Assembly (NCBI GenBank): GCA_019358985.1
Contig: JAHHIJ010000038.1
Coordinates: 1 to 64,000, forward strand
Direction: 5' to 3'
Origin: Tolypothrix brevis GSE-NOS-MK-07-07A
GTDB taxonomy: Bacteria > Cyanobacteriota > Cyanobacteriia > Cyanobacteriales > Nostocaceae
Length of the DNA stretch: 64,000 bases
Each line of letters starts with the position of its first letter. Within the stretch, counting starts at the first letter, position 1. The notes under the pieces were generated by a model, which saw nothing but the letters and a program-made list of their open reading frames with translations, made no database searches and was not told the DNA's origin. Position numbers and translations under genes: made by a program. Of this stretch, positions 1 through 64,000 are shown in pieces.

Positions 1-295
1 TTGGACGTGACTAGGCTCATCGCTGAGTCTTTTCCGTGAGAGTAGCGGGTATGAATCCGCTAGGGAAGTCGGCTTCCCTTTCTAAACAACCTTTTCGGGT
101 CGCACCCCTGTTCCCAGCTTCACCCTGTAAGAATTGAGCTTACTCAGTGTGGGCAGGTAAGGAGTCACGCTTGAATCTAGCGGGTAGGGCTTTCACCTAC
201 ATCAATCTGAGAGTTCAACCTCAGTAGTCGTCTACATTGGTTGGTTAGTATATGTACGGACTGGCTACCGTGATTCTACTAACAACGAATCGCAC
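1..295 (-). mobile_element. Probable 5' part of a third group II intron (C)
   Basis: The reverse transcriptase reading frame of intron A stops making sense at 296, after ...SEWHNYKG. The minus strand there begins GTGCGATTCG, a group II intron start. Further in, elements such as GTGAAGCTGGGAACAGG and GGGAAGCCGACTTCCC resemble the domain I region of intron A near 4030-4060. The rest of C lies beyond the left edge. It could instead be a decayed piece of some other intron; there is no ORF here. Confidence 0.45.
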
Positions 296-562
296 TACCT
301 TTGTAGTTGTGCCATTCAGAACGCAGTTTACTCCGAATGTTTTGCACGGATTTTTTACTGGGTTTGATTAGCAGTTTTAATCCGGTTTTACTGGTAGAGA
401 CTTGGTATTGTCTAATATTGAATCCGAGAAAGTCAAATCCTTCATTTAGATGGATTATTTTTGTCTTTTCATCTGATAGGGTAAGCCCAGGGGGCTTACC
501 CTATCAGAGAGGATTTTGACTGCATTTTCTGCATCTTCTTTGGACTCACAGAAGACAACAAA
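296..562 (-). pseudogene. Reverse transcriptase of intron A, second part
   Basis: This continues the intron A reverse transcriptase directly after the YADD motif: FVVFCESKEDAENAVKILSD, then in the next frame DEKTKIIHLNEGFDFLGFNI and SKTGLKLLIKPSKKSVQNIR. These are the palm end and thumb of group II LtrA-like enzymes. A one-base frameshift lies near 473-480, inside a perfect 16-bp palindrome (473-488 / 492-507), and the frame is lost at 296 where intron C begins. The maturase and any endonuclease region are not in the window. Confidence 0.65.
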
Positions 563-612
563 GTAGAGTAGGCGACCAGCGAGTTACTAAAAGCACTTTT
601 CTGTTCGCCCCT

Positions 613-651
613 CCCCGAACCGGACTTGCGCCTTTCGGAGCATCACGGCTC
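613..651 (-). ncRNA. Domain V hairpin of group II intron B
   Basis: On the minus strand the stretch begins GAGCCGTGATGCTCC, turns at a GAAA loop and returns as GGCGCAAGTCCGGTTC. This matches the catalytic domain V pattern of bacterial group II introns (GAGCCGU...GAAA...ACGGUUC). It lies just after the stop codon of the intron ORF (660), as expected. Domain VI would be about 565-605. Confidence 0.7.
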
Positions 652-659
652 TCCAGTGT

Positions 660-795
660 TTACATGTCGGTAGTATTTCTTTGTTTTACGCATCCTGCAT
701 GGATGGACATGTGGCATTGACGACACACTACTAAAGTTTTGCGTTGTCGTGTTGCCATAATTTCGACCCAGTAGGGTGGTGGGGTTCTTCCTTTC
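660..795 (-). pseudogene. C-terminal (HNH) end of intron B protein
   Basis: The frame encodes PPPYWVEIMATRQRKTLVVC followed by RQCHMSIHAG, the typical C-terminal HNH endonuclease end of cyanobacterial group II intron proteins. It is cut from the N-terminal part (1533-2489) by an IS630-type element, and the thumb and maturase regions between the two parts are missing. The intron therefore cannot make its own full-length protein. The upstream limit is approximate. Confidence 0.6.
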
Positions 796-1504
796 TTGTG
801 TAAATCCTTAAGCGCTGAACCAAGGCATACTCAAAACTGACTTGGGGTTGCCATAAACCCAAAATACTAATGCGACCACCACGGCTACCAACTTGTGCCA
901 TTTGTTTTTGGCTACCGATGCGACTGTAAGTGTAACTAACGGGACTCCAACGACAACACCCAGACTCATCAAGATATTTAAGCTCAACATAACCCTCTAC
1001 TGCCGCTTGTTTTAGGGTATCTAGGTCTGCTTGCTTAAGTAGTCGTTTTTCTGGGTCTTGTTTTCTCTTATGAGTATGGCGGGTGCGCTTCCATTTCCAC
1101 TTTTTTTTGAGCAAACGTCGCAGACGAGACGGACTCAGTTGCACATTTCGGTCTTGAGCCAATTTTTCTGATAACTGCAAACTGTTATAAGTACGGGGTT
1201 CTAACTCTAAGCAATCCTCTAAATATGCTAAGTCTGCCTCAAGCCATTTGGACTTTGCTCCACGCCCAGAAGTTTCCCACAATCCTCCCAAACCCTTATT
1301 TTCCCAACGCCTCAGTGTTGCTCGTACCGTATGTTCGTGACACTCAAAAATTTTAGCGATGGCTGGTACATTCCATCCTTGGGCATTTAATCGAATTATG
1401 TGGGCGCGATCTCTTGTTCGTTGAGGAACTGTTGTCGCTGACCGCAACTCCAAAAGCGTCAAATCTTCTAAATCTGTTAATCTAACTCGCAATGGAGCAG
1501 ACAT
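731..1504 (-). pseudogene. IS630-family transposase, 3'-truncated
   Basis: The N-terminal half is a helix-turn-helix region (IAKIFECHEHTVRATLRRWE) followed by the winged-helix KWKWKRTRHTHKRK segment and the first catalytic aspartate region (ELKYLDESGCCRW) of IS630/Tc1-like transposases. Family members usually run about 350 residues with a DNA(S/A)xH motif and a final PELNPIE motif; both are missing. After about residue 235 the frame runs into the C-terminal DNA of the intron B protein, so the last part is an artefact of the junction near 800. It sits inside intron B and is presumably inactive. Confidence 0.75.
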
Positions 1505-1532
1505 CTCGTAGTACCTGTTTTTTAGACCTTCT

Positions 1533-2489
1533 CTATCTTATATTTAATTGTAACCACCTACTTAGTCCACTGAAACCGATTAGCCAATCATCGGCGTAGC
1601 GAATATAACGTAGCCTACGATAGTTTGGGTCTTGTGGGTCTAAAGAGGGAACTTGCTGCATTAATCTACGAGCAGTGCGTGCCTCATCTATTTGACCAAT
1701 CTTTTTCAAACGTTTCGCTTGCTGTTGTAATCTTTGCCATTCTGGATTGACTTTTCGTCTCTTGCCACGATTATATTTTGGAATTAGTTCTTTCTCGACA
1801 AATTTATCCAACTTGTCTAAATAAATATTTGCAAGAATTGGGCTTAAAACTGCTCCTTGTGGACTTCCGCTAAGGGTCGCATTATATCGCCATTCTAATA
1901 AATATCCGGTTTTGAGCAAGTTTTCAATTAACCTTAAAAAGCGATTGTCATGAATTTTCTCTCTCAATATACTGAGGAGAATTGAATGGTCTAATGAATC
2001 AAAACATTGCGCGATATCGCCTTCTATAAACCACTTTGTTCCTATCCACTTATGGTATATTTCACTGAGGGCAGTGTGACACCCACGTTGAGGACGGAAG
2101 CCATGAGAACTTGTGCTAAATTGTGGCTCGTAGTATGCCTCTAATATTAGGCGAACAACTTCTTGCAACAATTTATCTGACCAACGAGGAATACCAAGGG
2201 GTCGTTTTTTTGAAGAGTTTTTCTTCTCAATGTAAACACGACGTACAGGCATCCATCGATATTTTTCATCACGTAAATCGTGAATAATTTTATCGATTTT
2301 CGTTCTTGACATTCCGTCTACGGTTTCGTCCGTTGCACCTGGTGTCATTGCACCTGCATTGCGATAGATTTTGCCGTAAGCGAGTAGAAATAAATCGGGG
2401 TTAAATAATTGTCGATAAACATCTTCCAGTGGCAATCCCCTTTTACCACGTTCATGTATAATTCCCAACACAGTTTCGGCATTTCGCAT
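1533..2489 (-). pseudogene. Group II intron B reverse transcriptase, N-terminal part
   Basis: LtrA-like intron-encoded protein. The start at 2489 (MRNAETVLGIIHERGKRGLP) is chosen because family members start this way; the frame also opens a little upstream to 2522. Visible motifs are RRVYIEKKNSSKKRPLGIPR (RT-2), SHGFRPQRGCHTAL, the palm KWFIEGDIAQCFDSLDH, GSPQGAVLSPILANIYLD and the catalytic YIRYADDWLIGFSG. Just after this the IS630-type element begins and the reading ends in an artificial tail at 1533. Thumb and maturase are absent. Splicing of this intron would need a protein in trans. Confidence 0.8.
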
Positions 2490-3002
2490 CTCGCGTACCT
2501 CACAAGTCGAGTTTTGCAACACCTGTCACCCTTCCCCTTTTAGACGGCTTTCCCGTCCTCTGAGTATTATGGTGACTCCGTTACCCTGTACCTCTCGATA
2601 CGGCGGGTAATCCCACTTTCCCTAAATGCTAGATGTATCGAGCGTGACTTAAGTGCCTTTTCCGTTTCCTTGAGTAAGGTCGTTCCTTACCGTTCACTGT
2701 AAGGAAAGTTCAGATGGTGACGACATAACCATCCTATTACAGTGACCCCGCCATGAGACGCTGTGAGTCGGGGGATGTACGCTTCCATCACTGGAAACTG
2801 AGGTTTGGGCAGTTTGGCTCTCACCATATCACACGGGTCTTGCAGAACAAAATTATAAGCGTCTTCTAACTTTTTCCGCTTTATCAACATGCTACTGTCC
2901 CCTCTGGCTTTTCGCCATTAGGTAAGTTGTTGACCCAGAGGTCTTATTTTCCTAACCTCTCCTCTCTGTGAGAGGAGTCTAGCACCTGGTTAAATGGCGC
3001 AC

Positions 3003-3830
3003 GTCATCCGCATATCTTACCAGTCCTCTTGATGAGCGAAGTTCACCCTCTTTATTATACTTAATTCCAAGGGCTGATTCCATGCCGTGCAAAGCTATAT
3101 TAGCTAATATTGGACTGACAATAGAACCTTGAGGAGTACCTGCATTTGTTGGATGCCATATTTCCTCTTCCATATATCCTGCTTTGAGCCATTGCTTGAT
3201 TAATTCAAGTGCCGGAAAATCCGTTAAAAGCTCTAACAGAAAGTCATGGGAAATATTGTCAAAACACCCCTGAATATCCGCATCTACAATCCATTTCTTC
3301 CGTTTATTCGGTCGAGCCAAATTGTAGATACTGGAGATAGCATCCTGGGTGCTACGTCCTGGGCGAAACCCGTAACTTGACCTTTCAAAAGCAGATTCCC
3401 ATTCGGGTTCTAAGGCATTTTTAACCATTGCCTGTATGGCACGGTCATGTATTACTTGAATTCCCAGAGGACGTTTCTTACCATTAGCTTTTGGGATGTA
3501 TACTCTTCGCGCAGGTAATGATTTCCAAGGAGTGAAACTAGCGATTTTATCGACTAATTTTCCTCTGGTTTTAGCAGTTTTTACTACTACTTTATCGATA
3601 CCCGGCGTATATTTCCCTCGATTATGTTGCGTTACCTTTCTAACACTTATTAAGCAGTTAGAATAGCTACGCAGCATCAGCTTCTGGAGCGAACGAACCT
3701 TTTTAAGGTTGCTCTCAGCTTTGGCTCTGAAGATTCGTTGTCTTAAATTCCGAACAATCCGATTAGCTTTGCGCCAATTAACGCTGTTCCAGTCAGTTTG
3801 TCCTTTGGTTCCGTTTACAGTTTCCTGCAT
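3003..3830 (-). pseudogene. Reverse transcriptase of intron A, first part
   Basis: Group II intron reverse transcriptase/maturase. The start at 3830 (MQETVNGTKGQTDWNSVNWR) is the conserved beginning of this family; an upstream in-frame start exists at 3881 but is poorly supported. It contains the N-terminal RT domain, ARRVYIPKANGKKRPLGI, SSYGFRPGRSTQDAI, the palm KWIVDADIQGCFDNISHDF, AGTPQGSIVSPILANIALHG and RYADD. The frame is cut at the codon after YADD by intron B. If B were spliced from the RNA the frame would continue at 562, but a frameshift and the third intron further on would still block it. Confidence 0.8.
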
Positions 3831-4474
3831 CCAACATACACCTCGGTTTAGAATTATTACAACGGTCTTTGAGAGACCCACCTGCTTCCCGTCAGCACCC
3901 TTTCGGGTTAGGTATAAACCTTATCCACCGGGTTATGGATTTCCCTTGCCTTTCGGACTGGTGGCATTAGCTTTTGGAAGCATCCTCTACCCTCTGAAGA
4001 ATTAGGCTTCCCTTGCGGGTCACTTACTGGAAATTTTTGGTTCCCAGACTCCATAGGGGTTATCACGTTACGCACGGATGAGATTTAATTGGATGGAGTG
4101 CCCTCTCTACGCCGGAGTATTTGGTGTCCCAGTTCAGCCAATTTAGGAAGTTGAACCTTGCCTGAATGATATTGGGGCATTCAGTACATTTATTCATCAT
4201 CACTGTATCAGCCTTTTCAGTGACCATTTCTAACGACGCCTCATCAAGGGTTCATTTATATTCACCCATCCAATCTTTCCTTTGCCCGGTTACATTTTTA
4301 GGCTAAATGCTTCCTTGGGCTTTACTTCCCGCTTCACACATTGTCGTTACCAACAATGCATGGGGAAATTAGGAACAGCTTTGGACACTAAGTTGAAGGA
4401 GACGGCTCCTTACTCATCTGTTGGAAGCTTTATATGTAGGGGCTTCCAGCCATTCGTGCGTCTTCGTGTCGCAC

Positions 4475-4500
4475 CCAAAACAGGAAAATTGTACGCTAAG
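4475..4500 (-). repeat. Tn3-type terminal inverted repeat, cut by intron A
   Basis: On the minus strand the sequence starts CTTAGCGTACAATTTTCCTG and continues TTTTGG before the intron start. Tn3-family ends read CTTAGCGT...TTTTCCG...TTTT... in the same orientation, about 26 bp after the tnpA stop (4527). The outer dozen bases of the 38-bp repeat are missing because intron A begins here. Confidence 0.55.
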
Positions 4501-4526
4501 GCTGAAACACTTATCACCTAAGCATT

Positions 4527-6422
4527 TCAGCGATACTTATTTTCTTTAACCCGCAAAGGACGCAACTGGTCAAAACTGGTCGCCTGTTTCAAATTCCAGA
4601 CATAATCGCCAGTAAGATTGATATGCTCCCATCCCAATGGTGACAAATGTTGCAAATATTCTTCAGGAATATCCATTCCTTCTTGTTTCAAATAGTCCAC
4701 GGCTTTTTCTAAGTACACTGTATTCCACAGAACAATAGCCGCAATCACCAAATTCAACCCACTGGCCCGATAAAACTGGTCTTCATAAGAGCGATCGCGA
4801 ATCTCACCCAGCCGATTAAAAAACACCGCCCTTTTCAGGGTATGTTTCGCCTCACCCTTGTTTAGACCAGCCGTCGCCCGTCGCCGTAGTTCTGGACTCT
4901 GCAACCATTCCAGGGTAAATAAAGTCCGCTCAATCCTCCCCAGCTCCCGCAAAGCCAAAGCTAAACGATTCTGCCGAGGATAAGAAGCTAATTTCCTCAA
5001 CATCAAAGAAGCTGTCACCGTCCCCGTCCGAATTGAACTAGCAAGGCGTAGAATCTCATCCCAAGATTCCTGAATCAATTTCACATTAATCTTGTCACCT
5101 AGCAGGGGTGCTAATACCGAATCAGGAGAACTAGGTTCAAAAGTATACAATTTTTTATCAGGTAAATCTCGCATTCGGGGAGCAAATCTAAATCCCAGCA
5201 AATGGCACATCGCAAACACATGCTCGGTATAACCGCTTGTATCTGTATAATGCTCCTGAATCTGTAAATCACTCTCGTGATACAACAAACCATCCAAAAC
5301 GTGAGTTGCATCCCTAATTGTGGCGTTAATTACCTTAACGTGAAATGGGGCATACTGGTCGGAAATATGCGTGTAAAAAATCACGGAAGAAACAAGCGCT
5401 AATTGTTCAGACAATTCGAGTGAGCGTTGTTCAATATAGTTAGTAAAATCCGTCGTCACTGCTACAGGTATTGTGTTAGAAGAACGCATTGACTGCCATG
5501 AGCTATCCGGTAACAGATAATCCTCAAAATCTTGGAACTGCTTCGAGCCTGCTACCCAAATATCCCCAGAACGCAAACCACTGCGTAACTCAGCTAAAGC
5601 ACACATCTCATAGTAGTGACGGTCAATAGTATCGCCCTTAATTACGTGTTTTAACCAGCGAGGTTTAACGAAACTAGTATCCGCAGATTCCGGCACTTTT
5701 CGACCTCCTGATATATTTAATTCTTTAATGACCTCCAAAGCTTTTATCACTGGTAAACTGGCAGATGTAGCTTTAAATTCAAAGGTTTCCAACAATTTAG
5801 GCGTATACCGTCGTAACTGTGAATAACGGTTATCAAGCAGTTCAAGATAATCAAAATCTGCGGGTCTGGCTAGTTTTTCAGCTTCAGCAACAGTACTGAC
5901 AAATTTCTCCCAATCCAACACAGATTCAATCGCTTGATAGGCATCATTGGACTCATCTCTAGCTGCAATTAACGCCTTACCCACTTGAGCATACAATCGG
6001 ACTTTTTCATTAATCGCTTTGCCATCGCGTTGAAACTTATCGCCGTGCTGATGCTCACTCTTGTTAAACAATTTACCCATCATTTTATCGTGCATTCCAA
6101 TGGCATAATCGACCAATGAAGCACTCCATTCAATGAGAAAAGCAACTAAAATAGCATAGCGTCTCAATTCATCTAACCTAGATAGGTGAGCAGGTGTAGA
6201 CTTCGCGCCAGTTCTAGTAAATTGCAGCAGACGATTTTGGTGTACTCGTTTCAAGCATCCAGAGTCGAGATTGAGATGGCGAATAAACTCCAGTCGTTCC
6301 ACCACTTTTAAAAAGTTTCTTGGATTAGCCTGACCTGGTGGTTGACGTAGCCAAATTAAATCAGTCAGTTTTTTATCAGGCTCTACAATTAATAACTTAT
6401 CCAGCGCCGTCTTTTGTAATGT
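4527..6422 (-). pseudogene. tnpA: Tn3-family transposase TnpA, N-terminally truncated
   Basis: About 631 residues of the usual roughly 1,000. The open frame runs from TLQKTALDKLLIVEPDKKLT at 6422 through LIWLRQPPGQANPRNFLKVV to the end. The DDE region is recognisable in HYTDTSGYTEHVFAMCHLLG, GFRFAPRMRDL and ALRELGRIERTLF, and the C-terminus carries the family signature LSPLGWEHINLTGDYVW. The N-terminal DNA-binding half is gone; the break at 6422 coincides with the start of a miniature-element sequence (AGGACTTACGCA). It is not expected to be active alone. The Tn3 end downstream is split by intron A. Confidence 0.85.
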
Positions 6423-6423
6423 T

Positions 6424-6492
6424 TAGGACTTACGCACTGTACAAACGAATCATCTTGTGTATCAACGTAAATACGTCGTTTCAGGCTTTTAT
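6424..6492. repeat. Partial copy of an AGGACTTACGCA miniature element
   Basis: It begins TAGGACTTACGCACTGTACA and for about 68 bp is the reverse complement of the right part of the element at 12,746-12,965, except that it lacks a 40-bp palindromic insert. It marks the breakpoint of the Tn3 transposase remnant. Only one end is visible here. Confidence 0.65.
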
Positions 6493-6653
6493 AAACCACA
6501 TGAATGTTGGTTGCGATCGCTAGATGGGGAACATAAAAATCAATATCGAAGCGCAGAAAACCATACATCCTATTTTGTATAATTTACTCATTGACAGAAG
6601 TTTTAATATGTGTAGTCCATCCCACCTGCTGTTTAAGGTGTTCTAAAATGAAG

Positions 6654-7409
6654 TCACGAGCACTCTTGTTGAGATAAATTTCTTTGGATTTCATACCAGT
6701 TTTCAATTAACTCTTCGGCTCGCATTAACTCTAAGTGCAAGAATGCACGTATGGCACTAAAAAAGTGAGTGTGAATAGCCTCAGATGTTCTCACCATAAA
6801 TCGTTCAATTCCACAAACTTGTTTAATGGCTCTGTGATAGCACTCAATCCCCCAATGGATTGAATGTAATGCCTTAAATTCCATTTGATTAATCGCAATT
6901 AGTGCATCTTCATCAGGCAAGAAAAGGATGTAGTATCGTGTACCTTGGTTTTTAAAGGTTTTCCGAAATAATTTCACTTTTCCAAAACTCTTTAGATGTA
7001 ATATTAAGCCAGATTCGGGTATTTCCAGATTTTGGACTTGGGTATAATCTCGACCATTGATTGACACTTTTCTATTTTTCGCTATGCCTGTAAAAAAGCC
7101 TAATTCCTTGTCTTTAAAGAACTTTAGGTTTTGGCGACTAGAATACCAAGCATCTGTAGTCACTATCTTTGGTTTCAATCCCCAACCCAAAACTTCGGCA
7201 ATCATTTCTCGCAAATAATCGTTTTTTGTCTTCCCCTCCTGTTTGTTATAGAGCCGATAATTGACAGGTACAGATTTACCTGACAAGTCTGTGTAATACA
7301 AGGTTATTAATTGGATACCTTTGACTACGCGGTGATGTTTTCCTGACCAAAAATAACCAATTAATTCTGTTAGTAGCGGGTCACTATAAGCAGGGCAAGC
7401 GCATCTCAA
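6654..7409 (-). pseudogene. IS701-family transposase, 5'-truncated
   Basis: DDE transposase resembling cyanobacterial IS701 elements: ELIGYFWSGKHHRVVKGIQL, a DAWYSSRQNLKFFKDKELGF segment holding the second aspartate, and WGIECYHRAIKQVCGIERFM with the catalytic glutamate. 251 residues remain of about 300-400. The N-terminal region with the first aspartate is missing or altered, and the apparent start MRCACPAYSDP is not a family start. 7410-7620 holds no recognisable gene. Confidence 0.7.
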
Positions 7410-7617
7410 ATACTATTGACATAACTAATGTTTTGTGTATTCTACATATTTCCGTTCTTTTAGGCTATTGCAAGACACGATAATTGTAAATTTAGCGTAA
7501 CAATTATCTGATCGCATCTTAACAATCCAAGAGGTAAACTCTGGTTAATTTAGCGGTAAATGCCTACGGTGCAAGCAACTCACAAATTCATGTTTTTGTC
7601 AATGATTGTTAAGGTGC

Positions 7618-7774
7618 GCTGACCCTGGTAAAGCACCCATCATGGGTGGAACCGGGTAAGGGCAATCCACTACTGATGCTGTACAGCATTGTCGATGACC
7701 GTAGTGGCGTATGTTACCAGGAATACCACTGTGTTCATGGGGAGGATGTGGAAGCTGCATCGAGAATAAAGAAT
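7618..7774 (+). pseudogene. Fragment of Mu/IS21-like DDE transposase
   Basis: The frame encodes VKHPSWVEPGKGNPLLMLYS and then IVDDRSGVCYQEYHCVHGED, part of the integrase catalytic core of the transposase whose N-terminal half lies at 19,073-19,645 (there VKHPLWVEPGRGNPLLMLY). Neither end of the gene is present. It shows that more than one copy of this transposon has existed in the molecule. Confidence 0.6.
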
Positions 7775-7902
7775 TTACACCAGCTATGGAGCGAGAGTCA
7801 GAACAGATACAGGCAATTCGCAATCAAGCTATTTATGCTAAACCTGTAGCTAGTCAAGATGTTTCTCGATTTGCTTATCAGCGCCAGGAGTTATTTGAGT
7901 GA
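7775..7902 (+). pseudogene. C-terminal fragment of an unrecognised protein
   Basis: An open frame from a junction near 7771 to the stop at 7902 reads ENKEFTPAMERESEQIQAIR, NQAIYAKPVASQDVSRFAYQ and RQELFE. Acidic and helical in character, it looks like the natural end of a longer protein whose front was replaced by the transposase fragment just upstream. I do not recognise the family. It converges with the replication gene, whose stop is only 8 bp away. Confidence 0.3.
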
Positions 7903-7909
7903 TCCGAAT

Positions 7910-10900
7910 CTAATTTTTGAAATAAACCTCTGGGGCTTTACCCATCACGTCTAGTAAAAAGTCTTGATGCCAAGGTTTAGGCAGTATTGAAAGTAAAACA
8001 GTAATAATTCTCGCTTGCATTTTCAAAGTAGTTGCTTTCAAAATCAACTGACAATGCTCCTGCTCTAATTTTTGAGAATCAGAATAGAATTCCGACAAAA
8101 AATCATCATTCGATTGGTAATCAATAAATAACGAGGCTACGTAAATCTCAATCGAATTAGTGTCTTCTTCTAAACTATGCGATTCATGTTCAGAATTATT
8201 CCTATTGCTATTACAAGTATCTAATAAGGATAGGAATATTTTTAGCCACTTTTTCCAACAACGACCAAACTCACTTGCTAATTTAGAAATATATCCTTGG
8301 CTAATACCAGAAACGGCTTCAACTGTGGATTGAGTAATTTTTTGTCCCTTCTCCCAAAGTTCTTTAACTGACTGCTTTATTTTCCACCAAGATTTTTCAT
8401 CTTTAGAACCTGCTTCAATCGTGATTGAAGCAGCATTAATAATTTCTATTTCCTGGTTGATAAAGCTAAGGTCATAGTCAGCACAGAAGTATAAGTAAAG
8501 CTGTTCTTTAGTTCGATTATCCGCTCGTAAACGTCCTATACACTGTCTAATTTCAGCTTGTGTTGACCAATCTATAAAGCTATTAAATTCTTGACGTTCA
8601 ATAGTAGACTTTGAACTAAAATCTCTATTAGACAGAGTTAAATAAAGTGCTTCTAGTGAGCCAATATTCTGGTAGGGAATGCCAAAACTAGCTAAGGCTG
8701 ACACATCTTTAAAATCATTCGACCCTCGACTATCTCTAAACCAACCACCATCACCTTCTTGGGAGAATTTTACAAAGTCAATGAATTTTATATCAGGGTG
8801 CTTTACTGATAATTCTTCCCGGAGTGCATTAACTCTATTTTGGCAATATTCAGTACGATTTTTAGAAACTTGTCCCAATCCTGTGACTTGAATAATTTTT
8901 AAATTTCTGCTAACCGATACCTCCTGCTCTATTGTTAGGATTTCTTGACTATTAATATCCATCCACCAAGATAAATATTCAGGAGAAGCAGTCGCATCTA
9001 AATAAATATTCCAAGCAGCAGCCTGCGCTATCAATGTATGTCTTTCATTATGAGTTGAAATTAGCAACTGACCTTGGTATATGCGTAAAGCACCTGAGAT
9101 TTGTTTGCCCCAAATTTGTAAAAATGGTATAAACCAATTGAGAAGAATATCTTGCTGAATTTTTTGTGTTATTTCAAAGCTTTTTTCACCAAAACGTTTT
9201 CGCAATGTTCTAGGTAAATCATTGAGATTGACTCCATATTCCCCAGTTGTATTGAATAGAGGTTTCAACTTGGGATGTAAAATTTCTGTAGCGACAGCAA
9301 TGATTTCATCTAAATTATCTGGTGGTTTTCCAAGCATTTCTCGCACAGATATATCATTCCACCCGTAATAAGGTTGCTTGATTTCTCCTGTTAAGCATTG
9401 ACGCAATAACATCCACACAGGCTGCAATTGAGTATTGATTTGGGGGTAGTAAACAGTTATTTCTGCAATTACTTGATTTAAGTCTTTGAGACTAGCAGCG
9501 ATCGCAGTAATTGGTTGTACTGTCCGCATTGCTTCATCCCAGAAGACACCGCTATTTGACCAGTCGAAGTTATCAGTATCGGGGGCGCTATCAGGATGGG
9601 CGCGAATGCGATCGCACTTTAAAGCTTCTCTTCGCAAAAAGCGATGTCCAAACCCAGCACCAGCAAGAGAACGACAAGCTTCGAGTAAATGGCAAGTACT
9701 GCAAACTGGATTTTCTGTACCTTCTGGAATCGAAACATTTTTGTTCCGTAAGGCTGCAAAGATGGAACTGCGATGGCAGTTACCAGGTGTGTCAGCGAGT
9801 TCCCCATTTTTAGGCCATCTCAGATATTGTTTGCCGTTGGGCGTTAAGTCCCATACCATTCCTGAATTGCGAACATCCAGATACTTGTAATTACGTTCGA
9901 TAGTTTCTGTGGTTACATTTCTGGCATGAGTAGTAAAGTACCAAAGTTTTTCTACCCCTAAAGTTTCAGGTTGAACAACCCCTGCATCATAGCTTTTGGA
10001 TGTTCCCGTGGGACTTTTGTCTAAAATATGTTTCCACCCGGCGGCAATGGCTTCCTTGTAAACTTGTAACCGTTGATCTTTCTTGAAGATTATATTGGGT
10101 GGATGCTCAAAGTCACCCCATCTGGGTAATTTCCCTGGTTTGTACTCAATTGTCGCCGGAGTGATTTTTTCGTCTTCAGTATGATTTATGCTTTTGTGTA
10201 CAGGATTTTGTTTACCAAAACCGTTTTTGGGTCGATAACGCTCCACCATTCGCCGAAACCACAGCTTGAGTTTGTAGAGCATTCCCCATTCTCTATCTAC
10301 AGCAGCAAGGGCTTTCTGGATTGCTTCTGGGCATAGGGCAAAGAAATCTTCTGGTGTGATGGTGACGTTGTTCCAAGTTACGGCTACTTGATATCCGCCT
10401 TTGCGGCAGTACTCAACACCTCTGGCATACTGGCGGATTAAATCTAAATTTTCTGTCGAGTCTAGGGCTGGACGCAACTCAATCAGCTTGTCCTCTACTC
10501 GATGGAATGAACCGATTTTGAGTAGTTTTCTGATTTGGTGATGAATATGGCATCGGTTGAGGTAAGCAGCAGTGGTAATCAGTTTAATTTCGTTTTGGCG
10601 ACCTGCTGCAAGCAATTCGTCAATGTCCAAATGCGCTTTAGTTTCTAATTGCCCCCAATCGCCCACCGCCAGATTATATCTCCACGAACAGCATCGTTGT
10701 AATGTTTCTTCATTAGCTTTAGCGATATGAGGATTGAGTACTGCCCCAGCATCAGGCATGAGGCGAATTTCTTTAGGACGCAAGCGTTTGAGGTAATCCT
10801 TTAGGGTTTTTTCACCGTAATGAGCAGCACCGGCTGTACCGATGACGGCAATATCAGTTTGTCCAGAACGCCATAAGAAAATTGCTGTGAGTAGAGACTT

Positions 10901-11605
10901 AAGCGCCCCCTCACAGAGAATCACTACTCTCGCTCTTTTAGTGCTGGGGTGTTTCCAGCAAAATAGTGGTAATTCCCCATTTGGTAGTTGTGGCCCCGTT
11001 CCTCCCTGACTCATACCACTTAGCCAGATGTATTTGGGGTTAGTACGCAAAGTGGCAATTTGAAAGCCAGTAATTTGAAAATCAGGGTCGATGGCTGCGA
11101 TCGCTATGCCTTCCCTGCCTAAAAGTTTACCAAAGGGGGAAATGCCAGGGAGGTCAGCTGTTATGCCAAGGGGAGCATAAAGACCTGGTTCCCAACTTTT
11201 TAGCCAACCTAACGTTTCTAGCCAGTTAATTTCGTCAGTACTCAATTGCCTATTCTGTTGTAGGTGTAAGGCATGTTGAGTACTCAAAGTTGTCACGGTT
11301 GTTTGCAACAGCAGCCCGAATAGTTTATTGCGTTTCTCTACACTCAACCACTGCTTGACCTTGCCTGAGTGGCGTTGCTGTCGAAATTCTAGTTTCTTTT
11401 CTTGTGAGTAGTCAGTGCGATCGTCCTTGACAAACAAACCGCCCATGTCGTTACGCAGCAGTTTGATGAAGCGATAGCCAGATGGTGCCTCCTGTTGGCT
11501 AAAACTCCGCAAGCACTCAATTAAGCCATTGGTATGGATAGCGCAGCCGTGATGGTTGTCGCAGATGGGGCAGGGATTGCGTTTGCTAGTGTACTGACGT
11601 TTCAT
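7910..11605 (-). CDS. Plasmid replication protein, CyRepA1-like primase-helicase
   Basis: A 1,231-residue protein resembling the cyanobacterial plasmid initiator family CyRepA1. The N-terminus has a primase-type zinc-binding segment (CPICDNHHGCAIHTNGLIEC, about residues 12-31). A TOPRIM-like DUF3854 domain lies around residues 150-300, with RVVILCEGALKSLLTAIFLW and RLMPDAG. A helicase part follows, with a Walker-A-like SPTGTSKS near residue 545, an acidic FWDEAMRT motif, and a late arginine-finger-like RQCIGRLRAD near 1060. Such proteins open and prime plasmid origins. The gene is complete. It faces an upstream region with iteron-like repeats, supporting a replicon role. The C-terminal 150 residues include an HTH-like segment (KITQSTVEAVSGISQGYISK). 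Confidence 0.75.
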   Translation of the reverse strand: MKRQYTSKRNPCPICDNHHGCAIHTNGLIECLRSFSQQEAPSGYRFIKLLRNDMGGLFVKDDRTDYSQEKKLEFRQQRHSGKVKQWLSVEKRNKLFGLLLQTTVTTLSTQHALHLQQNRQLSTDEINWLETLGWLKSWEPGLYAPLGITADLPGISPFGKLLGREGIAIAAIDPDFQITGFQIATLRTNPKYIWLSGMSQGGTGPQLPNGELPLFCWKHPSTKRARVVILCEGALKSLLTAIFLWRSGQTDIAVIGTAGAAHYGEKTLKDYLKRLRPKEIRLMPDAGAVLNPHIAKANEETLQRCCSWRYNLAVGDWGQLETKAHLDIDELLAAGRQNEIKLITTAAYLNRCHIHHQIRKLLKIGSFHRVEDKLIELRPALDSTENLDLIRQYARGVEYCRKGGYQVAVTWNNVTITPEDFFALCPEAIQKALAAVDREWGMLYKLKLWFRRMVERYRPKNGFGKQNPVHKSINHTEDEKITPATIEYKPGKLPRWGDFEHPPNIIFKKDQRLQVYKEAIAAGWKHILDKSPTGTSKSYDAGVVQPETLGVEKLWYFTTHARNVTTETIERNYKYLDVRNSGMVWDLTPNGKQYLRWPKNGELADTPGNCHRSSIFAALRNKNVSIPEGTENPVCSTCHLLEACRSLAGAGFGHRFLRREALKCDRIRAHPDSAPDTDNFDWSNSGVFWDEAMRTVQPITAIAASLKDLNQVIAEITVYYPQINTQLQPVWMLLRQCLTGEIKQPYYGWNDISVREMLGKPPDNLDEIIAVATEILHPKLKPLFNTTGEYGVNLNDLPRTLRKRFGEKSFEITQKIQQDILLNWFIPFLQIWGKQISGALRIYQGQLLISTHNERHTLIAQAAAWNIYLDATASPEYLSWWMDINSQEILTIEQEVSVSRNLKIIQVTGLGQVSKNRTEYCQNRVNALREELSVKHPDIKFIDFVKFSQEGDGGWFRDSRGSNDFKDVSALASFGIPYQNIGSLEALYLTLSNRDFSSKSTIERQEFNSFIDWSTQAEIRQCIGRLRADNRTKEQLYLYFCADYDLSFINQEIEIINAASITIEAGSKDEKSWWKIKQSVKELWEKGQKITQSTVEAVSGISQGYISKLASEFGRCWKKWLKIFLSLLDTCNSNRNNSEHESHSLEEDTNSIEIYVASLFIDYQSNDDFLSEFYSDSQKLEQEHCQLILKATTLKMQARIITVLLSILPKPWHQDFLLDVMGKAPEVYFKN

Positions 11606-11697
11606 AGACGCAACTTACTTAAGCGGGAGTTTGAATCTCCCATGCATGAGATTTATGTGCGTCTGTAAAATAGCATTTTGCCTTTTTTTGCTAATTT

Positions 11698-11960
11698 AGT
11701 ACTTCACTATATATATAGATCAATATGATCAGATGAGTACTTTTCGCCAAAAGCCTTGTTATATAGGCGTTTCAAAAAAGCAACTATCACACAAGGGGGC
11801 GTTATTATCACGCGAGGGGGCGTTAATTTTAGCGTGGTTGAGTACTCAGTGAAAAGCCTTGCTGTGTAAAGGTTTAAGACAAAATAGTCCTCATGTCAGA
11901 AGCCAAATATCACATGAGGGGGATAATTTGAGGTGAGTAGGAACGATTGAGTACTCGTAC
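11698..11960. other. Putative plasmid replication origin with iteron-like repeats
   Basis: Directly upstream of the replication gene. Three direct repeats of about 20 bp are visible: TATCACACAAGGGGGCGTTA (11785), TATCACGCGAGGGGGCGTTA (11806) and TATCACATGAGGGGGATAAT (11908). Three GAGTACT words (11735, 11840, 11949) and an AGTACT (11698) are spread through the same stretch, and AAAAGCCTTG occurs twice. The region is AT-rich at 11,700-11,730. Calling it an origin is inference from repeats plus position; they could also be autoregulatory operators. Confidence 0.5.
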
Positions 11961-12124
11961 TAAAGATTCATCGGGAAATATGCGATCGCGATGCTGAAAC
12001 TGAGTCTCTTAGCAGTTTGGGGGCTAGTTATTATTTTCTAAACGTGAGTTCGGTTTAAGGTGAGGGCAGTAAATTGTGGTCAAGGGCAATCGAGGGGTTC
12101 TTTAATTAGTAGTAATAAGCACAA

Positions 12125-12214
12125 AACTTACGCACAGACTACGTATTTCCGTCATTGCGACGCAAGGAAGCAATCTCAAAGTCTTGTTTTCTCGTAACAA
12201 GTGCGTAAGTCCTA
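12125..12214. repeat. AGGACTTACGCA-type miniature element (about 90 bp)
   Basis: It starts ACTTACGCACAG and ends GTGCGTAAGTCCTA, giving inverted ends of the family seen at 6,424, 12,746 and 57,737. It contains no coding sequence. The interior (TTTCCGTCATTGCGACGCAA) differs from the other copies. 11,960-12,125 shows nothing else I can name. Confidence 0.5.
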
Positions 12215-12347
12215 AAGCAATCAATCCGCACACAATGTTGACCAAGCAATGCCTATTGGATTTGCCCCTTTCTTATCCTAAACTCATGTTATTTATGATG
12301 TATAAACAGGAAGTTATCGATTTCTACAACGCTAGGACGAATTATGA

Positions 12348-12587
12348 TATCGAATTCAACATGTATTAACTCAAGCCAAATTTAATCAAATCGAAATTCA
12401 TCCCCGACAATTGGGAACTTATCTAAGCTTAAAAAAAGCCCAGAGCAGATGGGATGGGCAATTCTGGCTACATAACGATAATCCGCTGAGGGAATTAAAA
12501 CCGGAAAAAATTCGCCAGATTAAAGCGAGTTATGACGATGAGATCGCTGCACTAGAACACCGATTCATTAATAAAACACAAGACTGA
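12348..12587 (+). pseudogene. C-terminal fragment of unrecognised protein (79 aa)
   Basis: An open frame without a start codon encodes RIQHVLTQAKFNQIEIHPRQ, LGTYLSLKKAQSRWDGQFWL, RELKPEKIRQIKASYDDEIA and ALEHRFINKTQD. The composition is that of a real soluble protein. Its last segment, LEHRF plus the surrounding DNA, is matched in inverted orientation at 12,674-12,689, where another fragment encodes FLEHRFSNRNHDE. The family is unknown to me. Confidence 0.35.
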
Positions 12588-12608
12588 TAAACCCTGTTTT
12601 AACGTCTT

Positions 12609-13017
12609 TTACAACCAAACATTCCTTGTTGCAAGCCAACGAAACCTGGTTTTTTCGTCATGATTCCGATTACTGAATCGGTGTTCTAGAAACTGAGCAA
12701 GGCGTATGGCATGAGGAATTAATTTACTACGTTGTTGCTCATAAATAGGACTTACGCATTGACAGGAAATACCAAATGTGTAGTGTATATTTCAGGCATT
12801 AAACCTTGATTTTTCGACTCTTTTTAGGCGGTCACTATTGATCAAAGGATGATTGATAAAAGCCTGAAACGACGTATTTACGTAAAGCTCGCTGGGGGAA
12901 GCTTCCCCCAGCAGACTTTACGTTGATACACAAGATTATTCTTTTGTACAGTGCGTAAGTCCTAATAAAGCATAACCATCTAAATAGGAACGATAGCGCT
13001 CCGGTTCGATTTGTGAA
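12609..13017 (-). pseudogene. Unknown gene split by a miniature element
   Basis: On the minus strand the frame ARISQIEPERYRSYLDGYAL (13017-12966) is followed, across the 220-bp element at 12,746-12,965, by YEQQRSKLIPHAIRLAQFLE and HRFSNRNHDEKTRFRWLATR to a stop at 12,609. The two halves read as one protein interrupted by the element. The upstream limit is lost near a GC-rich hairpin at 13,019-13,060. Function unknown. Confidence 0.45.
12746..12965. repeat. AGGACTTACGCA miniature element (220 bp) with inserted palindrome
   Basis: It begins TAGGACTTACGCATTGACAG and ends GTACAGTGCGTAAGTCCTA, so the ends are inverted repeats. It interrupts a minus-strand reading frame. Comparison with the copy at 6,424-6,492 shows a 40-bp insert at 12,884-12,923, the core of which is the perfect 22-bp palindrome 12,891-12,912 (GCTGGGGGAAG and its complement). 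Short TTTAT-like direct repeats flank the element. No transposase is encoded. Confidence 0.65.
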
Positions 13018-13018
13018 A

Positions 13019-13060
13019 TTCGGGCGCTTAAACCCCAAACTCTGGGGGTTAAGCGCCCGA
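13019..13060. repeat. GC-rich hairpin
   Basis: Inverted arms TTCGGGCGCTTAAACCCC and GGGGTTAAGCGCCCGAA face each other across a short AT-rich loop. It lies between a broken gene and the end of the HTH gene whose stop is at 13,110. It might serve as a terminator for that gene, although no T-run follows on the minus strand, so a mobile palindromic repeat is as likely. Confidence 0.45.
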
Positions 13061-13109
13061 ACATTAACCCGAACTGACGTTAAATATTAATAAATATGCT
13101 ACCTTTTAG

Positions 13110-14681
13110 CTACCCAACCAGACCTAAAACTTCTTTGAGCTTTACAGCATACTTCTCTGCAACCACCTTATCACTACCCTCATTTTCAATATCCCGCACC
13201 CAACTCTGACTCATCCCTACCGCACGAGCAATCTCCCTTTGACTTATATGCTTGGCTGTTCTAATCTGCCGTACAATAGCCCCAGTAAGTTCGTTTGTTG
13301 GAGTTAATTCAAAAATTACTGGCGTAGCCTCTGCCTGGGAATGTGTTTTTACTACCTTAGATCTGCTAACTATGGTGCGTGCATTGTGATTTTTTGTCTC
13401 ATGTCGATAAATTTCTTTAGCAGTTTGCTGTTTTTGAATCTCAAATTTACTCAAATGCCTTTGGATTTGAACTGACACCTTCAAAATCAATTTTGCAGGC
13501 AACAAAACATTTTGAATATAGTTATCTGGCAACCTTTTAGTTCCAAGAAGCGCCTGATTTCGTTCTTTCGCAGACAAACTACTCAGTTGATCCGGCATTG
13601 CCCATAAAGGTCTGAGCCATAATGGGTAAGTTTCATCATCAAACTCTATTTTGATACCAATTTTATCTTTTAAAACTAGCAATGCCTCTTCCAGATTTTC
13701 TTTGAGTCTCCAGCCGTAACGAAAATCATTAAGTGCTTGTTCTATTTGAGAAGACGGCAAAACGCTACTCACTAAGCTATGAACTGTGTAAACGCCATTC
13801 TTGTGAGCGCGACTATTCTGAATAATATACAATGCTAAACTTGTAGCTAGCCTCTGCTGATGTGGATCTAGATCGAAGATTTGCTTGGGGATAAATCCAT
13901 ACTGGTACAGAGCGGTTTTTGACTGCTCACCTTGATAATTAAGGAAATTATAAGTCCAAAGACCTGGTTGCACACGGATTATAACTTCGCAAAGATCATC
14001 TTCTTTGTCGAATAAATTTGGCTGACTATATTCCTGTACGCTCACCATCCAAAGCAGGCAACGCTCTTTGATGCAAAGGTTTAACTCTCCTTCGTACCAG
14101 TGGATAACTGCACCCAAAGTCCCTACTACCAAGGCTAAGTCTGCTAATGCTTTTAATCTTTGAGATTTTGTCAGTTTTTTACTTTTATATATCTTCAGTG
14201 TTTTGATAAGTTCTGAACCTCGCAAAACAAATGCTTGCTTCCAAGGTTCTGCTTGTCCAGCTGCATATGTGGCGAACACAGCATGGAGCCTTGCTGCCAT
14301 TACACCATATTGCTCAAGAATTTGATGTTCGGCGCGGTCTAAGATGTATTGCGGTTGATGCTCTTGTTTATGAAGAATGTAAAACTCAATATAACGACCC
14401 TTCCCAAATGGTTTTTGGAAGTAAAGGCTGCCATTACTGTACTCACTCCAGTCTGGGTGCTTAAGGTATGCTTGAGTGGCACTAACAATTGGTGCGCCTG
14501 TTGCGGTCATCTCGTAGTTTTTGCTTGTAAACAGCGGTGGTTTTGTAAAAGGAAGGTTTTTTGGTTTTCTAAGACGCTTATTTGTTTTTGCTGTTGGTGG
14601 TACTTCTAACCCAGAAATGCTTAGTTGATAGTTTGATGATTGAGGGTCAGCATACTCTATTTTATCCTCTTTAACCGACAT
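13110..14681 (-). CDS. Plasmid-type protein with C-terminal XRE helix-turn-helix
   Basis: 523 residues. The last 60 form a classic XRE/Cro helix-turn-helix (IVRQIRTAKHISQREIARAV, GMSQSWVRDIENEGSDKVVA). The remaining roughly 450 residues match no family I can name; they are mixed alpha/beta with an aromatic segment GKGRYIEFYILHKQ near residue 95 and a helical centre. The ATG (14,679-14,681) overlaps the stop of the 77-residue ORF upstream as TAATG, suggesting translational coupling. Proteins of this kind sit near replication genes on cyanobacterial plasmids, so a role in replication control or partition is plausible but inferred. Confidence 0.6.
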   Translation of the reverse strand: MSVKEDKIEYADPQSSNYQLSISGLEVPPTAKTNKRLRKPKNLPFTKPPLFTSKNYEMTATGAPIVSATQAYLKHPDWSEYSNGSLYFQKPFGKGRYIEFYILHKQEHQPQYILDRAEHQILEQYGVMAARLHAVFATYAAGQAEPWKQAFVLRGSELIKTLKIYKSKKLTKSQRLKALADLALVVGTLGAVIHWYEGELNLCIKERCLLWMVSVQEYSQPNLFDKEDDLCEVIIRVQPGLWTYNFLNYQGEQSKTALYQYGFIPKQIFDLDPHQQRLATSLALYIIQNSRAHKNGVYTVHSLVSSVLPSSQIEQALNDFRYGWRLKENLEEALLVLKDKIGIKIEFDDETYPLWLRPLWAMPDQLSSLSAKERNQALLGTKRLPDNYIQNVLLPAKLILKVSVQIQRHLSKFEIQKQQTAKEIYRHETKNHNARTIVSRSKVVKTHSQAEATPVIFELTPTNELTGAIVRQIRTAKHISQREIARAVGMSQSWVRDIENEGSDKVVAEKYAVKLKEVLGLVG

Positions 14682-14914
14682 TAGGGTTGCCCTCCCCAGC
14701 CACGCAAGATATGCGATTCAGAATTGGGGTGAGGGGTAAATGTCAGGATAATTTTCAAGGTGTTATCTAATGCATTAAGCCATACGGCTCTCAATGCCAA
14801 CAGTTGTAAATTATTTGAGTTGTATTTAGGAATGCCTGCTTGTTTGCCCATAAACGAAACCAAAATCATATAATTTGCTAAAGAAAAAGCAAACAGCAAA
14901 GTTTGTACTGCCAC
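14681..14914 (-). CDS. Small hypothetical protein (77 aa)
   Basis: Its stop codon overlaps the start of the HTH gene (TAATG), the main reason to believe it. The N-terminus is hydrophobic (LLFAFSLANYMILVSFMG), possibly one membrane segment or simply a hydrophobic helix, followed by LQLLALRAVWLNALDNTLKI. No homology recognised. It may be a leader whose translation sets expression of the downstream gene. Confidence 0.35.
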   Translation of the reverse strand: MAVQTLLFAFSLANYMILVSFMGKQAGIPKYNSNNLQLLALRAVWLNALDNTLKIILTFTPHPNSESHILRGWGGQP

Positions 14915-15067
14915 ATGACAGTAATGACCAAGTTTGTGTAACTATCTCCGCTAGAATCAGTTGGTCAGGCTGAAGAGCGCCCCTTTTGGCTGTTTAAGGC
15001 TCTAGGGCAACAATTTCTGTTTTGCATTACATCGAACACAGACGTGCTTGAGTTCGCCTTGCCTTTT

Positions 15068-16057
15068 TCAAGTAATTTCTGACACCTGAACATCGATAAT
15101 ATTCTGATGAATCTGCGAATTTGGGGATGTCTCTTTTTTGAGAACCGCCGCTTTCAAAACCTTTGCAACCCAGTCAACTACAACTAAACCAGATTCTTTG
15201 GCAGCATCTTGTATTAATGGCTGTAAGTATGCAGGCAGTTGTAAAGTTAAGTTAAAGGTTTCTTGTAATGGTGGTCGAGACTTGTTGATTTCATCTGACT
15301 CTGCCCATCGATGAGTCCAGAATTCGCATTCAGCTGCCCGTTGATTACCGTCCTTTTCGATAAAGCTCAATTTTCCCAGTTGATAGCAATAGAAGCTTTG
15401 GGGGTCATCAACAAACTCTCGGCTGCAATGAGCGCAGTTCCAGCAGCTGCGCCCAACTGATTTTGTAGAGTTGTTACTTAATTGTTGTTGGTTAGGAGTT
15501 TTCTTTTTCCTAGATTTGGTTACTACACTACCTTGCTGATATTCTTTAGCAACTTGGGCAACGTGGACAGATGTAACTTTGCCACTTGGAGCCGTAGAAA
15601 CTGCTTTATTCCAAGCTTCCCGTTGTTTTTCGGGAGGTAGTATTGTTAGAGGACGGGTTTGGCGCTCATTCGCGGGAAGAATTTGTGCGCCATGGCGCAC
15701 ATTTTCATAAACTGAGGCTGCCTCAATCAGCTGATAAGCTGATCTCCGAGACATCTCCCAACGAGTAATGCAATATTCCTCAAAATTTTTGTAGTCTTGC
15801 CGATATAAACGTTGATCTTGAATCTGGCGTAAGGCTTGTCCTATTTCCCAAAATGCTCTTAATCCACGTTCAACTGTAGTTTCTAACCTCCTTAGTTCTT
15901 GCGCCTCAGCCTCGCTAATAATTTCTATGTCTGATACACTTTGACCATTAGCCTTGTTTTGCTTATTGTCTTGGTTTAACTCCACTGGCTCACAATCATG
16001 GGTGGGAGTAAGAAGATTAAGTGTATTCAAATCAACGGTAGAGTTAGAGGATGACAT
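15068..16057 (-). CDS. Plasmid-associated protein with zinc-knuckle-like region
   Basis: 329 residues. Residues about 45-110 (LRRLETTVERGLRAFWEIGQ, ALRQIQDQRLY, FEEYCITRWEMSRRSAYQLI) resemble the ParB/DUF3102-like segment common in plasmid and phage proteins of cyanobacteria, which ends in a DNA-binding-like helix pair. A cysteine cluster follows near residue 205 (CWNCAHCSREF...FYCYQLG...AECEFWTHR), probably binding zinc. The C-terminus has LTLQLPAYLQPLIQDAAKES, like a ribbon-helix-helix or dimer segment. A role in plasmid partition or regulation is inferred. The gene stands alone, with about 770 bp upstream free of genes. Confidence 0.55.
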   Translation of the reverse strand: MSSSNSTVDLNTLNLLTPTHDCEPVELNQDNKQNKANGQSVSDIEIISEAEAQELRRLETTVERGLRAFWEIGQALRQIQDQRLYRQDYKNFEEYCITRWEMSRRSAYQLIEAASVYENVRHGAQILPANERQTRPLTILPPEKQREAWNKAVSTAPSGKVTSVHVAQVAKEYQQGSVVTKSRKKKTPNQQQLSNNSTKSVGRSCWNCAHCSREFVDDPQSFYCYQLGKLSFIEKDGNQRAAECEFWTHRWAESDEINKSRPPLQETFNLTLQLPAYLQPLIQDAAKESGLVVVDWVAKVLKAAVLKKETSPNSQIHQNIIDVQVSEIT

Positions 16058-16827
16058 TGGTATGTTTTTTCCTCTGACAAGGTTTAAAGTCTTTGTGTAA
16101 ATTGAAGGTATACTTAACTACGTTGTTATTAACAGATGTTTTTGTATACACATTAGCAAGTTTGCATCATGCAATAGTAAGCATTGCACAATGCAATAAT
16201 AATTACATAACTGCTTAAATTTTCTTAATACTAAAAATTAGTATCATAAAATACAGAATATGAAAACCTATTATGAATAAAACATATATTGTGATGATCG
16301 ATGAGAGCGTCCTAGCGACTTGCGACTTCTTTAACTCTTCTTGCGGGAACTCCCCCAGTGTAGTTCACTCCGTTCTGCTGTACGTACTTGATGCGACTAA
16401 TGGTTCAAGAGTATGGAAGTACCGGATTTAACATCAAAGACGATTGAATGATGATGTTGCGCGTGTGCTTATTTGCGAAAGCTGGTCTGTATAGCCCAAA
16501 ATGCCTGCATCAAAACCAAGTAAGAAAAAAAATAAGTATTCTCAAAAATTCTTCAAACTGAGATAAATTAATCACCGTGCTAATCAAATCCAGACTTGAT
16601 GGTGTTCAAGTGAAAGCATCCCTTACGAATATGGAGAGTCGGGACATAAATTTTTGGTTGTTTATTTATTTACAATTACTAGGGGTAGCTGAAACCCTTG
16701 TAAATGCTAGAATTTTAGTCTTAAATTAGTTATATTTAGATTAATAATCTAGCTCCACAACGGCTGCCCTAGTATCCTTTAGTGGTTAGTATCCAGTGGT
16801 ATAAATACTAAAATAAATTACGTAAGC
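16058..16827. other. 770-bp intergenic region, no gene seen
   Basis: AT-rich with no convincing ORF. It separates the divergently transcribed 15,068-16,057 and 16,828-17,280 genes, so both promoters should lie here. GCAATA/ATGCAATAATA words cluster around 16,170-16,205. I see no tRNA or clear operator. Confidence 0.4.
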
Positions 16828-17280
16828 ATGAAACTCTCAGTATCATTTGCCACTTTTAATTCCGGGTCTTCTACAATGCAGGAACGCCAAAAACGATTAG
16901 CTCAGTTGATTGAGCAGCTGTTACAAGATGGCTGGACTCAAACGACCTTATCTGAAGCGATCAGTGTAGATTTCACAACTGTTTATCGGTGGTTGAAGGG
17001 TAAAAATATTCCCGAAGCTGATTCTAAGAACTTTCTGCGGTTAGCTAAGGTAACTGGTGGCGATAGTGCATCATTACAACTTTACTTAGATGGCGAAATT
17101 TCCTTATCGAAATACTGCCAAGGTTTGGAGAAACAACAAGTGGAGGGTATAAAACAACATAAAATCTTGACTTCTGAACAGATTAAAAGAGAAGTTTTAG
17201 CACAGATTTATTTACTTGATCCAGCAGATATTGCAGAAGTAATTTCTACAACTGTAGCATTTTTAATTAAGCGAGCTTGA
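16828..17280 (+). CDS. Small HTH regulator (150 aa)
   Basis: The N-terminal half contains a helix-turn-helix (LLQDGWTQTTLSEAISVDFT, TVYRWLKGKNIPEADSKNFL) that resembles XRE-type domains. The second half (LSKYCQGLEKQQVEG, DPADIAEVISTTVAFLI) is helical and of unknown role. An internal ATG at 16,876 (MQERQKRLAQLIEQLLQ) is an alternative start close to the HTH. It is probably a plasmid-borne regulator; no target is visible. Confidence 0.55.
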   Translation: MKLSVSFATFNSGSSTMQERQKRLAQLIEQLLQDGWTQTTLSEAISVDFTTVYRWLKGKNIPEADSKNFLRLAKVTGGDSASLQLYLDGEISLSKYCQGLEKQQVEGIKQHKILTSEQIKREVLAQIYLLDPADIAEVISTTVAFLIKRA

Positions 17281-17286
17281 ACGAAT

Positions 17287-17370
17287 TATCAGTAAACCAA
17301 AAAGTTTTTCTCCAAAAAGCGATGGCTACGCCCAACCCAGGCATCGCTAAATACTTGGTAGCCTACGATA
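17287..17370. repeat. Dispersed repeat (copy 1) with hairpin
   Basis: TCAGTAAACCAAAAAGTTTT and the following bases up to AGCGAT recur nearly identically at 60,663-60,698, in a different context. Here it continues into a small hairpin, AGCGATGGC...GGCATCGCT. No coding content. Confidence 0.5.
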
Positions 17371-17414
17371 CTTTTTAGCACTTGCTCCTTTAACCAGCAT
17401 ACATAGTATGGATA

Positions 17415-17660
17415 ATGATTATGTTTGATTGTCAAATTTTAGTAGAAGATACTGTTTCTGGGCGCGAGAAATGGGAGTCGCGGGGCATAGGACTGCTACT
17501 AACAGAAACTGCGATCGCAGAAGATGTCATAATTTTTTCAGAAGTCAGTCGAATGGCACGCTCCACCCTACAAGTATTAGAAATGTTGGAGTGCTGCGTG
17601 CGTCGAGGAATCAACGTCCATATCGCCAAAGAAGGCATGGTACTCGATGGCTCAGGGTAA
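17415..17660 (+). pseudogene. Serine recombinase (resolvase) fragment
   Basis: The reading VSGREKWESRGIGLLLTETA and EDVIIFSEVSRMARSTLQVL, EMLECCVRRGINVHIAKEGM corresponds to the middle of the catalytic domain of small serine recombinases, including the conserved E.SR.AR.....L segment. The N-terminal part with the nucleophilic serine and the whole C-terminal DNA-binding part are missing, so it is inactive. Resolvases of this type are common on cyanobacterial plasmids. Confidence 0.65.
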
Positions 17661-18007
17661 GCGCATTTAATTTTGTAGTCAAAGATACAGATTATTTGAC
17701 TAATATATAGATATGCAAATCGAATTTGAGTATTAAATACGTTAAGTAGTACGCTATGAACGCAAAGCGTCTATTGTACATCGGGGTCAGTCTCATGGTA
17801 TTGGGTTTCAAGTCTCCTAATAATTCTCTCGTTAAAAGCCCTAAAGCATTAAGTATAGGGAATGCGACTGCGTTAGCAGCAAGTTATCGCCGATTTTTAG
17901 TATATGCGATCGCACCCATCAACAACAAAAAACCCCGGCGTTAAATACCGAGGTGATTGGGAGAAGTCCATATGTCAATGAGATACCGATACCAAAATCA
18001 ATAAGTC
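17661..18007. other. Intergenic region
   Basis: Short open frames only. One at 17,756-17,944 on the plus strand begins with ATG but has no recognisable homology and contains HIP1-like GCGATCGC, so I do not call it. Nothing else seen. Confidence 0.35.
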
Positions 18008-18178
18008 TTAACTAACGCTCAAGCCAACCAAAACTAGGGTGGCAACAATCAAAGCGGCAAAAACACTCTGTACAACATATTTGCGTTGTTCCCAAATTGC
18101 TGGGTACTCTGCATAGTACATCTGGGGTTCATTTGCGTAGTTATTTAAAACGCCGTCTTCGTTAACTGTTGTATACAT
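18008..18178 (-). CDS. ssl1498/Psb34-family thylakoid peptide (56 aa)
   Basis: It begins MYTTVNEDGVLNNYANEPQM and continues YYAEYPAIWEQRKYVVQSVF, ending in one hydrophobic span AALIVATLVLVGLSVS. The pattern YTT..DG.LNN.A.EP..Y.AE followed by a single C-terminal membrane helix is that of the cyanobacterial ssl1498 family (Psb34), small proteins with an Hlip-like helix that bind photosystem II assembly intermediates. The length matches the family (about 55-60). It stands alone on the minus strand. Finding it in plasmid-like surroundings suggests an accessory copy or that chromosome DNA begins here. Confidence 0.65.
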   Translation of the reverse strand: MYTTVNEDGVLNNYANEPQMYYAEYPAIWEQRKYVVQSVFAALIVATLVLVGLSVS

Positions 18179-18484
18179 AAGTTTTTTTGGTGCTTGTTAC
18201 TTTATGTAAATAAATATAACAATATTATTACAAACAGTCAATACAGCTTGACAAATAATAGTGGATGTAGGTAATAAGAAGTGCTTATGTTAGTGGCAAT
18301 ATGCCCTAACCCCCCATGCGGGTAAGCGCAGTGATGCGCCATCGCTTGACTTCAACATAAAAGCGATCCAGTGTGCGATGGCGTACCCACGATTTCACTA
18401 AGAGTGCGATCGCTTTTTCCTAGAAGTGAAAATTGTTAGTTGAGAGCAGCAGGGATCGCACCCCTAAACCGCGATCGTCTTTTC
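18179..18484. other. Intergenic region with HIP1-like octamers
   Basis: This would hold the promoter of the Psb34-like gene. It also has several GCGATCGC-like words and GCGATGG repeats typical of cyanobacterial spacers. No gene seen. Confidence 0.4.
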
Positions 18485-18691
18485 CTAAGCGGAAAAATTA
18501 CTACTTCTTACTTGTTCTAAGAAAGTAGGTAATGAAGATTTCAATGAACTATCTACCACAATCTCCTTCCTTTTCACCCTCTGGAGGATAATTCTGGTTG
18601 TTGCACAAGCCTCATCAAATGAGCAATCAAGTCGATCTTTAACCATAAAAACTAGCTTGGTCATCTCGTCTAAAAGTTCATCACTGTACAT
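18485..18691 (-). CDS. Small conserved-looking hypothetical protein (68 aa)
   Basis: The start at 18,691 (MYSDELLDEMTKLVFMVKDR) is preferred because the further upstream frame (to 18,784) runs through HIP1 repeats and is unlikely to be coding. The protein is short, charged and helical (LDCSFDEACATTRIILQRVK). No domain recognised. Confidence 0.4.
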   Translation of the reverse strand: MYSDELLDEMTKLVFMVKDRLDCSFDEACATTRIILQRVKRKEIVVDSSLKSSLPTFLEQVRSSNFSA

Positions 18692-18805
18692 CTGTTTTTC
18701 CTCTAATTCATTGCTTGAGCGATCGCACCCCCAAACCGCGATCGCCCGTTGGATCGCCCTTTCCTCTAAGAAATGAGCCTTCATCCCCTGGCTTGTACTC
18801 TAGCC

Positions 18806-18949
18806 CTAAAACACCCAAGTCTCGCGCAAATCAGTAATCCGTTCCCCTTCTTCTGTCGCAACTTTTACAAAGTAGTTTTTTTCGTCGAATTTAATTAAGA
18901 CGCCGCCGAATTTTCGTTTGCCGTTCATAGTACGCACTTCAACTTCCAT
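18806..18949 (-). CDS. Small protein, probably 5'-truncated (47 aa)
   Basis: MEVEVRTMNGKRKFGGVLIK and FDEKNYFVKVATEEGERITD look like a small beta-barrel (SH3-like) fold. The frame is sensible upstream too (EAAGGDINEFVG) before a stop right at the edge of the neighbouring transposon remnant, so the original start may have been lost. Function unknown. Confidence 0.4.
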   Translation of the reverse strand: MEVEVRTMNGKRKFGGVLIKFDEKNYFVKVATEEGERITDLRETWVF

Positions 18950-19072
18950 GCCAACAAATTCGTTTATATCACCACCGGCGGCTTCGATTTACACTCTTCG
19001 ACATGGGTTCGCAAGCATTGGGTAGTGCGGCAACAGAAGCTAATTCTCTAGAGGCGGAGGCGAGCACTTGAC

Positions 19073-20090
19073 GTGGTACGCAAGCAGATCCCAGCAGAAG
19101 CTTTAATCAATCTGCGTCAGAGACTTGACATATTACCAAGTCGTTGCCGGGAGCGTAGCCTTTTAGTTGAAGAGATGGCAACCTTATACGGGGTGTCTAC
19201 TGACACACTTTATCGTGCCTTGCGTACTTTTTCGCGACCCAAGACCATCAACCGTTCGGATAGTGGGTCGCCAAGAAAGCTCTCTTCAAAAGAGATGGAA
19301 CTTTACTGTGAAGTCATCGCCGCGATGAAAATCCGCACCTGCAACAAAAAAGGACGGCATGTCTCCACCTCACGAGCGATTGAGCTTTTGGAAGGTTCTG
19401 GGATGAACACACCATATGGCTTCATCCAACCAGCGAAGGGCTTGCTAAACAAAACAACTGTCAACCGTTACCTGAAAACTTGGGGGTATGACCACCTCAC
19501 CATGACCCGGCAACCACCTGCGGTGCGCTTTCAGGCTGACTATAGCAATCAATGTTGGCATTTCGACCTCAGCCAATCTGATTTAAAACACGTAAAACAC
19601 CCCTTGTGGGTAGAACCAGGCAGAGGGAATCCCCTGCTGATGCTCTATGGAAGAAATTGGGTATCGCTCAACAGTCTTTTCCTTAGATGGTATCATCGGC
19701 AGTCAGCGAGAATATATTGAATGGCTGGTATCTAAATGTACTACGGAGTCAACTCAAATCGGTGACATATTAGAAGCAGAAGCTATTGACTTACTCGCCA
19801 TGCGGCTCAGGACGCCACTACAAATTGAACAACATTTGACGCTAGCCTTTGAAGCTGCATACCAACTTGGAGAAAAACCTGTGACAACAGCGATTGTTGA
19901 GTCGGTTTTATCAAAGCAAATTGACGATTTGGAACCCACTCTGACAAGGTACGGTTATGATGCTAGAGGTTTGGCTGAACAGTTCGATGCCAAACCTGCT
20001 GAAATCAAATTACTATTTCGCGGGCAGCTTGAACCAGCGCGTGCCCGCGAACTACAGGAGCAAATGCTGGCTGCGGGACTGCCAATTTGA
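19073..20090 (+). pseudogene. Mu/IS21-like transposase fused by deletion to ExeA-type ATPase end
   Basis: Residues from 19,073 to about 19,645 are the N-terminal part of a DDE transposase: an HTH region (EEMATLYGVSTDTLYRALRT), then PPAVRFQADYSNQCWHFDLS, holding the first catalytic aspartate, and WVEPGRGNPLLMLY. At about 19,643 the sequence jumps, in another frame, into the C-terminal part of an ExeA-like AAA+ ATPase (TPLQIEQHLTLAFEAAYQLG, DDLEPTLTRYGYDARGLAEQ, ARARELQEQMLAAGLP). Transposase and ATPase are normally two adjacent genes of one transposon, so an internal deletion removed the end of the first and the start of the second. Neither is functional. Confidence 0.7.
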
Positions 20091-20104
20091 GCAGCGATGG
20101 CATA

Positions 20105-20262
20105 GTTGCAATTAATGTGGTTCCAGTTGGATGATTGCGGTCTGGTTGCAGTTAATGTGGTCTCAGTTGTAGTTAATGTGGTCCCAAGCGTCGCCTTGGT
20201 TGCAATTAATGTGGTCTCAAAATTGTCTTGATTGCGGTCTGGAACGATTAGTATTGCGGTCC
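20105..20262. repeat. Transposon end with tandem binding-site-like repeats
   Basis: Four direct copies of about 20 bp based on TTGCAATTAATGTGGTCTCA occur at about 20,105, 20,145, 20,168 and 20,198, with interspersed ATTGCGGTC words at 20,133, 20,231 and 20,252. The array directly follows the ATPase remnant, as in Tn7/Mu-like elements whose ends carry several transposase sites. The other end is not evident near 19,000. Confidence 0.55.
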
Positions 20263-20331
20263 CCTACAGTTAACACAAGAACAGTTTGCAGCACAGTTGG
20301 GTGTCACGTATCCCACAATTAATCGATGGTA
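20263..20331 (+). pseudogene. Fragment of HTH protein at transposon boundary
   Basis: Reads LQLTQEQFAAQLGVTYPTIN then RW and stop. This is the first helix-turn-helix of an XRE-type protein, cut on the left by the transposon end and ending early on the right. Confidence 0.45.
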
Positions 20332-20456
20332 AATACATACGTATTTTGTTATTTTTATTTCCCAGGAATAATTAAGAAAATGTATGTATATACTGAATAT
20401 AAATGTTTATTATATACAATACCGAAATATTTATGGTTTATGGGAGAATTAACTCG

Positions 20457-20567
20457 ATGACTGGCGATCGCGCAATTCAAATAGGTAATGAAAATTACAA
20501 AGAGCGTATAGAGGGAGATTATATCCATCAACAAGGTTCGTTTCTCCCGGTTGTTAATACAAGATAA
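20457..20567 (+). CDS. Short peptide gene (36 aa) sharing an IQIGN motif
   Basis: MTGDRAIQIGNENYKERIEG and DYIHQQGSFLPVVNTR. The beginning resembles the N-terminal head of cyanobacterial proteins that carry an IGN/IGTN...G.Y...G segment before effector-associated domains. It may be the stub of a longer broken gene or a real short ORF. It lies 138 bp upstream of the two genes that carry a related motif. Confidence 0.35.
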   Translation: MTGDRAIQIGNENYKERIEGDYIHQQGSFLPVVNTR

Positions 20568-20705
20568 GTAAAAGCTGAGAAGACACAGTAACTGTCTAAG
20601 CAGGAACAGCGCTTTTTATATTTCTCTAGTTTTGCTGCAATCACTGGGTCGTTTTTTATATATTAGTTTCAACTCAATAAAACTATCTTTTTAGAACAAA
20701 AAGTT

Positions 20706-21272
20706 ATGACGCTGAATCAGTTTTTACCAGATGAAACCAGTTATCCAACTGATGAAATAAACACAACGATTCTCAAGATTAGAGGTAAAACTCTGATATA
20801 TGGAAATGTTATTTATCAAATTCATAATATTGCAAGTATTGGGTTAGTTGACATGACAAAGACTACTGTAACACCAATGCCAAAACTGTTTGTCTTTTTG
20901 CCTTTTGTGGGTATATTACTTTGCTTTATCCCTTCAGAATTAGCAAAAATATTAGGAGTTGTAATCATCTTTATTGGAGTTTACTTAATTTATAAACATA
21001 ATAAAAATAAAACCAAGAAAACGGGAAAATATGGGATGACCATTTATACCAATGGAGGGACTAGAACAATTTTTAGAAGTAGAAGTGAAGACTTTATTAA
21101 ACGAGTAATTTTGGTTTTATATAGTGTGATGAATAGTGAGGAATTCAAGGCAATTAATTTTAATTTTGAAACATTGGATATGTCTACCGATCGTTCTGTA
21201 CAAATAGGAACAAATATTGGTTCTCCTGTAGTATCAGGTCACGTTGGGGGTGATGTTGTAAATGAGGTTTAA
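20706..21272 (+). CDS. DUF6232-like membrane protein with C-terminal IGTN motif
   Basis: 188 residues. Residues 20-55 (TTILKIRGKTLIYGNVIYQI, HNIASIGLVDM) and 105-155 have the small beta-rich pattern of DUF6232-type proteins. Between them lie two hydrophobic spans (about 58-76 and 81-98), so it should be an inner-membrane protein with both soluble parts on one side. The tail, residues 162-188 (DRSVQIGTNIGSPVVSGHV then GGDVVNEV), closely repeats the head of the next gene product. The two genes are 54 bp apart and probably co-transcribed. Function unknown; a conflict or signalling role is inferred from the partner's domain. Confidence 0.55.
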   Translation: MTLNQFLPDETSYPTDEINTTILKIRGKTLIYGNVIYQIHNIASIGLVDMTKTTVTPMPKLFVFLPFVGILLCFIPSELAKILGVVIIFIGVYLIYKHNKNKTKKTGKYGMTIYTNGGTRTIFRSRSEDFIKRVILVLYSVMNSEEFKAINFNFETLDMSTDRSVQIGTNIGSPVVSGHVGGDVVNEV

Positions 21273-21326
21273 GGGTCATTAATCTGACTAGACCACAATT
21301 CAATCAAGAAGCCAAGGAAGTAAAAC

Positions 21327-21713
21327 ATGGAAGACAACTCAGTAAAAATTGGAACAAACACAAATTCTCCCATAGTAACAGGTCGTGTTAAAGGAAGTAT
21401 TTCTAATCAGGTCAGAGATTCGTCTAATACATATAATCAAGACCATAAGCAAAGCCTTGCCGATGCAGCAGCCGAGATTCAAACGCTACTCGAACAATTG
21501 GAGAAAACTTACCCTGCCAATACCACTACTGGCAAAATGGCGATCGCAACAGAAGCACTGGCACAAATTGAAGGCGATAAGTCGTTGTCAGAACGTGTAT
21601 TGAGTGCCTTAAAAGTGGGTGGTGTTTCAGCTTTTGAGCAATTGCTTAACCATCCAGCAGCTAGTTTTGTCATTGGAGCTTTGGGGGACTGGCAGAAAAC
21701 GAAGGGTAATTAA
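21327..21713 (+). CDS. Effector-associated-domain-like small protein (128 aa)
   Basis: The head, residues 3-29 (DNSVKIGTNTNSPIVTGRVK then GSISNQV), is the same motif as the tail of the preceding protein. Residues 43-128 (SLADAAAEIQTLLEQLEKTY, TTTGKMAIATEALAQIEGDK, FEQLLNHPAASFVIGALGDW) form a helical module widespread in cyanobacterial signalling and conflict proteins, usually fused to larger effectors. Here it stands alone. A GGAAG Shine-Dalgarno lies about 7 bases before the ATG. Confidence 0.6.
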   Translation: MEDNSVKIGTNTNSPIVTGRVKGSISNQVRDSSNTYNQDHKQSLADAAAEIQTLLEQLEKTYPANTTTGKMAIATEALAQIEGDKSLSERVLSALKVGGVSAFEQLLNHPAASFVIGALGDWQKTKGN

Positions 21714-21811
21714 CCATAGCTTGATCGTGCTTGGACTAAACTGCGTTTAGTCCGATCACTAAGTACACAAATCAATATGTTTCTTTTAGTAATCAACAAT
21801 AGCAATCACTA

Positions 21812-22294
21812 ATGGATATTAATCGATCTTTTCAGCAATCTTTGCCTCTCAAAGTTGAAGCTCATGAAGAAAATTTACTCCAGGCGAGAAATGAAATCCA
21901 GAAATTCATCAAGCTATCAGAGGGTCTGCTATTTGGGAAGTTGGGGCTTGATGCTGCCATTGGGCTTGTTCCCATAGTAGATGGGCTATACACGGGAATA
22001 GCAAGTGTCTGGCTATTATTACAATCCTACAGAATACGAACTGATTTCCCGGAAAAACTATTAATTATAATTCTTACTTTTGCAGATATTTTAGTAGGAT
22101 TATTTCCTGGTCCTGGTGACATTGTAGATGCATTTTTCCGAGTACATGCTTGGAATGGTAGCCTCTTGATTGGACATATAGATAAGCAAATTTCACTAAT
22201 TAATCGTGTTCGCGAGCAATTAAATCAAGGTCTTAATCCCGATGTAAATGCTTTAGAAGATATATTATTTAGGAATGGGAAAACAAAAAGATAA
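21812..22294 (+). CDS. DUF4112-like membrane protein (160 aa)
   Basis: Contains the two related hairpins of DUF4112 proteins: KLGLDAAIGLVPIVDGLYTG and then ILVGLFPGPGDIVDAFFRVH, each with a Gly/Pro-rich turn between hydrophobic stretches. That implies two membrane-embedded segments. The C-terminal tail is helical. It follows the two preceding genes by 98 bp in the same direction and may belong to their operon. Confidence 0.6.
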   Translation: MDINRSFQQSLPLKVEAHEENLLQARNEIQKFIKLSEGLLFGKLGLDAAIGLVPIVDGLYTGIASVWLLLQSYRIRTDFPEKLLIIILTFADILVGLFPGPGDIVDAFFRVHAWNGSLLIGHIDKQISLINRVREQLNQGLNPDVNALEDILFRNGKTKR

Positions 22295-22520
22295 TTACTT
22301 ATAATTAAGCAACCCCCAACAGTAGTTTAACGGGTTGTTTGTAGAGCGATCGCAGTCCCGGCTGCTTACGAAATTAGGAGAGTGGGTTAAAAATAATAGG
22401 TGTAAAGCCGAAGCATTTCTTAAAGACTGGAATTCTTAACTTGATGCAGAAGTAAAATATTAGCAACAATAACGTAGTTACAACATTTCAAAGACAACTT
22501 GCGATCGCACCCGCACACCC
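22295..22520. other. Spacer between convergent genes
   Basis: 226 bp with a GCGATCGC octamer and no gene seen. It lies between the plus-strand DUF4112 gene and the minus-strand HNH gene. Confidence 0.3.
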
Positions 22521-22835
22521 TCAATTCGTCCAAAGTGGTAACTCCAACTGCCCCGGTGAGGTATTCGTCCTTCCTCGCGCTCGACTGTGAAGCGCAATGT
22601 GGCATGGTGTACAAAGCGGAATTAAGTTCTCTGGTCGATTATCTTCGGGTGTAAAATTGGCATGGTGTACTGAGAGCGTCAGCATTGTCCACTCAGAGCG
22701 TGTCAGTTCCTTTGACTTTTCACCTGGGCGCAAACATTGTTGATTGCAGTGACGACAGCGCCAATGTGCTGCCGCTTTAATGGCAGTAGCTATATCGTTC
22801 CAATCATCTGCGTAACGCTCTCTGTAAATAGGCAT
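22521..22835 (-). CDS. HNH endonuclease-like protein (104 aa)
   Basis: A compact HNH protein: WRCRHCNQQCLRPGE supplies a first Cys pair, LSVHHANFTPEDNRPENLIP holds the central His-His and Asn, and LCTPCHIALHSR gives the second Cys pair and terminal His. The start MPIYRERYADDWNDIATAIK is typical of small cyanobacterial HNH proteins. It is probably a zinc-binding nuclease of unknown target, with no neighbour hinting at a restriction system. Confidence 0.65.
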   Translation of the reverse strand: MPIYRERYADDWNDIATAIKAAAHWRCRHCNQQCLRPGEKSKELTRSEWTMLTLSVHHANFTPEDNRPENLIPLCTPCHIALHSRARGRTNTSPGQLELPLWTN

Positions 22836-23003
22836 TTCTACTCAATGTAGACTTATTCTGTTGGAGAATTTTAACAACTTTACCAAGTTTTGGTATCAGC
22901 TTTCAAAGTCTGGGAGGATGGTACTCCGGCGTAGATGTCGTCAACCTTTGCTTGACCTTTCTCAGGCTGAAACAAAACATTTTGGTAGTAAGGTTTTCCA
23001 CAT

Positions 23004-24116
23004 TTAACTTGCAATAGCAGCGTTACCCTTATTTTTGATTTTTCGCTGCCATTTAATAATTAATTCTTCTTGATTCAACAATCGAGCTAATAAATTTCTC
23101 AGTTCCTCTACCGATTTCAATAATTTGTGAGCTATATATTCTTTAACAGAATGCCAGACTAATTCTACTAAATTCATATCTGGGCTATAAGCTGGAAGAA
23201 AATAGAGTTGGATATTTGGTAATTGCTTTTCGATAGCCTCTATAATTATTTTCTTTTTATGGTAACTAGCATTGTCTAAGATAATTAAAATTAAGGGGCC
23301 ATTATCCGAAAAATTAAATTCCATATTTCCTACTGAAATCCATTCCTTTTTCACAAAATCGTTTAATTTTACTAGTTGTTCATAAAAACTTTCACCATTA
23401 CCTTTATCAATGAAATAACACATTCTTTTACGGTCATGAAATCTCACCCCTCCCATGACATTTACACGCCCACGACTGCGTTTTCCTGTTACTTTCTTGC
23501 TCGAACCTTTTTTACTCCAATTTTTACGTCTAATTACCCGAAGACTGAAACCACTCTCATCCCAAAACCAGACTTGCAGTTTCTCTGGACAACGTTTTGA
23601 GACTTCTAAATATCCTTGTAACTGTTCTTTAAAGGTTTCCCTTTTTGTCGGGTTTTGTTTGTCCTCTAGACTGTATTTTGCCCACAGGTAAGCATACTTT
23701 TTTTGTTTTAGTATCCTCCTGACTTGTTCGCTACTTAGCTTTATACCTGTTTTTTCTTCTAAGTATATAGCTAATCTTGCTGTTGTCCACCGTCCAAATT
23801 CATAACCTAATTCGCTTGGTTCTTTTTCAATAATTCCCATTAATAACTCAATATATTCATTGGTGGCTTTATGATAGTTTCCTTTTTCTCTGCCATCTTT
23901 AAGACTTTCTAAGTTATCTGGGTCGCCGTGAACGCACCAATATGCTATGCTTCTATATGAACAACCCAAAAATTCACTTATCTCCTGGTAAGTTTTCCCA
24001 TCATTCATCAGGAGTAACATCAATATTCTCTGTATAATTTGAGAGCGTTCGCTTTCTTTTAAAGCTTTTTGTAAATTGTCTTTTTGGGATTGAGTCAGAA
24101 AACCTTTAGCAGGCAT
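23004..24116 (-). CDS. IS630-family transposase, intact
   Basis: About 370 residues from MPAKGFLTQSQKDNLQKALK, the usual start of this cyanobacterial group (an upstream in-frame start lies at 24,134). It has an N-terminal HTH (GKTYQEISEFLGCSYRSIAY), then the three catalytic motifs: VWFWDESGFSLRV, LIILDNASYHKKK and FLPAYSPDMNLVELVWHSVK. No frameshift seen, so it could be active. It differs clearly from the IS630 remnant at 731. Its insertion next to 24,164 appears to have trimmed the neighbouring gene. Confidence 0.85.
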   Translation of the reverse strand: MPAKGFLTQSQKDNLQKALKESERSQIIQRILMLLLMNDGKTYQEISEFLGCSYRSIAYWCVHGDPDNLESLKDGREKGNYHKATNEYIELLMGIIEKEPSELGYEFGRWTTARLAIYLEEKTGIKLSSEQVRRILKQKKYAYLWAKYSLEDKQNPTKRETFKEQLQGYLEVSKRCPEKLQVWFWDESGFSLRVIRRKNWSKKGSSKKVTGKRSRGRVNVMGGVRFHDRKRMCYFIDKGNGESFYEQLVKLNDFVKKEWISVGNMEFNFSDNGPLILIILDNASYHKKKIIIEAIEKQLPNIQLYFLPAYSPDMNLVELVWHSVKEYIAHKLLKSVEELRNLLARLLNQEELIIKWQRKIKNKGNAAIAS

Positions 24117-24163
24117 AATACTACGCTCATACACCGATATATCTAATTTAGCATTTATGCAAT

Positions 24164-25792
24164 TTAGATGTGGAACAACTTATCTTCCACTCCAAGTTCC
24201 CTGAAGACAGAATCATGCTCTTCATCGGTGACTTTTAATTGCTGACGCATATCTCTAAGAATCAATAAACTCTCCACAGAACGGATATTTCCCTTTTCTA
24301 AAGCTTCCTGTAAAACCCCTTTATAAACTCGCACTCTATCTGTACGGTGAAAATTAGGCAGTACCTTTCCCAAAACATACACTTCATCTGGTAGCAAGTC
24401 TTGCAGTGAGCGTCCTTCCAACAACTTTGGCCAGTCTAGTGCTAGCTTGTTCAACTGCCGACGCAAACCACTTACCAAACTTTCTCGGAAATAACGCTCT
24501 TTGCTGCGCCCTAGGCTGCAATACAACCACATGCCACTGAAGATTGCCACCAACGCATTGAAGATTAGGATCACCCAGTTTGGCAGTAAGTTGAGATTGG
24601 GGCGACCCCCAAACAAAAAAAAGACGTTAAAAGATATAAAGGTACATGAGACAAATAAGACGTGCAGAACCTGTTCTGAGTTGATGTATTTGTTTTGGCG
24701 TTGCACATACGCTTTATAAGCTTTTTCTAGTAGCTCAAAAGCAAAATAGCTAGCGGCAGTAAAAACAGCGAGAGTCACAGGCGCTGCAACTAACTTGGGG
24801 ATGGGAATTGCGCGAGCAAAGATGTAAAATCCAGGGTTGAAGAGTGTGTGTAACTGTCCGGATTCATGAGTCCATGCGCCAGAGAAATAGTATTCCCAGT
24901 TGCCAGAGTACAAGTAGTAGTAGAAATAGAATCCTAGCATCAGACCAAAGTAACCGTAGAAAACTAGCTTTTGGTCCGCTCTGGTTATTCCCTCCCAGTA
25001 AGAGCGCTCTGCGTCAATGTCGATACAAGGAGATTGACAACTGACGCAAGCACTCTTTTCTTTGCCAAAACTATTAACTGTCCTACAAGTAGACTGGGTG
25101 ATGCTATGTGGTGATTTCAGGTGAGCGTCGCTTCCGAGTAAGCCTCGCGGACCTGTGTAAAATATTTGTACAGATGCCATTGGGCAAAAATACTGACACC
25201 AGCTTCTGCCCTTAAACAGAAAACCCACAGTTATAGCGGACGTGATTGTCAATAACAAGAAAATCCCCAACGCTAGACGATCGCTATTCACAAATAAGAT
25301 TCGGATATTTAAGCCCAAGTAGAACAACCCGAATTGCAGGTATAGATAATTGCGTCCCAGCCAAGACTTTTTCTCAACACTTGCCAAATCGTGACGAACT
25401 TGACCTGTGTTTGGGTTCACAATTTTGAGATGGCGTTGGATTCCCAATGCTAGCGGAATTTGGGAGAAAAAATACAATGGACAGATCCGCCGCCAAAGTT
25501 CATGACCAAACACCAACAAAATCATAATACTAATGGGCACAATCATTGCCCAAAAGATGCGTGCTGCCAGAGCATAAGGTTGTTGTGGTAGACATATTCC
25601 CTGCACTTTGACACAATTTGAGGGGTCAAGGTATTCCTCCGGATGAAGATGAATTGGACTGATGAGATGACTAGGATTTGTCAACCAAGGTGAAATTGGA
25701 TCGTAGAATAAAGAGAATATTAATGTTAGCCAGCCAACTGCAAGCAACCACCTGACTGAGTGCATCTTTTTTTCGGAAACTTGACCGTTCAT
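24164..25792 (-). CDS. NapH/CcoG-like 4Fe-4S membrane protein, probably 3'-truncated
   Basis: 542 residues with about eight membrane spans. Two cysteine clusters of polyferredoxin type are visible: GRSWCQYFCPMASVQIFYTG near residue 200 and CRTVNSFGKEKSACVSCQSP then CIDIDAE near residue 240. These resemble the NosR/NapH/CcoG electron-transfer proteins, so it likely passes electrons through the membrane. The soluble C-terminal region (EALEKGNIRSVESLLILRDM) resembles the start of longer cyanobacterial relatives that continue into a sensory domain. Here it ends abruptly (VEDKLFHI) next to the IS630 element. No partner gene is visible. Confidence 0.6.
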   Translation of the reverse strand: MNGQVSEKKMHSVRWLLAVGWLTLIFSLFYDPISPWLTNPSHLISPIHLHPEEYLDPSNCVKVQGICLPQQPYALAARIFWAMIVPISIMILLVFGHELWRRICPLYFFSQIPLALGIQRHLKIVNPNTGQVRHDLASVEKKSWLGRNYLYLQFGLFYLGLNIRILFVNSDRLALGIFLLLTITSAITVGFLFKGRSWCQYFCPMASVQIFYTGPRGLLGSDAHLKSPHSITQSTCRTVNSFGKEKSACVSCQSPCIDIDAERSYWEGITRADQKLVFYGYFGLMLGFYFYYYLYSGNWEYYFSGAWTHESGQLHTLFNPGFYIFARAIPIPKLVAAPVTLAVFTAASYFAFELLEKAYKAYVQRQNKYINSEQVLHVLFVSCTFISFNVFFLFGGRPNLNLLPNWVILIFNALVAIFSGMWLYCSLGRSKERYFRESLVSGLRRQLNKLALDWPKLLEGRSLQDLLPDEVYVLGKVLPNFHRTDRVRVYKGVLQEALEKGNIRSVESLLILRDMRQQLKVTDEEHDSVFRELGVEDKLFHI

Positions 25793-25799
25793 ATATAAA

Positions 25800-25921
25800 A
25801 CTTACGCATTAAACATCTCTCAAAACTATCAAAGTTATCTAAATACCGAAGAACGTTTCTCCTTCTTAGGACTTACGCAATTGGCACAAAGTGCGGGTGG
25901 GGGGCTTCGCCCCCGCCGCAC
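25800..25921. repeat. AGGACTTACGCA copies and GC-rich hairpin
   Basis: ACTTACGCATTAAACATCTC at 25,801 and TAGGACTTACGCAATTGGCA at 25,867 are two end sequences of the same miniature-element family, in the same orientation. They are followed at 25,891-25,921 by a strong hairpin, GTGCGGGTGGGGG / CCCCCGCCGCAC with a CTTCG loop. Confidence 0.5.
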
Positions 25922-25976
25922 GGCAATTTAAATTAGACCAAACACATATTAATATCTGGACATTTTAGTTGCTGAA

Positions 25977-26849
25977 TTAAATAATTAGAGAGCAAGAAAT
26001 GGTAAGAATTACCTGCTCGTAAGTCCGAGAATTAAGTGGAAATCTTTGCCGTGAAATCTGGAAAATTTTGACGAGTCTAATTACGTGTTCAACAAAGATA
26101 CGTTTGCTAGAAAACTCTTTGTTTTCTGCTTTTTCCTTTGTAGTTAATTCTCCTTTTCGTGGCTTCTTATGGGGGGTCGTAATATTCTCTCCTCCTTGAT
26201 ACGCCTTATCCCCTTCAAACATTTGGTCGGCTTCAAACTTTTGTTGTTGCTCACGAAACAAGCTAATGTCACTGGTTGGTCCCTTTTTTGCAACCTCTAC
26301 ATCGACAATATCTTTTCCTTCTGGTAACGTAATAATTTGGTTTTTAAATGTGTGCTGTTTCTTCTTACCTGAAAAATATTCTTTCTGTTCCTGATTGTCG
26401 GAAGGGCGTTCCCGTGGCTGTTCCATGCTGTCCACGATTAATTTAAATTCCTTCAATAGTTCTAAAGCGATCGCGTAGTCACTATCAGATTTTTCAACTT
26501 GTTCGAGCAGGCTAGCAGGCAATATCTCCCGTAATATCCTTAGCCAGTAATGAAACGTATCATTAGCCTCAGTTTTTGATACTCCAAAGTGTAACCCTAA
26601 AACCTCAAATGTTGGCATTTGTCTCAAGTAAAATAAACATAAACATACCTCTTCCTTTATCTCTAGTTTCGGTTTACGCCCTCCTCCTTTCTGATTTATA
26701 CGCATCTTATTATGCTCTATCTCAGCTTGAATTCGTTTATGATGCATCTCGGCTTGGGCTAACAAGTCTCGAAACTGGTCGTTGGTTATTCCCAGCATTT
26801 GTTTTGCGCGGTGCGGATATTGTTGAATATAATGAAGTGGATTTTTCAT
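25977..26849 (-). CDS. IS5-family transposase
   Basis: 290 residues. The N-terminal HTH region is MLGITNDQFRDLLAQAEMHH and LGLHFGVSKTEANDTFHYWL; the catalytic part has the first aspartate in KLIVDSMEQPRERP, then KKKQHTFKNQIITLPEGKDI, FEGDKAYQGGENITTPHKKP and the glutamate region KRIFVEHVIRLVKIFQISRQ. The length is normal for IS5 subgroup elements. It lies 150 bp downstream of the last PKS gene and may have displaced genes at that end of the cluster. Confidence 0.8.
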   Translation of the reverse strand: MKNPLHYIQQYPHRAKQMLGITNDQFRDLLAQAEMHHKRIQAEIEHNKMRINQKGGGRKPKLEIKEEVCLCLFYLRQMPTFEVLGLHFGVSKTEANDTFHYWLRILREILPASLLEQVEKSDSDYAIALELLKEFKLIVDSMEQPRERPSDNQEQKEYFSGKKKQHTFKNQIITLPEGKDIVDVEVAKKGPTSDISLFREQQQKFEADQMFEGDKAYQGGENITTPHKKPRKGELTTKEKAENKEFSSKRIFVEHVIRLVKIFQISRQRFPLNSRTYEQVILTISCSLII

Positions 26850-26999
26850 TTTGGTAGACGGTCAAAATTCCGTTCTACCATTTTTTTGACACCCGGATAA
26901 TATTTCGGACAGGTCTAGTAGACAAACTACCAAATGTGCTGGTAAAGAGTGATTTCTCTCTTCGCTAGCTTTACTTGCTGCGATCGCTCGCTCATCTGT

Positions 27000-29900
27000 C
27001 TACTGAAATTGTTCTGATACAAAAGTTGCTAACTGGGCGATACTAATTTCCTCAAAAAATTTTGTCCCTGGTACAGTAATCTGTAGTTCGGTCTCAATTT
27101 GATTCTTTAGCTCAATAACAATTAGGGAGTCAATTAGTGATGCAAGTGATTGTTGGGATTGTAGCTTGGATACCGGAAGCTGTAGGGCTTTTGCTAGTTT
27201 TGTAAGTAAGTAATTCTCCAATATCAATTGGCGCTCCCTTAATTTCATAGCAAGAAGTTGTTCTCTTAACAGACTAGTATGTGCAATAGGTTGGGCGACT
27301 CCCGATGAAACGCTTGTATACTTCGTTTCTTTAGCAACATGGAGTGCCTCCTGGTTCACTCGCCTTAACTGTGCATTCAAGACTTCTATGACAAGTAGTC
27401 CAGTTTCATCGAATACACGAATATCTCCGGAAATAGTCTCCCTGTGCTCATTGAGTTTTAGTACGGCATTTGTCCATAATGGTTGCTCAGAACGATTATG
27501 GAAGTGAAACTTTTCGACCCCAGCCAGAATGTAGCCATCAGCTATATCGAGCAAGCAGACTCCTAAGATTTGAAAACAGGCATCAACAACGCCGAGAGGA
27601 AGCTGATAAGCAGCATAGAATTCATCTTCTGTTGCAGGTGATTTTATACTGCCAAGTGCTTCTCCATATCCCAGCCAAATTTGTTTGAGCCACTGGCAAG
27701 TAGGTCCTAGGCTAGCACCTCTATCCCCTATCATTTGGTAAAACTCAGCGCTCGTAAATTTTTTTTCATATCGTGCCTGAATTTCTTCCACAGAGATAGA
27801 CATTTTCGCGGAGGAGGCAAATTCTACATTCTCAAAGCAAAGTTTTCCGGTAACATGCAAGATCCAAGCAGCTTTTGTCTCAACCTCGTTGTTTGTTAGA
27901 CTAAAAATTTGAAATGTAGCTTTACCAGAATGCTCAGGCTGCAGAATTAACTGAACGGGCTGCATCTTATCTTTAAATAAGATAAGTGGCTGGGAAATTA
28001 ATACATCCTCTATTGTCAAAGCTTTCTTTCCGAATGCTTCCATCGCTCCAGCTAATGCCATCTCTAGATAGATGACAAAGTTCAAAAATGGTATATCATA
28101 AATCCGATGGTCGCGGACAAGCGGTAGAGAGTCGAGACTAAACTGGGATTCAAACTGAATTTGTTTTAGGGGTGAATCCAATCGTTGGTCTAACAAAGGG
28201 TGAGAAAGTTGTCGTGAAATGCTTTCGACTTTTGGTTGCCGATCTTTAATTACATCCGTCCAGTAACGTTGGCATTCAAAAGGGTAAGTTGGTAGTGGAA
28301 GCCGATGTCGCTGATAATCGCGGTCAAATGCATCCCAGTCTACATCGACACCTTGCTCATATAATGTTCCCAGACTCTGGAGGAGCTGCTGCCAATCACC
28401 TTGTTCTCTTGTCAAAGAAGGAAGCCAAAAACCTATTCCTTCTGGCAAGTAGCTTTGCTTCATGTAAGTTAATGTAGGATGTGGACTAATTTCCACGAAC
28501 AATTGATATCCTTGTTTGTACAGCGTTTGTATACCTTCAGAAAATTTTAGTGGTTCCTGAGTATGATGTTGCCAGTACTGTGCTGATGCAATTTCTTGTC
28601 CGGTCACGGGTTTTCCAGTTAAGTTGGAAATTAACGGCAATTGGGGAGTAAAATATTCTATCTCCTCTGCAATGCTCTGGAATGTTTCTGGAATTGCTTC
28701 TATACAGTGCGAAACATTACTGTCTGCTGGTAAGCTTTGCATAAGCTTTGCCCGCTTAGTAATTAGTTTGAGTCCATCTTCTAAACTAAACACGTTGGCA
28801 ACGCAAGCTGCAACATATTCGCCGATCCCATAACCCATAACGGCAGTTGGTTCTATACCCCAGGATTGCCATAACTCTGCAATAGCATACTCTAGTGCAA
28901 ACAGGGCTGGCTGAGCGTAAGCAGTCTCATTAAGTAGCGAAAAGTTTTTAGACTGGGGATAGAGTATTGATAAGAGTGACTCTCCAAGATAAGGACGTAG
29001 TAACTCATCACAACGATCCAAGGCTTTTTTAAAAGTGAGTTGAGTGTCGTAAAGTTGACGCCCCATATCAATATAATGCAATCCTTGTCCTGTGAAAATA
29101 AAAGCTAATTTGGGTTTACTGGTGCTTAGCAAAAGTTGGTTAAATTCTGTAGAGAACTTCTTTCCAGCAACAACGTCTGCCAACTGTTGACATACCTGTT
29201 CCAATGATTCCGCGACGATACTAAGGCGGCGATTGAAATGCGATCGCCCGGTATTGGCTGTGAAGCAGATATCCCCTAATGATGCTGATGGATATGCTTT
29301 TACGTGGTGTTGAAAGCGCTTTGCCAATGAGGTTAATGCCGCATCACTCTTAGCTGAGAGTGTGAGAATATGAAGGGGTCGATCTACATTTATAAGCGCT
29401 GATTTCCGCACAGGTGCTGCCTCCAACACTACATGAGCGTTAGTGCCACTAAATCCAAACGAACTGACCCCAGCCAGGTGTCTAGAGTCAGGGTTTCCTT
29501 CTCCACCATCTGTCGTCGGCCAAGAGACTTGCTCAGTAGGAACGATTACAGGAAGATTCTGGGCAGCAATGTGAGGATTGATTTTTTTTAAATGCAAATG
29601 GGGTGGGATTATATTATGCTGCATTGCCAGAACCACTTTAATTAAACTGGCTATCCCAGCTGCTGCTTCTAGGTGACCGATGTTCGTTTTTACCGAGCCA
29701 ACCATCAGAGAGTTTTTGTCTGAACGTCCCTGTCCCAAAACAGTTCCCAAAGCCTTCAATTCTATTGGATCTCCTAATGGCGTTCCTGTACCGTGTGCTT
29801 CTACGTAGTTAATTTGAGATGGTTCCACCTTCGCGTTCTTCAAAGCAGTACGCAAAACTTCTTGCTGAGCCAATCCATTAGGAACTGTGAGTCCGCTACT

Positions 29901-30827
29901 ACGACCGTCTTGGTTAACAGCTGAACCTCGAATCACAGCTAGTATATTATCGCCATCAGTAATAGCGGATGTGAGACGCTTGAGGATCGCAATCCCACAT
30001 CCTTCTCCTCGTCCGTAGCCATCTGCAGCAGCATCAAAGGTCTTGCAGCGCCCATCAGCAGACAAGGCTCGCAATTTAGACATGGCAATGGTTATATGGG
30101 GCGAGAGAATCAGGTTTACCCCACCAGCCAAAGCCATATGGCACTCACCTGTACGCAAACTCTGACAGGCAAGATGGACTGCTACCAAGGACGAGGAACA
30201 GGCTGTATCAATTGCCATGCTCGGGCCTTGCAAGCCTAAAATGTACGATAAACGTCCAGCTGCAACGTTAAAACCACTTCCGGTAGCTGTGTAAATATCA
30301 ATATTGTTTGTTTCCGCAAATATGGTTTGTTGGGCATAGTCGTTGGTTGTTATCCCAACAAAGACTCCAGTTTTGCTACCATTAAGTTTATCTGATGCAT
30401 AACCAGCTTGCTCTAGGGCTTCCCAGCTTACCTCCAGTAATAAACGTTGCTGGGGATCCATATTTACAACTTCACGTGGGGCAAGTCCAAAAAATTCTGC
30501 GTCGAATGCGTCTACACCAACATTCAAAAATCCGCCTTGACGCGTGTACATTGTGCCGGAAGTGTCAGGATTTGGATCGTAATATTTGTCTACATCCCAG
30601 CGTTCTGGTGGCACTTCCCGAATCGCATCACCTCCATGGGAAAGCAGTTGCCAAAATGACTCCGGATCGTTAGCTCCACCGGGAAATCGGCAACCCATAC
30701 CTATAATGGCGATCGGTTCATTTTGTAGACTTTGAATAGCGTCAAGTTGGGAGCGAGTTTCTTTCAATGCGTAGACGGCACGTTGGAGTGGAGAAAGTTG
30801 GTCAAGTTTTTCAGGAGTGCTACTCAT
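27000..30827 (-). CDS. Type I PKS module 6: KS-(dead AT)-DH-ACP
   Basis: 1,275 residues. KS (about 35-460) is intact: Cys210 in DTACSSS, His345 in EAHGTGT, His385. The AT-like region (about 570-850) is not: the active motif GHSxG is GYGIG at 665-669, the oxyanion motif GQGSQ is GQGLH, and most of the small subdomain is gone, only a VSH remnant remaining near 705. A DH-like domain (about 875-1160) keeps His907 and Asp1082 but has Asn916 where Pro is usual. There is no KR, so the DH has no obvious substrate from its own module. ACP Ser1234. It starts with the docking-like helix seen in PKS2-PKS5 but lacks their C-terminal tail, fitting a final module. No thioesterase. Confidence 0.85.
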
Positions 30828-30957
30828 CTTAAATTATCTCTTATTAAAACTGGTAAGTAAGTCGGCGTGAATAAACACAACTTCGCGTTACGGCTGTTGG
30901 TAGTTATATCAAGTTGTTTCCGCACTGTTCCGCATTTGTTTACTTAGTTAGATTTAT

Positions 30958-33900
30958 TTATACCAACTTACTTAATTCTTCATCAACTATGGCTTCTAAT
31001 TCATTGATTGAAAGCTGTTCTATTTCTGTTAATATTGTTTGCTTCTCAGCATCCTCAAGAGATTCCGTATTATAAATAACATGGCTTTCAAAAGAAAGCA
31101 CATCGCTCAGGAAATACTCAGTGAGAGCATGAATTGTTGAATATTCATAGGTTAGCGTTGCGGGAAGGGAATACCCCAAGCTCGATTGGAGACGATTTTT
31201 CAATTCTAAGGTCATCAGAGAATCCATACCCAATTCAAAAAAACCGATCTTGATCTCTGGCAATCGCAATGAATCACGCCCTAAAACCATAGCTACACAG
31301 TTTTGAATATAAGTAGCCAAAATAGCCCGACGTTGTTTTGGCACAGCCGCTTTTAACCGCTCCAAAAGATCGTGCTGTAGTTGGTCTGATGGCAAGGTGG
31401 TTAGCTGAGAGTAATGTTCATCAAAGATTTTTGAGAGCAATGGAGGTTTAAAATTGGCTGGAGATTGCTTCATAAAGTTTGACCAATTCACTGCCAGTAC
31501 ACCAACTTGTGCATTTGACTGGCTGAACAGCTTTTCGAGAGTTTGCAACCCTTGTTGCAAAGTAATGACACTGATCCCTGCTGCAGCCCATCGCTGCTTT
31601 ATATTGCTGTTCAAACTAGCTGCAATACCAACTTCATCCCAAGGAGTCCAATTGATACTTAAAGCCGGCAGTTTTTGCAAATGTCGATAATGGGCTAGCA
31701 CATCTAAAAAAGTATTAGCTGCTGAGTAACTTCCTTGACCGGGTACACCAAGTAGTGAGGCACTAGAAGAAAACATCACAAAAAATTCCAAGGGCATATT
31801 CTGCGTAAGAGAATGCAGGTTCCACGCTCCTGCCACCTTCGGAGCCATAACCTTGGCAAAGCGCTCCCAGTCTTGCCGCAGCAATACACCTTCATCCAAA
31901 ACCCCAGCTAAATGCATTATCCCCAGGAGAGGTGGAAGGGATTGAGCAATGTCAGCCAGCACTGCTTGCACCTCGTTTTCCTGAGAGATATTAGCTCTTG
32001 CGACAATAATCTCTGCGCCTACCTCTCTGAGCATCCTTATTTGCTCGCTGGCATATTGGGAGGCACCACTACGTCCGATCAGTACAAGATGCCGTGCCCC
32101 TCTGTTCACCATCCACTCAGCCATCTTCAACCCCAAACCGCCAAGACCGCCAGTGATGAGATATGTGCCATCGGACCGTAAACTTAAAGTTTCTACTACA
32201 GCTTTAGCACTTTCGCTACGCACTAGGCGAGGCACATATCGCTGTCCTTGGCGAAAGGCAACTTCAGTTTCTTGATCTGGCTGACAAAGTTCTTCTAAAC
32301 AGTTGGCAGCTGCTTCTTCAGGATTGCCAGGGGCCAAATCTAACAGCCCACCCCAAAGTTCAGGATGTTCTGTTGCTATTACCCGACCAAGTCCCCAAAG
32401 AGGAGCTTGAGCTACTGCTAGAGAATTTGCTTGGTATCCTACTAGTTGAGCGCCTTGGGTGACTAACCACAAACGCGGCAATTGAGAAACTTTAACTGAG
32501 CTAAGAGCCTGCACCAAATAGAGCGCACTGCCACAGGTTCGTGCTTGATCTATATCTAAGGAACTTGCAGTCGTCTGTTCTACTGAGGTAATATCTAAAC
32601 TCCAGCAGTATATTATTCCATGACATGGAGGTGCATCGGTTTCCAGTACCTCCCTTAACAGCCGTTGAAAATCTTCAGGCTTTGTAGAATCGATCTTACA
32701 GCATCCCGTCTTAGAGGCTTCGTATGTTTTTCCAGAAGAGACCATGATACAAGTCTCTCCACGGGCCTCTAACAAAGCTGCTAGTTTTGCACTAATTTGG
32801 CTGTTTTGATCGGCAAATACCAACCATCGACCTTGCCGTTCTGGTAGAATTTCGGCTCCTGGCTTTATAGTCGTTGTGCGAGATTTGGGTTGCCACTTAA
32901 CTTCGTGAAGCCAATTTGTGAAAATAGGAGATTCCGGCGTTGCTGATTGTGTAGGGGAGGCAGGCTCTAACCAATATCGCGAGTGCTGGAACGGATAAGT
33001 TGGTAATTCAAGACGTTGGTGCGGGTAGTCTTGGTCAAATTTGCACCAGTCTACCTCTACCCCACGAACATAAACCTCCCCTAAACTGTGAAGCAACTGT
33101 TGCCAATCAGATTTTCCCTTGTGTAATGAAGGTAGCCAGACTCCTGTTTCCCCTGGTAAACACTGGCGTCCCATCCCCAACAGTACTGGATGTGGGCCAA
33201 TTTCTACAAACAGTTCACAGCTTTGCTTGTGCAGCGTCTGCATGTTCGCACTAAATTTCACTGCTTCTCGCAAGTGACGGCACCAATACTCGGCTTGAGT
33301 GACCTCTTCTTCCTTGACCAGTTCTCCGGTTAGGTTAGAAATCATTTTAATCTGAGGAGATGAATACTTGACTTCAGTTGCTATTTGCTTAAAAGCATCC
33401 AGTATTGGCTCCATCATTGGAGAGTGAAAGGCGTGGGAAACCTTCAAAGGACAGGATCTAATTCCTTCTGCTTCTAGTGTTTGAGTAACTGCTTGTACCG
33501 CCTCAGATTTTCCCGAAATCACGATGTTCTTAGGACCGTTAATAGCAGCGATGGACATTTGTCCTTTGAATGGTTCTATTGCCGCTATCACCCTAGCTTC
33601 TTCAGCAAATATCGCCACCATTTTTCCTTCCTGTGGCAAAGCCTGCATTAATCGCCCTCGTTGGGCAATCAGCTTCAGCCCATCTTCCAAGCTGAATACT
33701 CCAGCAATGCAAGCAGCAACATATTCTCCTACGCTATGACCCATCACTATTGCTGGCTCTACCCCCCACGACTGCCATAACTGGGCTAGGGCATACTCGA
33801 TCGCAAATAAGGCAGGCTGAGTGAAAGCTGTCTCATTAATAAATGCATCTATCTCGGGTTGGACATATAGTAATGATAATAATGATTGTTTAAAATAAGG

Positions 33901-35718
33901 CAGTAACAATTCATCGCAACGCTCTAAAGCTTTGCGAAATGTCGGTTGGGTTTTGTAGAGTTCGCGTCCCATACCTATATACTGAGAGCCTTGACCTGTG
34001 AACAGAAACGCTACCTTTGTGCGACTTGCAGGTGGGATTTGCCCGACTTGCAGCCCATCTGGTGTTTCTCCCTTTGCAAAAGCAGCCAGTCGTTCTTGTA
34101 TCTGTGCTGGTTCTTTAGCCACTATAGCCAAACGCTGAGAAAAATGCGATCGTCCAGTGTTGGTTGTAAAACACACATCCCCGATAGAACTTAAGGGATT
34201 GTTCTCCAGGTAGTTCTCAAAGCGATCGGCAAGTTTCTGTAACGCTGTTTCACTCTTAGCTGACAAAGTGAGAATATGAAGTGGTCTCTCTACTTCTGAG
34301 TGAATCGAGGCGCGGACAGGTGCCTCCTCCAATATCACATGAGCATTTGTTCCACTCATCCCAAATGAACTGACTCCAGCTACACGAGGACTTCTTGCTT
34401 GCCCTAACCAAGAAGTCCTCTGAGTTGGAATCATGATGGGAAGATCTTCCCAAGAAACAGAAGAATTTGGGTTTTTTAGATGTAAATGGGGCGGGATCTC
34501 CTCGTGTTGCATAGCTAGCATCACTTTGATCACACCAGCTACCCCAGCCGCTGCTTCCAAATGACCAATGTTCGTTTTCACTGAACCTACCATCAGGGGC
34601 TGCTGCTTTGAATGTCCCTCGGATAGTACACTTGCTAACGCTTCAATCTCAATGGGATCTCCCAGTGCAGTCCCTGTGCCATGGACTTCTACATAATTCA
34701 CCTGCTTTGGCTCTAGCTTAGCATTAGTCAAAGCTGCTCGAATGACTGCTTGCTGAGCCAACCCATTAGGCACTGTCAGTCCACCACTGCGACCATCATG
34801 GTTGATTGCTGAACCTCGAATCATGGCCAGGATGTTGTCACCGTTGGCAATCGCATCTGAAAGCCGTTTGAGTACTACTATACCGCAACCTTCTCCTCTA
34901 CCATAACCGTCGGCTGCAGCATCAAAAGTTTTGCAACGACCATCCGTTGCCAAAGCTCGCATCTTAGATAGAACTATAAATGCCCCCGATGATAGCATCA
35001 AATGCACTCCACCAGCTAAAGCCAGATTGCATCCTCCTGTCCGCAGACTTTCACAGGCAAGATGAATACTGACTAAGGAAGACGAGCAAGAAGTATCCAA
35101 GGCTATGCTTGGACCTTGCAGACCTAAAATGTATGATAAGCGACCTGCGGCAATGCTAAAGGTGTTGCCAGTGAAAAAATAGGCATTAAGATGACTAGGA
35201 TCTTGAAAACCCTTATGGAGATGCAAGTAGTCCGAAGTATTGATTCCTACAAAGACTCCAGTTTGGCTACCAGCTAGTTTGTCTGGTGCTTGACCTGCAT
35301 TTTCTAGAGCCTCCCAAGTTACCTCCAATAATAACCGTTGCTGGGGATCCATACTCACTATTTCTCGTGGCGCAATCCCAAAGAATTCAGCATCAAAACC
35401 GTCTACTCCTACATCTAAAAAACCGCCTTGCCGTGTATAAATTTTGTCCTCTGTTTCCGAATTTGAGTCGGAGTAGGCATCTATGTACCACCTTTCTAAT
35501 GGCACTTCTTGGATAGCATCAAAACCATTTTGGAGTCGCTGCCAAAACATCTGTGGGGTATTAGCACCGCCAGGAAATCGGCAACCCGTGCCAATAATGG
35601 CAATCGGCTCAGTTTGCTGGCGCTCCATTTTATCGAGCTTATAGCGCATCTCCTCCATCGCTATAAGCGCTTGTTTTAATGGCGACATATGTGCAAATCG
35701 CTCGGAAATTTTACTCAT
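30958..35718 (-). CDS. Type I PKS module 5: KS-AT-KR-ACP
   Basis: 1,586 residues. KS with DTSCSSS, EVHGTGT and [10 protein letters not shown] is complete, with GQGSQ, GHSVG and a HAFHS motif that predicts malonyl-CoA. The KR has [19 protein letters not shown], the B-type mark LDE (HLAGVLDEG) and the Ser/Tyr pair [20 protein letters not shown], so a D-configured hydroxyl is expected. ACP motif [12 protein letters not shown]. There is no DH or ER. N-terminal docking helix ([20 protein letters not shown]) and C-terminal tail ([20 protein letters not shown]) are present. It is the fifth protein in transcription order; gaps to neighbours are 124 and 130 bp. Confidence 0.9.
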
Positions 35719-35842
35719 ATTAAATCCAGTTACATCTCAATAATTAAAAAACAGCACTCCTCGCAGAGAACGCAGAGGGAGGAGAAGGAGAAATAATTTC
35801 GGAGCTATTATATCCGGTTAATTAGTTATCATTTGCTTTTTC

Positions 35843-38800
35843 CTAAAGAGTTGCTAATTTCTGAGCTAGTAAATTTTCAACTTCCTCTTCCGATAAGTTT
35901 TCTATTTCTAGCACTATTTGTGTCAGATGATGGTTCTCTTCTTGAAACTCTGCGTCAGATTCTTCAATTGAATCCAACCCAGTCACTTCGTTGAGTAAAT
36001 ACTTAGCAAGGCTTTCAATGTTGGGATAGTTGAAAGCTAATGTTGGGGAGATAGAATTTCCCAAACTTGTTTCGAGCCGATTCTTCAACTCAACAGCAAG
36101 CAGAGAATCCATGCCCATGTCAAAAAAGCTTAACTTTTTTTCTGGTAGCTGGGATGGATCGAGACGCAACACAGTGGCGACTTCATTTTGAAGATGAGCA
36201 ATCAAGAAAGCTGGGCGTTCGCTATGAAGCATATCCTTCAAGTGTTGTAAAAGCCTTGGCTCTTGATGCTCTGATACTTGCTTTACTCCATTAAATGAAC
36301 CATTTGCCTGCGGCTGTTTGGTTAATGCTTCCAGCAACTTAGGCAGTAATTCCGCTGTCTGTCGTAATAATACTTCAGTTTCTGGATTCTTGCTGTTTTG
36401 GCGACTATTTGTTGGATGAACATTACTATCTGTTTCTACCCAATATCGTCGGCGCTGAAATGGATATGTTGGCAGTTGGAGACGGCTGCGAGAGTCGCCT
36501 TGGTCAAAGCTATACCAGTCTATTGACACTCCACGTACATATAATTCTCCCAAACTTTGGAGGATTTGCTGCCAATCCTCCTGCTTTGGACATAAACTGG
36601 AAAGCCAAATGATTTCACGATCCATTTCTAATAAAGAGAGCTTTGAACCCATCTCTATAAAGATTTCATAACCTTTGTGAGCAAGCGTTTGCAGCCCAGG
36701 AGCAAATTGCACGGGTTGCTGCATATGAAGACACCAATATTCAGGAGTTGTTATCTCTTCTCCAACTGTTGTGCCAGTGACATTAGAGATGATATTTAGG
36801 TGTGGAGGTGAGTAAGTGACTTCCTTGGCAATATTTTTGAATACTGCTAGGGTTGATTCCATTCTACCTTCTTGAGTCAAAGTCTGTATCAAACGTCCCC
36901 GTTCGGCAATCAGCTTCAGACCATCTTCTAGACTAAATACCCCAGCGACACAAGCAGCAACATACTCACCTACGCCATGACCCATCACAGCGTTTGGAGA
37001 TATACCCCAAGACTGCCATAAGTAGGCTAGGGCGTATTCAAAGGCAAACAAGACGAGTTGGGTGTAGACTGTTTCATTTAACAAGTCATTCTCGTCGGCT
37101 TTTGGATAGAGAACTTCGAGTAGGGGTTGTTCCAGGTAAGGACGTAAAATTTCATTGCAGCGATCAAGGCAGGAACGAAAAGTGGGTTGTGTTTCATAAA
37201 GTTGGCGTCCCATACCTTTGTACTGAGACCCCTCACCTGTAAAAAGAAAGACAATTCCCGACGGGTTTTGCTCTTGCAGCCGCCCTTGTAAAACTCCTGT
37301 TGCTTTTTGCCCAGATGCAAAGGCAGCTAGTTGTTCCATCAATTCTGTTGATGAAGATGCCAATACACTTAACCTGTGATTAAAGTGCGATCGCCCTGTA
37401 TGAGATGTGAAGCAAATATCTGCAATATCTGATTTAGGGTGAGTGGCTAGGTAATTCTTATACCGACGGGCTAATTGCTTTAATGCCTCTTCTGTTTTAG
37501 CCGAGAGAGTCAGCAAATGTTGTGGACGGTCTGCAACAGCAGATGGTACAGACTGGGGTAAGGGTGCCTCTTCCAGTATCACATGGGCATTTGTACCACT
37601 CATCCCAAAGGAACTCACTCCCGCCAGCCGTTGCCTTTTTTCTGAATTCCAGGATACTAGCGAAGTCGGTACTTTCACTGGTAATTTATCCCAATTAATG
37701 TGAGGATTGGGTTGCTTAAAGTGCAAATGAGGCGGGATCTGCTGATGTTGGAGGGATAACACGACTTTGATTAAACCTGCAATACCAGCAGCAGTTTCTA
37801 AATGCCCGATATTAGTTTTAACTGAACCAATGATTAAGGGATTCTCTGGCGATCGCTCCTCACCAAACACGGTTGCTAAAGCTTGAACTTCAACTGGATC
37901 TCCTAAGGAGGTTCCTGTACCGTGAGCTTCTACATAACTCACTTGAGAGGGCTTGACTTTAGCGTTTGCTAATGCCTTCTGGAGGAGTGTTTGCTGAGCT
38001 ATCTTATTGGGAACTGTAAAACCACTGCTTGGTCCATCGTGGTTAACCGCTGAACTTTTAATGAGAGCTAGAATATTATCACCGTCAGCAATGGCATCAT
38101 GAAGGCGTTTGAGAACCACAACTCCACATCCCTCACCTCGACCATAACCGTTGGCAGCGCTATCAAATGTCTTACAACGACCATCAGAGGAAAGAGCCTG
38201 TGCTCTGGATAGAAAAATGGTAACTTCTGGTGACAAGATCAGCTGTACCCCAGCCGCTAGGGCAAGATTGCACTCGCCAGCACGCAAGCTTTGACAAGCT
38301 AAATGTATTGCTACTAAAGAAGAGGAGCAGGCTGTATCTATTGCCATACTTGGACCTTGCAGACCCAGAACATAGGACAAGCGACCTGCAGCAAAGCAAA
38401 AGCCATTCCCCGTGCCATCATAGGCATTAATACGTGTATGCTCGCCGGAGTGCAATTGCAATCGTGAATAATCATTTTGACCTATCCCCAAAAAAACACC
38501 AGTTTGGCTGTCAGATAGATCGTGTGGTGCGACTCCAGCATTTTCTAGAGCTTCCCAACTCACTTCTAATAGTAAACGTTGTTGAGGATCCATGCTCGAT
38601 GCTTCTCGCGGAGAAATTCCGAAGAACTGAGGATCGAATTGGTCTACTTGCTGTAACAATCCAGCATGACGGATGTACATTTTCCCAGCACTTTTAGGAT
38701 CTGGATCATAATAAAGATCCATGTCCCAGCGCTGTAGAGGAATCTCCGTGATGGCGTCCACTCCATCATGTAATAGCTGCCAGAAGGCTTCTGGGTCATC

Positions 38801-38968
38801 GGCACCTCCAGGGAATCGGCAGCCCATTCCAATGATGGCGATCGGCTCGTTCTGAGAACGCTCAACTGCCTCTAGTTTACCCAAAGCTTCATCTAAAGCA
38901 AGAAGCAGCCGTTTTGAAGAAGATAGTTGGTTAACTCTTTCGGAAATATCCTTCATCTTAGTTACCAT
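35843..38968 (-). CDS. Type I PKS module 4: KS-(dead AT)-ACP
   Basis: 1,041 residues, unusually short. KS is intact (Cys214, His349, His389). The AT-like region has GHGVG at 663-667 in place of GHSxG, so Gly665 replaces the catalytic serine; GQGSQ is GEGSQ; and about 69 residues forming the ferredoxin-like small subdomain, including the HAFH histidine, are missing after Met703 (compare PKS5). The post-AT linker ends normally at LQLPTYPFQRRRYW. No reductive domains. ACP Ser955 in GMDSLLAVELKN is intact. N-terminal docking helix and C-terminal tail are present. Its start overlaps the end of PKS3 by 11 bp. If active it would leave a beta-keto group, with malonyl supplied by another AT. Confidence 0.88.
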   Translation of the reverse strand: MVTKMKDISERVNQLSSSKRLLLALDEALGKLEAVERSQNEPIAIIGMGCRFPGGADDPEAFWQLLHDGVDAITEIPLQRWDMDLYYDPDPKSAGKMYIRHAGLLQQVDQFDPQFFGISPREASSMDPQQRLLLEVSWEALENAGVAPHDLSDSQTGVFLGIGQNDYSRLQLHSGEHTRINAYDGTGNGFCFAAGRLSYVLGLQGPSMAIDTACSSSLVAIHLACQSLRAGECNLALAAGVQLILSPEVTIFLSRAQALSSDGRCKTFDSAANGYGRGEGCGVVVLKRLHDAIADGDNILALIKSSAVNHDGPSSGFTVPNKIAQQTLLQKALANAKVKPSQVSYVEAHGTGTSLGDPVEVQALATVFGEERSPENPLIIGSVKTNIGHLETAAGIAGLIKVVLSLQHQQIPPHLHFKQPNPHINWDKLPVKVPTSLVSWNSEKRQRLAGVSSFGMSGTNAHVILEEAPLPQSVPSAVADRPQHLLTLSAKTEEALKQLARRYKNYLATHPKSDIADICFTSHTGRSHFNHRLSVLASSSTELMEQLAAFASGQKATGVLQGRLQEQNPSGIVFLFTGEGSQYKGMGRQLYETQPTFRSCLDRCNEILRPYLEQPLLEVLYPKADENDLLNETVYTQLVLFAFEYALAYLWQSWGISPNAVMGHGVGEYVAACVAGVFSLEDGLKLIAERGRLIQTLTQEGRMESTLAVFKNIAKEVTYSPPHLNIISNVTGTTVGEEITTPEYWCLHMQQPVQFAPGLQTLAHKGYEIFIEMGSKLSLLEMDREIIWLSSLCPKQEDWQQILQSLGELYVRGVSIDWYSFDQGDSRSRLQLPTYPFQRRRYWVETDSNVHPTNSRQNSKNPETEVLLRQTAELLPKLLEALTKQPQANGSFNGVKQVSEHQEPRLLQHLKDMLHSERPAFLIAHLQNEVATVLRLDPSQLPEKKLSFFDMGMDSLLAVELKNRLETSLGNSISPTLAFNYPNIESLAKYLLNEVTGLDSIEESDAEFQEENHHLTQIVLEIENLSEEEVENLLAQKLATL

Positions 38969-41900
38969 TTACCAAAGTTTCTAACTTTGCCAGTCTCTGG
39001 GCAATTGACACTTCAAGTTCATCTTCGGCAAGTTGTTCTATCTCTGACAAAGCTTCAAGTCGTTCGTCTTCACGTTTGGACAACTTTGCATCAACAGTCT
39101 TCGATGACTCCCAGCCAAGCACTTCCTCAGACAAATACTTGGACAATTTTGTAATGTTTGGAAATTCAAAGATTAAAGTGGAAGGAAGAGAACAGTCTAA
39201 GCTGGCTTCGAGCCGTTTGATCAGTTCATGTACTATCAAAGAATCTATACCCATGTCAAAAAAACCTTGCTGCGGATCTGGTACTTGAGATGGTTCTAGC
39301 CCCAGCGCTTGAGAAACCTCTTGTTGAATGTAAACAATTAAAATATTTGTGCGATCGCTTTTCTTCGCTGCCTCCAGTCGTTTGAATATTTCTGAGTGTT
39401 GTCCTGACTGCTGTTTTCCTGCTTTCGGTGGCTGTACTACAATTTGTTCTAACAGGGATCGTTGTCCCCTTGCCTCATAGAATTTTTTGAATAACGTCCA
39501 ATCAACGTCAGCCACTGTTGTTTGGTTACAACATGACCCAAGCAGGTATCCTAGTATAGTAACCGCTTGCTCTGGTTGCAATACTTTTAACCCCATCCGG
39601 GTTAAAAAGTTCTGCTCTTCTGGCGTAGCCATGCCATCACCAGCCCAAAGACCCCAATTCACACTTAACGTTTTCATCTTAAGCCCTTGACGGTAATTGG
39701 CGAACACATCCAAAAAATGGTTTGCTGCCGCATAATGTGCTTGCCCCTTGGAACCCCACACTGAAGCAATTGAGGAGAAGTTCAAGAAAAAATCCAGATC
39801 TAGTCCTTGTGTCAGTTGATGCAGAATCCATGTCCCTACTACCTTAGGGCGCAGCACCGATTCAAAGCTGTTCAGGTCGATTTCCTCTATAGTTTGATTT
39901 TTAGAAACACCCGCTGCATGCACAATCCCACGTAGAGGTGGCATGGAGGAGTTTATCTTCTCGAACACCCCAGTCATATCTTGCTGGCTAGATACATCAG
40001 CTTTAGCGACTAGAATCTTAGTTCCTGCGTGTTCCATGCGGGTAATAGCTGCTTTAATCTCAGGAGAAAAGACACCGCGACGTCCTGTTAGAACTAGATA
40101 CCGGACTCCCAGATCCACCATCCAGGCAGCAACTTTCAGACCCAAAGCTCCCAAACCCCCGGTAATAAGGTAAGTGCCATCAGCTTGGAACACCACTTCT
40201 TGGGATGGTACTGAGTCTTCATGTACTAACCGAGCCACAAATCTATTTCCCTTTCGGAAGGCGAGATGGTCTTCTCCAATAGAGTCTCCTATCTCTGCCA
40301 TTAGCATTGATACTTCATCTTCGGTCGCCTCAAGGGCTAAATCGATCGCTCCTCCCCAAAGTTGGGGATGTTCTACAGCAATGACTTTACCCAGTCCCCA
40401 CAAGGGAGCTTGAGCTACTGCTAGAGAAGCCGTATGAGCTTTCAGTTGCTGAACTCCTCGAGTGACTAACCACAACTTAGGTAAGATTTGTTTATTATAG
40501 TGCTTAACTAACTCCTGTATCAAATGCAAGACACTGCCACATCCCCATTTCTGTGCTTGTTCTAAATCAGAGAGAGTCAAATCATTTGATGGTGCTGTAT
40601 CTAAACTCCATAAATGAATGATTCCCTTAAGAGGCAATTGGCTTTTGAGCAAAACTTCTTGGAACAAACGCTCAAAATTTTCTGGAATCGAGGGGTTGAG
40701 GCTGAAAATTCCAGTTTCTTTACTTTGATAGCTATTTCCAGCATAGATTAAGATGCAGCTTTGACCTTCTTCCTGTAATTGTTTCGCTAGGGCTTGTCCC
40801 ACATCACCCGAATCCGCAAAAATGAGCCAATTTCCTGCTTCAGAATTGTTAATCACCTTTAAAACCGTCTTCGACTGACGTGGCTTGAGTTGCCAATCTA
40901 TTTTGTAGAGCAAATTTTTAAAGGTTGCTGCTGTGAGTTGCTTTTGATGCTGCTTAACTAATAAATCCAGCAGTTTAGGCAAAACTTTAATTTCATTTTC
41001 TAAAAGTTCTCCTGCCTTTTCTAATTGCTCAGCTAACTGTTTTGTATTCCCTTGGTTAAGAAAGTCGATGATTGGGGTAAAGTTATTTCCTTGAAGTAAA
41101 GACAGCGACTTTTGCTGTTCATTTTCGGCGTTTGTGCTTATCCAATAACGCTTTTTCTGCCAGGGATAAGTTGGCAAGTTTACCTTATGATGTGAGAAGC
41201 CTTTTTCAAAAGCAAACCAGTCAACAGAAACGCCACGGACATAGAGTTGAGCTAAACTCAGAAGCATTTGTTGCCAGTCTTCTTGTCCGGGATGTAAACT
41301 AGGAAGCCAAACTCCCACATTTGAGGCTAAGCATTTGCGACCCATAGCTAAAAGAGTTGGTTTGGGTCCGCACTCGACAAAGACCTCATACCCTTGCTGA
41401 TGCAATGTTTTGATGCTGTCGGCAAATTGCACAGGTTGTCGCAAATGTTTGACCCAATATTCAGCAGTGGCAATTTCTGCATTGACTGGAGTTCCGGTGA
41501 GGTTAGAAATCATCTCAATGCGGGGACAAGAGTATGTGACTTGTTGGGCCGCACGAGCAAAATCTGCCAGTATCGGTGCCATCAACGGTGAGTGGAAGGC
41601 ATGAGAGACTGACAACTTTTTCGTCAGCACTTTTTCGGCTTCTAAGGCGGCAACAATCGCCGCGACTGCTCGAGGATGACCGGAAATCACTACATTTTCA
41701 GGACCATTAATCGCCGCAATCGCCACTTGCGCGGAGTAGGATTGAATTGCATCTCTCACCAACTCAGCATCAGCAAACACAGCGACCATTTCACCATCAC
41801 CAGGCATTTCCTGCATCAACCGTCCGCGTTGTGCAATCAATTTCAAACCATCTTCCAGGCTAAATACTCCCGCCACGCAAGCGGCGACGTATTCCCCCAC

Positions 41901-43868
41901 ACTATGACCCATAACCGCATCTGGAGTTATACCCCAGGATTTCCATAACTGAAATAGGGCATATTCTAGGGCAAATAGGGCAGGTTGTGTATAGGCTGTG
42001 TCATCTAGGGGGCAACTATCTCCAAGCTGTGGGTAGAGTACTGAAAGTAGGGGTTTTTCCAGATGGGGCCGCAAAATTTCATCGCACTGCTCGAGGATGG
42101 CGCGGAAGGTAGGTTGTGTTTGATACAATTGTTGCCCCATCTTCACGTACTGCGACCCTTGACCTGTGAATAAAAAAGCGATTTTGGGTCGAGCGTTATT
42201 GTCTCCAGTCAATACTCCCGTCGGTTTTTGTCCACGAGTAAATGCGGCGAGTTGTTCAGTCGTCTGGGCGAGTGATTCTGTCAACAGACACAGCCGATGG
42301 GAGAAATGCGATCGCCCGGTACTGGCACTGTAGCAGATATCACCGAGCAATAAGTCAGGATGGGAAGTTACGTAATTTTCATATTGAATCGCTAAATCCT
42401 GAAGCGCTTCTGGTGTCTTGGCTGACAGCGTCAACAGATGCCAGGGACGTTTATTATCTACTGGTACTGCCTGTGATAAAGGTGCTTCTTCTAACACCAC
42501 ATGGGCGTTTGTACCACTAAAGCCAAAGGAACTTACTCCCGCAATTCGCCGTCCTTCCTTTAAAAACCAAGGTCTTAGCTTTGTGGGAACTATAACTGGC
42601 AGTTTTTCCCAGTCAATATAAGGATTTGGCTGTTGAAAGTGCAGATGGGGTGGAATTTCACCGTGTTGCATGGCCAAAACGACTTTAATCAAACCTGCTA
42701 TCCCTGCTGCTCCTTCCAAGTGACCGATGTTGGTCTTTACTGAGCCAATGACTAAAGGCTCGTCTTGAGGACGATTCTTACCAAATACAGTTCCTAAGGC
42801 TTTTACCTCTATAGGATCTCCCAATGATGTACCTGTGCCGTGAGCTTCGATATAACTCACGCGATCTGGTTCGACATTTGCATTACTCAAGGCTTGACAA
42901 ATCAATTCCTCTTGAGCTTTTCCTTTAGGGACTGTTAAACCACTACTGCGACCATCTTGATTGACCGCAGAGCCTCGAATTAAAGCTAAGATATTGTCGC
43001 GATCGCGACATGCATCTGACAACCGTTTGAGGACTACGACTCCACACCCCTCTCCTCTAACAAAACCATCAGCTGCTGCATCAAAGGTCTTACAATGGTT
43101 ATCGGGTGTCAGCATCTGGGCACGACACTCAATAATCGTGGAGATTGGCGACAATATCAGATTTACTCCGCCTGCTAGAGCTAGATGACTCTCTTTTGTT
43201 CTTAAACTTTGACAAGCAAGATGAACAGCTAACAAGGATGATGAGCAAGCTGTATCTACGACTAAGCTTGGTCCCTGCAAACCCAGAAGGTAAGATAATC
43301 TACCAGCAGCAAAGCTGACTGCGTTCCCTGTACCAGTATAGATATCGATTGCCTTGGGAGAACTGCTTGCCAACTGGAGATAATCCTGATTCATAACACC
43401 TACAAAAACCCCAGTTTTGCTACCCAGCTGTCGTTCTGGTGGCAATCCAGCATGTTCCAAAGCCTCCCAACTGACTTCTAAAAGTAATCTTTGCTGGGGA
43501 TCTATTAAAGCCGCTTCACGCGGAGGAATACCGAAAAATTGAGAGTCGAATTTATCAACCTGCTCCAAAAAACTGCCATAGCGGGTGTACATTTTCCCAG
43601 GATTAGCTTGATCAGCATCGTAGTAGGCATCAATATCCCATCTTTCTCTCGGAACCTCTGTAACAGCATCTAAACCGTCACGCAATAATTTCCAAAAAGA
43701 ATTAGGGTTGTTGGCACCACCCGGAAACCTACAGCCTATGCCAATGATGGCGATCGGTTCTGTCCTAGCCCGCTCCAAAACGCTGAGATGGGTTTGCATT
43801 TCTTCCAACTTAATCAGCGCATTTTGCATTAAAGAACTATAGTCTTTGCTGGTTAAATCTTGCTTCAT
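38958..43868 (-). CDS. Type I PKS module 3: KS-AT-KR-ACP
   Basis: 1,636 residues. KS with DTACSSS, EAHGTGT and [10 protein letters not shown] with GQGSQ, GHSVG and HAFHS, predicting malonyl-CoA; its coding DNA (41,206-42,521) appears identical to that in PKS2. The KR has [20 protein letters not shown], lacks the LDD motif, and carries Trp eight residues before the active Tyr (WGSKGQAHYAAAN), the mark of A-type ketoreductases giving an L-hydroxyl, unlike the other KRs here. ACP motif GIDSLIVHELIK. Docking segments at both ends. The gap to PKS2 is 107 bp and it overlaps PKS4 by 11 bp. Confidence 0.9.
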   Translation of the reverse strand: MKQDLTSKDYSSLMQNALIKLEEMQTHLSVLERARTEPIAIIGIGCRFPGGANNPNSFWKLLRDGLDAVTEVPRERWDIDAYYDADQANPGKMYTRYGSFLEQVDKFDSQFFGIPPREAALIDPQQRLLLEVSWEALEHAGLPPERQLGSKTGVFVGVMNQDYLQLASSSPKAIDIYTGTGNAVSFAAGRLSYLLGLQGPSLVVDTACSSSLLAVHLACQSLRTKESHLALAGGVNLILSPISTIIECRAQMLTPDNHCKTFDAAADGFVRGEGCGVVVLKRLSDACRDRDNILALIRGSAVNQDGRSSGLTVPKGKAQEELICQALSNANVEPDRVSYIEAHGTGTSLGDPIEVKALGTVFGKNRPQDEPLVIGSVKTNIGHLEGAAGIAGLIKVVLAMQHGEIPPHLHFQQPNPYIDWEKLPVIVPTKLRPWFLKEGRRIAGVSSFGFSGTNAHVVLEEAPLSQAVPVDNKRPWHLLTLSAKTPEALQDLAIQYENYVTSHPDLLLGDICYSASTGRSHFSHRLCLLTESLAQTTEQLAAFTRGQKPTGVLTGDNNARPKIAFLFTGQGSQYVKMGQQLYQTQPTFRAILEQCDEILRPHLEKPLLSVLYPQLGDSCPLDDTAYTQPALFALEYALFQLWKSWGITPDAVMGHSVGEYVAACVAGVFSLEDGLKLIAQRGRLMQEMPGDGEMVAVFADAELVRDAIQSYSAQVAIAAINGPENVVISGHPRAVAAIVAALEAEKVLTKKLSVSHAFHSPLMAPILADFARAAQQVTYSCPRIEMISNLTGTPVNAEIATAEYWVKHLRQPVQFADSIKTLHQQGYEVFVECGPKPTLLAMGRKCLASNVGVWLPSLHPGQEDWQQMLLSLAQLYVRGVSVDWFAFEKGFSHHKVNLPTYPWQKKRYWISTNAENEQQKSLSLLQGNNFTPIIDFLNQGNTKQLAEQLEKAGELLENEIKVLPKLLDLLVKQHQKQLTAATFKNLLYKIDWQLKPRQSKTVLKVINNSEAGNWLIFADSGDVGQALAKQLQEEGQSCILIYAGNSYQSKETGIFSLNPSIPENFERLFQEVLLKSQLPLKGIIHLWSLDTAPSNDLTLSDLEQAQKWGCGSVLHLIQELVKHYNKQILPKLWLVTRGVQQLKAHTASLAVAQAPLWGLGKVIAVEHPQLWGGAIDLALEATEDEVSMLMAEIGDSIGEDHLAFRKGNRFVARLVHEDSVPSQEVVFQADGTYLITGGLGALGLKVAAWMVDLGVRYLVLTGRRGVFSPEIKAAITRMEHAGTKILVAKADVSSQQDMTGVFEKINSSMPPLRGIVHAAGVSKNQTIEEIDLNSFESVLRPKVVGTWILHQLTQGLDLDFFLNFSSIASVWGSKGQAHYAAANHFLDVFANYRQGLKMKTLSVNWGLWAGDGMATPEEQNFLTRMGLKVLQPEQAVTILGYLLGSCCNQTTVADVDWTLFKKFYEARGQRSLLEQIVVQPPKAGKQQSGQHSEIFKRLEAAKKSDRTNILIVYIQQEVSQALGLEPSQVPDPQQGFFDMGIDSLIVHELIKRLEASLDCSLPSTLIFEFPNITKLSKYLSEEVLGWESSKTVDAKLSKREDERLEALSEIEQLAEDELEVSIAQRLAKLETLVNGN
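41206..42521 (-). repeat. Identical 1,316-bp AT cassette, copy in PKS3
   Basis: This stretch matches 47,043-48,358 in PKS2 base for base as far as I can compare, at a constant offset of 5,837. It covers the end of the KS (from [12 protein letters not shown]), the KS-AT linker, the entire AT and the post-AT linker up to WFAF. On both sides the two genes immediately differ. Confidence 0.9.
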
Positions 43869-43975
43869 ATTTTTAAATAGGTAAGTTGGTATGAATAAAT
43901 ATCGCCAGATTACTTATTTAATGAACTCTTGGCATCACAACCTATCTGGGATTGCTGTACTGGAAAAGGAGTACC

Positions 43976-46900
43976 TCAACCTAAGTTTGCTAGTTTTTCG
44001 GCAAGTAAAGTGGCGAGTTCATCTTGGGATAGTTCTGCGAATAGCTCAGCTTTGTTGTCTACCTCTGGTGGTTGTTGTGGTTGCACATCAGATTCTGAAT
44101 AAAATTCTAAAGTAAGCACTTCTTGGATGAGGTAATCTACAAGTGTTTCTACATTTGGATTGTCAAATGCTATGGTTGGAGGCAATGAACAGGCTAAACT
44201 CTTTTGCAGACGATTTCTTAACTCGACAGACATTAAAGAATCCATCCCCAGTTGGAAAAATCCCTGCTGCACATCTATGGTTTGTGATACACTTAAATTT
44301 AAAACTTTCGCGACTTGAGAACGAACGTGAGCTACTAATAACGCCCGATACTCGCTAGCAGGAACAGCCTGTAATTGTTGGAGGAATTCAGATTCCAATA
44401 GTTGATCTGAAGGCTGCTCAGATATTTGCTGAAAATCAGCTAAAAACGACCAATCGGCAAATTTTTCTCTAAACTGCAACCAGTCGATGGGCAATACCCC
44501 AATTTGAGCAGATGAGTGTGGCGATCGCGACAATAATTGCTCCAGTACTTGCAAGACTTGCTGAGGAGCTATAGTGCCAATTCCCCGTGCCTTCATACGT
44601 TCCTCTACTTGAAGTTTGGCTGCAACTCCAACCTCCGCCACCGCTCCCCAGTTAATACTTAATCCCGGTAGCCCCTGTGCACGGCGGTAACATGCCAAGG
44701 CATCTAAAAATGCATTAGCAGCAGCGTAATTAGCTTGCCCTGGTGAACCTAGTAGAGCAGCAGCAGATGAAAACAGCACAAAAAAGTCTAACGGTAGATT
44801 GTGAGTCAAACAGTGGAGATTCCAAGAGCCTGTGACTTTGGGAGCCATGACTTTCTCAAAGCGTTCCCAATTTTGCTGTTGTAGAATGCCATCATCCAAA
44901 ACACCGACTGAATGAATAATCCCTCGTAATGGCGGCAGAGATTTCTCAATTTCTGCCAGCACCTGCGTCAGTTGCAAACTATCAGATATATCTGCTTTAG
45001 TCACAACGACTTTAGCACCACCCTCTTTTAGCTTGCTTAATTGACTGCTGACTGCTGCGCTCACATCACTCCGCCCTACTAGTACTAAGTGCCGTGCCCC
45101 ATTTTCTACCATCCAATCTGCTACTAGTAAACCTAAACCTCCCAAACCGCCAGTGATGAGATAAGTACTATCCTCACGGAAGAGAGTTGGTTGCTCAATC
45201 TGCAAAGATGCCATGACTGAGGATTGGGAGACAGTTGTGCGATCGCCAGTAGATTCAGCATGCTGTTTTTGGTTAACATCCACTTCCAGCTGCTTTTGTA
45301 CTTCACTATTTTGGGTTTGGCGACTATGCACTAATCTAGCCACATAACGACTTTGATTTCGGAAAGCGACTTGATTTTCCTCAGCCGGTGACCAAATTTC
45401 GGCAAATAGAACTTGTGCCTGATGTGCCATAGCCTCTGGATCTAAATCCACGCACACACAATTAAGTTCTGGGTGTTCTCTGGCAATCACTCTTCCCATT
45501 CCCCACAAGGTAGATTGAGCCAGGAAAGGAACATCTCCATGACAAGCCGGAGATTGACATTCTGGAATGACTACTGGCACCCCACCTCGGGTAACTATCC
45601 ATACCCTTGGCGGTTGCAACAATCCCGCCGACTCTACCAGTGCTTGTACTAAGTATAAAAGACTGCCGCATCCTTGCTCAAACGCCTTCTTAGAATCAGG
45701 ACTTGCTTGAGATGTATCTAAGCTCCATAAATGTACGACTCCATGCAAAGACGGTTGAATTGTTTTCACGACTTCTAGCAATTGCTGATAGTCACTCAGA
45801 TTGCTGGAGTCAATCTCAAACTCTTGCTCGGCTAATTGTTTATACTCATTACCCGCAAAGATAATTGTACAAATTTCTCCTTGGGAGCGCAGAGTTATTG
45901 CTAACTGCTGCCCTAACCTTTGGCTATCTGCTAAAATTAGCCAATTCCTCGGCTGTGATACCACTACCTCTGATTTAGCCTGTATAACTTGCTGTCGCCA
46001 CTCTACCTCATAAAGCCAATTCTGCAGATGTTCCTGAGTTGCGCCTAAGAGGGTTTGACTATTGATTTTTCTTCCTTCAAAGCCAATAACTTCTGCAATA
46101 ACTTCTTCAGTTTGGTCGATGAGTCGTATATTCCCTGTGAGTTTGTTTTCTCCAGACTCTTCTTTTTGCTGTAAATAGGTATGACACCATAACTGAGAAC
46201 TACTGGGATGACGATAAAAATAGAATTTTTCTATACTAAATGGAACAAAAGTTTCTTCTCCCTCAGTATTAACAAGAACTGACAAAAGCTGGAAGCAGGA
46301 GTCAAGTAGACCTGGATGAAGTTGATACCTCTCAATATCATCTAGTCCTTCTGGAACTTCCATCTGACACAAAGCTTCTTTGTCTCCCTTGTAAACTGAG
46401 CTAATCCATTGAAAGCGTGGACCAAGTTGAATTTGGCGTTGCCATAAATTATTGTAAATTTCTCCACTGGTGATTTCTTGTGGGCATCGAGCTTGTATCT
46501 CTTTAATAGAGACTGGTAAGAACACTTTGTTAGAGACAACCTCTTTTTTCGCGGGTTTGATTCTCCCAGTTGCATGCACTTTCCAATCACTATTATCAGT
46601 TTCTAGGCTGATAAGTTTAAAAGAAGCTTCTAACTGATTTTCTGGAGTTATTAGCAACTGGATGGTAGTTACTTCTTCTTTTGAAAGAATGAGAGCCTGA
46701 GGAAAGAGCAGATCTTCTAGTATACATCCTTCAGCTTTGAAAGTTAGTTCACTAGCACCTAAAAGCAAAGATATATGACACGCTCCAGGTACGACGACTT
46801 TTTCGTAAATTTGGTGGTCTTCAAGAAAAGACTGGGTATGAATACTAAACTGAGATTCAAACAAAATTTCTTTAAGCAGTGGAGACTGCAACTTTTTATC

Positions 46901-49705
46901 CAATAAAGGATGAAGCGCCTCGGACTTACTTTGGGAAGAGGCTAGCAACTTCTGCTTCTCCAATGTAGTAGACTCAATCAAATAACGCTGCCGCTGAAAT
47001 GGATATGTTGGCAATTGTAAACGGCAACGGGAATAGTCCCGGTCAAAAGCAAACCAGTCAACAGAAACGCCACGGACATAGAGTTGAGCTAAACTCAGAA
47101 GCATTTGTTGCCAGTCTTCTTGTCCGGGATGTAAACTAGGAAGCCAAACTCCCACATTTGAGGCTAAGCATTTGCGACCCATAGCTAAAAGAGTTGGTTT
47201 GGGTCCGCACTCGACAAAGACCTCATACCCTTGCTGATGCAATGTTTTGATGCTGTCGGCAAATTGCACAGGTTGTCGCAAATGTTTGACCCAATATTCA
47301 GCAGTGGCAATTTCTGCATTGACTGGAGTTCCGGTGAGGTTAGAAATCATCTCAATGCGGGGACAAGAGTATGTGACTTGTTGGGCCGCACGAGCAAAAT
47401 CTGCCAGTATCGGTGCCATCAACGGTGAGTGGAAGGCATGAGAGACTGACAACTTTTTCGTCAGCACTTTTTCGGCTTCTAAGGCGGCAACAATCGCCGC
47501 GACTGCTCGAGGATGACCGGAAATCACTACATTTTCAGGACCATTAATCGCCGCAATCGCCACTTGCGCGGAGTAGGATTGAATTGCATCTCTCACCAAC
47601 TCAGCATCAGCAAACACAGCGACCATTTCACCATCACCAGGCATTTCCTGCATCAACCGTCCGCGTTGTGCAATCAATTTCAAACCATCTTCCAGGCTAA
47701 ATACTCCCGCCACGCAAGCGGCGACGTATTCCCCCACACTATGACCCATAACCGCATCTGGAGTTATACCCCAGGATTTCCATAACTGAAATAGGGCATA
47801 TTCTAGGGCAAATAGGGCAGGTTGTGTATAGGCTGTGTCATCTAGGGGGCAACTATCTCCAAGCTGTGGGTAGAGTACTGAAAGTAGGGGTTTTTCCAGA
47901 TGGGGCCGCAAAATTTCATCGCACTGCTCGAGGATGGCGCGGAAGGTAGGTTGTGTTTGATACAATTGTTGCCCCATCTTCACGTACTGCGACCCTTGAC
48001 CTGTGAATAAAAAAGCGATTTTGGGTCGAGCGTTATTGTCTCCAGTCAATACTCCCGTCGGTTTTTGTCCACGAGTAAATGCGGCGAGTTGTTCAGTCGT
48101 CTGGGCGAGTGATTCTGTCAACAGACACAGCCGATGGGAGAAATGCGATCGCCCGGTACTGGCACTGTAGCAGATATCACCGAGCAATAAGTCAGGATGG
48201 GAAGTTACGTAATTTTCATATTGAATCGCTAAATCCTGAAGCGCTTCTGGTGTCTTGGCTGACAGCGTCAACAGATGCCAGGGACGTTTATTATCTACTG
48301 GTACTGCCTGTGATAAAGGTGCTTCTTCTAACACCACATGGGCGTTTGTACCACTAAAACTAAAAGAACTTATACCTGCAAAACGATGCTTTTCTTCTCT
48401 ACGCCACGGAATTTCTGTAGTTGGTATAACTACAGGTATTTGACTCCAAGGAACACGAGGATTTGGCTGTTGAAAGTGTAGATGAGGCGGAATTTCACCA
48501 TGTTGCATGGCTAAAACAACTTTAATCAAACCTGCTATCCCTGCTGCTCCTTCCAAATGACCGATGTTGGTTTTTACTGAACCAATCACTAAAGGCTGGT
48601 CTTGGGGACGTTCTTTGCTATATACATTAACTAGTGCCCCAAGTTCAATCGGATCTCCCAAAGATGTCCCTGTACCATGAGCCTCAACATAGCTTACCTG
48701 GGCGGGTTCAATATTCCCATTAGCCAAGGCTTGACGAATGACTTCTTCTTGAGACGGACCATTGGGCACTGTCAAACCCCCACTAGAACCATCTTGATTA
48801 ACTGCAGAGCCTCGAATAATAGCTAGGATATTATCTTTGTCTGCTAGGGCATCCGACAACCGTTTGAGAACAACTATTCCACAACCTTCTGCTCGAACAT
48901 AACCGTTCGCTTCCGCATCAAAAGTTTTACAACGACCATCAGGTGCCAGCATCTTTGCTTTTGATAAATTGATATTAAGCTCTGGTGAGAGTAACAAGTT
49001 GACTCCCCCTGCCAAGGCTAAATGACTCTCTCTATTGCGTAGACTTTGGCAAGCCAAATGCACTGTTACCAAAGATGAAGAGCAAGCTGTATCAACTGAT
49101 AAACTGGGTCCAGTAAAACCCATAAGATACGACAAGCGACCTGAGGCGACGCAATGAGAATTGCCTGTAGCCAAGTAAGCATCAATTTCCTGAGGATCTC
49201 TAGTTAGCAACCGATACATGTAGTCACTACTACAGATGCCAATAAATACTCCTGTTTTACTATTAAACAATTGTTCGGGCACTTTAGCAGCATTCTCTAG
49301 TGCTTCCCAACTTACTTCCAGTACTAAGCGTTGTTGTGGATCAAGACTGATAACTTCCCGAGGGGAGATGCCGAAAAACTGAGAATCGAAGTCAGATATT
49401 TGACCTAAGAATCCACCATAGCGAGTATACATTTTGCCTGGAGCTTCAAAGTTTGGGTCATAATATGCCTCAATGTCCCACCGAGATTTTGGCACCTCTG
49501 TAATCGCATCTACTTTATTTTTGAGCAACTGCCAAAAAGCTTCTGGATTATTAGCACCTCCAGGAAATCGGCATCCTATACCAACGATCGCAATTGGTTC
49601 TGTGTTGGCACTTTCTAACTGAGCCAGTTTTGCCCTCATCACCTTGATCTCAATCAATGCCTTCTTCATTAATAGCTGGTGGTTTGTATTTGCTATATCA
49701 CTCAT
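43976..49705 (-). CDS. Type I PKS module 2: KS-AT-DH-KR-ACP
   Basis: 1,909 residues. KS with [24 protein letters not shown] (shared cassette) predicts malonyl-CoA. The DH keeps the catalytic His in EDHQIYEKVVVPGACH and the Asp in LLDSCFQ, so it looks active although Glu replaces the motif glycine. KR is B-type (GVLDDGI, with LFSSAAALLGSPGQANYAAA). No enoyl reductase, so a C=C bond is expected. ACP GMDSLMSVELRN. N-terminal docking helix (LLMKKALIEIKVMRAKLAQL) and C-terminal tail (LSQDELATLLAEKLANLG) are present. The start overlaps the PKS1 stop as ATGA, implying translational coupling. Confidence 0.9.
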   Translation of the reverse strand: MSDIANTNHQLLMKKALIEIKVMRAKLAQLESANTEPIAIVGIGCRFPGGANNPEAFWQLLKNKVDAITEVPKSRWDIEAYYDPNFEAPGKMYTRYGGFLGQISDFDSQFFGISPREVISLDPQQRLVLEVSWEALENAAKVPEQLFNSKTGVFIGICSSDYMYRLLTRDPQEIDAYLATGNSHCVASGRLSYLMGFTGPSLSVDTACSSSLVTVHLACQSLRNRESHLALAGGVNLLLSPELNINLSKAKMLAPDGRCKTFDAEANGYVRAEGCGIVVLKRLSDALADKDNILAIIRGSAVNQDGSSGGLTVPNGPSQEEVIRQALANGNIEPAQVSYVEAHGTGTSLGDPIELGALVNVYSKERPQDQPLVIGSVKTNIGHLEGAAGIAGLIKVVLAMQHGEIPPHLHFQQPNPRVPWSQIPVVIPTTEIPWRREEKHRFAGISSFSFSGTNAHVVLEEAPLSQAVPVDNKRPWHLLTLSAKTPEALQDLAIQYENYVTSHPDLLLGDICYSASTGRSHFSHRLCLLTESLAQTTEQLAAFTRGQKPTGVLTGDNNARPKIAFLFTGQGSQYVKMGQQLYQTQPTFRAILEQCDEILRPHLEKPLLSVLYPQLGDSCPLDDTAYTQPALFALEYALFQLWKSWGITPDAVMGHSVGEYVAACVAGVFSLEDGLKLIAQRGRLMQEMPGDGEMVAVFADAELVRDAIQSYSAQVAIAAINGPENVVISGHPRAVAAIVAALEAEKVLTKKLSVSHAFHSPLMAPILADFARAAQQVTYSCPRIEMISNLTGTPVNAEIATAEYWVKHLRQPVQFADSIKTLHQQGYEVFVECGPKPTLLAMGRKCLASNVGVWLPSLHPGQEDWQQMLLSLAQLYVRGVSVDWFAFDRDYSRCRLQLPTYPFQRQRYLIESTTLEKQKLLASSQSKSEALHPLLDKKLQSPLLKEILFESQFSIHTQSFLEDHQIYEKVVVPGACHISLLLGASELTFKAEGCILEDLLFPQALILSKEEVTTIQLLITPENQLEASFKLISLETDNSDWKVHATGRIKPAKKEVVSNKVFLPVSIKEIQARCPQEITSGEIYNNLWQRQIQLGPRFQWISSVYKGDKEALCQMEVPEGLDDIERYQLHPGLLDSCFQLLSVLVNTEGEETFVPFSIEKFYFYRHPSSSQLWCHTYLQQKEESGENKLTGNIRLIDQTEEVIAEVIGFEGRKINSQTLLGATQEHLQNWLYEVEWRQQVIQAKSEVVVSQPRNWLILADSQRLGQQLAITLRSQGEICTIIFAGNEYKQLAEQEFEIDSSNLSDYQQLLEVVKTIQPSLHGVVHLWSLDTSQASPDSKKAFEQGCGSLLYLVQALVESAGLLQPPRVWIVTRGGVPVVIPECQSPACHGDVPFLAQSTLWGMGRVIAREHPELNCVCVDLDPEAMAHQAQVLFAEIWSPAEENQVAFRNQSRYVARLVHSRQTQNSEVQKQLEVDVNQKQHAESTGDRTTVSQSSVMASLQIEQPTLFREDSTYLITGGLGGLGLLVADWMVENGARHLVLVGRSDVSAAVSSQLSKLKEGGAKVVVTKADISDSLQLTQVLAEIEKSLPPLRGIIHSVGVLDDGILQQQNWERFEKVMAPKVTGSWNLHCLTHNLPLDFFVLFSSAAALLGSPGQANYAAANAFLDALACYRRAQGLPGLSINWGAVAEVGVAAKLQVEERMKARGIGTIAPQQVLQVLEQLLSRSPHSSAQIGVLPIDWLQFREKFADWSFLADFQQISEQPSDQLLESEFLQQLQAVPASEYRALLVAHVRSQVAKVLNLSVSQTIDVQQGFFQLGMDSLMSVELRNRLQKSLACSLPPTIAFDNPNVETLVDYLIQEVLTLEFYSESDVQPQQPPEVDNKAELFAELSQDELATLLAEKLANLG
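47043..48358 (-). repeat. Identical 1,316-bp AT cassette, copy in PKS2
   Basis: Partner of 41,206-42,521. The left and right edges of identity are sharp (first mismatches at 47,042 and 48,359 or the next base). It lies within the coding frame of both genes and includes no mobile-element sequence. Confidence 0.9.
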
Positions 49706-52700
49706 TGAGCTTTATCCTTTTCCGTATTTGCTATTTCTTGGCCTAACAAGTCTGCGATTTCATCTTGGGATAGCGAGTCCAGAAAAACTGATAGCTCAGT
49801 TCGGGCGTCTGCGTTTTGTAACTTTCCTCTTGACTCATCGTCAAACTCCATCTGCAACACTTCTAAAGCCAGATAATTAACCAATGCTTCTACTGTTGGA
49901 TAATCAAATATTAAAGTTGAGCGTAAAGATTGCCCGAGACTGACATCCAGCCAATTTTTTAAGTCAACCGCCATGAGGGAGTCTATGCCCAAATCAAATA
50001 ATCTTTGACGTGGCAAGATTTGCTCTGGTGAAGTCAAACCCAAAACTTTGGCTACTTGAGAGCTTACATAAGTCGTTAATAGTTCCCGACGCTTATGAGC
50101 AGGAGTAGCTTTTAATTTTTCTAGCAACTCATATCGCAGCTTTGACGGTTGCTGAAATACTTGTACAAAACTCTCGAAAAACAAAGTTGACGATGTCTGC
50201 AACCACTTGCTCCAGTTCATTGGCTGCACTGCCACTTGAGTTGCATTATGTCTAAGTAATTCACTCAGTATTTGTAGTCCTTGTATAGGGAGAATATAAT
50301 CCAAACCCCGATCCACTATTTGCTCTTGGTTTTTATCTCCCAGTGCTGCTGCCATACCTAGCTTTGCCCATGGTCCCCAGTTAATACTGAGTCCAGGTAA
50401 ACCTAAGGCCCGACGGTGATGAACGAGAGCGTCCATGAAGGCATTGGCGGCTGCATAGTTTCCTTGACCTAATGAACCGAATAATGAGGCAATTGATGAG
50501 AAACAAACGAAAAAGTCCAGTGGCAAGTCCTGTGTTAATGTATGCAGATTCCATACTCCTTCCACTTTCGGAGCCATTACCCGCTGGAAACGTTCCCAGT
50601 TTTGTTGCAATAGTATTCCATCATCTAGAATACCCGCAGCATGTACGACTCCTCGCAAAAGAGGCATTGATACTTTCACCGTCTCCAACAAACTGGCTAC
50701 ATCTTGAAAATGAGAGACATCGGTTTTGACAACTAAAACTTTAATCCCAGCATTCTCGAATTGGCTAATAACTTTTTGTGCTATGTTTGAGGCGTCATGA
50801 CGTCCGGTTAGCACTAGGTGGCGTGCTCCTTGCTCTACTAACCACTGTGCTACCTGAAGTCCTAGTGCTCCTAACCCTCCGGTAATCAAGTAACTACTTT
50901 CTTTTTGAATAAAAACTTTTTCAGTGATATAAGTATTTTGTGTTAAAACTTCTCTGTCAAGGTGCTTAGTATTGGTAATATAGTGCTGGGAAGGTTGATT
51001 TGCAGAAACTTGATCGTCATAGTGCGTACGTTGCAATCTAGCTACATAACGGGTTCCCTGACGATAGGCAATTTGATTTTCTTGATCAGGAGACCACACT
51101 TGTGTGAATATTGCTTGAGCTTCATCTGTCGTCTCTCCCAATGGATCTAAGTCCAGGCGCATACAGTGAAGGTCGGAATGTTCCAGATCAATGACTCGAC
51201 CTAGTCCCCATAAAGGAGCTTGTTGCACTTGTAAGGGTGTTGACGTACCCACTGGTTGAGAGCCTTTAGTTATCAGAGATAGATGAGGCAAAGAAGACCA
51301 TCCAGCTTGTACTAATGCCTGAATTATATGCAGTACACTGCCACAGCCCAAAACTTGCGTTTTTTGTAAAACACTAGGGGAAGATACTTCATCTAATGTC
51401 TTTTCCAAACTCCACAAATGGACTATTCCCCGGCAAGGAGGTTGATTATCCCTGAGCATTTCTGAGAATAAATCTTGGAAATCATTTAGATTCGACGGGT
51501 TGAGGTAGTAATGTTCGAGAGAAAAATTTTCATAAGCTTGACCGGGAAAGATTAATAGACAACGATCACCACGCTCTTTAAAAAGTTGAGCTAGCTTAAC
51601 TCCGATGCCTCCAGCATCAGCAAAGATTAACCAGCTACCAGGTTTTTCTAAGAAAAAAGGTTGTGGATTTTCTTCATAAACCTTGGGTTGCCAAGTAATT
51701 CTATACAGCCAGGTTTCTAAATCTTTTTGAGTATTCCCCAACAACTCACGACTGGTTTTCTTTAAAGAAAGCTGCTCTACTTGAGCTACAATGGCTCCAG
51801 TTTCATCATATATATATATATTGGCTGTGAGAGTTTGCTGATTTGATTCCTGGATTGGATGCAACTGAACATAACTCCACAAGTTTATTCCAAAACTGCA
51901 GTAAATCCTCAGACGCTCTAAACCCGATAGCAAATAGGTTTCTGATTTAAGCGAGTCAGGAAAAGCCGCCATAACAACTTGAAAGCAAGCATCGAGTAGT
52001 ACTGGATGAAGCTTATACTCTCCTGCCTCTAAAAATAATGCTTCTGGTATCCGAATCTTGCCTAAGGCTTCTCCTGTTAGCTGGATTTCTTTCTTTACTA
52101 AAGGCATTTTCCATAGACATTCCAGAGCTTGAAAGGTAGCTCCATAGTTAATTGAGCGTTCTTGACACTGTTGATAATAGTCTGAAACCAAGATTTTTTG
52201 AGAGCATCTTGCTTCCAAAGCAGCCAAGTTAGTATGAGACTTTTGTTGGTCTTTTTCCTCCACAAGGACTTTACCAGTAGCATGAAGCGTCCAAGATGGC
52301 TCTGAGTCATTTTTATCCCATTGGTTGAGACTAAAAATTTGGAAGAAATACTTTGAAGCTTCTTGAAAAGTCAAAATTAATTGGATTGTCTTGGCTTCTT
52401 TTTCTGGCAGAATTAAAGCGTGAAGGATGAGAACTTCCGCTACCACCAAATTGTCAGATTGTAAAACGGTAACTCCAGCAGAATAGGCCATCTCTAAGTA
52501 ACCAGTAGCTGGAAAAGTCGCTTTCTCATAAACATGTTTATCGCCCAAAAAAGCTGGGACTTTTTGACGGATTTGTGACTCGAAACAAATTTGCTGAGAA
52601 CCTGCTTGATATAGCCGTTGACCAACTAATGGGTGAAATCTTCCATCATTTTTGGTAAGGAATCCTGGTTTTTGACTAACAGTGTCAGTCGCTTCAATCC

Positions 52701-55326
52701 AATAACGCTGTCGTTGCCAGGTGTATGTTGGTAGGGGAAGATGCCGTCGGTGATAATCTCGATCAAAGCTTGACCAATCGACTTTTACGCCACTAATATA
52801 CAACTCCCCCAAACTTTGTAGTAGCTGTTGCCAATCATCTTTTCCCGGACGCATACTGGGCAACCAAAAGTGTTCAACTTCAGAATCTGACAGGCTGCGT
52901 CCCATACCTAACAATGTTGGCTTTGGTCCAATTTCTATAAATACTTGATAGCCTTCCCGAGCAAGGGTTTCCATCCCAGCGGCAAATCTAACTGGTTGCC
53001 GTACATGGTGACACCAATATTCAGGAGTGACTATTTCCGTTTTATCTAAGCCACCAGTAACATTAGAGATTACGTTGATTTTTGGGGATGAGAAGGTGAT
53101 TTCTGAAGCCACTTTTTCAAAAGCCGCCAACATTGGCTCCATTAAAGGAGAGTGGAAGGCATGGGAAACATTTAACTGTCGGGTTTTGATTCCTTCTGCT
53201 TTTAAGGCAGCAATAAAGACCTCTACTGTCCCGCACTTTCCGGAAATCACAATGTTCTCTGGTCCGTTAATGGCGGCGATCGCCACTTCTTGAGAGTATG
53301 GTTGAATGGCGGCTACTACCTGTGCCTCAGGGGCAAACACTGCTACCATCATACCATTTTTAGGTAAGGCTTCCATGAGCTGTGCTCGCTGAACAATCAG
53401 CTTTAAGCCATCTTCTAAACTGAATACCCCGCTAACACAGGCAGCGACATATTCACCTACACTATGACCCATAACGACATCCGGAACTATACCCCAAGAC
53501 TTCCATAGTTCAGCTAAGGCATACTCAAGGGCAAATAATGCTGGTTGGGTGTAAACTGTCTCGTGTAGAGGCGAACTCATCCCAAGTTCAGGATACAGAA
53601 CTGAGAGCAGCGACTGTTCGAGATCAGGACTCAAAATGCGATCGCAAAGGTCAATAGTTCGTCGGAACGTAGGTTGAGTTTCGTAGAGTTGGCGTCCCAT
53701 ATTCACGTACTGAGAACCTTGACCGGTAAAGAGGAAGGCTATCTTAGGTGAATTTCGACTCTGCACAATTCCACTTACTAGTTTGGGAGCATTTTCCCCC
53801 GTTGCAAAAGTACCAAGTGCTCCTTGTAACTGCACATTAGATTCAGCTATAACGGCAAGTCGATGAGTAAAATGCGAACGCCCAGTATTTGCAGTAAAGC
53901 AAACATCGGCTAATAATGTTTCTGGGTGAGATTGAAAGTAAGCGTCGTAACTTTGTGCCAACTCCTGTAGTGCCTTCTCACTTTTCGCTGATAGGGTAAG
54001 AATGTGCAGAGGGCGTTCCATGTCACCAGTTACCACATCTACTGTGGGCGCTTCTTCTAAAACTATATGACAATTGGTTCCACCAACGCTAAATCCACTA
54101 ACTCCAGCTAATCGCGGCTCTGTACCAGTAGACCAAGACTGGCACTTAGTCGGGATGCAAAATGGTGTTCCTTCTAGAGAAATATATCGGTTCAGCTGGT
54201 TTAGGTGTAAATGGGGTGGTATTTCCCGATGTTGCAGAGATAATATTACCTTAATTAGACTAGCAACGCCAGCTGCTGACTCCAAATGTCCGACATTAGT
54301 TTTTACAGAACCAATCCAGCAAGGTCGATCTGGAGAACGTCCTTGCATTAATACTGTTTTGAAGGATTCAAATTCAATCGGATCTCCCAAAGAAGTACCA
54401 GTGCCATGAGCTTCAAGGTAACTAATTTGTGCTGGTTGCACAAGAGCGTTTTCCAAGGCTTGGCGGATAACTGCTTGTTGCGAAAGTCCATTGGGAGCGG
54501 TGAACCCATTGCTTAGACCATCTTGGTTAACTGCCGATCCTCTAATAACCGCCAGAATATTGTTTTCATCTTTAAGAGCATCCGAAAAGCGTTTAAGAAC
54601 CAATATCCCACAGCCTTCTCCTCGGACATACCCATTTGCACCAGCATCAAACGTTTTGCAACGGCCATCAGGTGCCATCATGTTTGCTTGAGAAAGAATA
54701 ATGGTTGTGTGTGGAGACAGAATGAGGTTAACTCCTCCTGCTAATGCGAGATGAGACTCTTGATTGTGCAAACTAAGGCATGCAAGATGTATCGCCACTA
54801 GTGAAGCGGAGCAAGCAGTATCCACTGTTATACTTGGTCCGCGCAGATCTAGCAAATAAGACAGACGATTTGCGACAATAGAGTAACTAGTACCAGTACC
54901 GCTGTAAGCATTTAAATGAGCGAGATCTTGGCACATCAGGCGATCGTAGTCGCAGTTACCAACTCCAACAAATACCCCAGTTTGACTGCCAGCTAGCTTG
55001 TCTGACATGATTGCAGAATTTTCTAAAGCTTCCCAAGCCACCTCCAAAACTAGTCTCTGCTGAGGATCCATTTGTTGTGCTTCTCGCGGAGAAATACCAA
55101 AAAAGTTCGCATCAAATTGGTCTACATTTTCTATAAAGCTACCCCAACGGGTACTCATTTTTGTTGGCTTACTTGGTTGTGAATTATAAAACGTGTCAAT
55201 GTCCCATCGTTCTGGTGGCACCTCAGTTATCAAGTCTTTGCCCTCTTTTAACAAATGCCAAAAAGATTCTGGGTCTTTAGCACTGGGAAAACGACACCCC
55301 ATACCAATAATTGCTATAGATTCCAT
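49702..55326 (-). CDS. Type I PKS module 1: KS-AT-DH-KR-ACP
   Basis: 1,874 residues. It starts directly with [14 protein letters not shown], without the N-terminal docking helix found in PKS2-PKS6, as expected for a protein receiving its chain from a free ACP. KS: Cys172, EAHGTGT, KTNVGHLE. AT: Ser622 in GHSVG and HAFHS, malonyl type. The DH reads GDKHVYEKATFPATGY: where the catalytic His is expected (residue 930) there is Lys, with His at 931, while LLDACFQ is kept; activity is doubtful. KR is B-type (ILDDGI, GQGNYAAANAF). ACP GIDSLMAVDLKN. C-terminal tail SLSQDEIADLLGQEIANTEK. It probably makes the first extension of the FAAL-primed acyl chain. Confidence 0.9.
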   Translation of the reverse strand: MESIAIIGMGCRFPSAKDPESFWHLLKEGKDLITEVPPERWDIDTFYNSQPSKPTKMSTRWGSFIENVDQFDANFFGISPREAQQMDPQQRLVLEVAWEALENSAIMSDKLAGSQTGVFVGVGNCDYDRLMCQDLAHLNAYSGTGTSYSIVANRLSYLLDLRGPSITVDTACSASLVAIHLACLSLHNQESHLALAGGVNLILSPHTTIILSQANMMAPDGRCKTFDAGANGYVRGEGCGILVLKRFSDALKDENNILAVIRGSAVNQDGLSNGFTAPNGLSQQAVIRQALENALVQPAQISYLEAHGTGTSLGDPIEFESFKTVLMQGRSPDRPCWIGSVKTNVGHLESAAGVASLIKVILSLQHREIPPHLHLNQLNRYISLEGTPFCIPTKCQSWSTGTEPRLAGVSGFSVGGTNCHIVLEEAPTVDVVTGDMERPLHILTLSAKSEKALQELAQSYDAYFQSHPETLLADVCFTANTGRSHFTHRLAVIAESNVQLQGALGTFATGENAPKLVSGIVQSRNSPKIAFLFTGQGSQYVNMGRQLYETQPTFRRTIDLCDRILSPDLEQSLLSVLYPELGMSSPLHETVYTQPALFALEYALAELWKSWGIVPDVVMGHSVGEYVAACVSGVFSLEDGLKLIVQRAQLMEALPKNGMMVAVFAPEAQVVAAIQPYSQEVAIAAINGPENIVISGKCGTVEVFIAALKAEGIKTRQLNVSHAFHSPLMEPMLAAFEKVASEITFSSPKINVISNVTGGLDKTEIVTPEYWCHHVRQPVRFAAGMETLAREGYQVFIEIGPKPTLLGMGRSLSDSEVEHFWLPSMRPGKDDWQQLLQSLGELYISGVKVDWSSFDRDYHRRHLPLPTYTWQRQRYWIEATDTVSQKPGFLTKNDGRFHPLVGQRLYQAGSQQICFESQIRQKVPAFLGDKHVYEKATFPATGYLEMAYSAGVTVLQSDNLVVAEVLILHALILPEKEAKTIQLILTFQEASKYFFQIFSLNQWDKNDSEPSWTLHATGKVLVEEKDQQKSHTNLAALEARCSQKILVSDYYQQCQERSINYGATFQALECLWKMPLVKKEIQLTGEALGKIRIPEALFLEAGEYKLHPVLLDACFQVVMAAFPDSLKSETYLLSGLERLRIYCSFGINLWSYVQLHPIQESNQQTLTANIYIYDETGAIVAQVEQLSLKKTSRELLGNTQKDLETWLYRITWQPKVYEENPQPFFLEKPGSWLIFADAGGIGVKLAQLFKERGDRCLLIFPGQAYENFSLEHYYLNPSNLNDFQDLFSEMLRDNQPPCRGIVHLWSLEKTLDEVSSPSVLQKTQVLGCGSVLHIIQALVQAGWSSLPHLSLITKGSQPVGTSTPLQVQQAPLWGLGRVIDLEHSDLHCMRLDLDPLGETTDEAQAIFTQVWSPDQENQIAYRQGTRYVARLQRTHYDDQVSANQPSQHYITNTKHLDREVLTQNTYITEKVFIQKESSYLITGGLGALGLQVAQWLVEQGARHLVLTGRHDASNIAQKVISQFENAGIKVLVVKTDVSHFQDVASLLETVKVSMPLLRGVVHAAGILDDGILLQQNWERFQRVMAPKVEGVWNLHTLTQDLPLDFFVCFSSIASLFGSLGQGNYAAANAFMDALVHHRRALGLPGLSINWGPWAKLGMAAALGDKNQEQIVDRGLDYILPIQGLQILSELLRHNATQVAVQPMNWSKWLQTSSTLFFESFVQVFQQPSKLRYELLEKLKATPAHKRRELLTTYVSSQVAKVLGLTSPEQILPRQRLFDLGIDSLMAVDLKNWLDVSLGQSLRSTLIFDYPTVEALVNYLALEVLQMEFDDESRGKLQNADARTELSVFLDSLSQDEIADLLGQEIANTEKDKAQ

Positions 55327-55435
55327 AATAAGCTGCTACAATTTTAATTTACATATATTTCATAGGTAGGAAAAAAAATAATTTATCTCCCCCCTTTTTC
55401 GGATTTCACTAAAACAGCAAGGTAGAAATAGATGC

Positions 55436-55972
55436 TTACAACATAATAGGATTTTCAATCTTTTTACTGATAAAATCAATGGTTTGTTGTACTGTCAAAA
55501 GTACTTCATCTACTACTTTAGTATGAATTTCAATGTTGAAGGCTTCTTCTAGAGCGTTAAATAATTCTAATATGTCTAAAGAATCTGCTTCTAAGTCATT
55601 CACAAAGTTTGATAGAGGGTTGATTTTATTTGCTTCTATTCCTAATTTATCTGCAACAATAACTCGTAATTTTGCCAAAATTTTTAGTTTTTTTAAGCGA
55701 TTGAGTTGAATCGGTTCTTTAACTTCCTCAATTAGCTTACCTATCTCTTTCAAAACTGTTACAATACGCTGGTAACACTGCTCTTCCTCACTATTGAGAA
55801 TACATTCGTGATTTTTTAGCCAGTTTTTACAAATTTGATAACTTTCAAGGTGGACGTTCCAAAACTCCGGTGGTAAATCCTTAAAGTCATGGTTTTTCTC
55901 GCTCCAAACAAGTCCTTCAGGGATGCTCTGCTTTGAATTTATATATTTTAGTGGTTCGATCATATTATTCAC
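55436..55972 (-). CDS. Acyl carrier protein with R-M-enzyme-like N-terminal domain
   Basis: 178 residues. The C-terminal part (about 98-175) is an AcpP-type carrier, with the phosphopantetheine serine at 131 (NDLEADSLDILELFNALEEA). The first 90 residues are not a carrier: LPPEFWNVHLESYQICKNWL, then an acidic link and YQRIVTVLKEIGKLIEEV, resemble the C-terminal segment of many type ISP/Eco57I-like restriction-modification enzymes (consensus PPEVW.F.IGGYQVC.KWLK ... YQ.IV.AL.ET..LM.EI). The gene sits between the halogenase and PKS1, so the carrier probably hands the primed chain to the PKS1 ketosynthase. The role of the N-terminal part is unknown; it may be a protein-docking module. Confidence 0.75.
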   Translation of the reverse strand: MNNMIEPLKYINSKQSIPEGLVWSEKNHDFKDLPPEFWNVHLESYQICKNWLKNHECILNSEEEQCYQRIVTVLKEIGKLIEEVKEPIQLNRLKKLKILAKLRVIVADKLGIEANKINPLSNFVNDLEADSLDILELFNALEEAFNIEIHTKVVDEVLLTVQQTIDFISKKIENPIML

Positions 55973-56165
55973 AGTTTTGCAAATGTAATTACGCTCAATA
56001 GGTACAAAACTCCACCCGCTCTCCCTTTGCCCTGGGGAGGGTGCAAGGTACTATGGTGTACACGCAAGTCGGAAATAGCTCACAAGGAGCGAATTTTAGC
56101 GTCAGTTTTACCCAACCCAAGCCCTCCCCAAAGCAACGGTGAGGGCGCGGACTGTTCGAGATCCT
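55973..56165. other. Intergenic region before the miniature element
   Basis: Contains GC-rich pieces (CCCTGGGGAGGGTGC and GCCCTCCCC) that can pair, and no gene. It separates the ACP gene from the halogenase gene upstream in transcription. Confidence 0.3.
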
Positions 56166-56175
56166 CCTTAACAAG

Positions 56176-56278
56176 CAGGGCTGTTTCATTCCCTAAAAGG
56201 TGTAAAATTACAAGCATCAAAGATTTACCTCTAATGATGTTGACAAACTTTTGTCCTTTGTGGAATGAAACAGCCCTG
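56176..56278. repeat. Miniature transposable element (103 bp) with 10-bp target duplication
   Basis: Perfect 17-bp inverted ends (CAGGGCTGTTTCATTCC on the left, its complement on the right) flanked by direct repeats CCTTAACAAG at 56,166-56,175 and 56,279-56,288. It encodes nothing. The ends should match a DDE-type IS elsewhere in the genome; no such IS is in this window. It separates the halogenase stop (56,294) from the ACP gene. Confidence 0.8.
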
Positions 56279-56293
56279 CCTTAACAAGGGCAA

Positions 56294-57709
56294 TTACGAG
56301 GCTAAATGTTTAGCCAAAGTCTCTATATTAGGGTAATTGTAAAGCAAAGTAGGAGAAAGGTCTCGTTCCAGCCAAGCCCCCAGTTCACCAGTCAGAATTG
56401 CTGAATCAGCTGAGCCTAAAGCGTAGCGCTCAAAAAGAAGAGTGCAATCTACCTTGTGTGATTCCATTTTCAGCAGTTTAGCTACATAAGCGACTAACCA
56501 AGCTTTAATCTCTTCGTCTAAAGGTAGTTTCTTTTGTTGATCTATGGGTGGCAGTTCCGCTATTAGTTGGCTGTACTGTTTCATCGCTTCTGGGCGACTC
56601 GTTCCCTTCAGTTGATGCCATGCTTGCCATTGAATATACTTTCGTGGTTGTAGAATTGGGTCTGGCTCCTCTTGTTGGCAATCCCCTTCCATCGCCTGTT
56701 GGTAGAGACTCTCAATCTCTATTTGTTGCTTGCCTTGGGGCAGTTTAACATGACCAAAGCGTACTAAATTAGCCATGTTATGAAATTCTACTTCTGTATC
56801 GTCTAAATCATTCCATTCTCTGACAATATTAATTCCATAATCATCACATCCCGACACTAAAAAAGAAAAATGCCTTTTTATATTGTGGAAGTTTTCGTCG
56901 ATGAAATCATCTTGCATCCGATGCGGATAAATCTGCACACTGGGACGAACGTAACGTGCGTTAATACCTAATCGGCGTTGAGCGGAGTTATTGCCACGAG
57001 AACAATGCATAACCCTTTCAGTGAAGATAATCACCTGACCCGCCTTAGCTGGTGCTGCTTCCACTGTCCATTCATTTTCATTGAAGTCAAATACTGCTGA
57101 GTATTGTCTTCGCCCTTGCCAAACCATTTTATGGTTTTTCACACCTGCAAACATTCCTTCTTCAGGAGAGACTTGCAATCGCCTAAATTTTTTCTCATGG
57201 GTGCCATTGGCAAAATTCAAGCAACCTTTCTCGATAGTAGCATCATCTATTGCCACCCAGACTGTTAGATTTAAAAAATTTTCATCTTTGGGATAAAGCA
57301 GTGCTGGCTTCTGAGGGTCATAAGCACTAGGATCGTAAGAATTATAAACTTGATGCCACTTGATCTCACCTTCTCCTGGCATTTTGCAAAAGACATTTGT
57401 ATTCCACAACAGGAGATTAGGTTCACCCAGTTGGTTTAACAGGCTAACAAGTTTGGGATTTTTAAAAAAGTTAGCTATTGGTTTGTGGAACAGATGAAGG
57501 TCACGAGATGTGTTGAGGTTCATTATATTGTTGTAGAAGGTCATCATCTGTTGACCTTCTACTTCTTTAACAGAACTATGAGTTTCTAAGCATTGTTTAA
57601 GAGCTTCAAACTCTGAAGGCAAAAATACATCAAGAGGACCAACCCATCCTTTCTGTGCAAAATGCTTTATTTGACCTTCAGTCAACTTAATTTGGTCTTG
57701 AGTCAACAT
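56294..57709 (-). CDS. HctB-like Fe/2OG halogenase - ACBP-like - ACP
   Basis: 471 residues from the ATG at 57,709, chosen because AAAGGG sits about 7 bases upstream and homology begins here; the longer frame to 57,802 runs through a miniature element. Residues 5-300 follow SyrB2 closely: LTEGQIKHFAQKGWVGPLDV, KWHQVYNSYDP, DATIEKGCLNFANGTH and AGQVIIFTERVMHCSRGN. Metal ligands are His119 and His235; the position of the usual carboxylate is Val121 (Ala118 in SyrB2), leaving room for halide. Arg252 should bind 2-oxoglutarate. Residues 330-390 (LYQQAMEGDCQ, YIQWQAWHQLKGTSRPEAMK) resemble acyl-CoA-binding protein. Residues 400-471 are an ACP (Ser436 in LGSADSAIL). This order, next to a FAAL, resembles HctA-HctB of hectochlorin. 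Predicted: chlorination of the ACP-bound fatty acyl chain. Confidence 0.8.
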   Translation of the reverse strand: MLTQDQIKLTEGQIKHFAQKGWVGPLDVFLPSEFEALKQCLETHSSVKEVEGQQMMTFYNNIMNLNTSRDLHLFHKPIANFFKNPKLVSLLNQLGEPNLLLWNTNVFCKMPGEGEIKWHQVYNSYDPSAYDPQKPALLYPKDENFLNLTVWVAIDDATIEKGCLNFANGTHEKKFRRLQVSPEEGMFAGVKNHKMVWQGRRQYSAVFDFNENEWTVEAAPAKAGQVIIFTERVMHCSRGNNSAQRRLGINARYVRPSVQIYPHRMQDDFIDENFHNIKRHFSFLVSGCDDYGINIVREWNDLDDTEVEFHNMANLVRFGHVKLPQGKQQIEIESLYQQAMEGDCQQEEPDPILQPRKYIQWQAWHQLKGTSRPEAMKQYSQLIAELPPIDQQKKLPLDEEIKAWLVAYVAKLLKMESHKVDCTLLFERYALGSADSAILTGELGAWLERDLSPTLLYNYPNIETLAKHLAS

Positions 57710-57736
57710 ATACATACCCTTTCTATTTTTTAATCC

Positions 57737-57900
57737 AGGACTTACGCAACTGGTACAGCGATCGCCTACGAAACTCTTGCCGAGTAGCCAAAAACTAAAC
57801 AAGAAACTAGGACTTACGCATTGAGAAAATAGCCAATAAGTGGATTAAGCACAAGGAAGGAAATTTTCAGGCGATCGCTTGTGCCAGTTGCATAAGTCCT
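57737..57900. repeat. AGGACTTACGCA miniature element (164 bp)
   Basis: Imperfect inverted ends of about 30 bp: AGGACTTACGCAACTGGTAC on the left and the complement of AGGACTTATGCAACTGGCAC on the right, each followed by GCGATCGCC. A further AGGACTTACGCATTGAG sits inside at 57,809. It lies 28 bp upstream of the chosen halogenase start, so it may supply or interrupt the promoter. Confidence 0.7.
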
Positions 57901-58326
57901 GTAATCAACGAATGACTTACATCTCTATCTTTACCTACTCCCCGCTCCTCCCTCCTCTTTCTTGAGAACAAGCACAAAATAAAACTTGAAACCTTTTACG
58001 ACGCAAACAAAGTTGTATTTATTGGAGATAGATTTCAATATTTTTCTGAGTAGGCAAACGTAGAATTTTAGATTTATACTTTATTTTATCATACTATTAA
58101 AAATAAAAAATCATAATTCCTAAATTTCAATTTTTAATAAATTCAGATTTTTTAAAAGGTTGAAGGATAAAGGGCAAGCTGCTTTTGCCTAAATTTGGAA
58201 CTAGCGGCATAATTGTAGTTTAAATAGAGGTATTTTAGTCGCTAAAAATGCAGCAGCTTACAAAAGTTTGCCTACGCCTCATGCCTAACTTTCACAAATA
58301 ATTATTTATTTTCTCCATCTGACTTA
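57901..58326. other. 426-bp spacer upstream of halogenase, downstream of FAAL
   Basis: AT-rich, with no ORF. If the halogenase operon has its own promoter it lies here or in the adjoining miniature element; otherwise it is read through from the FAAL gene. No terminator hairpin with a T-run is obvious on the minus strand. Confidence 0.35.
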
Positions 58327-60084
58327 TTACTTATGTGAGTTTTCTAGATTGCTAGCACCTATATTTAAGACTTCAAGAGTTCCCTCTAAAAACTTAGTTC
58401 GACAGGCATGACGCATAATTTTGCCACTTGAAGTTTTGGGAAGGCTTCCTGGCTTAATTAATACTACAACATCAGTCCGTAGCTCATGTTCCATCATCAA
58501 CGCTTGTCTAATATCTCCAATAACCTCATCCAGATCCAGCTTCCGCAACCAAGTTCGTTCCACCTCGTGAACAACAACCAGTTGCTCCTGATTATCTACC
58601 TCAACTCCAAAAGCTGCTCCACAGCCTATACGTAATCCTAGATGGCTTTGTTCCACTGTCAGTTCAATATCTTGAGGATAATGATTGCGACCTCGGATGA
58701 TAATTAAATCCTTGAGGCGACCGGTAACGAACAACTCTTTATCCTTGACAAATCCCAGATCACCAGTACGTAGAAATGGACCTTCACCTGTATCTGACAA
58801 ATAAGCTTGAAAGGCTTGCTCCGTTTCCTCAACTCGCATCCAGTAGCCTTGAGCCACAGTAGAACCTGACACCCAAATTTCACCCACTTCTTCAGGTGGA
58901 CATTGGGTTAATGATTCAGGATGAACAATGATGATTTTCGTATCGATCTTACTCCATCCACATCCAACCAGAGTTCGTACCATTTGAGTGTCTTGAGTAG
59001 CCTCCTTAACCCTATTCTTTTCCAGCGCTTCTGCTTGAGCTCTAAAAGATTTCGGTGAAGCCCCTACCTGCACAGCAGTCACTTTGAGAGTTGCTTCAGC
59101 AAGACCATAGCCAGGACAGAAAGTAGTTATGTTAAAACCACAGGGAGCAAAAGCTTTAGAAAACCGTTTGATGAGATCGTATCTCACAAGTTCTGCACCA
59201 TTTAAAGCCACACGCCAGCAACTAAGGTCTAGGGTAGTTCGTAGTTCCGGAGGAATCTTATCTATACAAAGCTGGTAAGCAAAATTAGGCGCACCACTAT
59301 GAGTAGCCTTGTACCGCGAAATTGCCTGCAACCATCGCAAGGGACGTTGAAGAAAAGCCATTGGACTCATCATATAACAGGGAAACCCCTTGTATAAAGG
59401 TTGAAATATCCCATAGATAAGTCCCATATCATGAAAGGTAGGAAGCCATGTGACTATTACACTATCTGATGTATGTTCCCATCCCAGGTCGAGATCCTCC
59501 AAATTACACAATAGGTTGTTGTGACTTACCATAACCCCTTTAGGCTGACTCGTGGAACCCGACGTGTATTGAAGATAGGCTAACGTTTTGCCACTTAGTG
59601 GTATCTTGCTGAAATTTGTCTCCAAATTATCAACAATGTTATCCGTAACTATCCATTGCAGCGCTGCCAATTTCGACATTTGAGCAAATCGCTCTTTCAT
59701 GTTGAGTAGCAAAGATGTTGTGGTAAGTGCTACCTTAGCTTCAGCATCTAATAGAATACTCTGTAACCTAGATTGTTTTTCATTGTGCCAGTTTATGTTA
59801 GTTGGAACCGCCACCACCCCTGCATACAAACATCCAAAGAAAGCTGAAATGAATTCCAGACCTGGTGGGTAGAGCAGTAATGCCCGATCGCCGTCAGTCA
59901 ACCCCTGCTTCTGAAGCTGAGCTGCGATTACCCGCGACTGCTGTTCCAATTCTCCGTACGTCAAGCTTCCTGTCTCGGTTTCCCCATTATAGAGGAATGT
60001 ATAGGCTGTTTGGTTAGATTGATGTGTTCCTCGATAGCGCAGCAGATCTACCAATGTCGAAAATTTCTGCTTAGTGTTCATCAT
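58327..60084 (-). CDS. Fatty acyl-AMP ligase (FAAL)
   Basis: 585 residues (start MMNTKQKF; 60,081 is an equal choice). An adenylating enzyme of the FAAL group: P-loop YTSGSTSQPKGVMVSH (173-188), WLPTFHDMGLI (213-223), PGYGLAEATLKV (324-335), RTGDLGF (439-445) and the C-terminal lysine motif LPKTSSGKIMRHACR with Lys555. The segment following YGLAEAT and the GWSKIDTKIIIVHPES stretch match FAALs rather than acyl-CoA ligases. It activates a free fatty acid as acyl-AMP and loads it on a carrier, here probably the halogenase-fused ACP or the stand-alone ACP. It lacks a fused ACP of its own. First intact gene of the assembly line. Confidence 0.9.
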   Translation of the reverse strand: MMNTKQKFSTLVDLLRYRGTHQSNQTAYTFLYNGETETGSLTYGELEQQSRVIAAQLQKQGLTDGDRALLLYPPGLEFISAFFGCLYAGVVAVPTNINWHNEKQSRLQSILLDAEAKVALTTTSLLLNMKERFAQMSKLAALQWIVTDNIVDNLETNFSKIPLSGKTLAYLQYTSGSTSQPKGVMVSHNNLLCNLEDLDLGWEHTSDSVIVTWLPTFHDMGLIYGIFQPLYKGFPCYMMSPMAFLQRPLRWLQAISRYKATHSGAPNFAYQLCIDKIPPELRTTLDLSCWRVALNGAELVRYDLIKRFSKAFAPCGFNITTFCPGYGLAEATLKVTAVQVGASPKSFRAQAEALEKNRVKEATQDTQMVRTLVGCGWSKIDTKIIIVHPESLTQCPPEEVGEIWVSGSTVAQGYWMRVEETEQAFQAYLSDTGEGPFLRTGDLGFVKDKELFVTGRLKDLIIIRGRNHYPQDIELTVEQSHLGLRIGCGAAFGVEVDNQEQLVVVHEVERTWLRKLDLDEVIGDIRQALMMEHELRTDVVVLIKPGSLPKTSSGKIMRHACRTKFLEGTLEVLNIGASNLENSHK

Positions 60085-60578
60085 ATTTTTTGTCCCATGA
60101 ACTTTTTCTCAACCTCAAACTTCCAAAAGGTCGGGATTCTATGTAACGAGATCAGCTATTTCCAGAAAATTTTGCAAAGATGGTTAACACTGTAGCACTC
60201 ATCACCAGTCATAGTCGTGAGTCCGAGAGTTAGGACTCACGACTATATGGGTTGGTAGCACAATTTTTTATTTATGAAATAAAGTAAACAGAGAATTTGT
60301 TAAGGGTACGCCCAGTGAGCAGCACAGTCTTGAGAGGCTCCCTCAAAGAGTGACTGCGTTAGCAACGAAGGAGCGTCACCTGTAGGGCGATATTAAAAAA
60401 AGTGCCTTTATTTCAATCCCCCAAATTTATTTATGGGGTTGCACTCAGGACTCCTGAAAACATACCATCTATTTTGTTGTGGACTCAACACACTTGCTAC
60501 TTTTTTTTATCCATATTTAATTTAATAATAACACATTAACAGAAATTTAAACTAGTATTTATCTCAAAAAAAACTCCA
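60085..60578. other. Upstream region of FAAL, no gene
   Basis: AT-rich spacer that should hold the promoter of the FAAL-PKS transcription unit. A 14-bp inverted repeat with an 8-base loop (ATAGTCGTGAGTCC / GGACTCACGACTAT) lies at 60,211-60,246; on the plus strand it is followed by a T-rich stretch. No regulator gene is nearby. Confidence 0.4.
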
Positions 60579-60660
60579 TTAGTCTTCAATTTTTTTGAAA
60601 GTTAAAGTGACATTGTGACCTCCAAAACCAAAGTAATTAGAAATAGCAACGTGCACTCTT
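60579..60660 (-). pseudogene. 3' remnant of a FabF/KS-type ketosynthase
   Basis: On the minus strand the frame VHVAISNYFGFGGHNVTLTF followed by KKIED and stop matches the C-terminal end of FabF-like ketosynthases (SNSFGFGGHN...F). Only about 27 residues remain; upstream the sequence turns into a dispersed repeat (60,663). It may be the scar of a gene once belonging to the cluster. Confidence 0.6.
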
Positions 60661-60662
60661 TG

Positions 60663-60698
60663 TCAGTAAACCAAAAAGTTTTTTCCAAAGAGCGATTG
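60663..60698. repeat. Dispersed repeat (copy 2)
   Basis: TCAGTAAACCAAAAAGTTTT and following bases match 17,287-17,325. It sits at the breakpoint of the ketosynthase remnant. Confidence 0.5.
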
Positions 60699-60904
60699 CT
60701 AATCGCACTTATGTATGGCAATACAATAAAAACTACTCAAATCATAAAAAATGCTTATACTACTCTGAAAGTATTCAAAAACTGAAATGATGAAAGTAGT
60801 GTGTAGCATATTGGCTGAAAAAATTGACTGTTTCATCTCTATGAGAAGCCGCGCAAAGCGTATCTACAGAAGAACTGGCTTTAACGGACTCAGAAACCCT
60901 TGAC

Positions 60905-61921
60905 CTGACTTTTCCCGTTAAGTCTCAAAAGGCTAGCTCACAAAGGATTTTGGATAAAGCACAACACATAGGGTACAGTAATTGAAATTGGGTGCTAAAG
61001 GTGACAAATTATGTTGGACTGGTGGGAGAAAAATTTTGCGACTTGTGAGTTAGGCGATCGCCGATTGAATGAGCGTGCAATGTCAATAGGCTATGCTCTA
61101 AGCCTTGGATTCGGCAAGGCGCTCTCAGAAATCTTCAATGGAGCAACCGTACTCAAGAGAGCCTACGAGTTTTTGCCAACCCAAAAGTGGAATTTGCCAA
61201 ACTAATCGAACCGCACTGTCAAATGACGGCGGAAATAGTTGCAGAGGAAAATGTAGTTCTGTGTGTCGGAGACACAACTTTTCTTGATTATGACAGTATT
61301 GTGACTAAAAGAGAAGGTTATGGTCCGATTGGTAAGGGAGGTAATGGTTTAATATTGCATAGTGCTTTAGCTATAGATCCTCAAAAAGGTCAATCAATAG
61401 GTCTGTTGTGGCAAAAATTATGGAACCGAGAGGTGAAACACCATTGGAGTGGATGCTGCTGACTACGGAAATAGTCGCAGATGAACAGATGGCTGCTACA
61501 ATTTTACGTTGGTATTCTTACCGTTGGCGGGTAGAGGAATATCACAAAATTTTCAAGTCGGGATGTCAGGTGGAAAGATATAGACTTGCTGCTGATGGGA
61601 TGAAAACCTTAATTGGCTTCCTGAGTGTGATTGCTGTAGAACTGTTGCAGTTGACTTATCTACACCGTACCCAGCCAAACGCCGACGCTATTGAAATTCT
61701 CAATCCTCTTCAGGTTCGCATTTTGAAAGCTAAATCACCCAAAGTACCCAAGATATTAACACTTAGTTGGGCTGTGGAAGCGATCGCTCGTTTAGGGGGT
61801 TACTTAGAACATCGACATAAAACCCCTATTGGTATCCAGGTACTGTGGCGGGGCTGGTTAAAATTGCACGATCTCTGTGAGGGTTGGCAGCTTGCTACAG
61901 AGACTTAACGGGAAAAGTCAG
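60905..61921 (+). mobile_element. IS4-family element (1,017 bp), internally deleted
   Basis: Perfect 22-bp inverted ends at 60,905-60,926 and 61,900-61,921 (beginning CTGACTTTTCCCGTTAAG). The flanks are direct repeats AACCCTTGAC at 60,895-60,904 and 61,922-61,931, a 10-bp target duplication in the IS4 range. The element inserted between the glycosyltransferase and the FAAL genes, inside an older transposase remnant. Confidence 0.85.
61011..61908 (+). pseudogene. Tn5-like (IS4) transposase, frameshifted and deleted
   Basis: Three frames are needed: MLDWWEKNFATCELGDRRLN (61,011 on); then HCQMTAEIVAEENVVLCVGD with TTFLDY, which carries the first aspartate; then TPLEWMLLTTEIVADEQMAA, LRWYSYRWRVEEYHKIFKSG with the YREK-like catalytic glutamate. 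Between LLWQKLWNREVK and the third part some 150-200 residues, including the second aspartate region, are missing. Inactive, but its ends could be moved by a related IS. Confidence 0.75.
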
Positions 61922-62179
61922 AACCCTTGACAAGGTTATTAAGTGTTTAGTAGAAAATTTCTAAGAGTGAAAATCAGGGGGTATGTGACCAGCAAAATTT
62001 GTTTGAGATTCGTTCCTTATGCTGCCAGCAGTGGAGATAGTATCGAGAATACAGCCAAATTATTAAAGAACGTTCCCACAGCCAATGATATTAGATATCA
62101 TCTCAATAAAATCAACAATTTTGAGGAATTAGAGGCGCAAATAAATCAAGCGCTGTAAGAGGTAGTCTTGTTTAGTATT

Positions 62180-63463
62180 TCAAACTTTTAAAAGCTGTTC
62201 GATTAGGTCGGCAGCACGTTGCGGTCCGTTATATTGCTTGAACTCTGCTTGCAACCGCTGTGTGTTGTGCTTGTAACGTGGATCGCGCAGGATGGTTTTC
62301 ACGGCATTACGGATCTGTGCTTCTGACGGGGTTCCCGTTTTTAGGTTGATGCCCACACCAGCCCACGCAACACGCGCTGCAATTTCCGGCTTCTCCTCCG
62401 TTGCTCCTGCTACGATGAGCGATACCCCGTTGGATAATGCCATCTGCACGCTGCCAAACCCTCCATTTGTCACCATTACATCCACGTGCGGCATGAGGTA
62501 GTAGTATGGGATAAACTGCTCTAAATGCACATTGTGCGGCAGCGGGTCAAGCTTGATATTTTCAACAGGGATGCCGCCTGTAGTTGCAACGACGAGTACA
62601 TCCTCAAGACTTAGTGCCCGTATCGCCGGAATGAGAAGATTGCTCAGATCTGAGTTCGCCAAAGTGCCTTGAGTAATCAGGATTACTGGTCGCTCGCCGT
62701 GCAGATCGTCCCACCACGCGGGCGGGTTAAACTGCTCCACTGGTGGACTGATTAGGGTACCAACAAAATGCGTGTTTTCATACAGATCGCTACGAGGATA
62801 CTCAAAATCGGGAACAGTTCCGAGCAGATACAAATCCGGTGGCTGGGTAATTCTTTCCAGTACACTCTTGTTGAGTTTCGGTAGATCCACGCTTGCACGG
62901 ATTTTATCTGTGTAGGCTCGCACATCACGTAGAACAATCTTATCTATCAAAAAATGCAAGATGGCATTGCGTAGCCGTCCAAGCGGCGAGCTATTTGGTG
63001 GTAACGCTAGGCCGATAGGCGCGGTATCTTTGCTGCTTAAAGAGTACATTGAAACAGCAACAGCTACCATTGGAATGCTCGTTTTTTCATGCACAAAGCC
63101 CACACCAAAGCATACCTCATCGGCAATAAGTAGATCAGCAGGAAACTCATCCAACAGTCCATAGATATCTTTCATTTGTTTGGGAGCTTGCTCAATAAAG
63201 AGCGTTTTCAGGGTGGCGATCAAAGCCGACAACCCTTGCAAACTATGAAGTTGCGGAAAGGCTTCGTCTCGACTCATTCCGCTAAAATCATAGGCTGCCT
63301 GCATCGGTTTATAAATGGCTCCAAATCGCTCAATTTTGGGTTGGAATACCTTGCCAGCGTACCACCAGACTGTATGTCCACGATTAACTAACTCGCAGGC
63401 AACTGAAGCTACGGGGTTAAAGTGACTCTCTACTGGTGCTGTCGCTATCAAGATACAAGCCAT
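62180..63463 (-). CDS. GT1-family glycosyltransferase, macrolide GT-like
   Basis: 427 residues with two Rossmann halves. The N-terminus ILIATAPVESHFNPVASVAC ELVNRGH is the acceptor-side start of YjiC/MGT-type enzymes. The C-terminal half has LITQGTLAN, HVDVMVTNGGFGSVQMALSN, the donor-binding signature with its conserved glycines, and VAGATEEKPEIAARVAWAGV. This family transfers a sugar from an NDP donor to hydroxyls of polyketides and other lipophilic acceptors. An AGGAG site lies about 8 bases before the ATG. By eye its base composition is more GC-rich than the PKS genes, so it may have a separate origin. It is separated from the FAAL by the IS4 remnant but shares strand with the cluster. Confidence 0.8.
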   Translation of the reverse strand: MACILIATAPVESHFNPVASVACELVNRGHTVWWYAGKVFQPKIERFGAIYKPMQAAYDFSGMSRDEAFPQLHSLQGLSALIATLKTLFIEQAPKQMKDIYGLLDEFPADLLIADEVCFGVGFVHEKTSIPMVAVAVSMYSLSSKDTAPIGLALPPNSSPLGRLRNAILHFLIDKIVLRDVRAYTDKIRASVDLPKLNKSVLERITQPPDLYLLGTVPDFEYPRSDLYENTHFVGTLISPPVEQFNPPAWWDDLHGERPVILITQGTLANSDLSNLLIPAIRALSLEDVLVVATTGGIPVENIKLDPLPHNVHLEQFIPYYYLMPHVDVMVTNGGFGSVQMALSNGVSLIVAGATEEKPEIAARVAWAGVGINLKTGTPSEAQIRNAVKTILRDPRYKHNTQRLQAEFKQYNGPQRAADLIEQLLKV

Positions 63464-63598
63464 CTGTATGCTCCTGTTGTAAATACTGAGATAGGTTTCT
63501 CTATTCTATATTGTTGATCCCAACGATAAGTTTAGTTGGGAATGGCATGTCTGTTAAGCACCGCCCAACTGAGCAAGTTTCAAAGCTTCTGTGGTAAA

Positions 63599-64000
63599 TC
63601 AATCTAGCTTTGCGCTGCGTCGGCGTGTAATTCGTGTTTGCAACTGCTGCTCAACTGATGGAGGAACTGCTACTCCTGCAAGCATCGAATAGTCTGGCGT
63701 AACCGTCCAATCATAACACTGTAGTAAAGTAGCCAAGAAAATCTTCATTTCCATCTTGGCGAATTCCATTCCAATACAAGCGTGTTCACCACCCCCAAAA
63801 CCAACGAGAGAGAAAGGGACTTTCTTATCTTCCTCACGAGGAGGTGCAAAGCGCTCTGGATCAAAACAACGGGGATCTTTATAAATCTCTGGTAAAAAGT
63901 GCGTTAAGCCTTGAGCAACCATGATAGTCCAACCAGGAGGAATTCGATATCCAGCATAGTTAATCTCTTTGACTACTCCACGAAGTAGCACAACACCTGA
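63599..64000 (-). CDS. Cytochrome P450, C-terminal part (cut by window edge)
   Basis: The visible 133 residues are the end of a P450: INYAGYRIPPGWTIMVAQGL, the PERF region FDPERFAPPREED and the heme-binding loop VGFGGGEHACIGMEFAKMEM with the cysteine thiolate ligand. The style resembles CYP120-like cyanobacterial enzymes. The frame is open to the window edge. It is oriented like the PKS cluster and 135 bp upstream of the glycosyltransferase, so it probably hydroxylates the polyketide, perhaps creating the site for glycosylation. Confidence 0.85.
   Translation of the reverse strand, partial: SGVVLLRGVVKEINYAGYRIPPGWTIMVAQGLTHFLPEIYKDPRCFDPERFAPPREEDKKVPFSLVGFGGGEHACIGMEFAKMEMKIFLATLLQCYDWTVTPDYSMLAGVAVPPSVEQQLQTRITRRRSAKLD

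Follow-up and report, generated by a model that had tools for sequence, protein, structure and literature searches.

On the minus strand of the window, by which we mean the whole stretch of 64,000 nucleotides that was analysed, the open reading frame 56294-57802 contains the gene of an HctB-type Fe(II)/2-oxoglutarate halogenase-ACBP-ACP protein. If translation starts at ATG 57709, as assumed in the preliminary description, the gene spans positions 56294-57709 and encodes 471 amino acids. A start at 57715 is also possible, and the stretch GGTATGTATATG, which includes both candidate starts, is kept in a relative from Scytonema (L017, 92% identical). The protein is composed of a PhyH/halogenase domain in residues 1-300 (56810-57709, placed by Pfam and alignments; Pfam E-value 3.6e-17), an acyl-CoA-binding-protein-like domain (ACBP, 56564-56788; 1.1e-14) and a C-terminal acyl carrier domain (56303-56500, PP-binding; 1.7e-5), in which Ser433 (codon 56413-56411) is likely the phosphopantetheine site according to the surrounding motif. 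The domain scan returned the same order, halogenase-ACBP-ACP, for the Moorena protein L019. The NCBIfam model TIGR01762 ("chlorinating enzyme") matches the window protein with an E-value of 7.9e-32 and 110.7 bits, below its cut-off of 226.3 bits, and L019 likewise stays below it with 132.3 bits. Only one of 386 cyanobacterial genomes passes this cut-off; seven match the model at all, each of them already found with the window protein, and none of 14 control genomes does. Structure predictions of the halogenase domain from 13 sequences had a mean pLDDT of 37 and were left out of any fold search.

The halogenase gene sits between a fatty acyl-AMP ligase gene (FAAL, 58327-60084) on one side and a carrier protein gene and six polyketide synthase (PKS) modules on the other, all on the minus strand. 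The FAAL, assigned by domain match and locus comparison, likely activates the starter acid. The separate acyl carrier protein (ACP) of 178 amino acids (55436-55972, domain match) was matched in L017 alone among the 20 loci searched. According to the domain scan the modules are organized as KS-AT-DH-KR-ACP (49702-55326 and 43976-49705), KS-AT-KR-ACP (38958-43868), KS-AT-ACP (35843-38968, the best AT stretch covering just the first 131 of 319 profile positions), KS-AT-KR-ACP (30958-35718) and KS-AT-DH-ACP (27000-30827, with the AT in two stretches and no KR match). Beyond the FAAL, and again on the minus strand, lie a macrolide-type glycosyltransferase gene (62180-63463, domain match and locus comparison), whose product shares 93.5% identity with its L017 counterpart over 293 residues, and the C-terminal part of a cytochrome P450 that runs off the window (63599-64000, domain match). 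The gap between glycosyltransferase and FAAL measures about 2.1 kb in the window; in L017 three large open reading frames separate the two genes, which we read as two efflux parts and a ketosynthase-like protein.

This arrangement recurs among the relatives. A FAAL gene adjoins the halogenase gene in 13 of the 20 loci (L003, L017-L019, L022-L028, L033, L039), and a PKS match follows the halogenase gene directly in 13 of 20. No FAAL was seen in the searched stretch of the other seven (L005, L020, L021, L038, L040, L041, L042), of which L040-L042 hold HctB-like proteins that, judged by their length, are without a fused carrier domain.

Mobile elements surround and interrupt the cluster, and we considered that the halogenase might be a silent or decaying pathway gene. 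A 180-bp repeat with inverted ends of 29 nt (83% complementary) lies between the FAAL and halogenase genes at 57729-57908 at a distance of 19 bp before the halogenase start codon; it is not recognisable in L017, and of its 18 matches in the genome (40 of 163 candidates were scored) 15 are at other places, where they correspond to parts of the repeat. Transposase genes come after the last PKS module, and the gap between FAAL and glycosyltransferase holds a weak transposase remnant (Pfam, below cut-off). Reverse transcriptases and transposases, of Tn3 type and others, occupy 731-7409 and 23004-26849 to the left of the PKS genes, and the open reading frames 24164-25792 (542 amino acids) and 7910-11605 (1231 amino acids) have no Pfam match at 1e-5. 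A thioesterase or NRPS domain was found in none of the 25 window proteins scanned, a set that leaves aside two open reading frames of 150-160 amino acids. Against decay, the reading frame of the halogenase gene is intact and its start region is kept. The dN/dS ratio lies between 0.12 and 0.17 in all five comparisons (dS being nearly saturated in two) and is 0.15 towards the 92%-identical L017. The halogenase gene is under purifying selection, and we regard its silence or decay as improbable.

The metal site of the protein reads Trp-His119-Gln120-Val121 (HQV at 57347-57355, minus strand; codons, numbered from 57709, 57355-57353, 57352-57350 and 57349-57347). Residue matching to published HctB positions places this motif opposite His111-x-Val113 of HctB, the distal iron ligand His235 (57005-57007) opposite His227 and Glu231 (57017-57019) opposite Glu223; Arg252, the equivalent of HctB Arg245, is present as the second member of the second shell. 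In HMMER alignments, with the single sequence and with a 13-row profile alike, Val121 stands opposite the Ala that follows WHQ in SyrB2 (2fct) and CytC3 (3gja). The preliminary description of an HctB-like halogenase with a His-Gln-Val motif, in which the carboxylate of the facial triad is missing and Val takes its place, is thus borne out by the domains, by both His ligands and by the alignment at the halide position.

It had further taken the Val as a mark that sets the protein apart from known halogenases, and this part has to be given up. In a QM/MM study of HctB (PMC6218459) the iron ligands are His111 and His227, and Val113 is listed near the metal together with Ile108, Phe221, Glu223, Val225, Met226, Asn243 and Arg245. 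The motif itself is not new, because HctB carries the same valine. A frequent HxV among known halogenases had been named as a finding that would speak against the claim; since HctB has Val113, this is in essence the case at the scope of the nearest known enzyme, and not of all known halogenases. The survey of homologues points the same way. Position 121 is Ala in ten, Val in nine and Tyr in one of the 20 distinct HctB-like rows, so that Val is not exceptional there, and a sequencing slip at Val121 is ruled out by the same count.

The equivalence to HctB rests on 24 published residue numbers (11 His and 13 others), because the HctB record AAY42394.1 was absent from the comparison. Every aligned row was tested against these positions at its best offset. 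Four distinct Moorena-type proteins (L002, L019, L021, L033) agree in 24 of 24, all read WHQV, and none has a further His within positions 1-280. As judged by the published residue numbers, and not by the HctB record, these four are HctB or near it; L019 and L021 carry the name Moorena, as does the locus L020, to which L002 is identical, and L033 has the same genus code as the genome of L002. Aligned at a single offset, the window protein matches 16 of the 24 positions. A gap of one residue accounts for five of the eight misses (N243, R245, H256, H268, H273), so that H157N, D202N and S141T (HctB to window protein) are left, and the two His ligands are 116 residues apart in both proteins. The structure in PMC6218459 is a model and no crystal structure of HctB with substrate, and the study's statement that Glu223 occurs only in HctB is contrary to our alignment, where the equivalent Glu is found in 20 of 20 HctB-like rows and in 15 of 17 others. 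In three actinobacterial relatives the place of Glu231 is taken by Ser.

At an E-value of 1e-3, 14 of 386 cyanobacterial genomes match the window protein, the source genome included; beyond it two matches are close (73% and 56% identity) and the rest lie at 26-41%. Within the order, 29 of 388 genomes match at 1e-20, again including the source. Among genome contigs 13 loci were found, with identities of 55-92% in twelve and 24% in one; the viral contigs scanned contained no relative, and 33 records of the plasmid collection match, the best 20 of 33 at 25.1-29.5% identity, four of which were read. After ten identical copies had been merged, 47 rows were aligned and 37 kept for residue counts and tree. 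The ten rows dropped were eight distant oxygenases (six with Asp in HQD or HRD, one HQG, one without an aligned letter), a partial frame and a row of unreadable letters. Six of 36 order-level matches were without a locus and stayed uncounted; two of them were read later (HQT in L067, HQA in L060).

Both His ligands occur in 37 of 37 rows, and position 121 in the 17 rows outside the HctB-like group is Ala in nine, Thr in three, Asn in two and Val, Glu and Ser in one each. The tree was calculated from the 37 rows, the HctB record not among them, with the column of position 121 removed. It unites eight rows, all with Val, in a clade with support 100/99 (the window protein, L017, L018, L022 and the four Moorena-type rows), and seven Ala rows form a separate clade (99/100). 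Val121 is the normal residue of the HctB clade. Two further Val rows lie apart, L038 in the HctB-like group outside both clades, in a poorly resolved part of the tree, and L005 on a long branch in another part of the tree. Since long branches make the placements of L005 and L004 unsure, it is not certain that Val arose twice.

Several relatives deserve to be recorded separately. The HctB-like protein L039 (L064:8311-9774) has HQY, carries Ala in place of the conserved Arg (HctB Arg245) and has an adjoining FAAL gene; its activity is perhaps changed or lost. Stand-alone cyanobacterial SyrB2-like proteins of 362-410 residues as aligned (L048, L050, L052, L053, L054, L055, L006) read HQT, HQN, HQS or HQE. 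A common neighbourhood of DUF3326, a decarboxylase-like PLP enzyme and a methyltransferase occurs in L062, L066 and L067, with identities of 94-99.8%, 84-94% and 86-92%, respectively; it holds a 398-amino-acid HQT protein in L062 and L067 and a stand-alone HctB-like HQA protein in L066. In the stretches of L060 and L061, where the Ser and Asn members occur, neither a decarboxylase nor DUF3326 was matched, and a methyltransferase match at 44% is present in L061. A plasmid enzyme of Nostoc sp. UHCC 0926 (L063:9249-10157) reads HQV outside the HctB clade, exceeds the TIGR01762 cut-off with 352.8 bits and has an NRPS gene on either side, the two encoding condensation, AMP-binding and carrier domains.

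We consider it highly probable that the window protein is an HctB-type non-haem Fe(II)/2-oxoglutarate halogenase which chlorinates a fatty acyl chain bound to an ACP as the starter of a polyketide. Domain order, residue equivalence to HctB, clade, gene context and purifying selection are observed, and the chemistry of HctB is taken from papers. In HctB and SyrB2 two His residues hold the iron, chloride occupies the empty site, the ferryl species takes a hydrogen atom and chlorine rebounds. By analogy, the FAAL would activate a fatty acid and load it onto a carrier domain, either the C-terminal ACP of the halogenase itself or the 178-amino-acid ACP. The iron would be held by His119 and His235, with chloride filling the usual place of the carboxylate because Val121 cannot bind metal. 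The ferryl would then abstract hydrogen from the acyl chain, the chain radical would take the chlorine, and the chlorinated chain could prime the six PKS modules. It is from shared residues, domains and context that we infer the substrate, the halide, chlorination by the window protein, the order of steps and the product, which at a guess is a chlorinated, glycosylated polyketide.

A different outcome had been proposed in the preliminary description from the Val that stands where SyrB2 and CytC3 have Ala, namely a preference for bromide over chloride, hydroxylation, desaturation or no reaction. Glu231, Arg252 and both His ligands are kept. HctB has the same Val, and according to the introduction of PMC6218459, which cites Pratter 2014, it dihalogenates its tethered substrate and forms vinyl-chloride and ketone products on the side. 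The proposed tuning or switching is therefore left without support, and we hold such an outcome to be very improbable.

The wider bearing of the Val residue concerns the motif rule. The preprint PMC12871659 gives His-x-Gly/Ala as the mark of iron halogenases, and PMC8407142 states that Ala or Gly is "usually" found at the carboxylate place. HctB breaks this rule, and a filter built on it would miss both HctB and the relatives that have Val; at the same time the Val motif loses its supposed novelty. Position 121 is freer than the rule allows, with A, V, Y, T, N, S and E in 37 rows. A tentative and rather doubtful reading is that the residue in the place of the carboxylate evolves as a determinant of the pocket and is not a fixed Ala/Gly. 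Under this reading, Val became fixed in the HctB clade and apparently a second time in the NRPS-flanked Nostoc enzyme; one HctB-like protein has Tyr and has lost the HctB Arg245 equivalent, and the stand-alone cyanobacterial family shows Thr, Asn, Ser or Glu. If true, this side chain contributes to halide access, to the choice between mono- and dihalogenation or to the outcome of the reaction. Relatives with Val and with Ala occur naturally on the same scaffold and offer material for testing its role. The locus also adds an orphan FAAL-halogenase-PKS cluster whose product is likely chlorinated. A published survey of cyanobacterial halogenases used HctB among its queries and reported orphan clusters (PMC8406957), and the window gene may therefore already stand in such lists; no title found in the literature on lyngbyabellin/FAAL-halogenase clusters, HctB Val113 or a facial-triad valine names the cluster.

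The closest known system is HctB of the hectochlorin pathway (Lyngbya majuscula/Moorena), described as a three-domain protein in PMC6218459. It shares with the window protein the three domains, the His-x-Val...His spacing and the second-shell Glu and Arg. Over the halogenase domain the Moorena-type proteins are 73-74% identical to the window protein and thus differ in 26-27%. L019 and L033 agree in the FAAL gene beside and the PKS gene after the halogenase, whereas their FAAL gene lies on the opposite strand and that of the window on the same strand. Further down, L019-L021 show a remote AMP-binding match; the window instead continues with six PKS modules, and none of its scanned proteins has an NRPS domain.

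SyrB2 and CytC3 are halogenases of carrier-bound amino acyl substrates. They share the PhyH-type domain, the missing carboxylate and the distal His and can be aligned over the domain, but read WHQA where the window protein reads WHQV, and with chains of 313 and 319 residues they have no fused ACBP or ACP. The Ala-bearing HctB-like proteins L003 and L023-L028 (including Nostoc, Fischerella, Roholtiella, Mastigocoleus and Trichodesmium) resemble the window in a FAAL before and a PKS after the halogenase in seven of seven, and in lengths of 486-501 residues with C-terminal ends that look like carrier domains. They differ in HQA versus HQV and share 50-56% identity with the window protein over its length.
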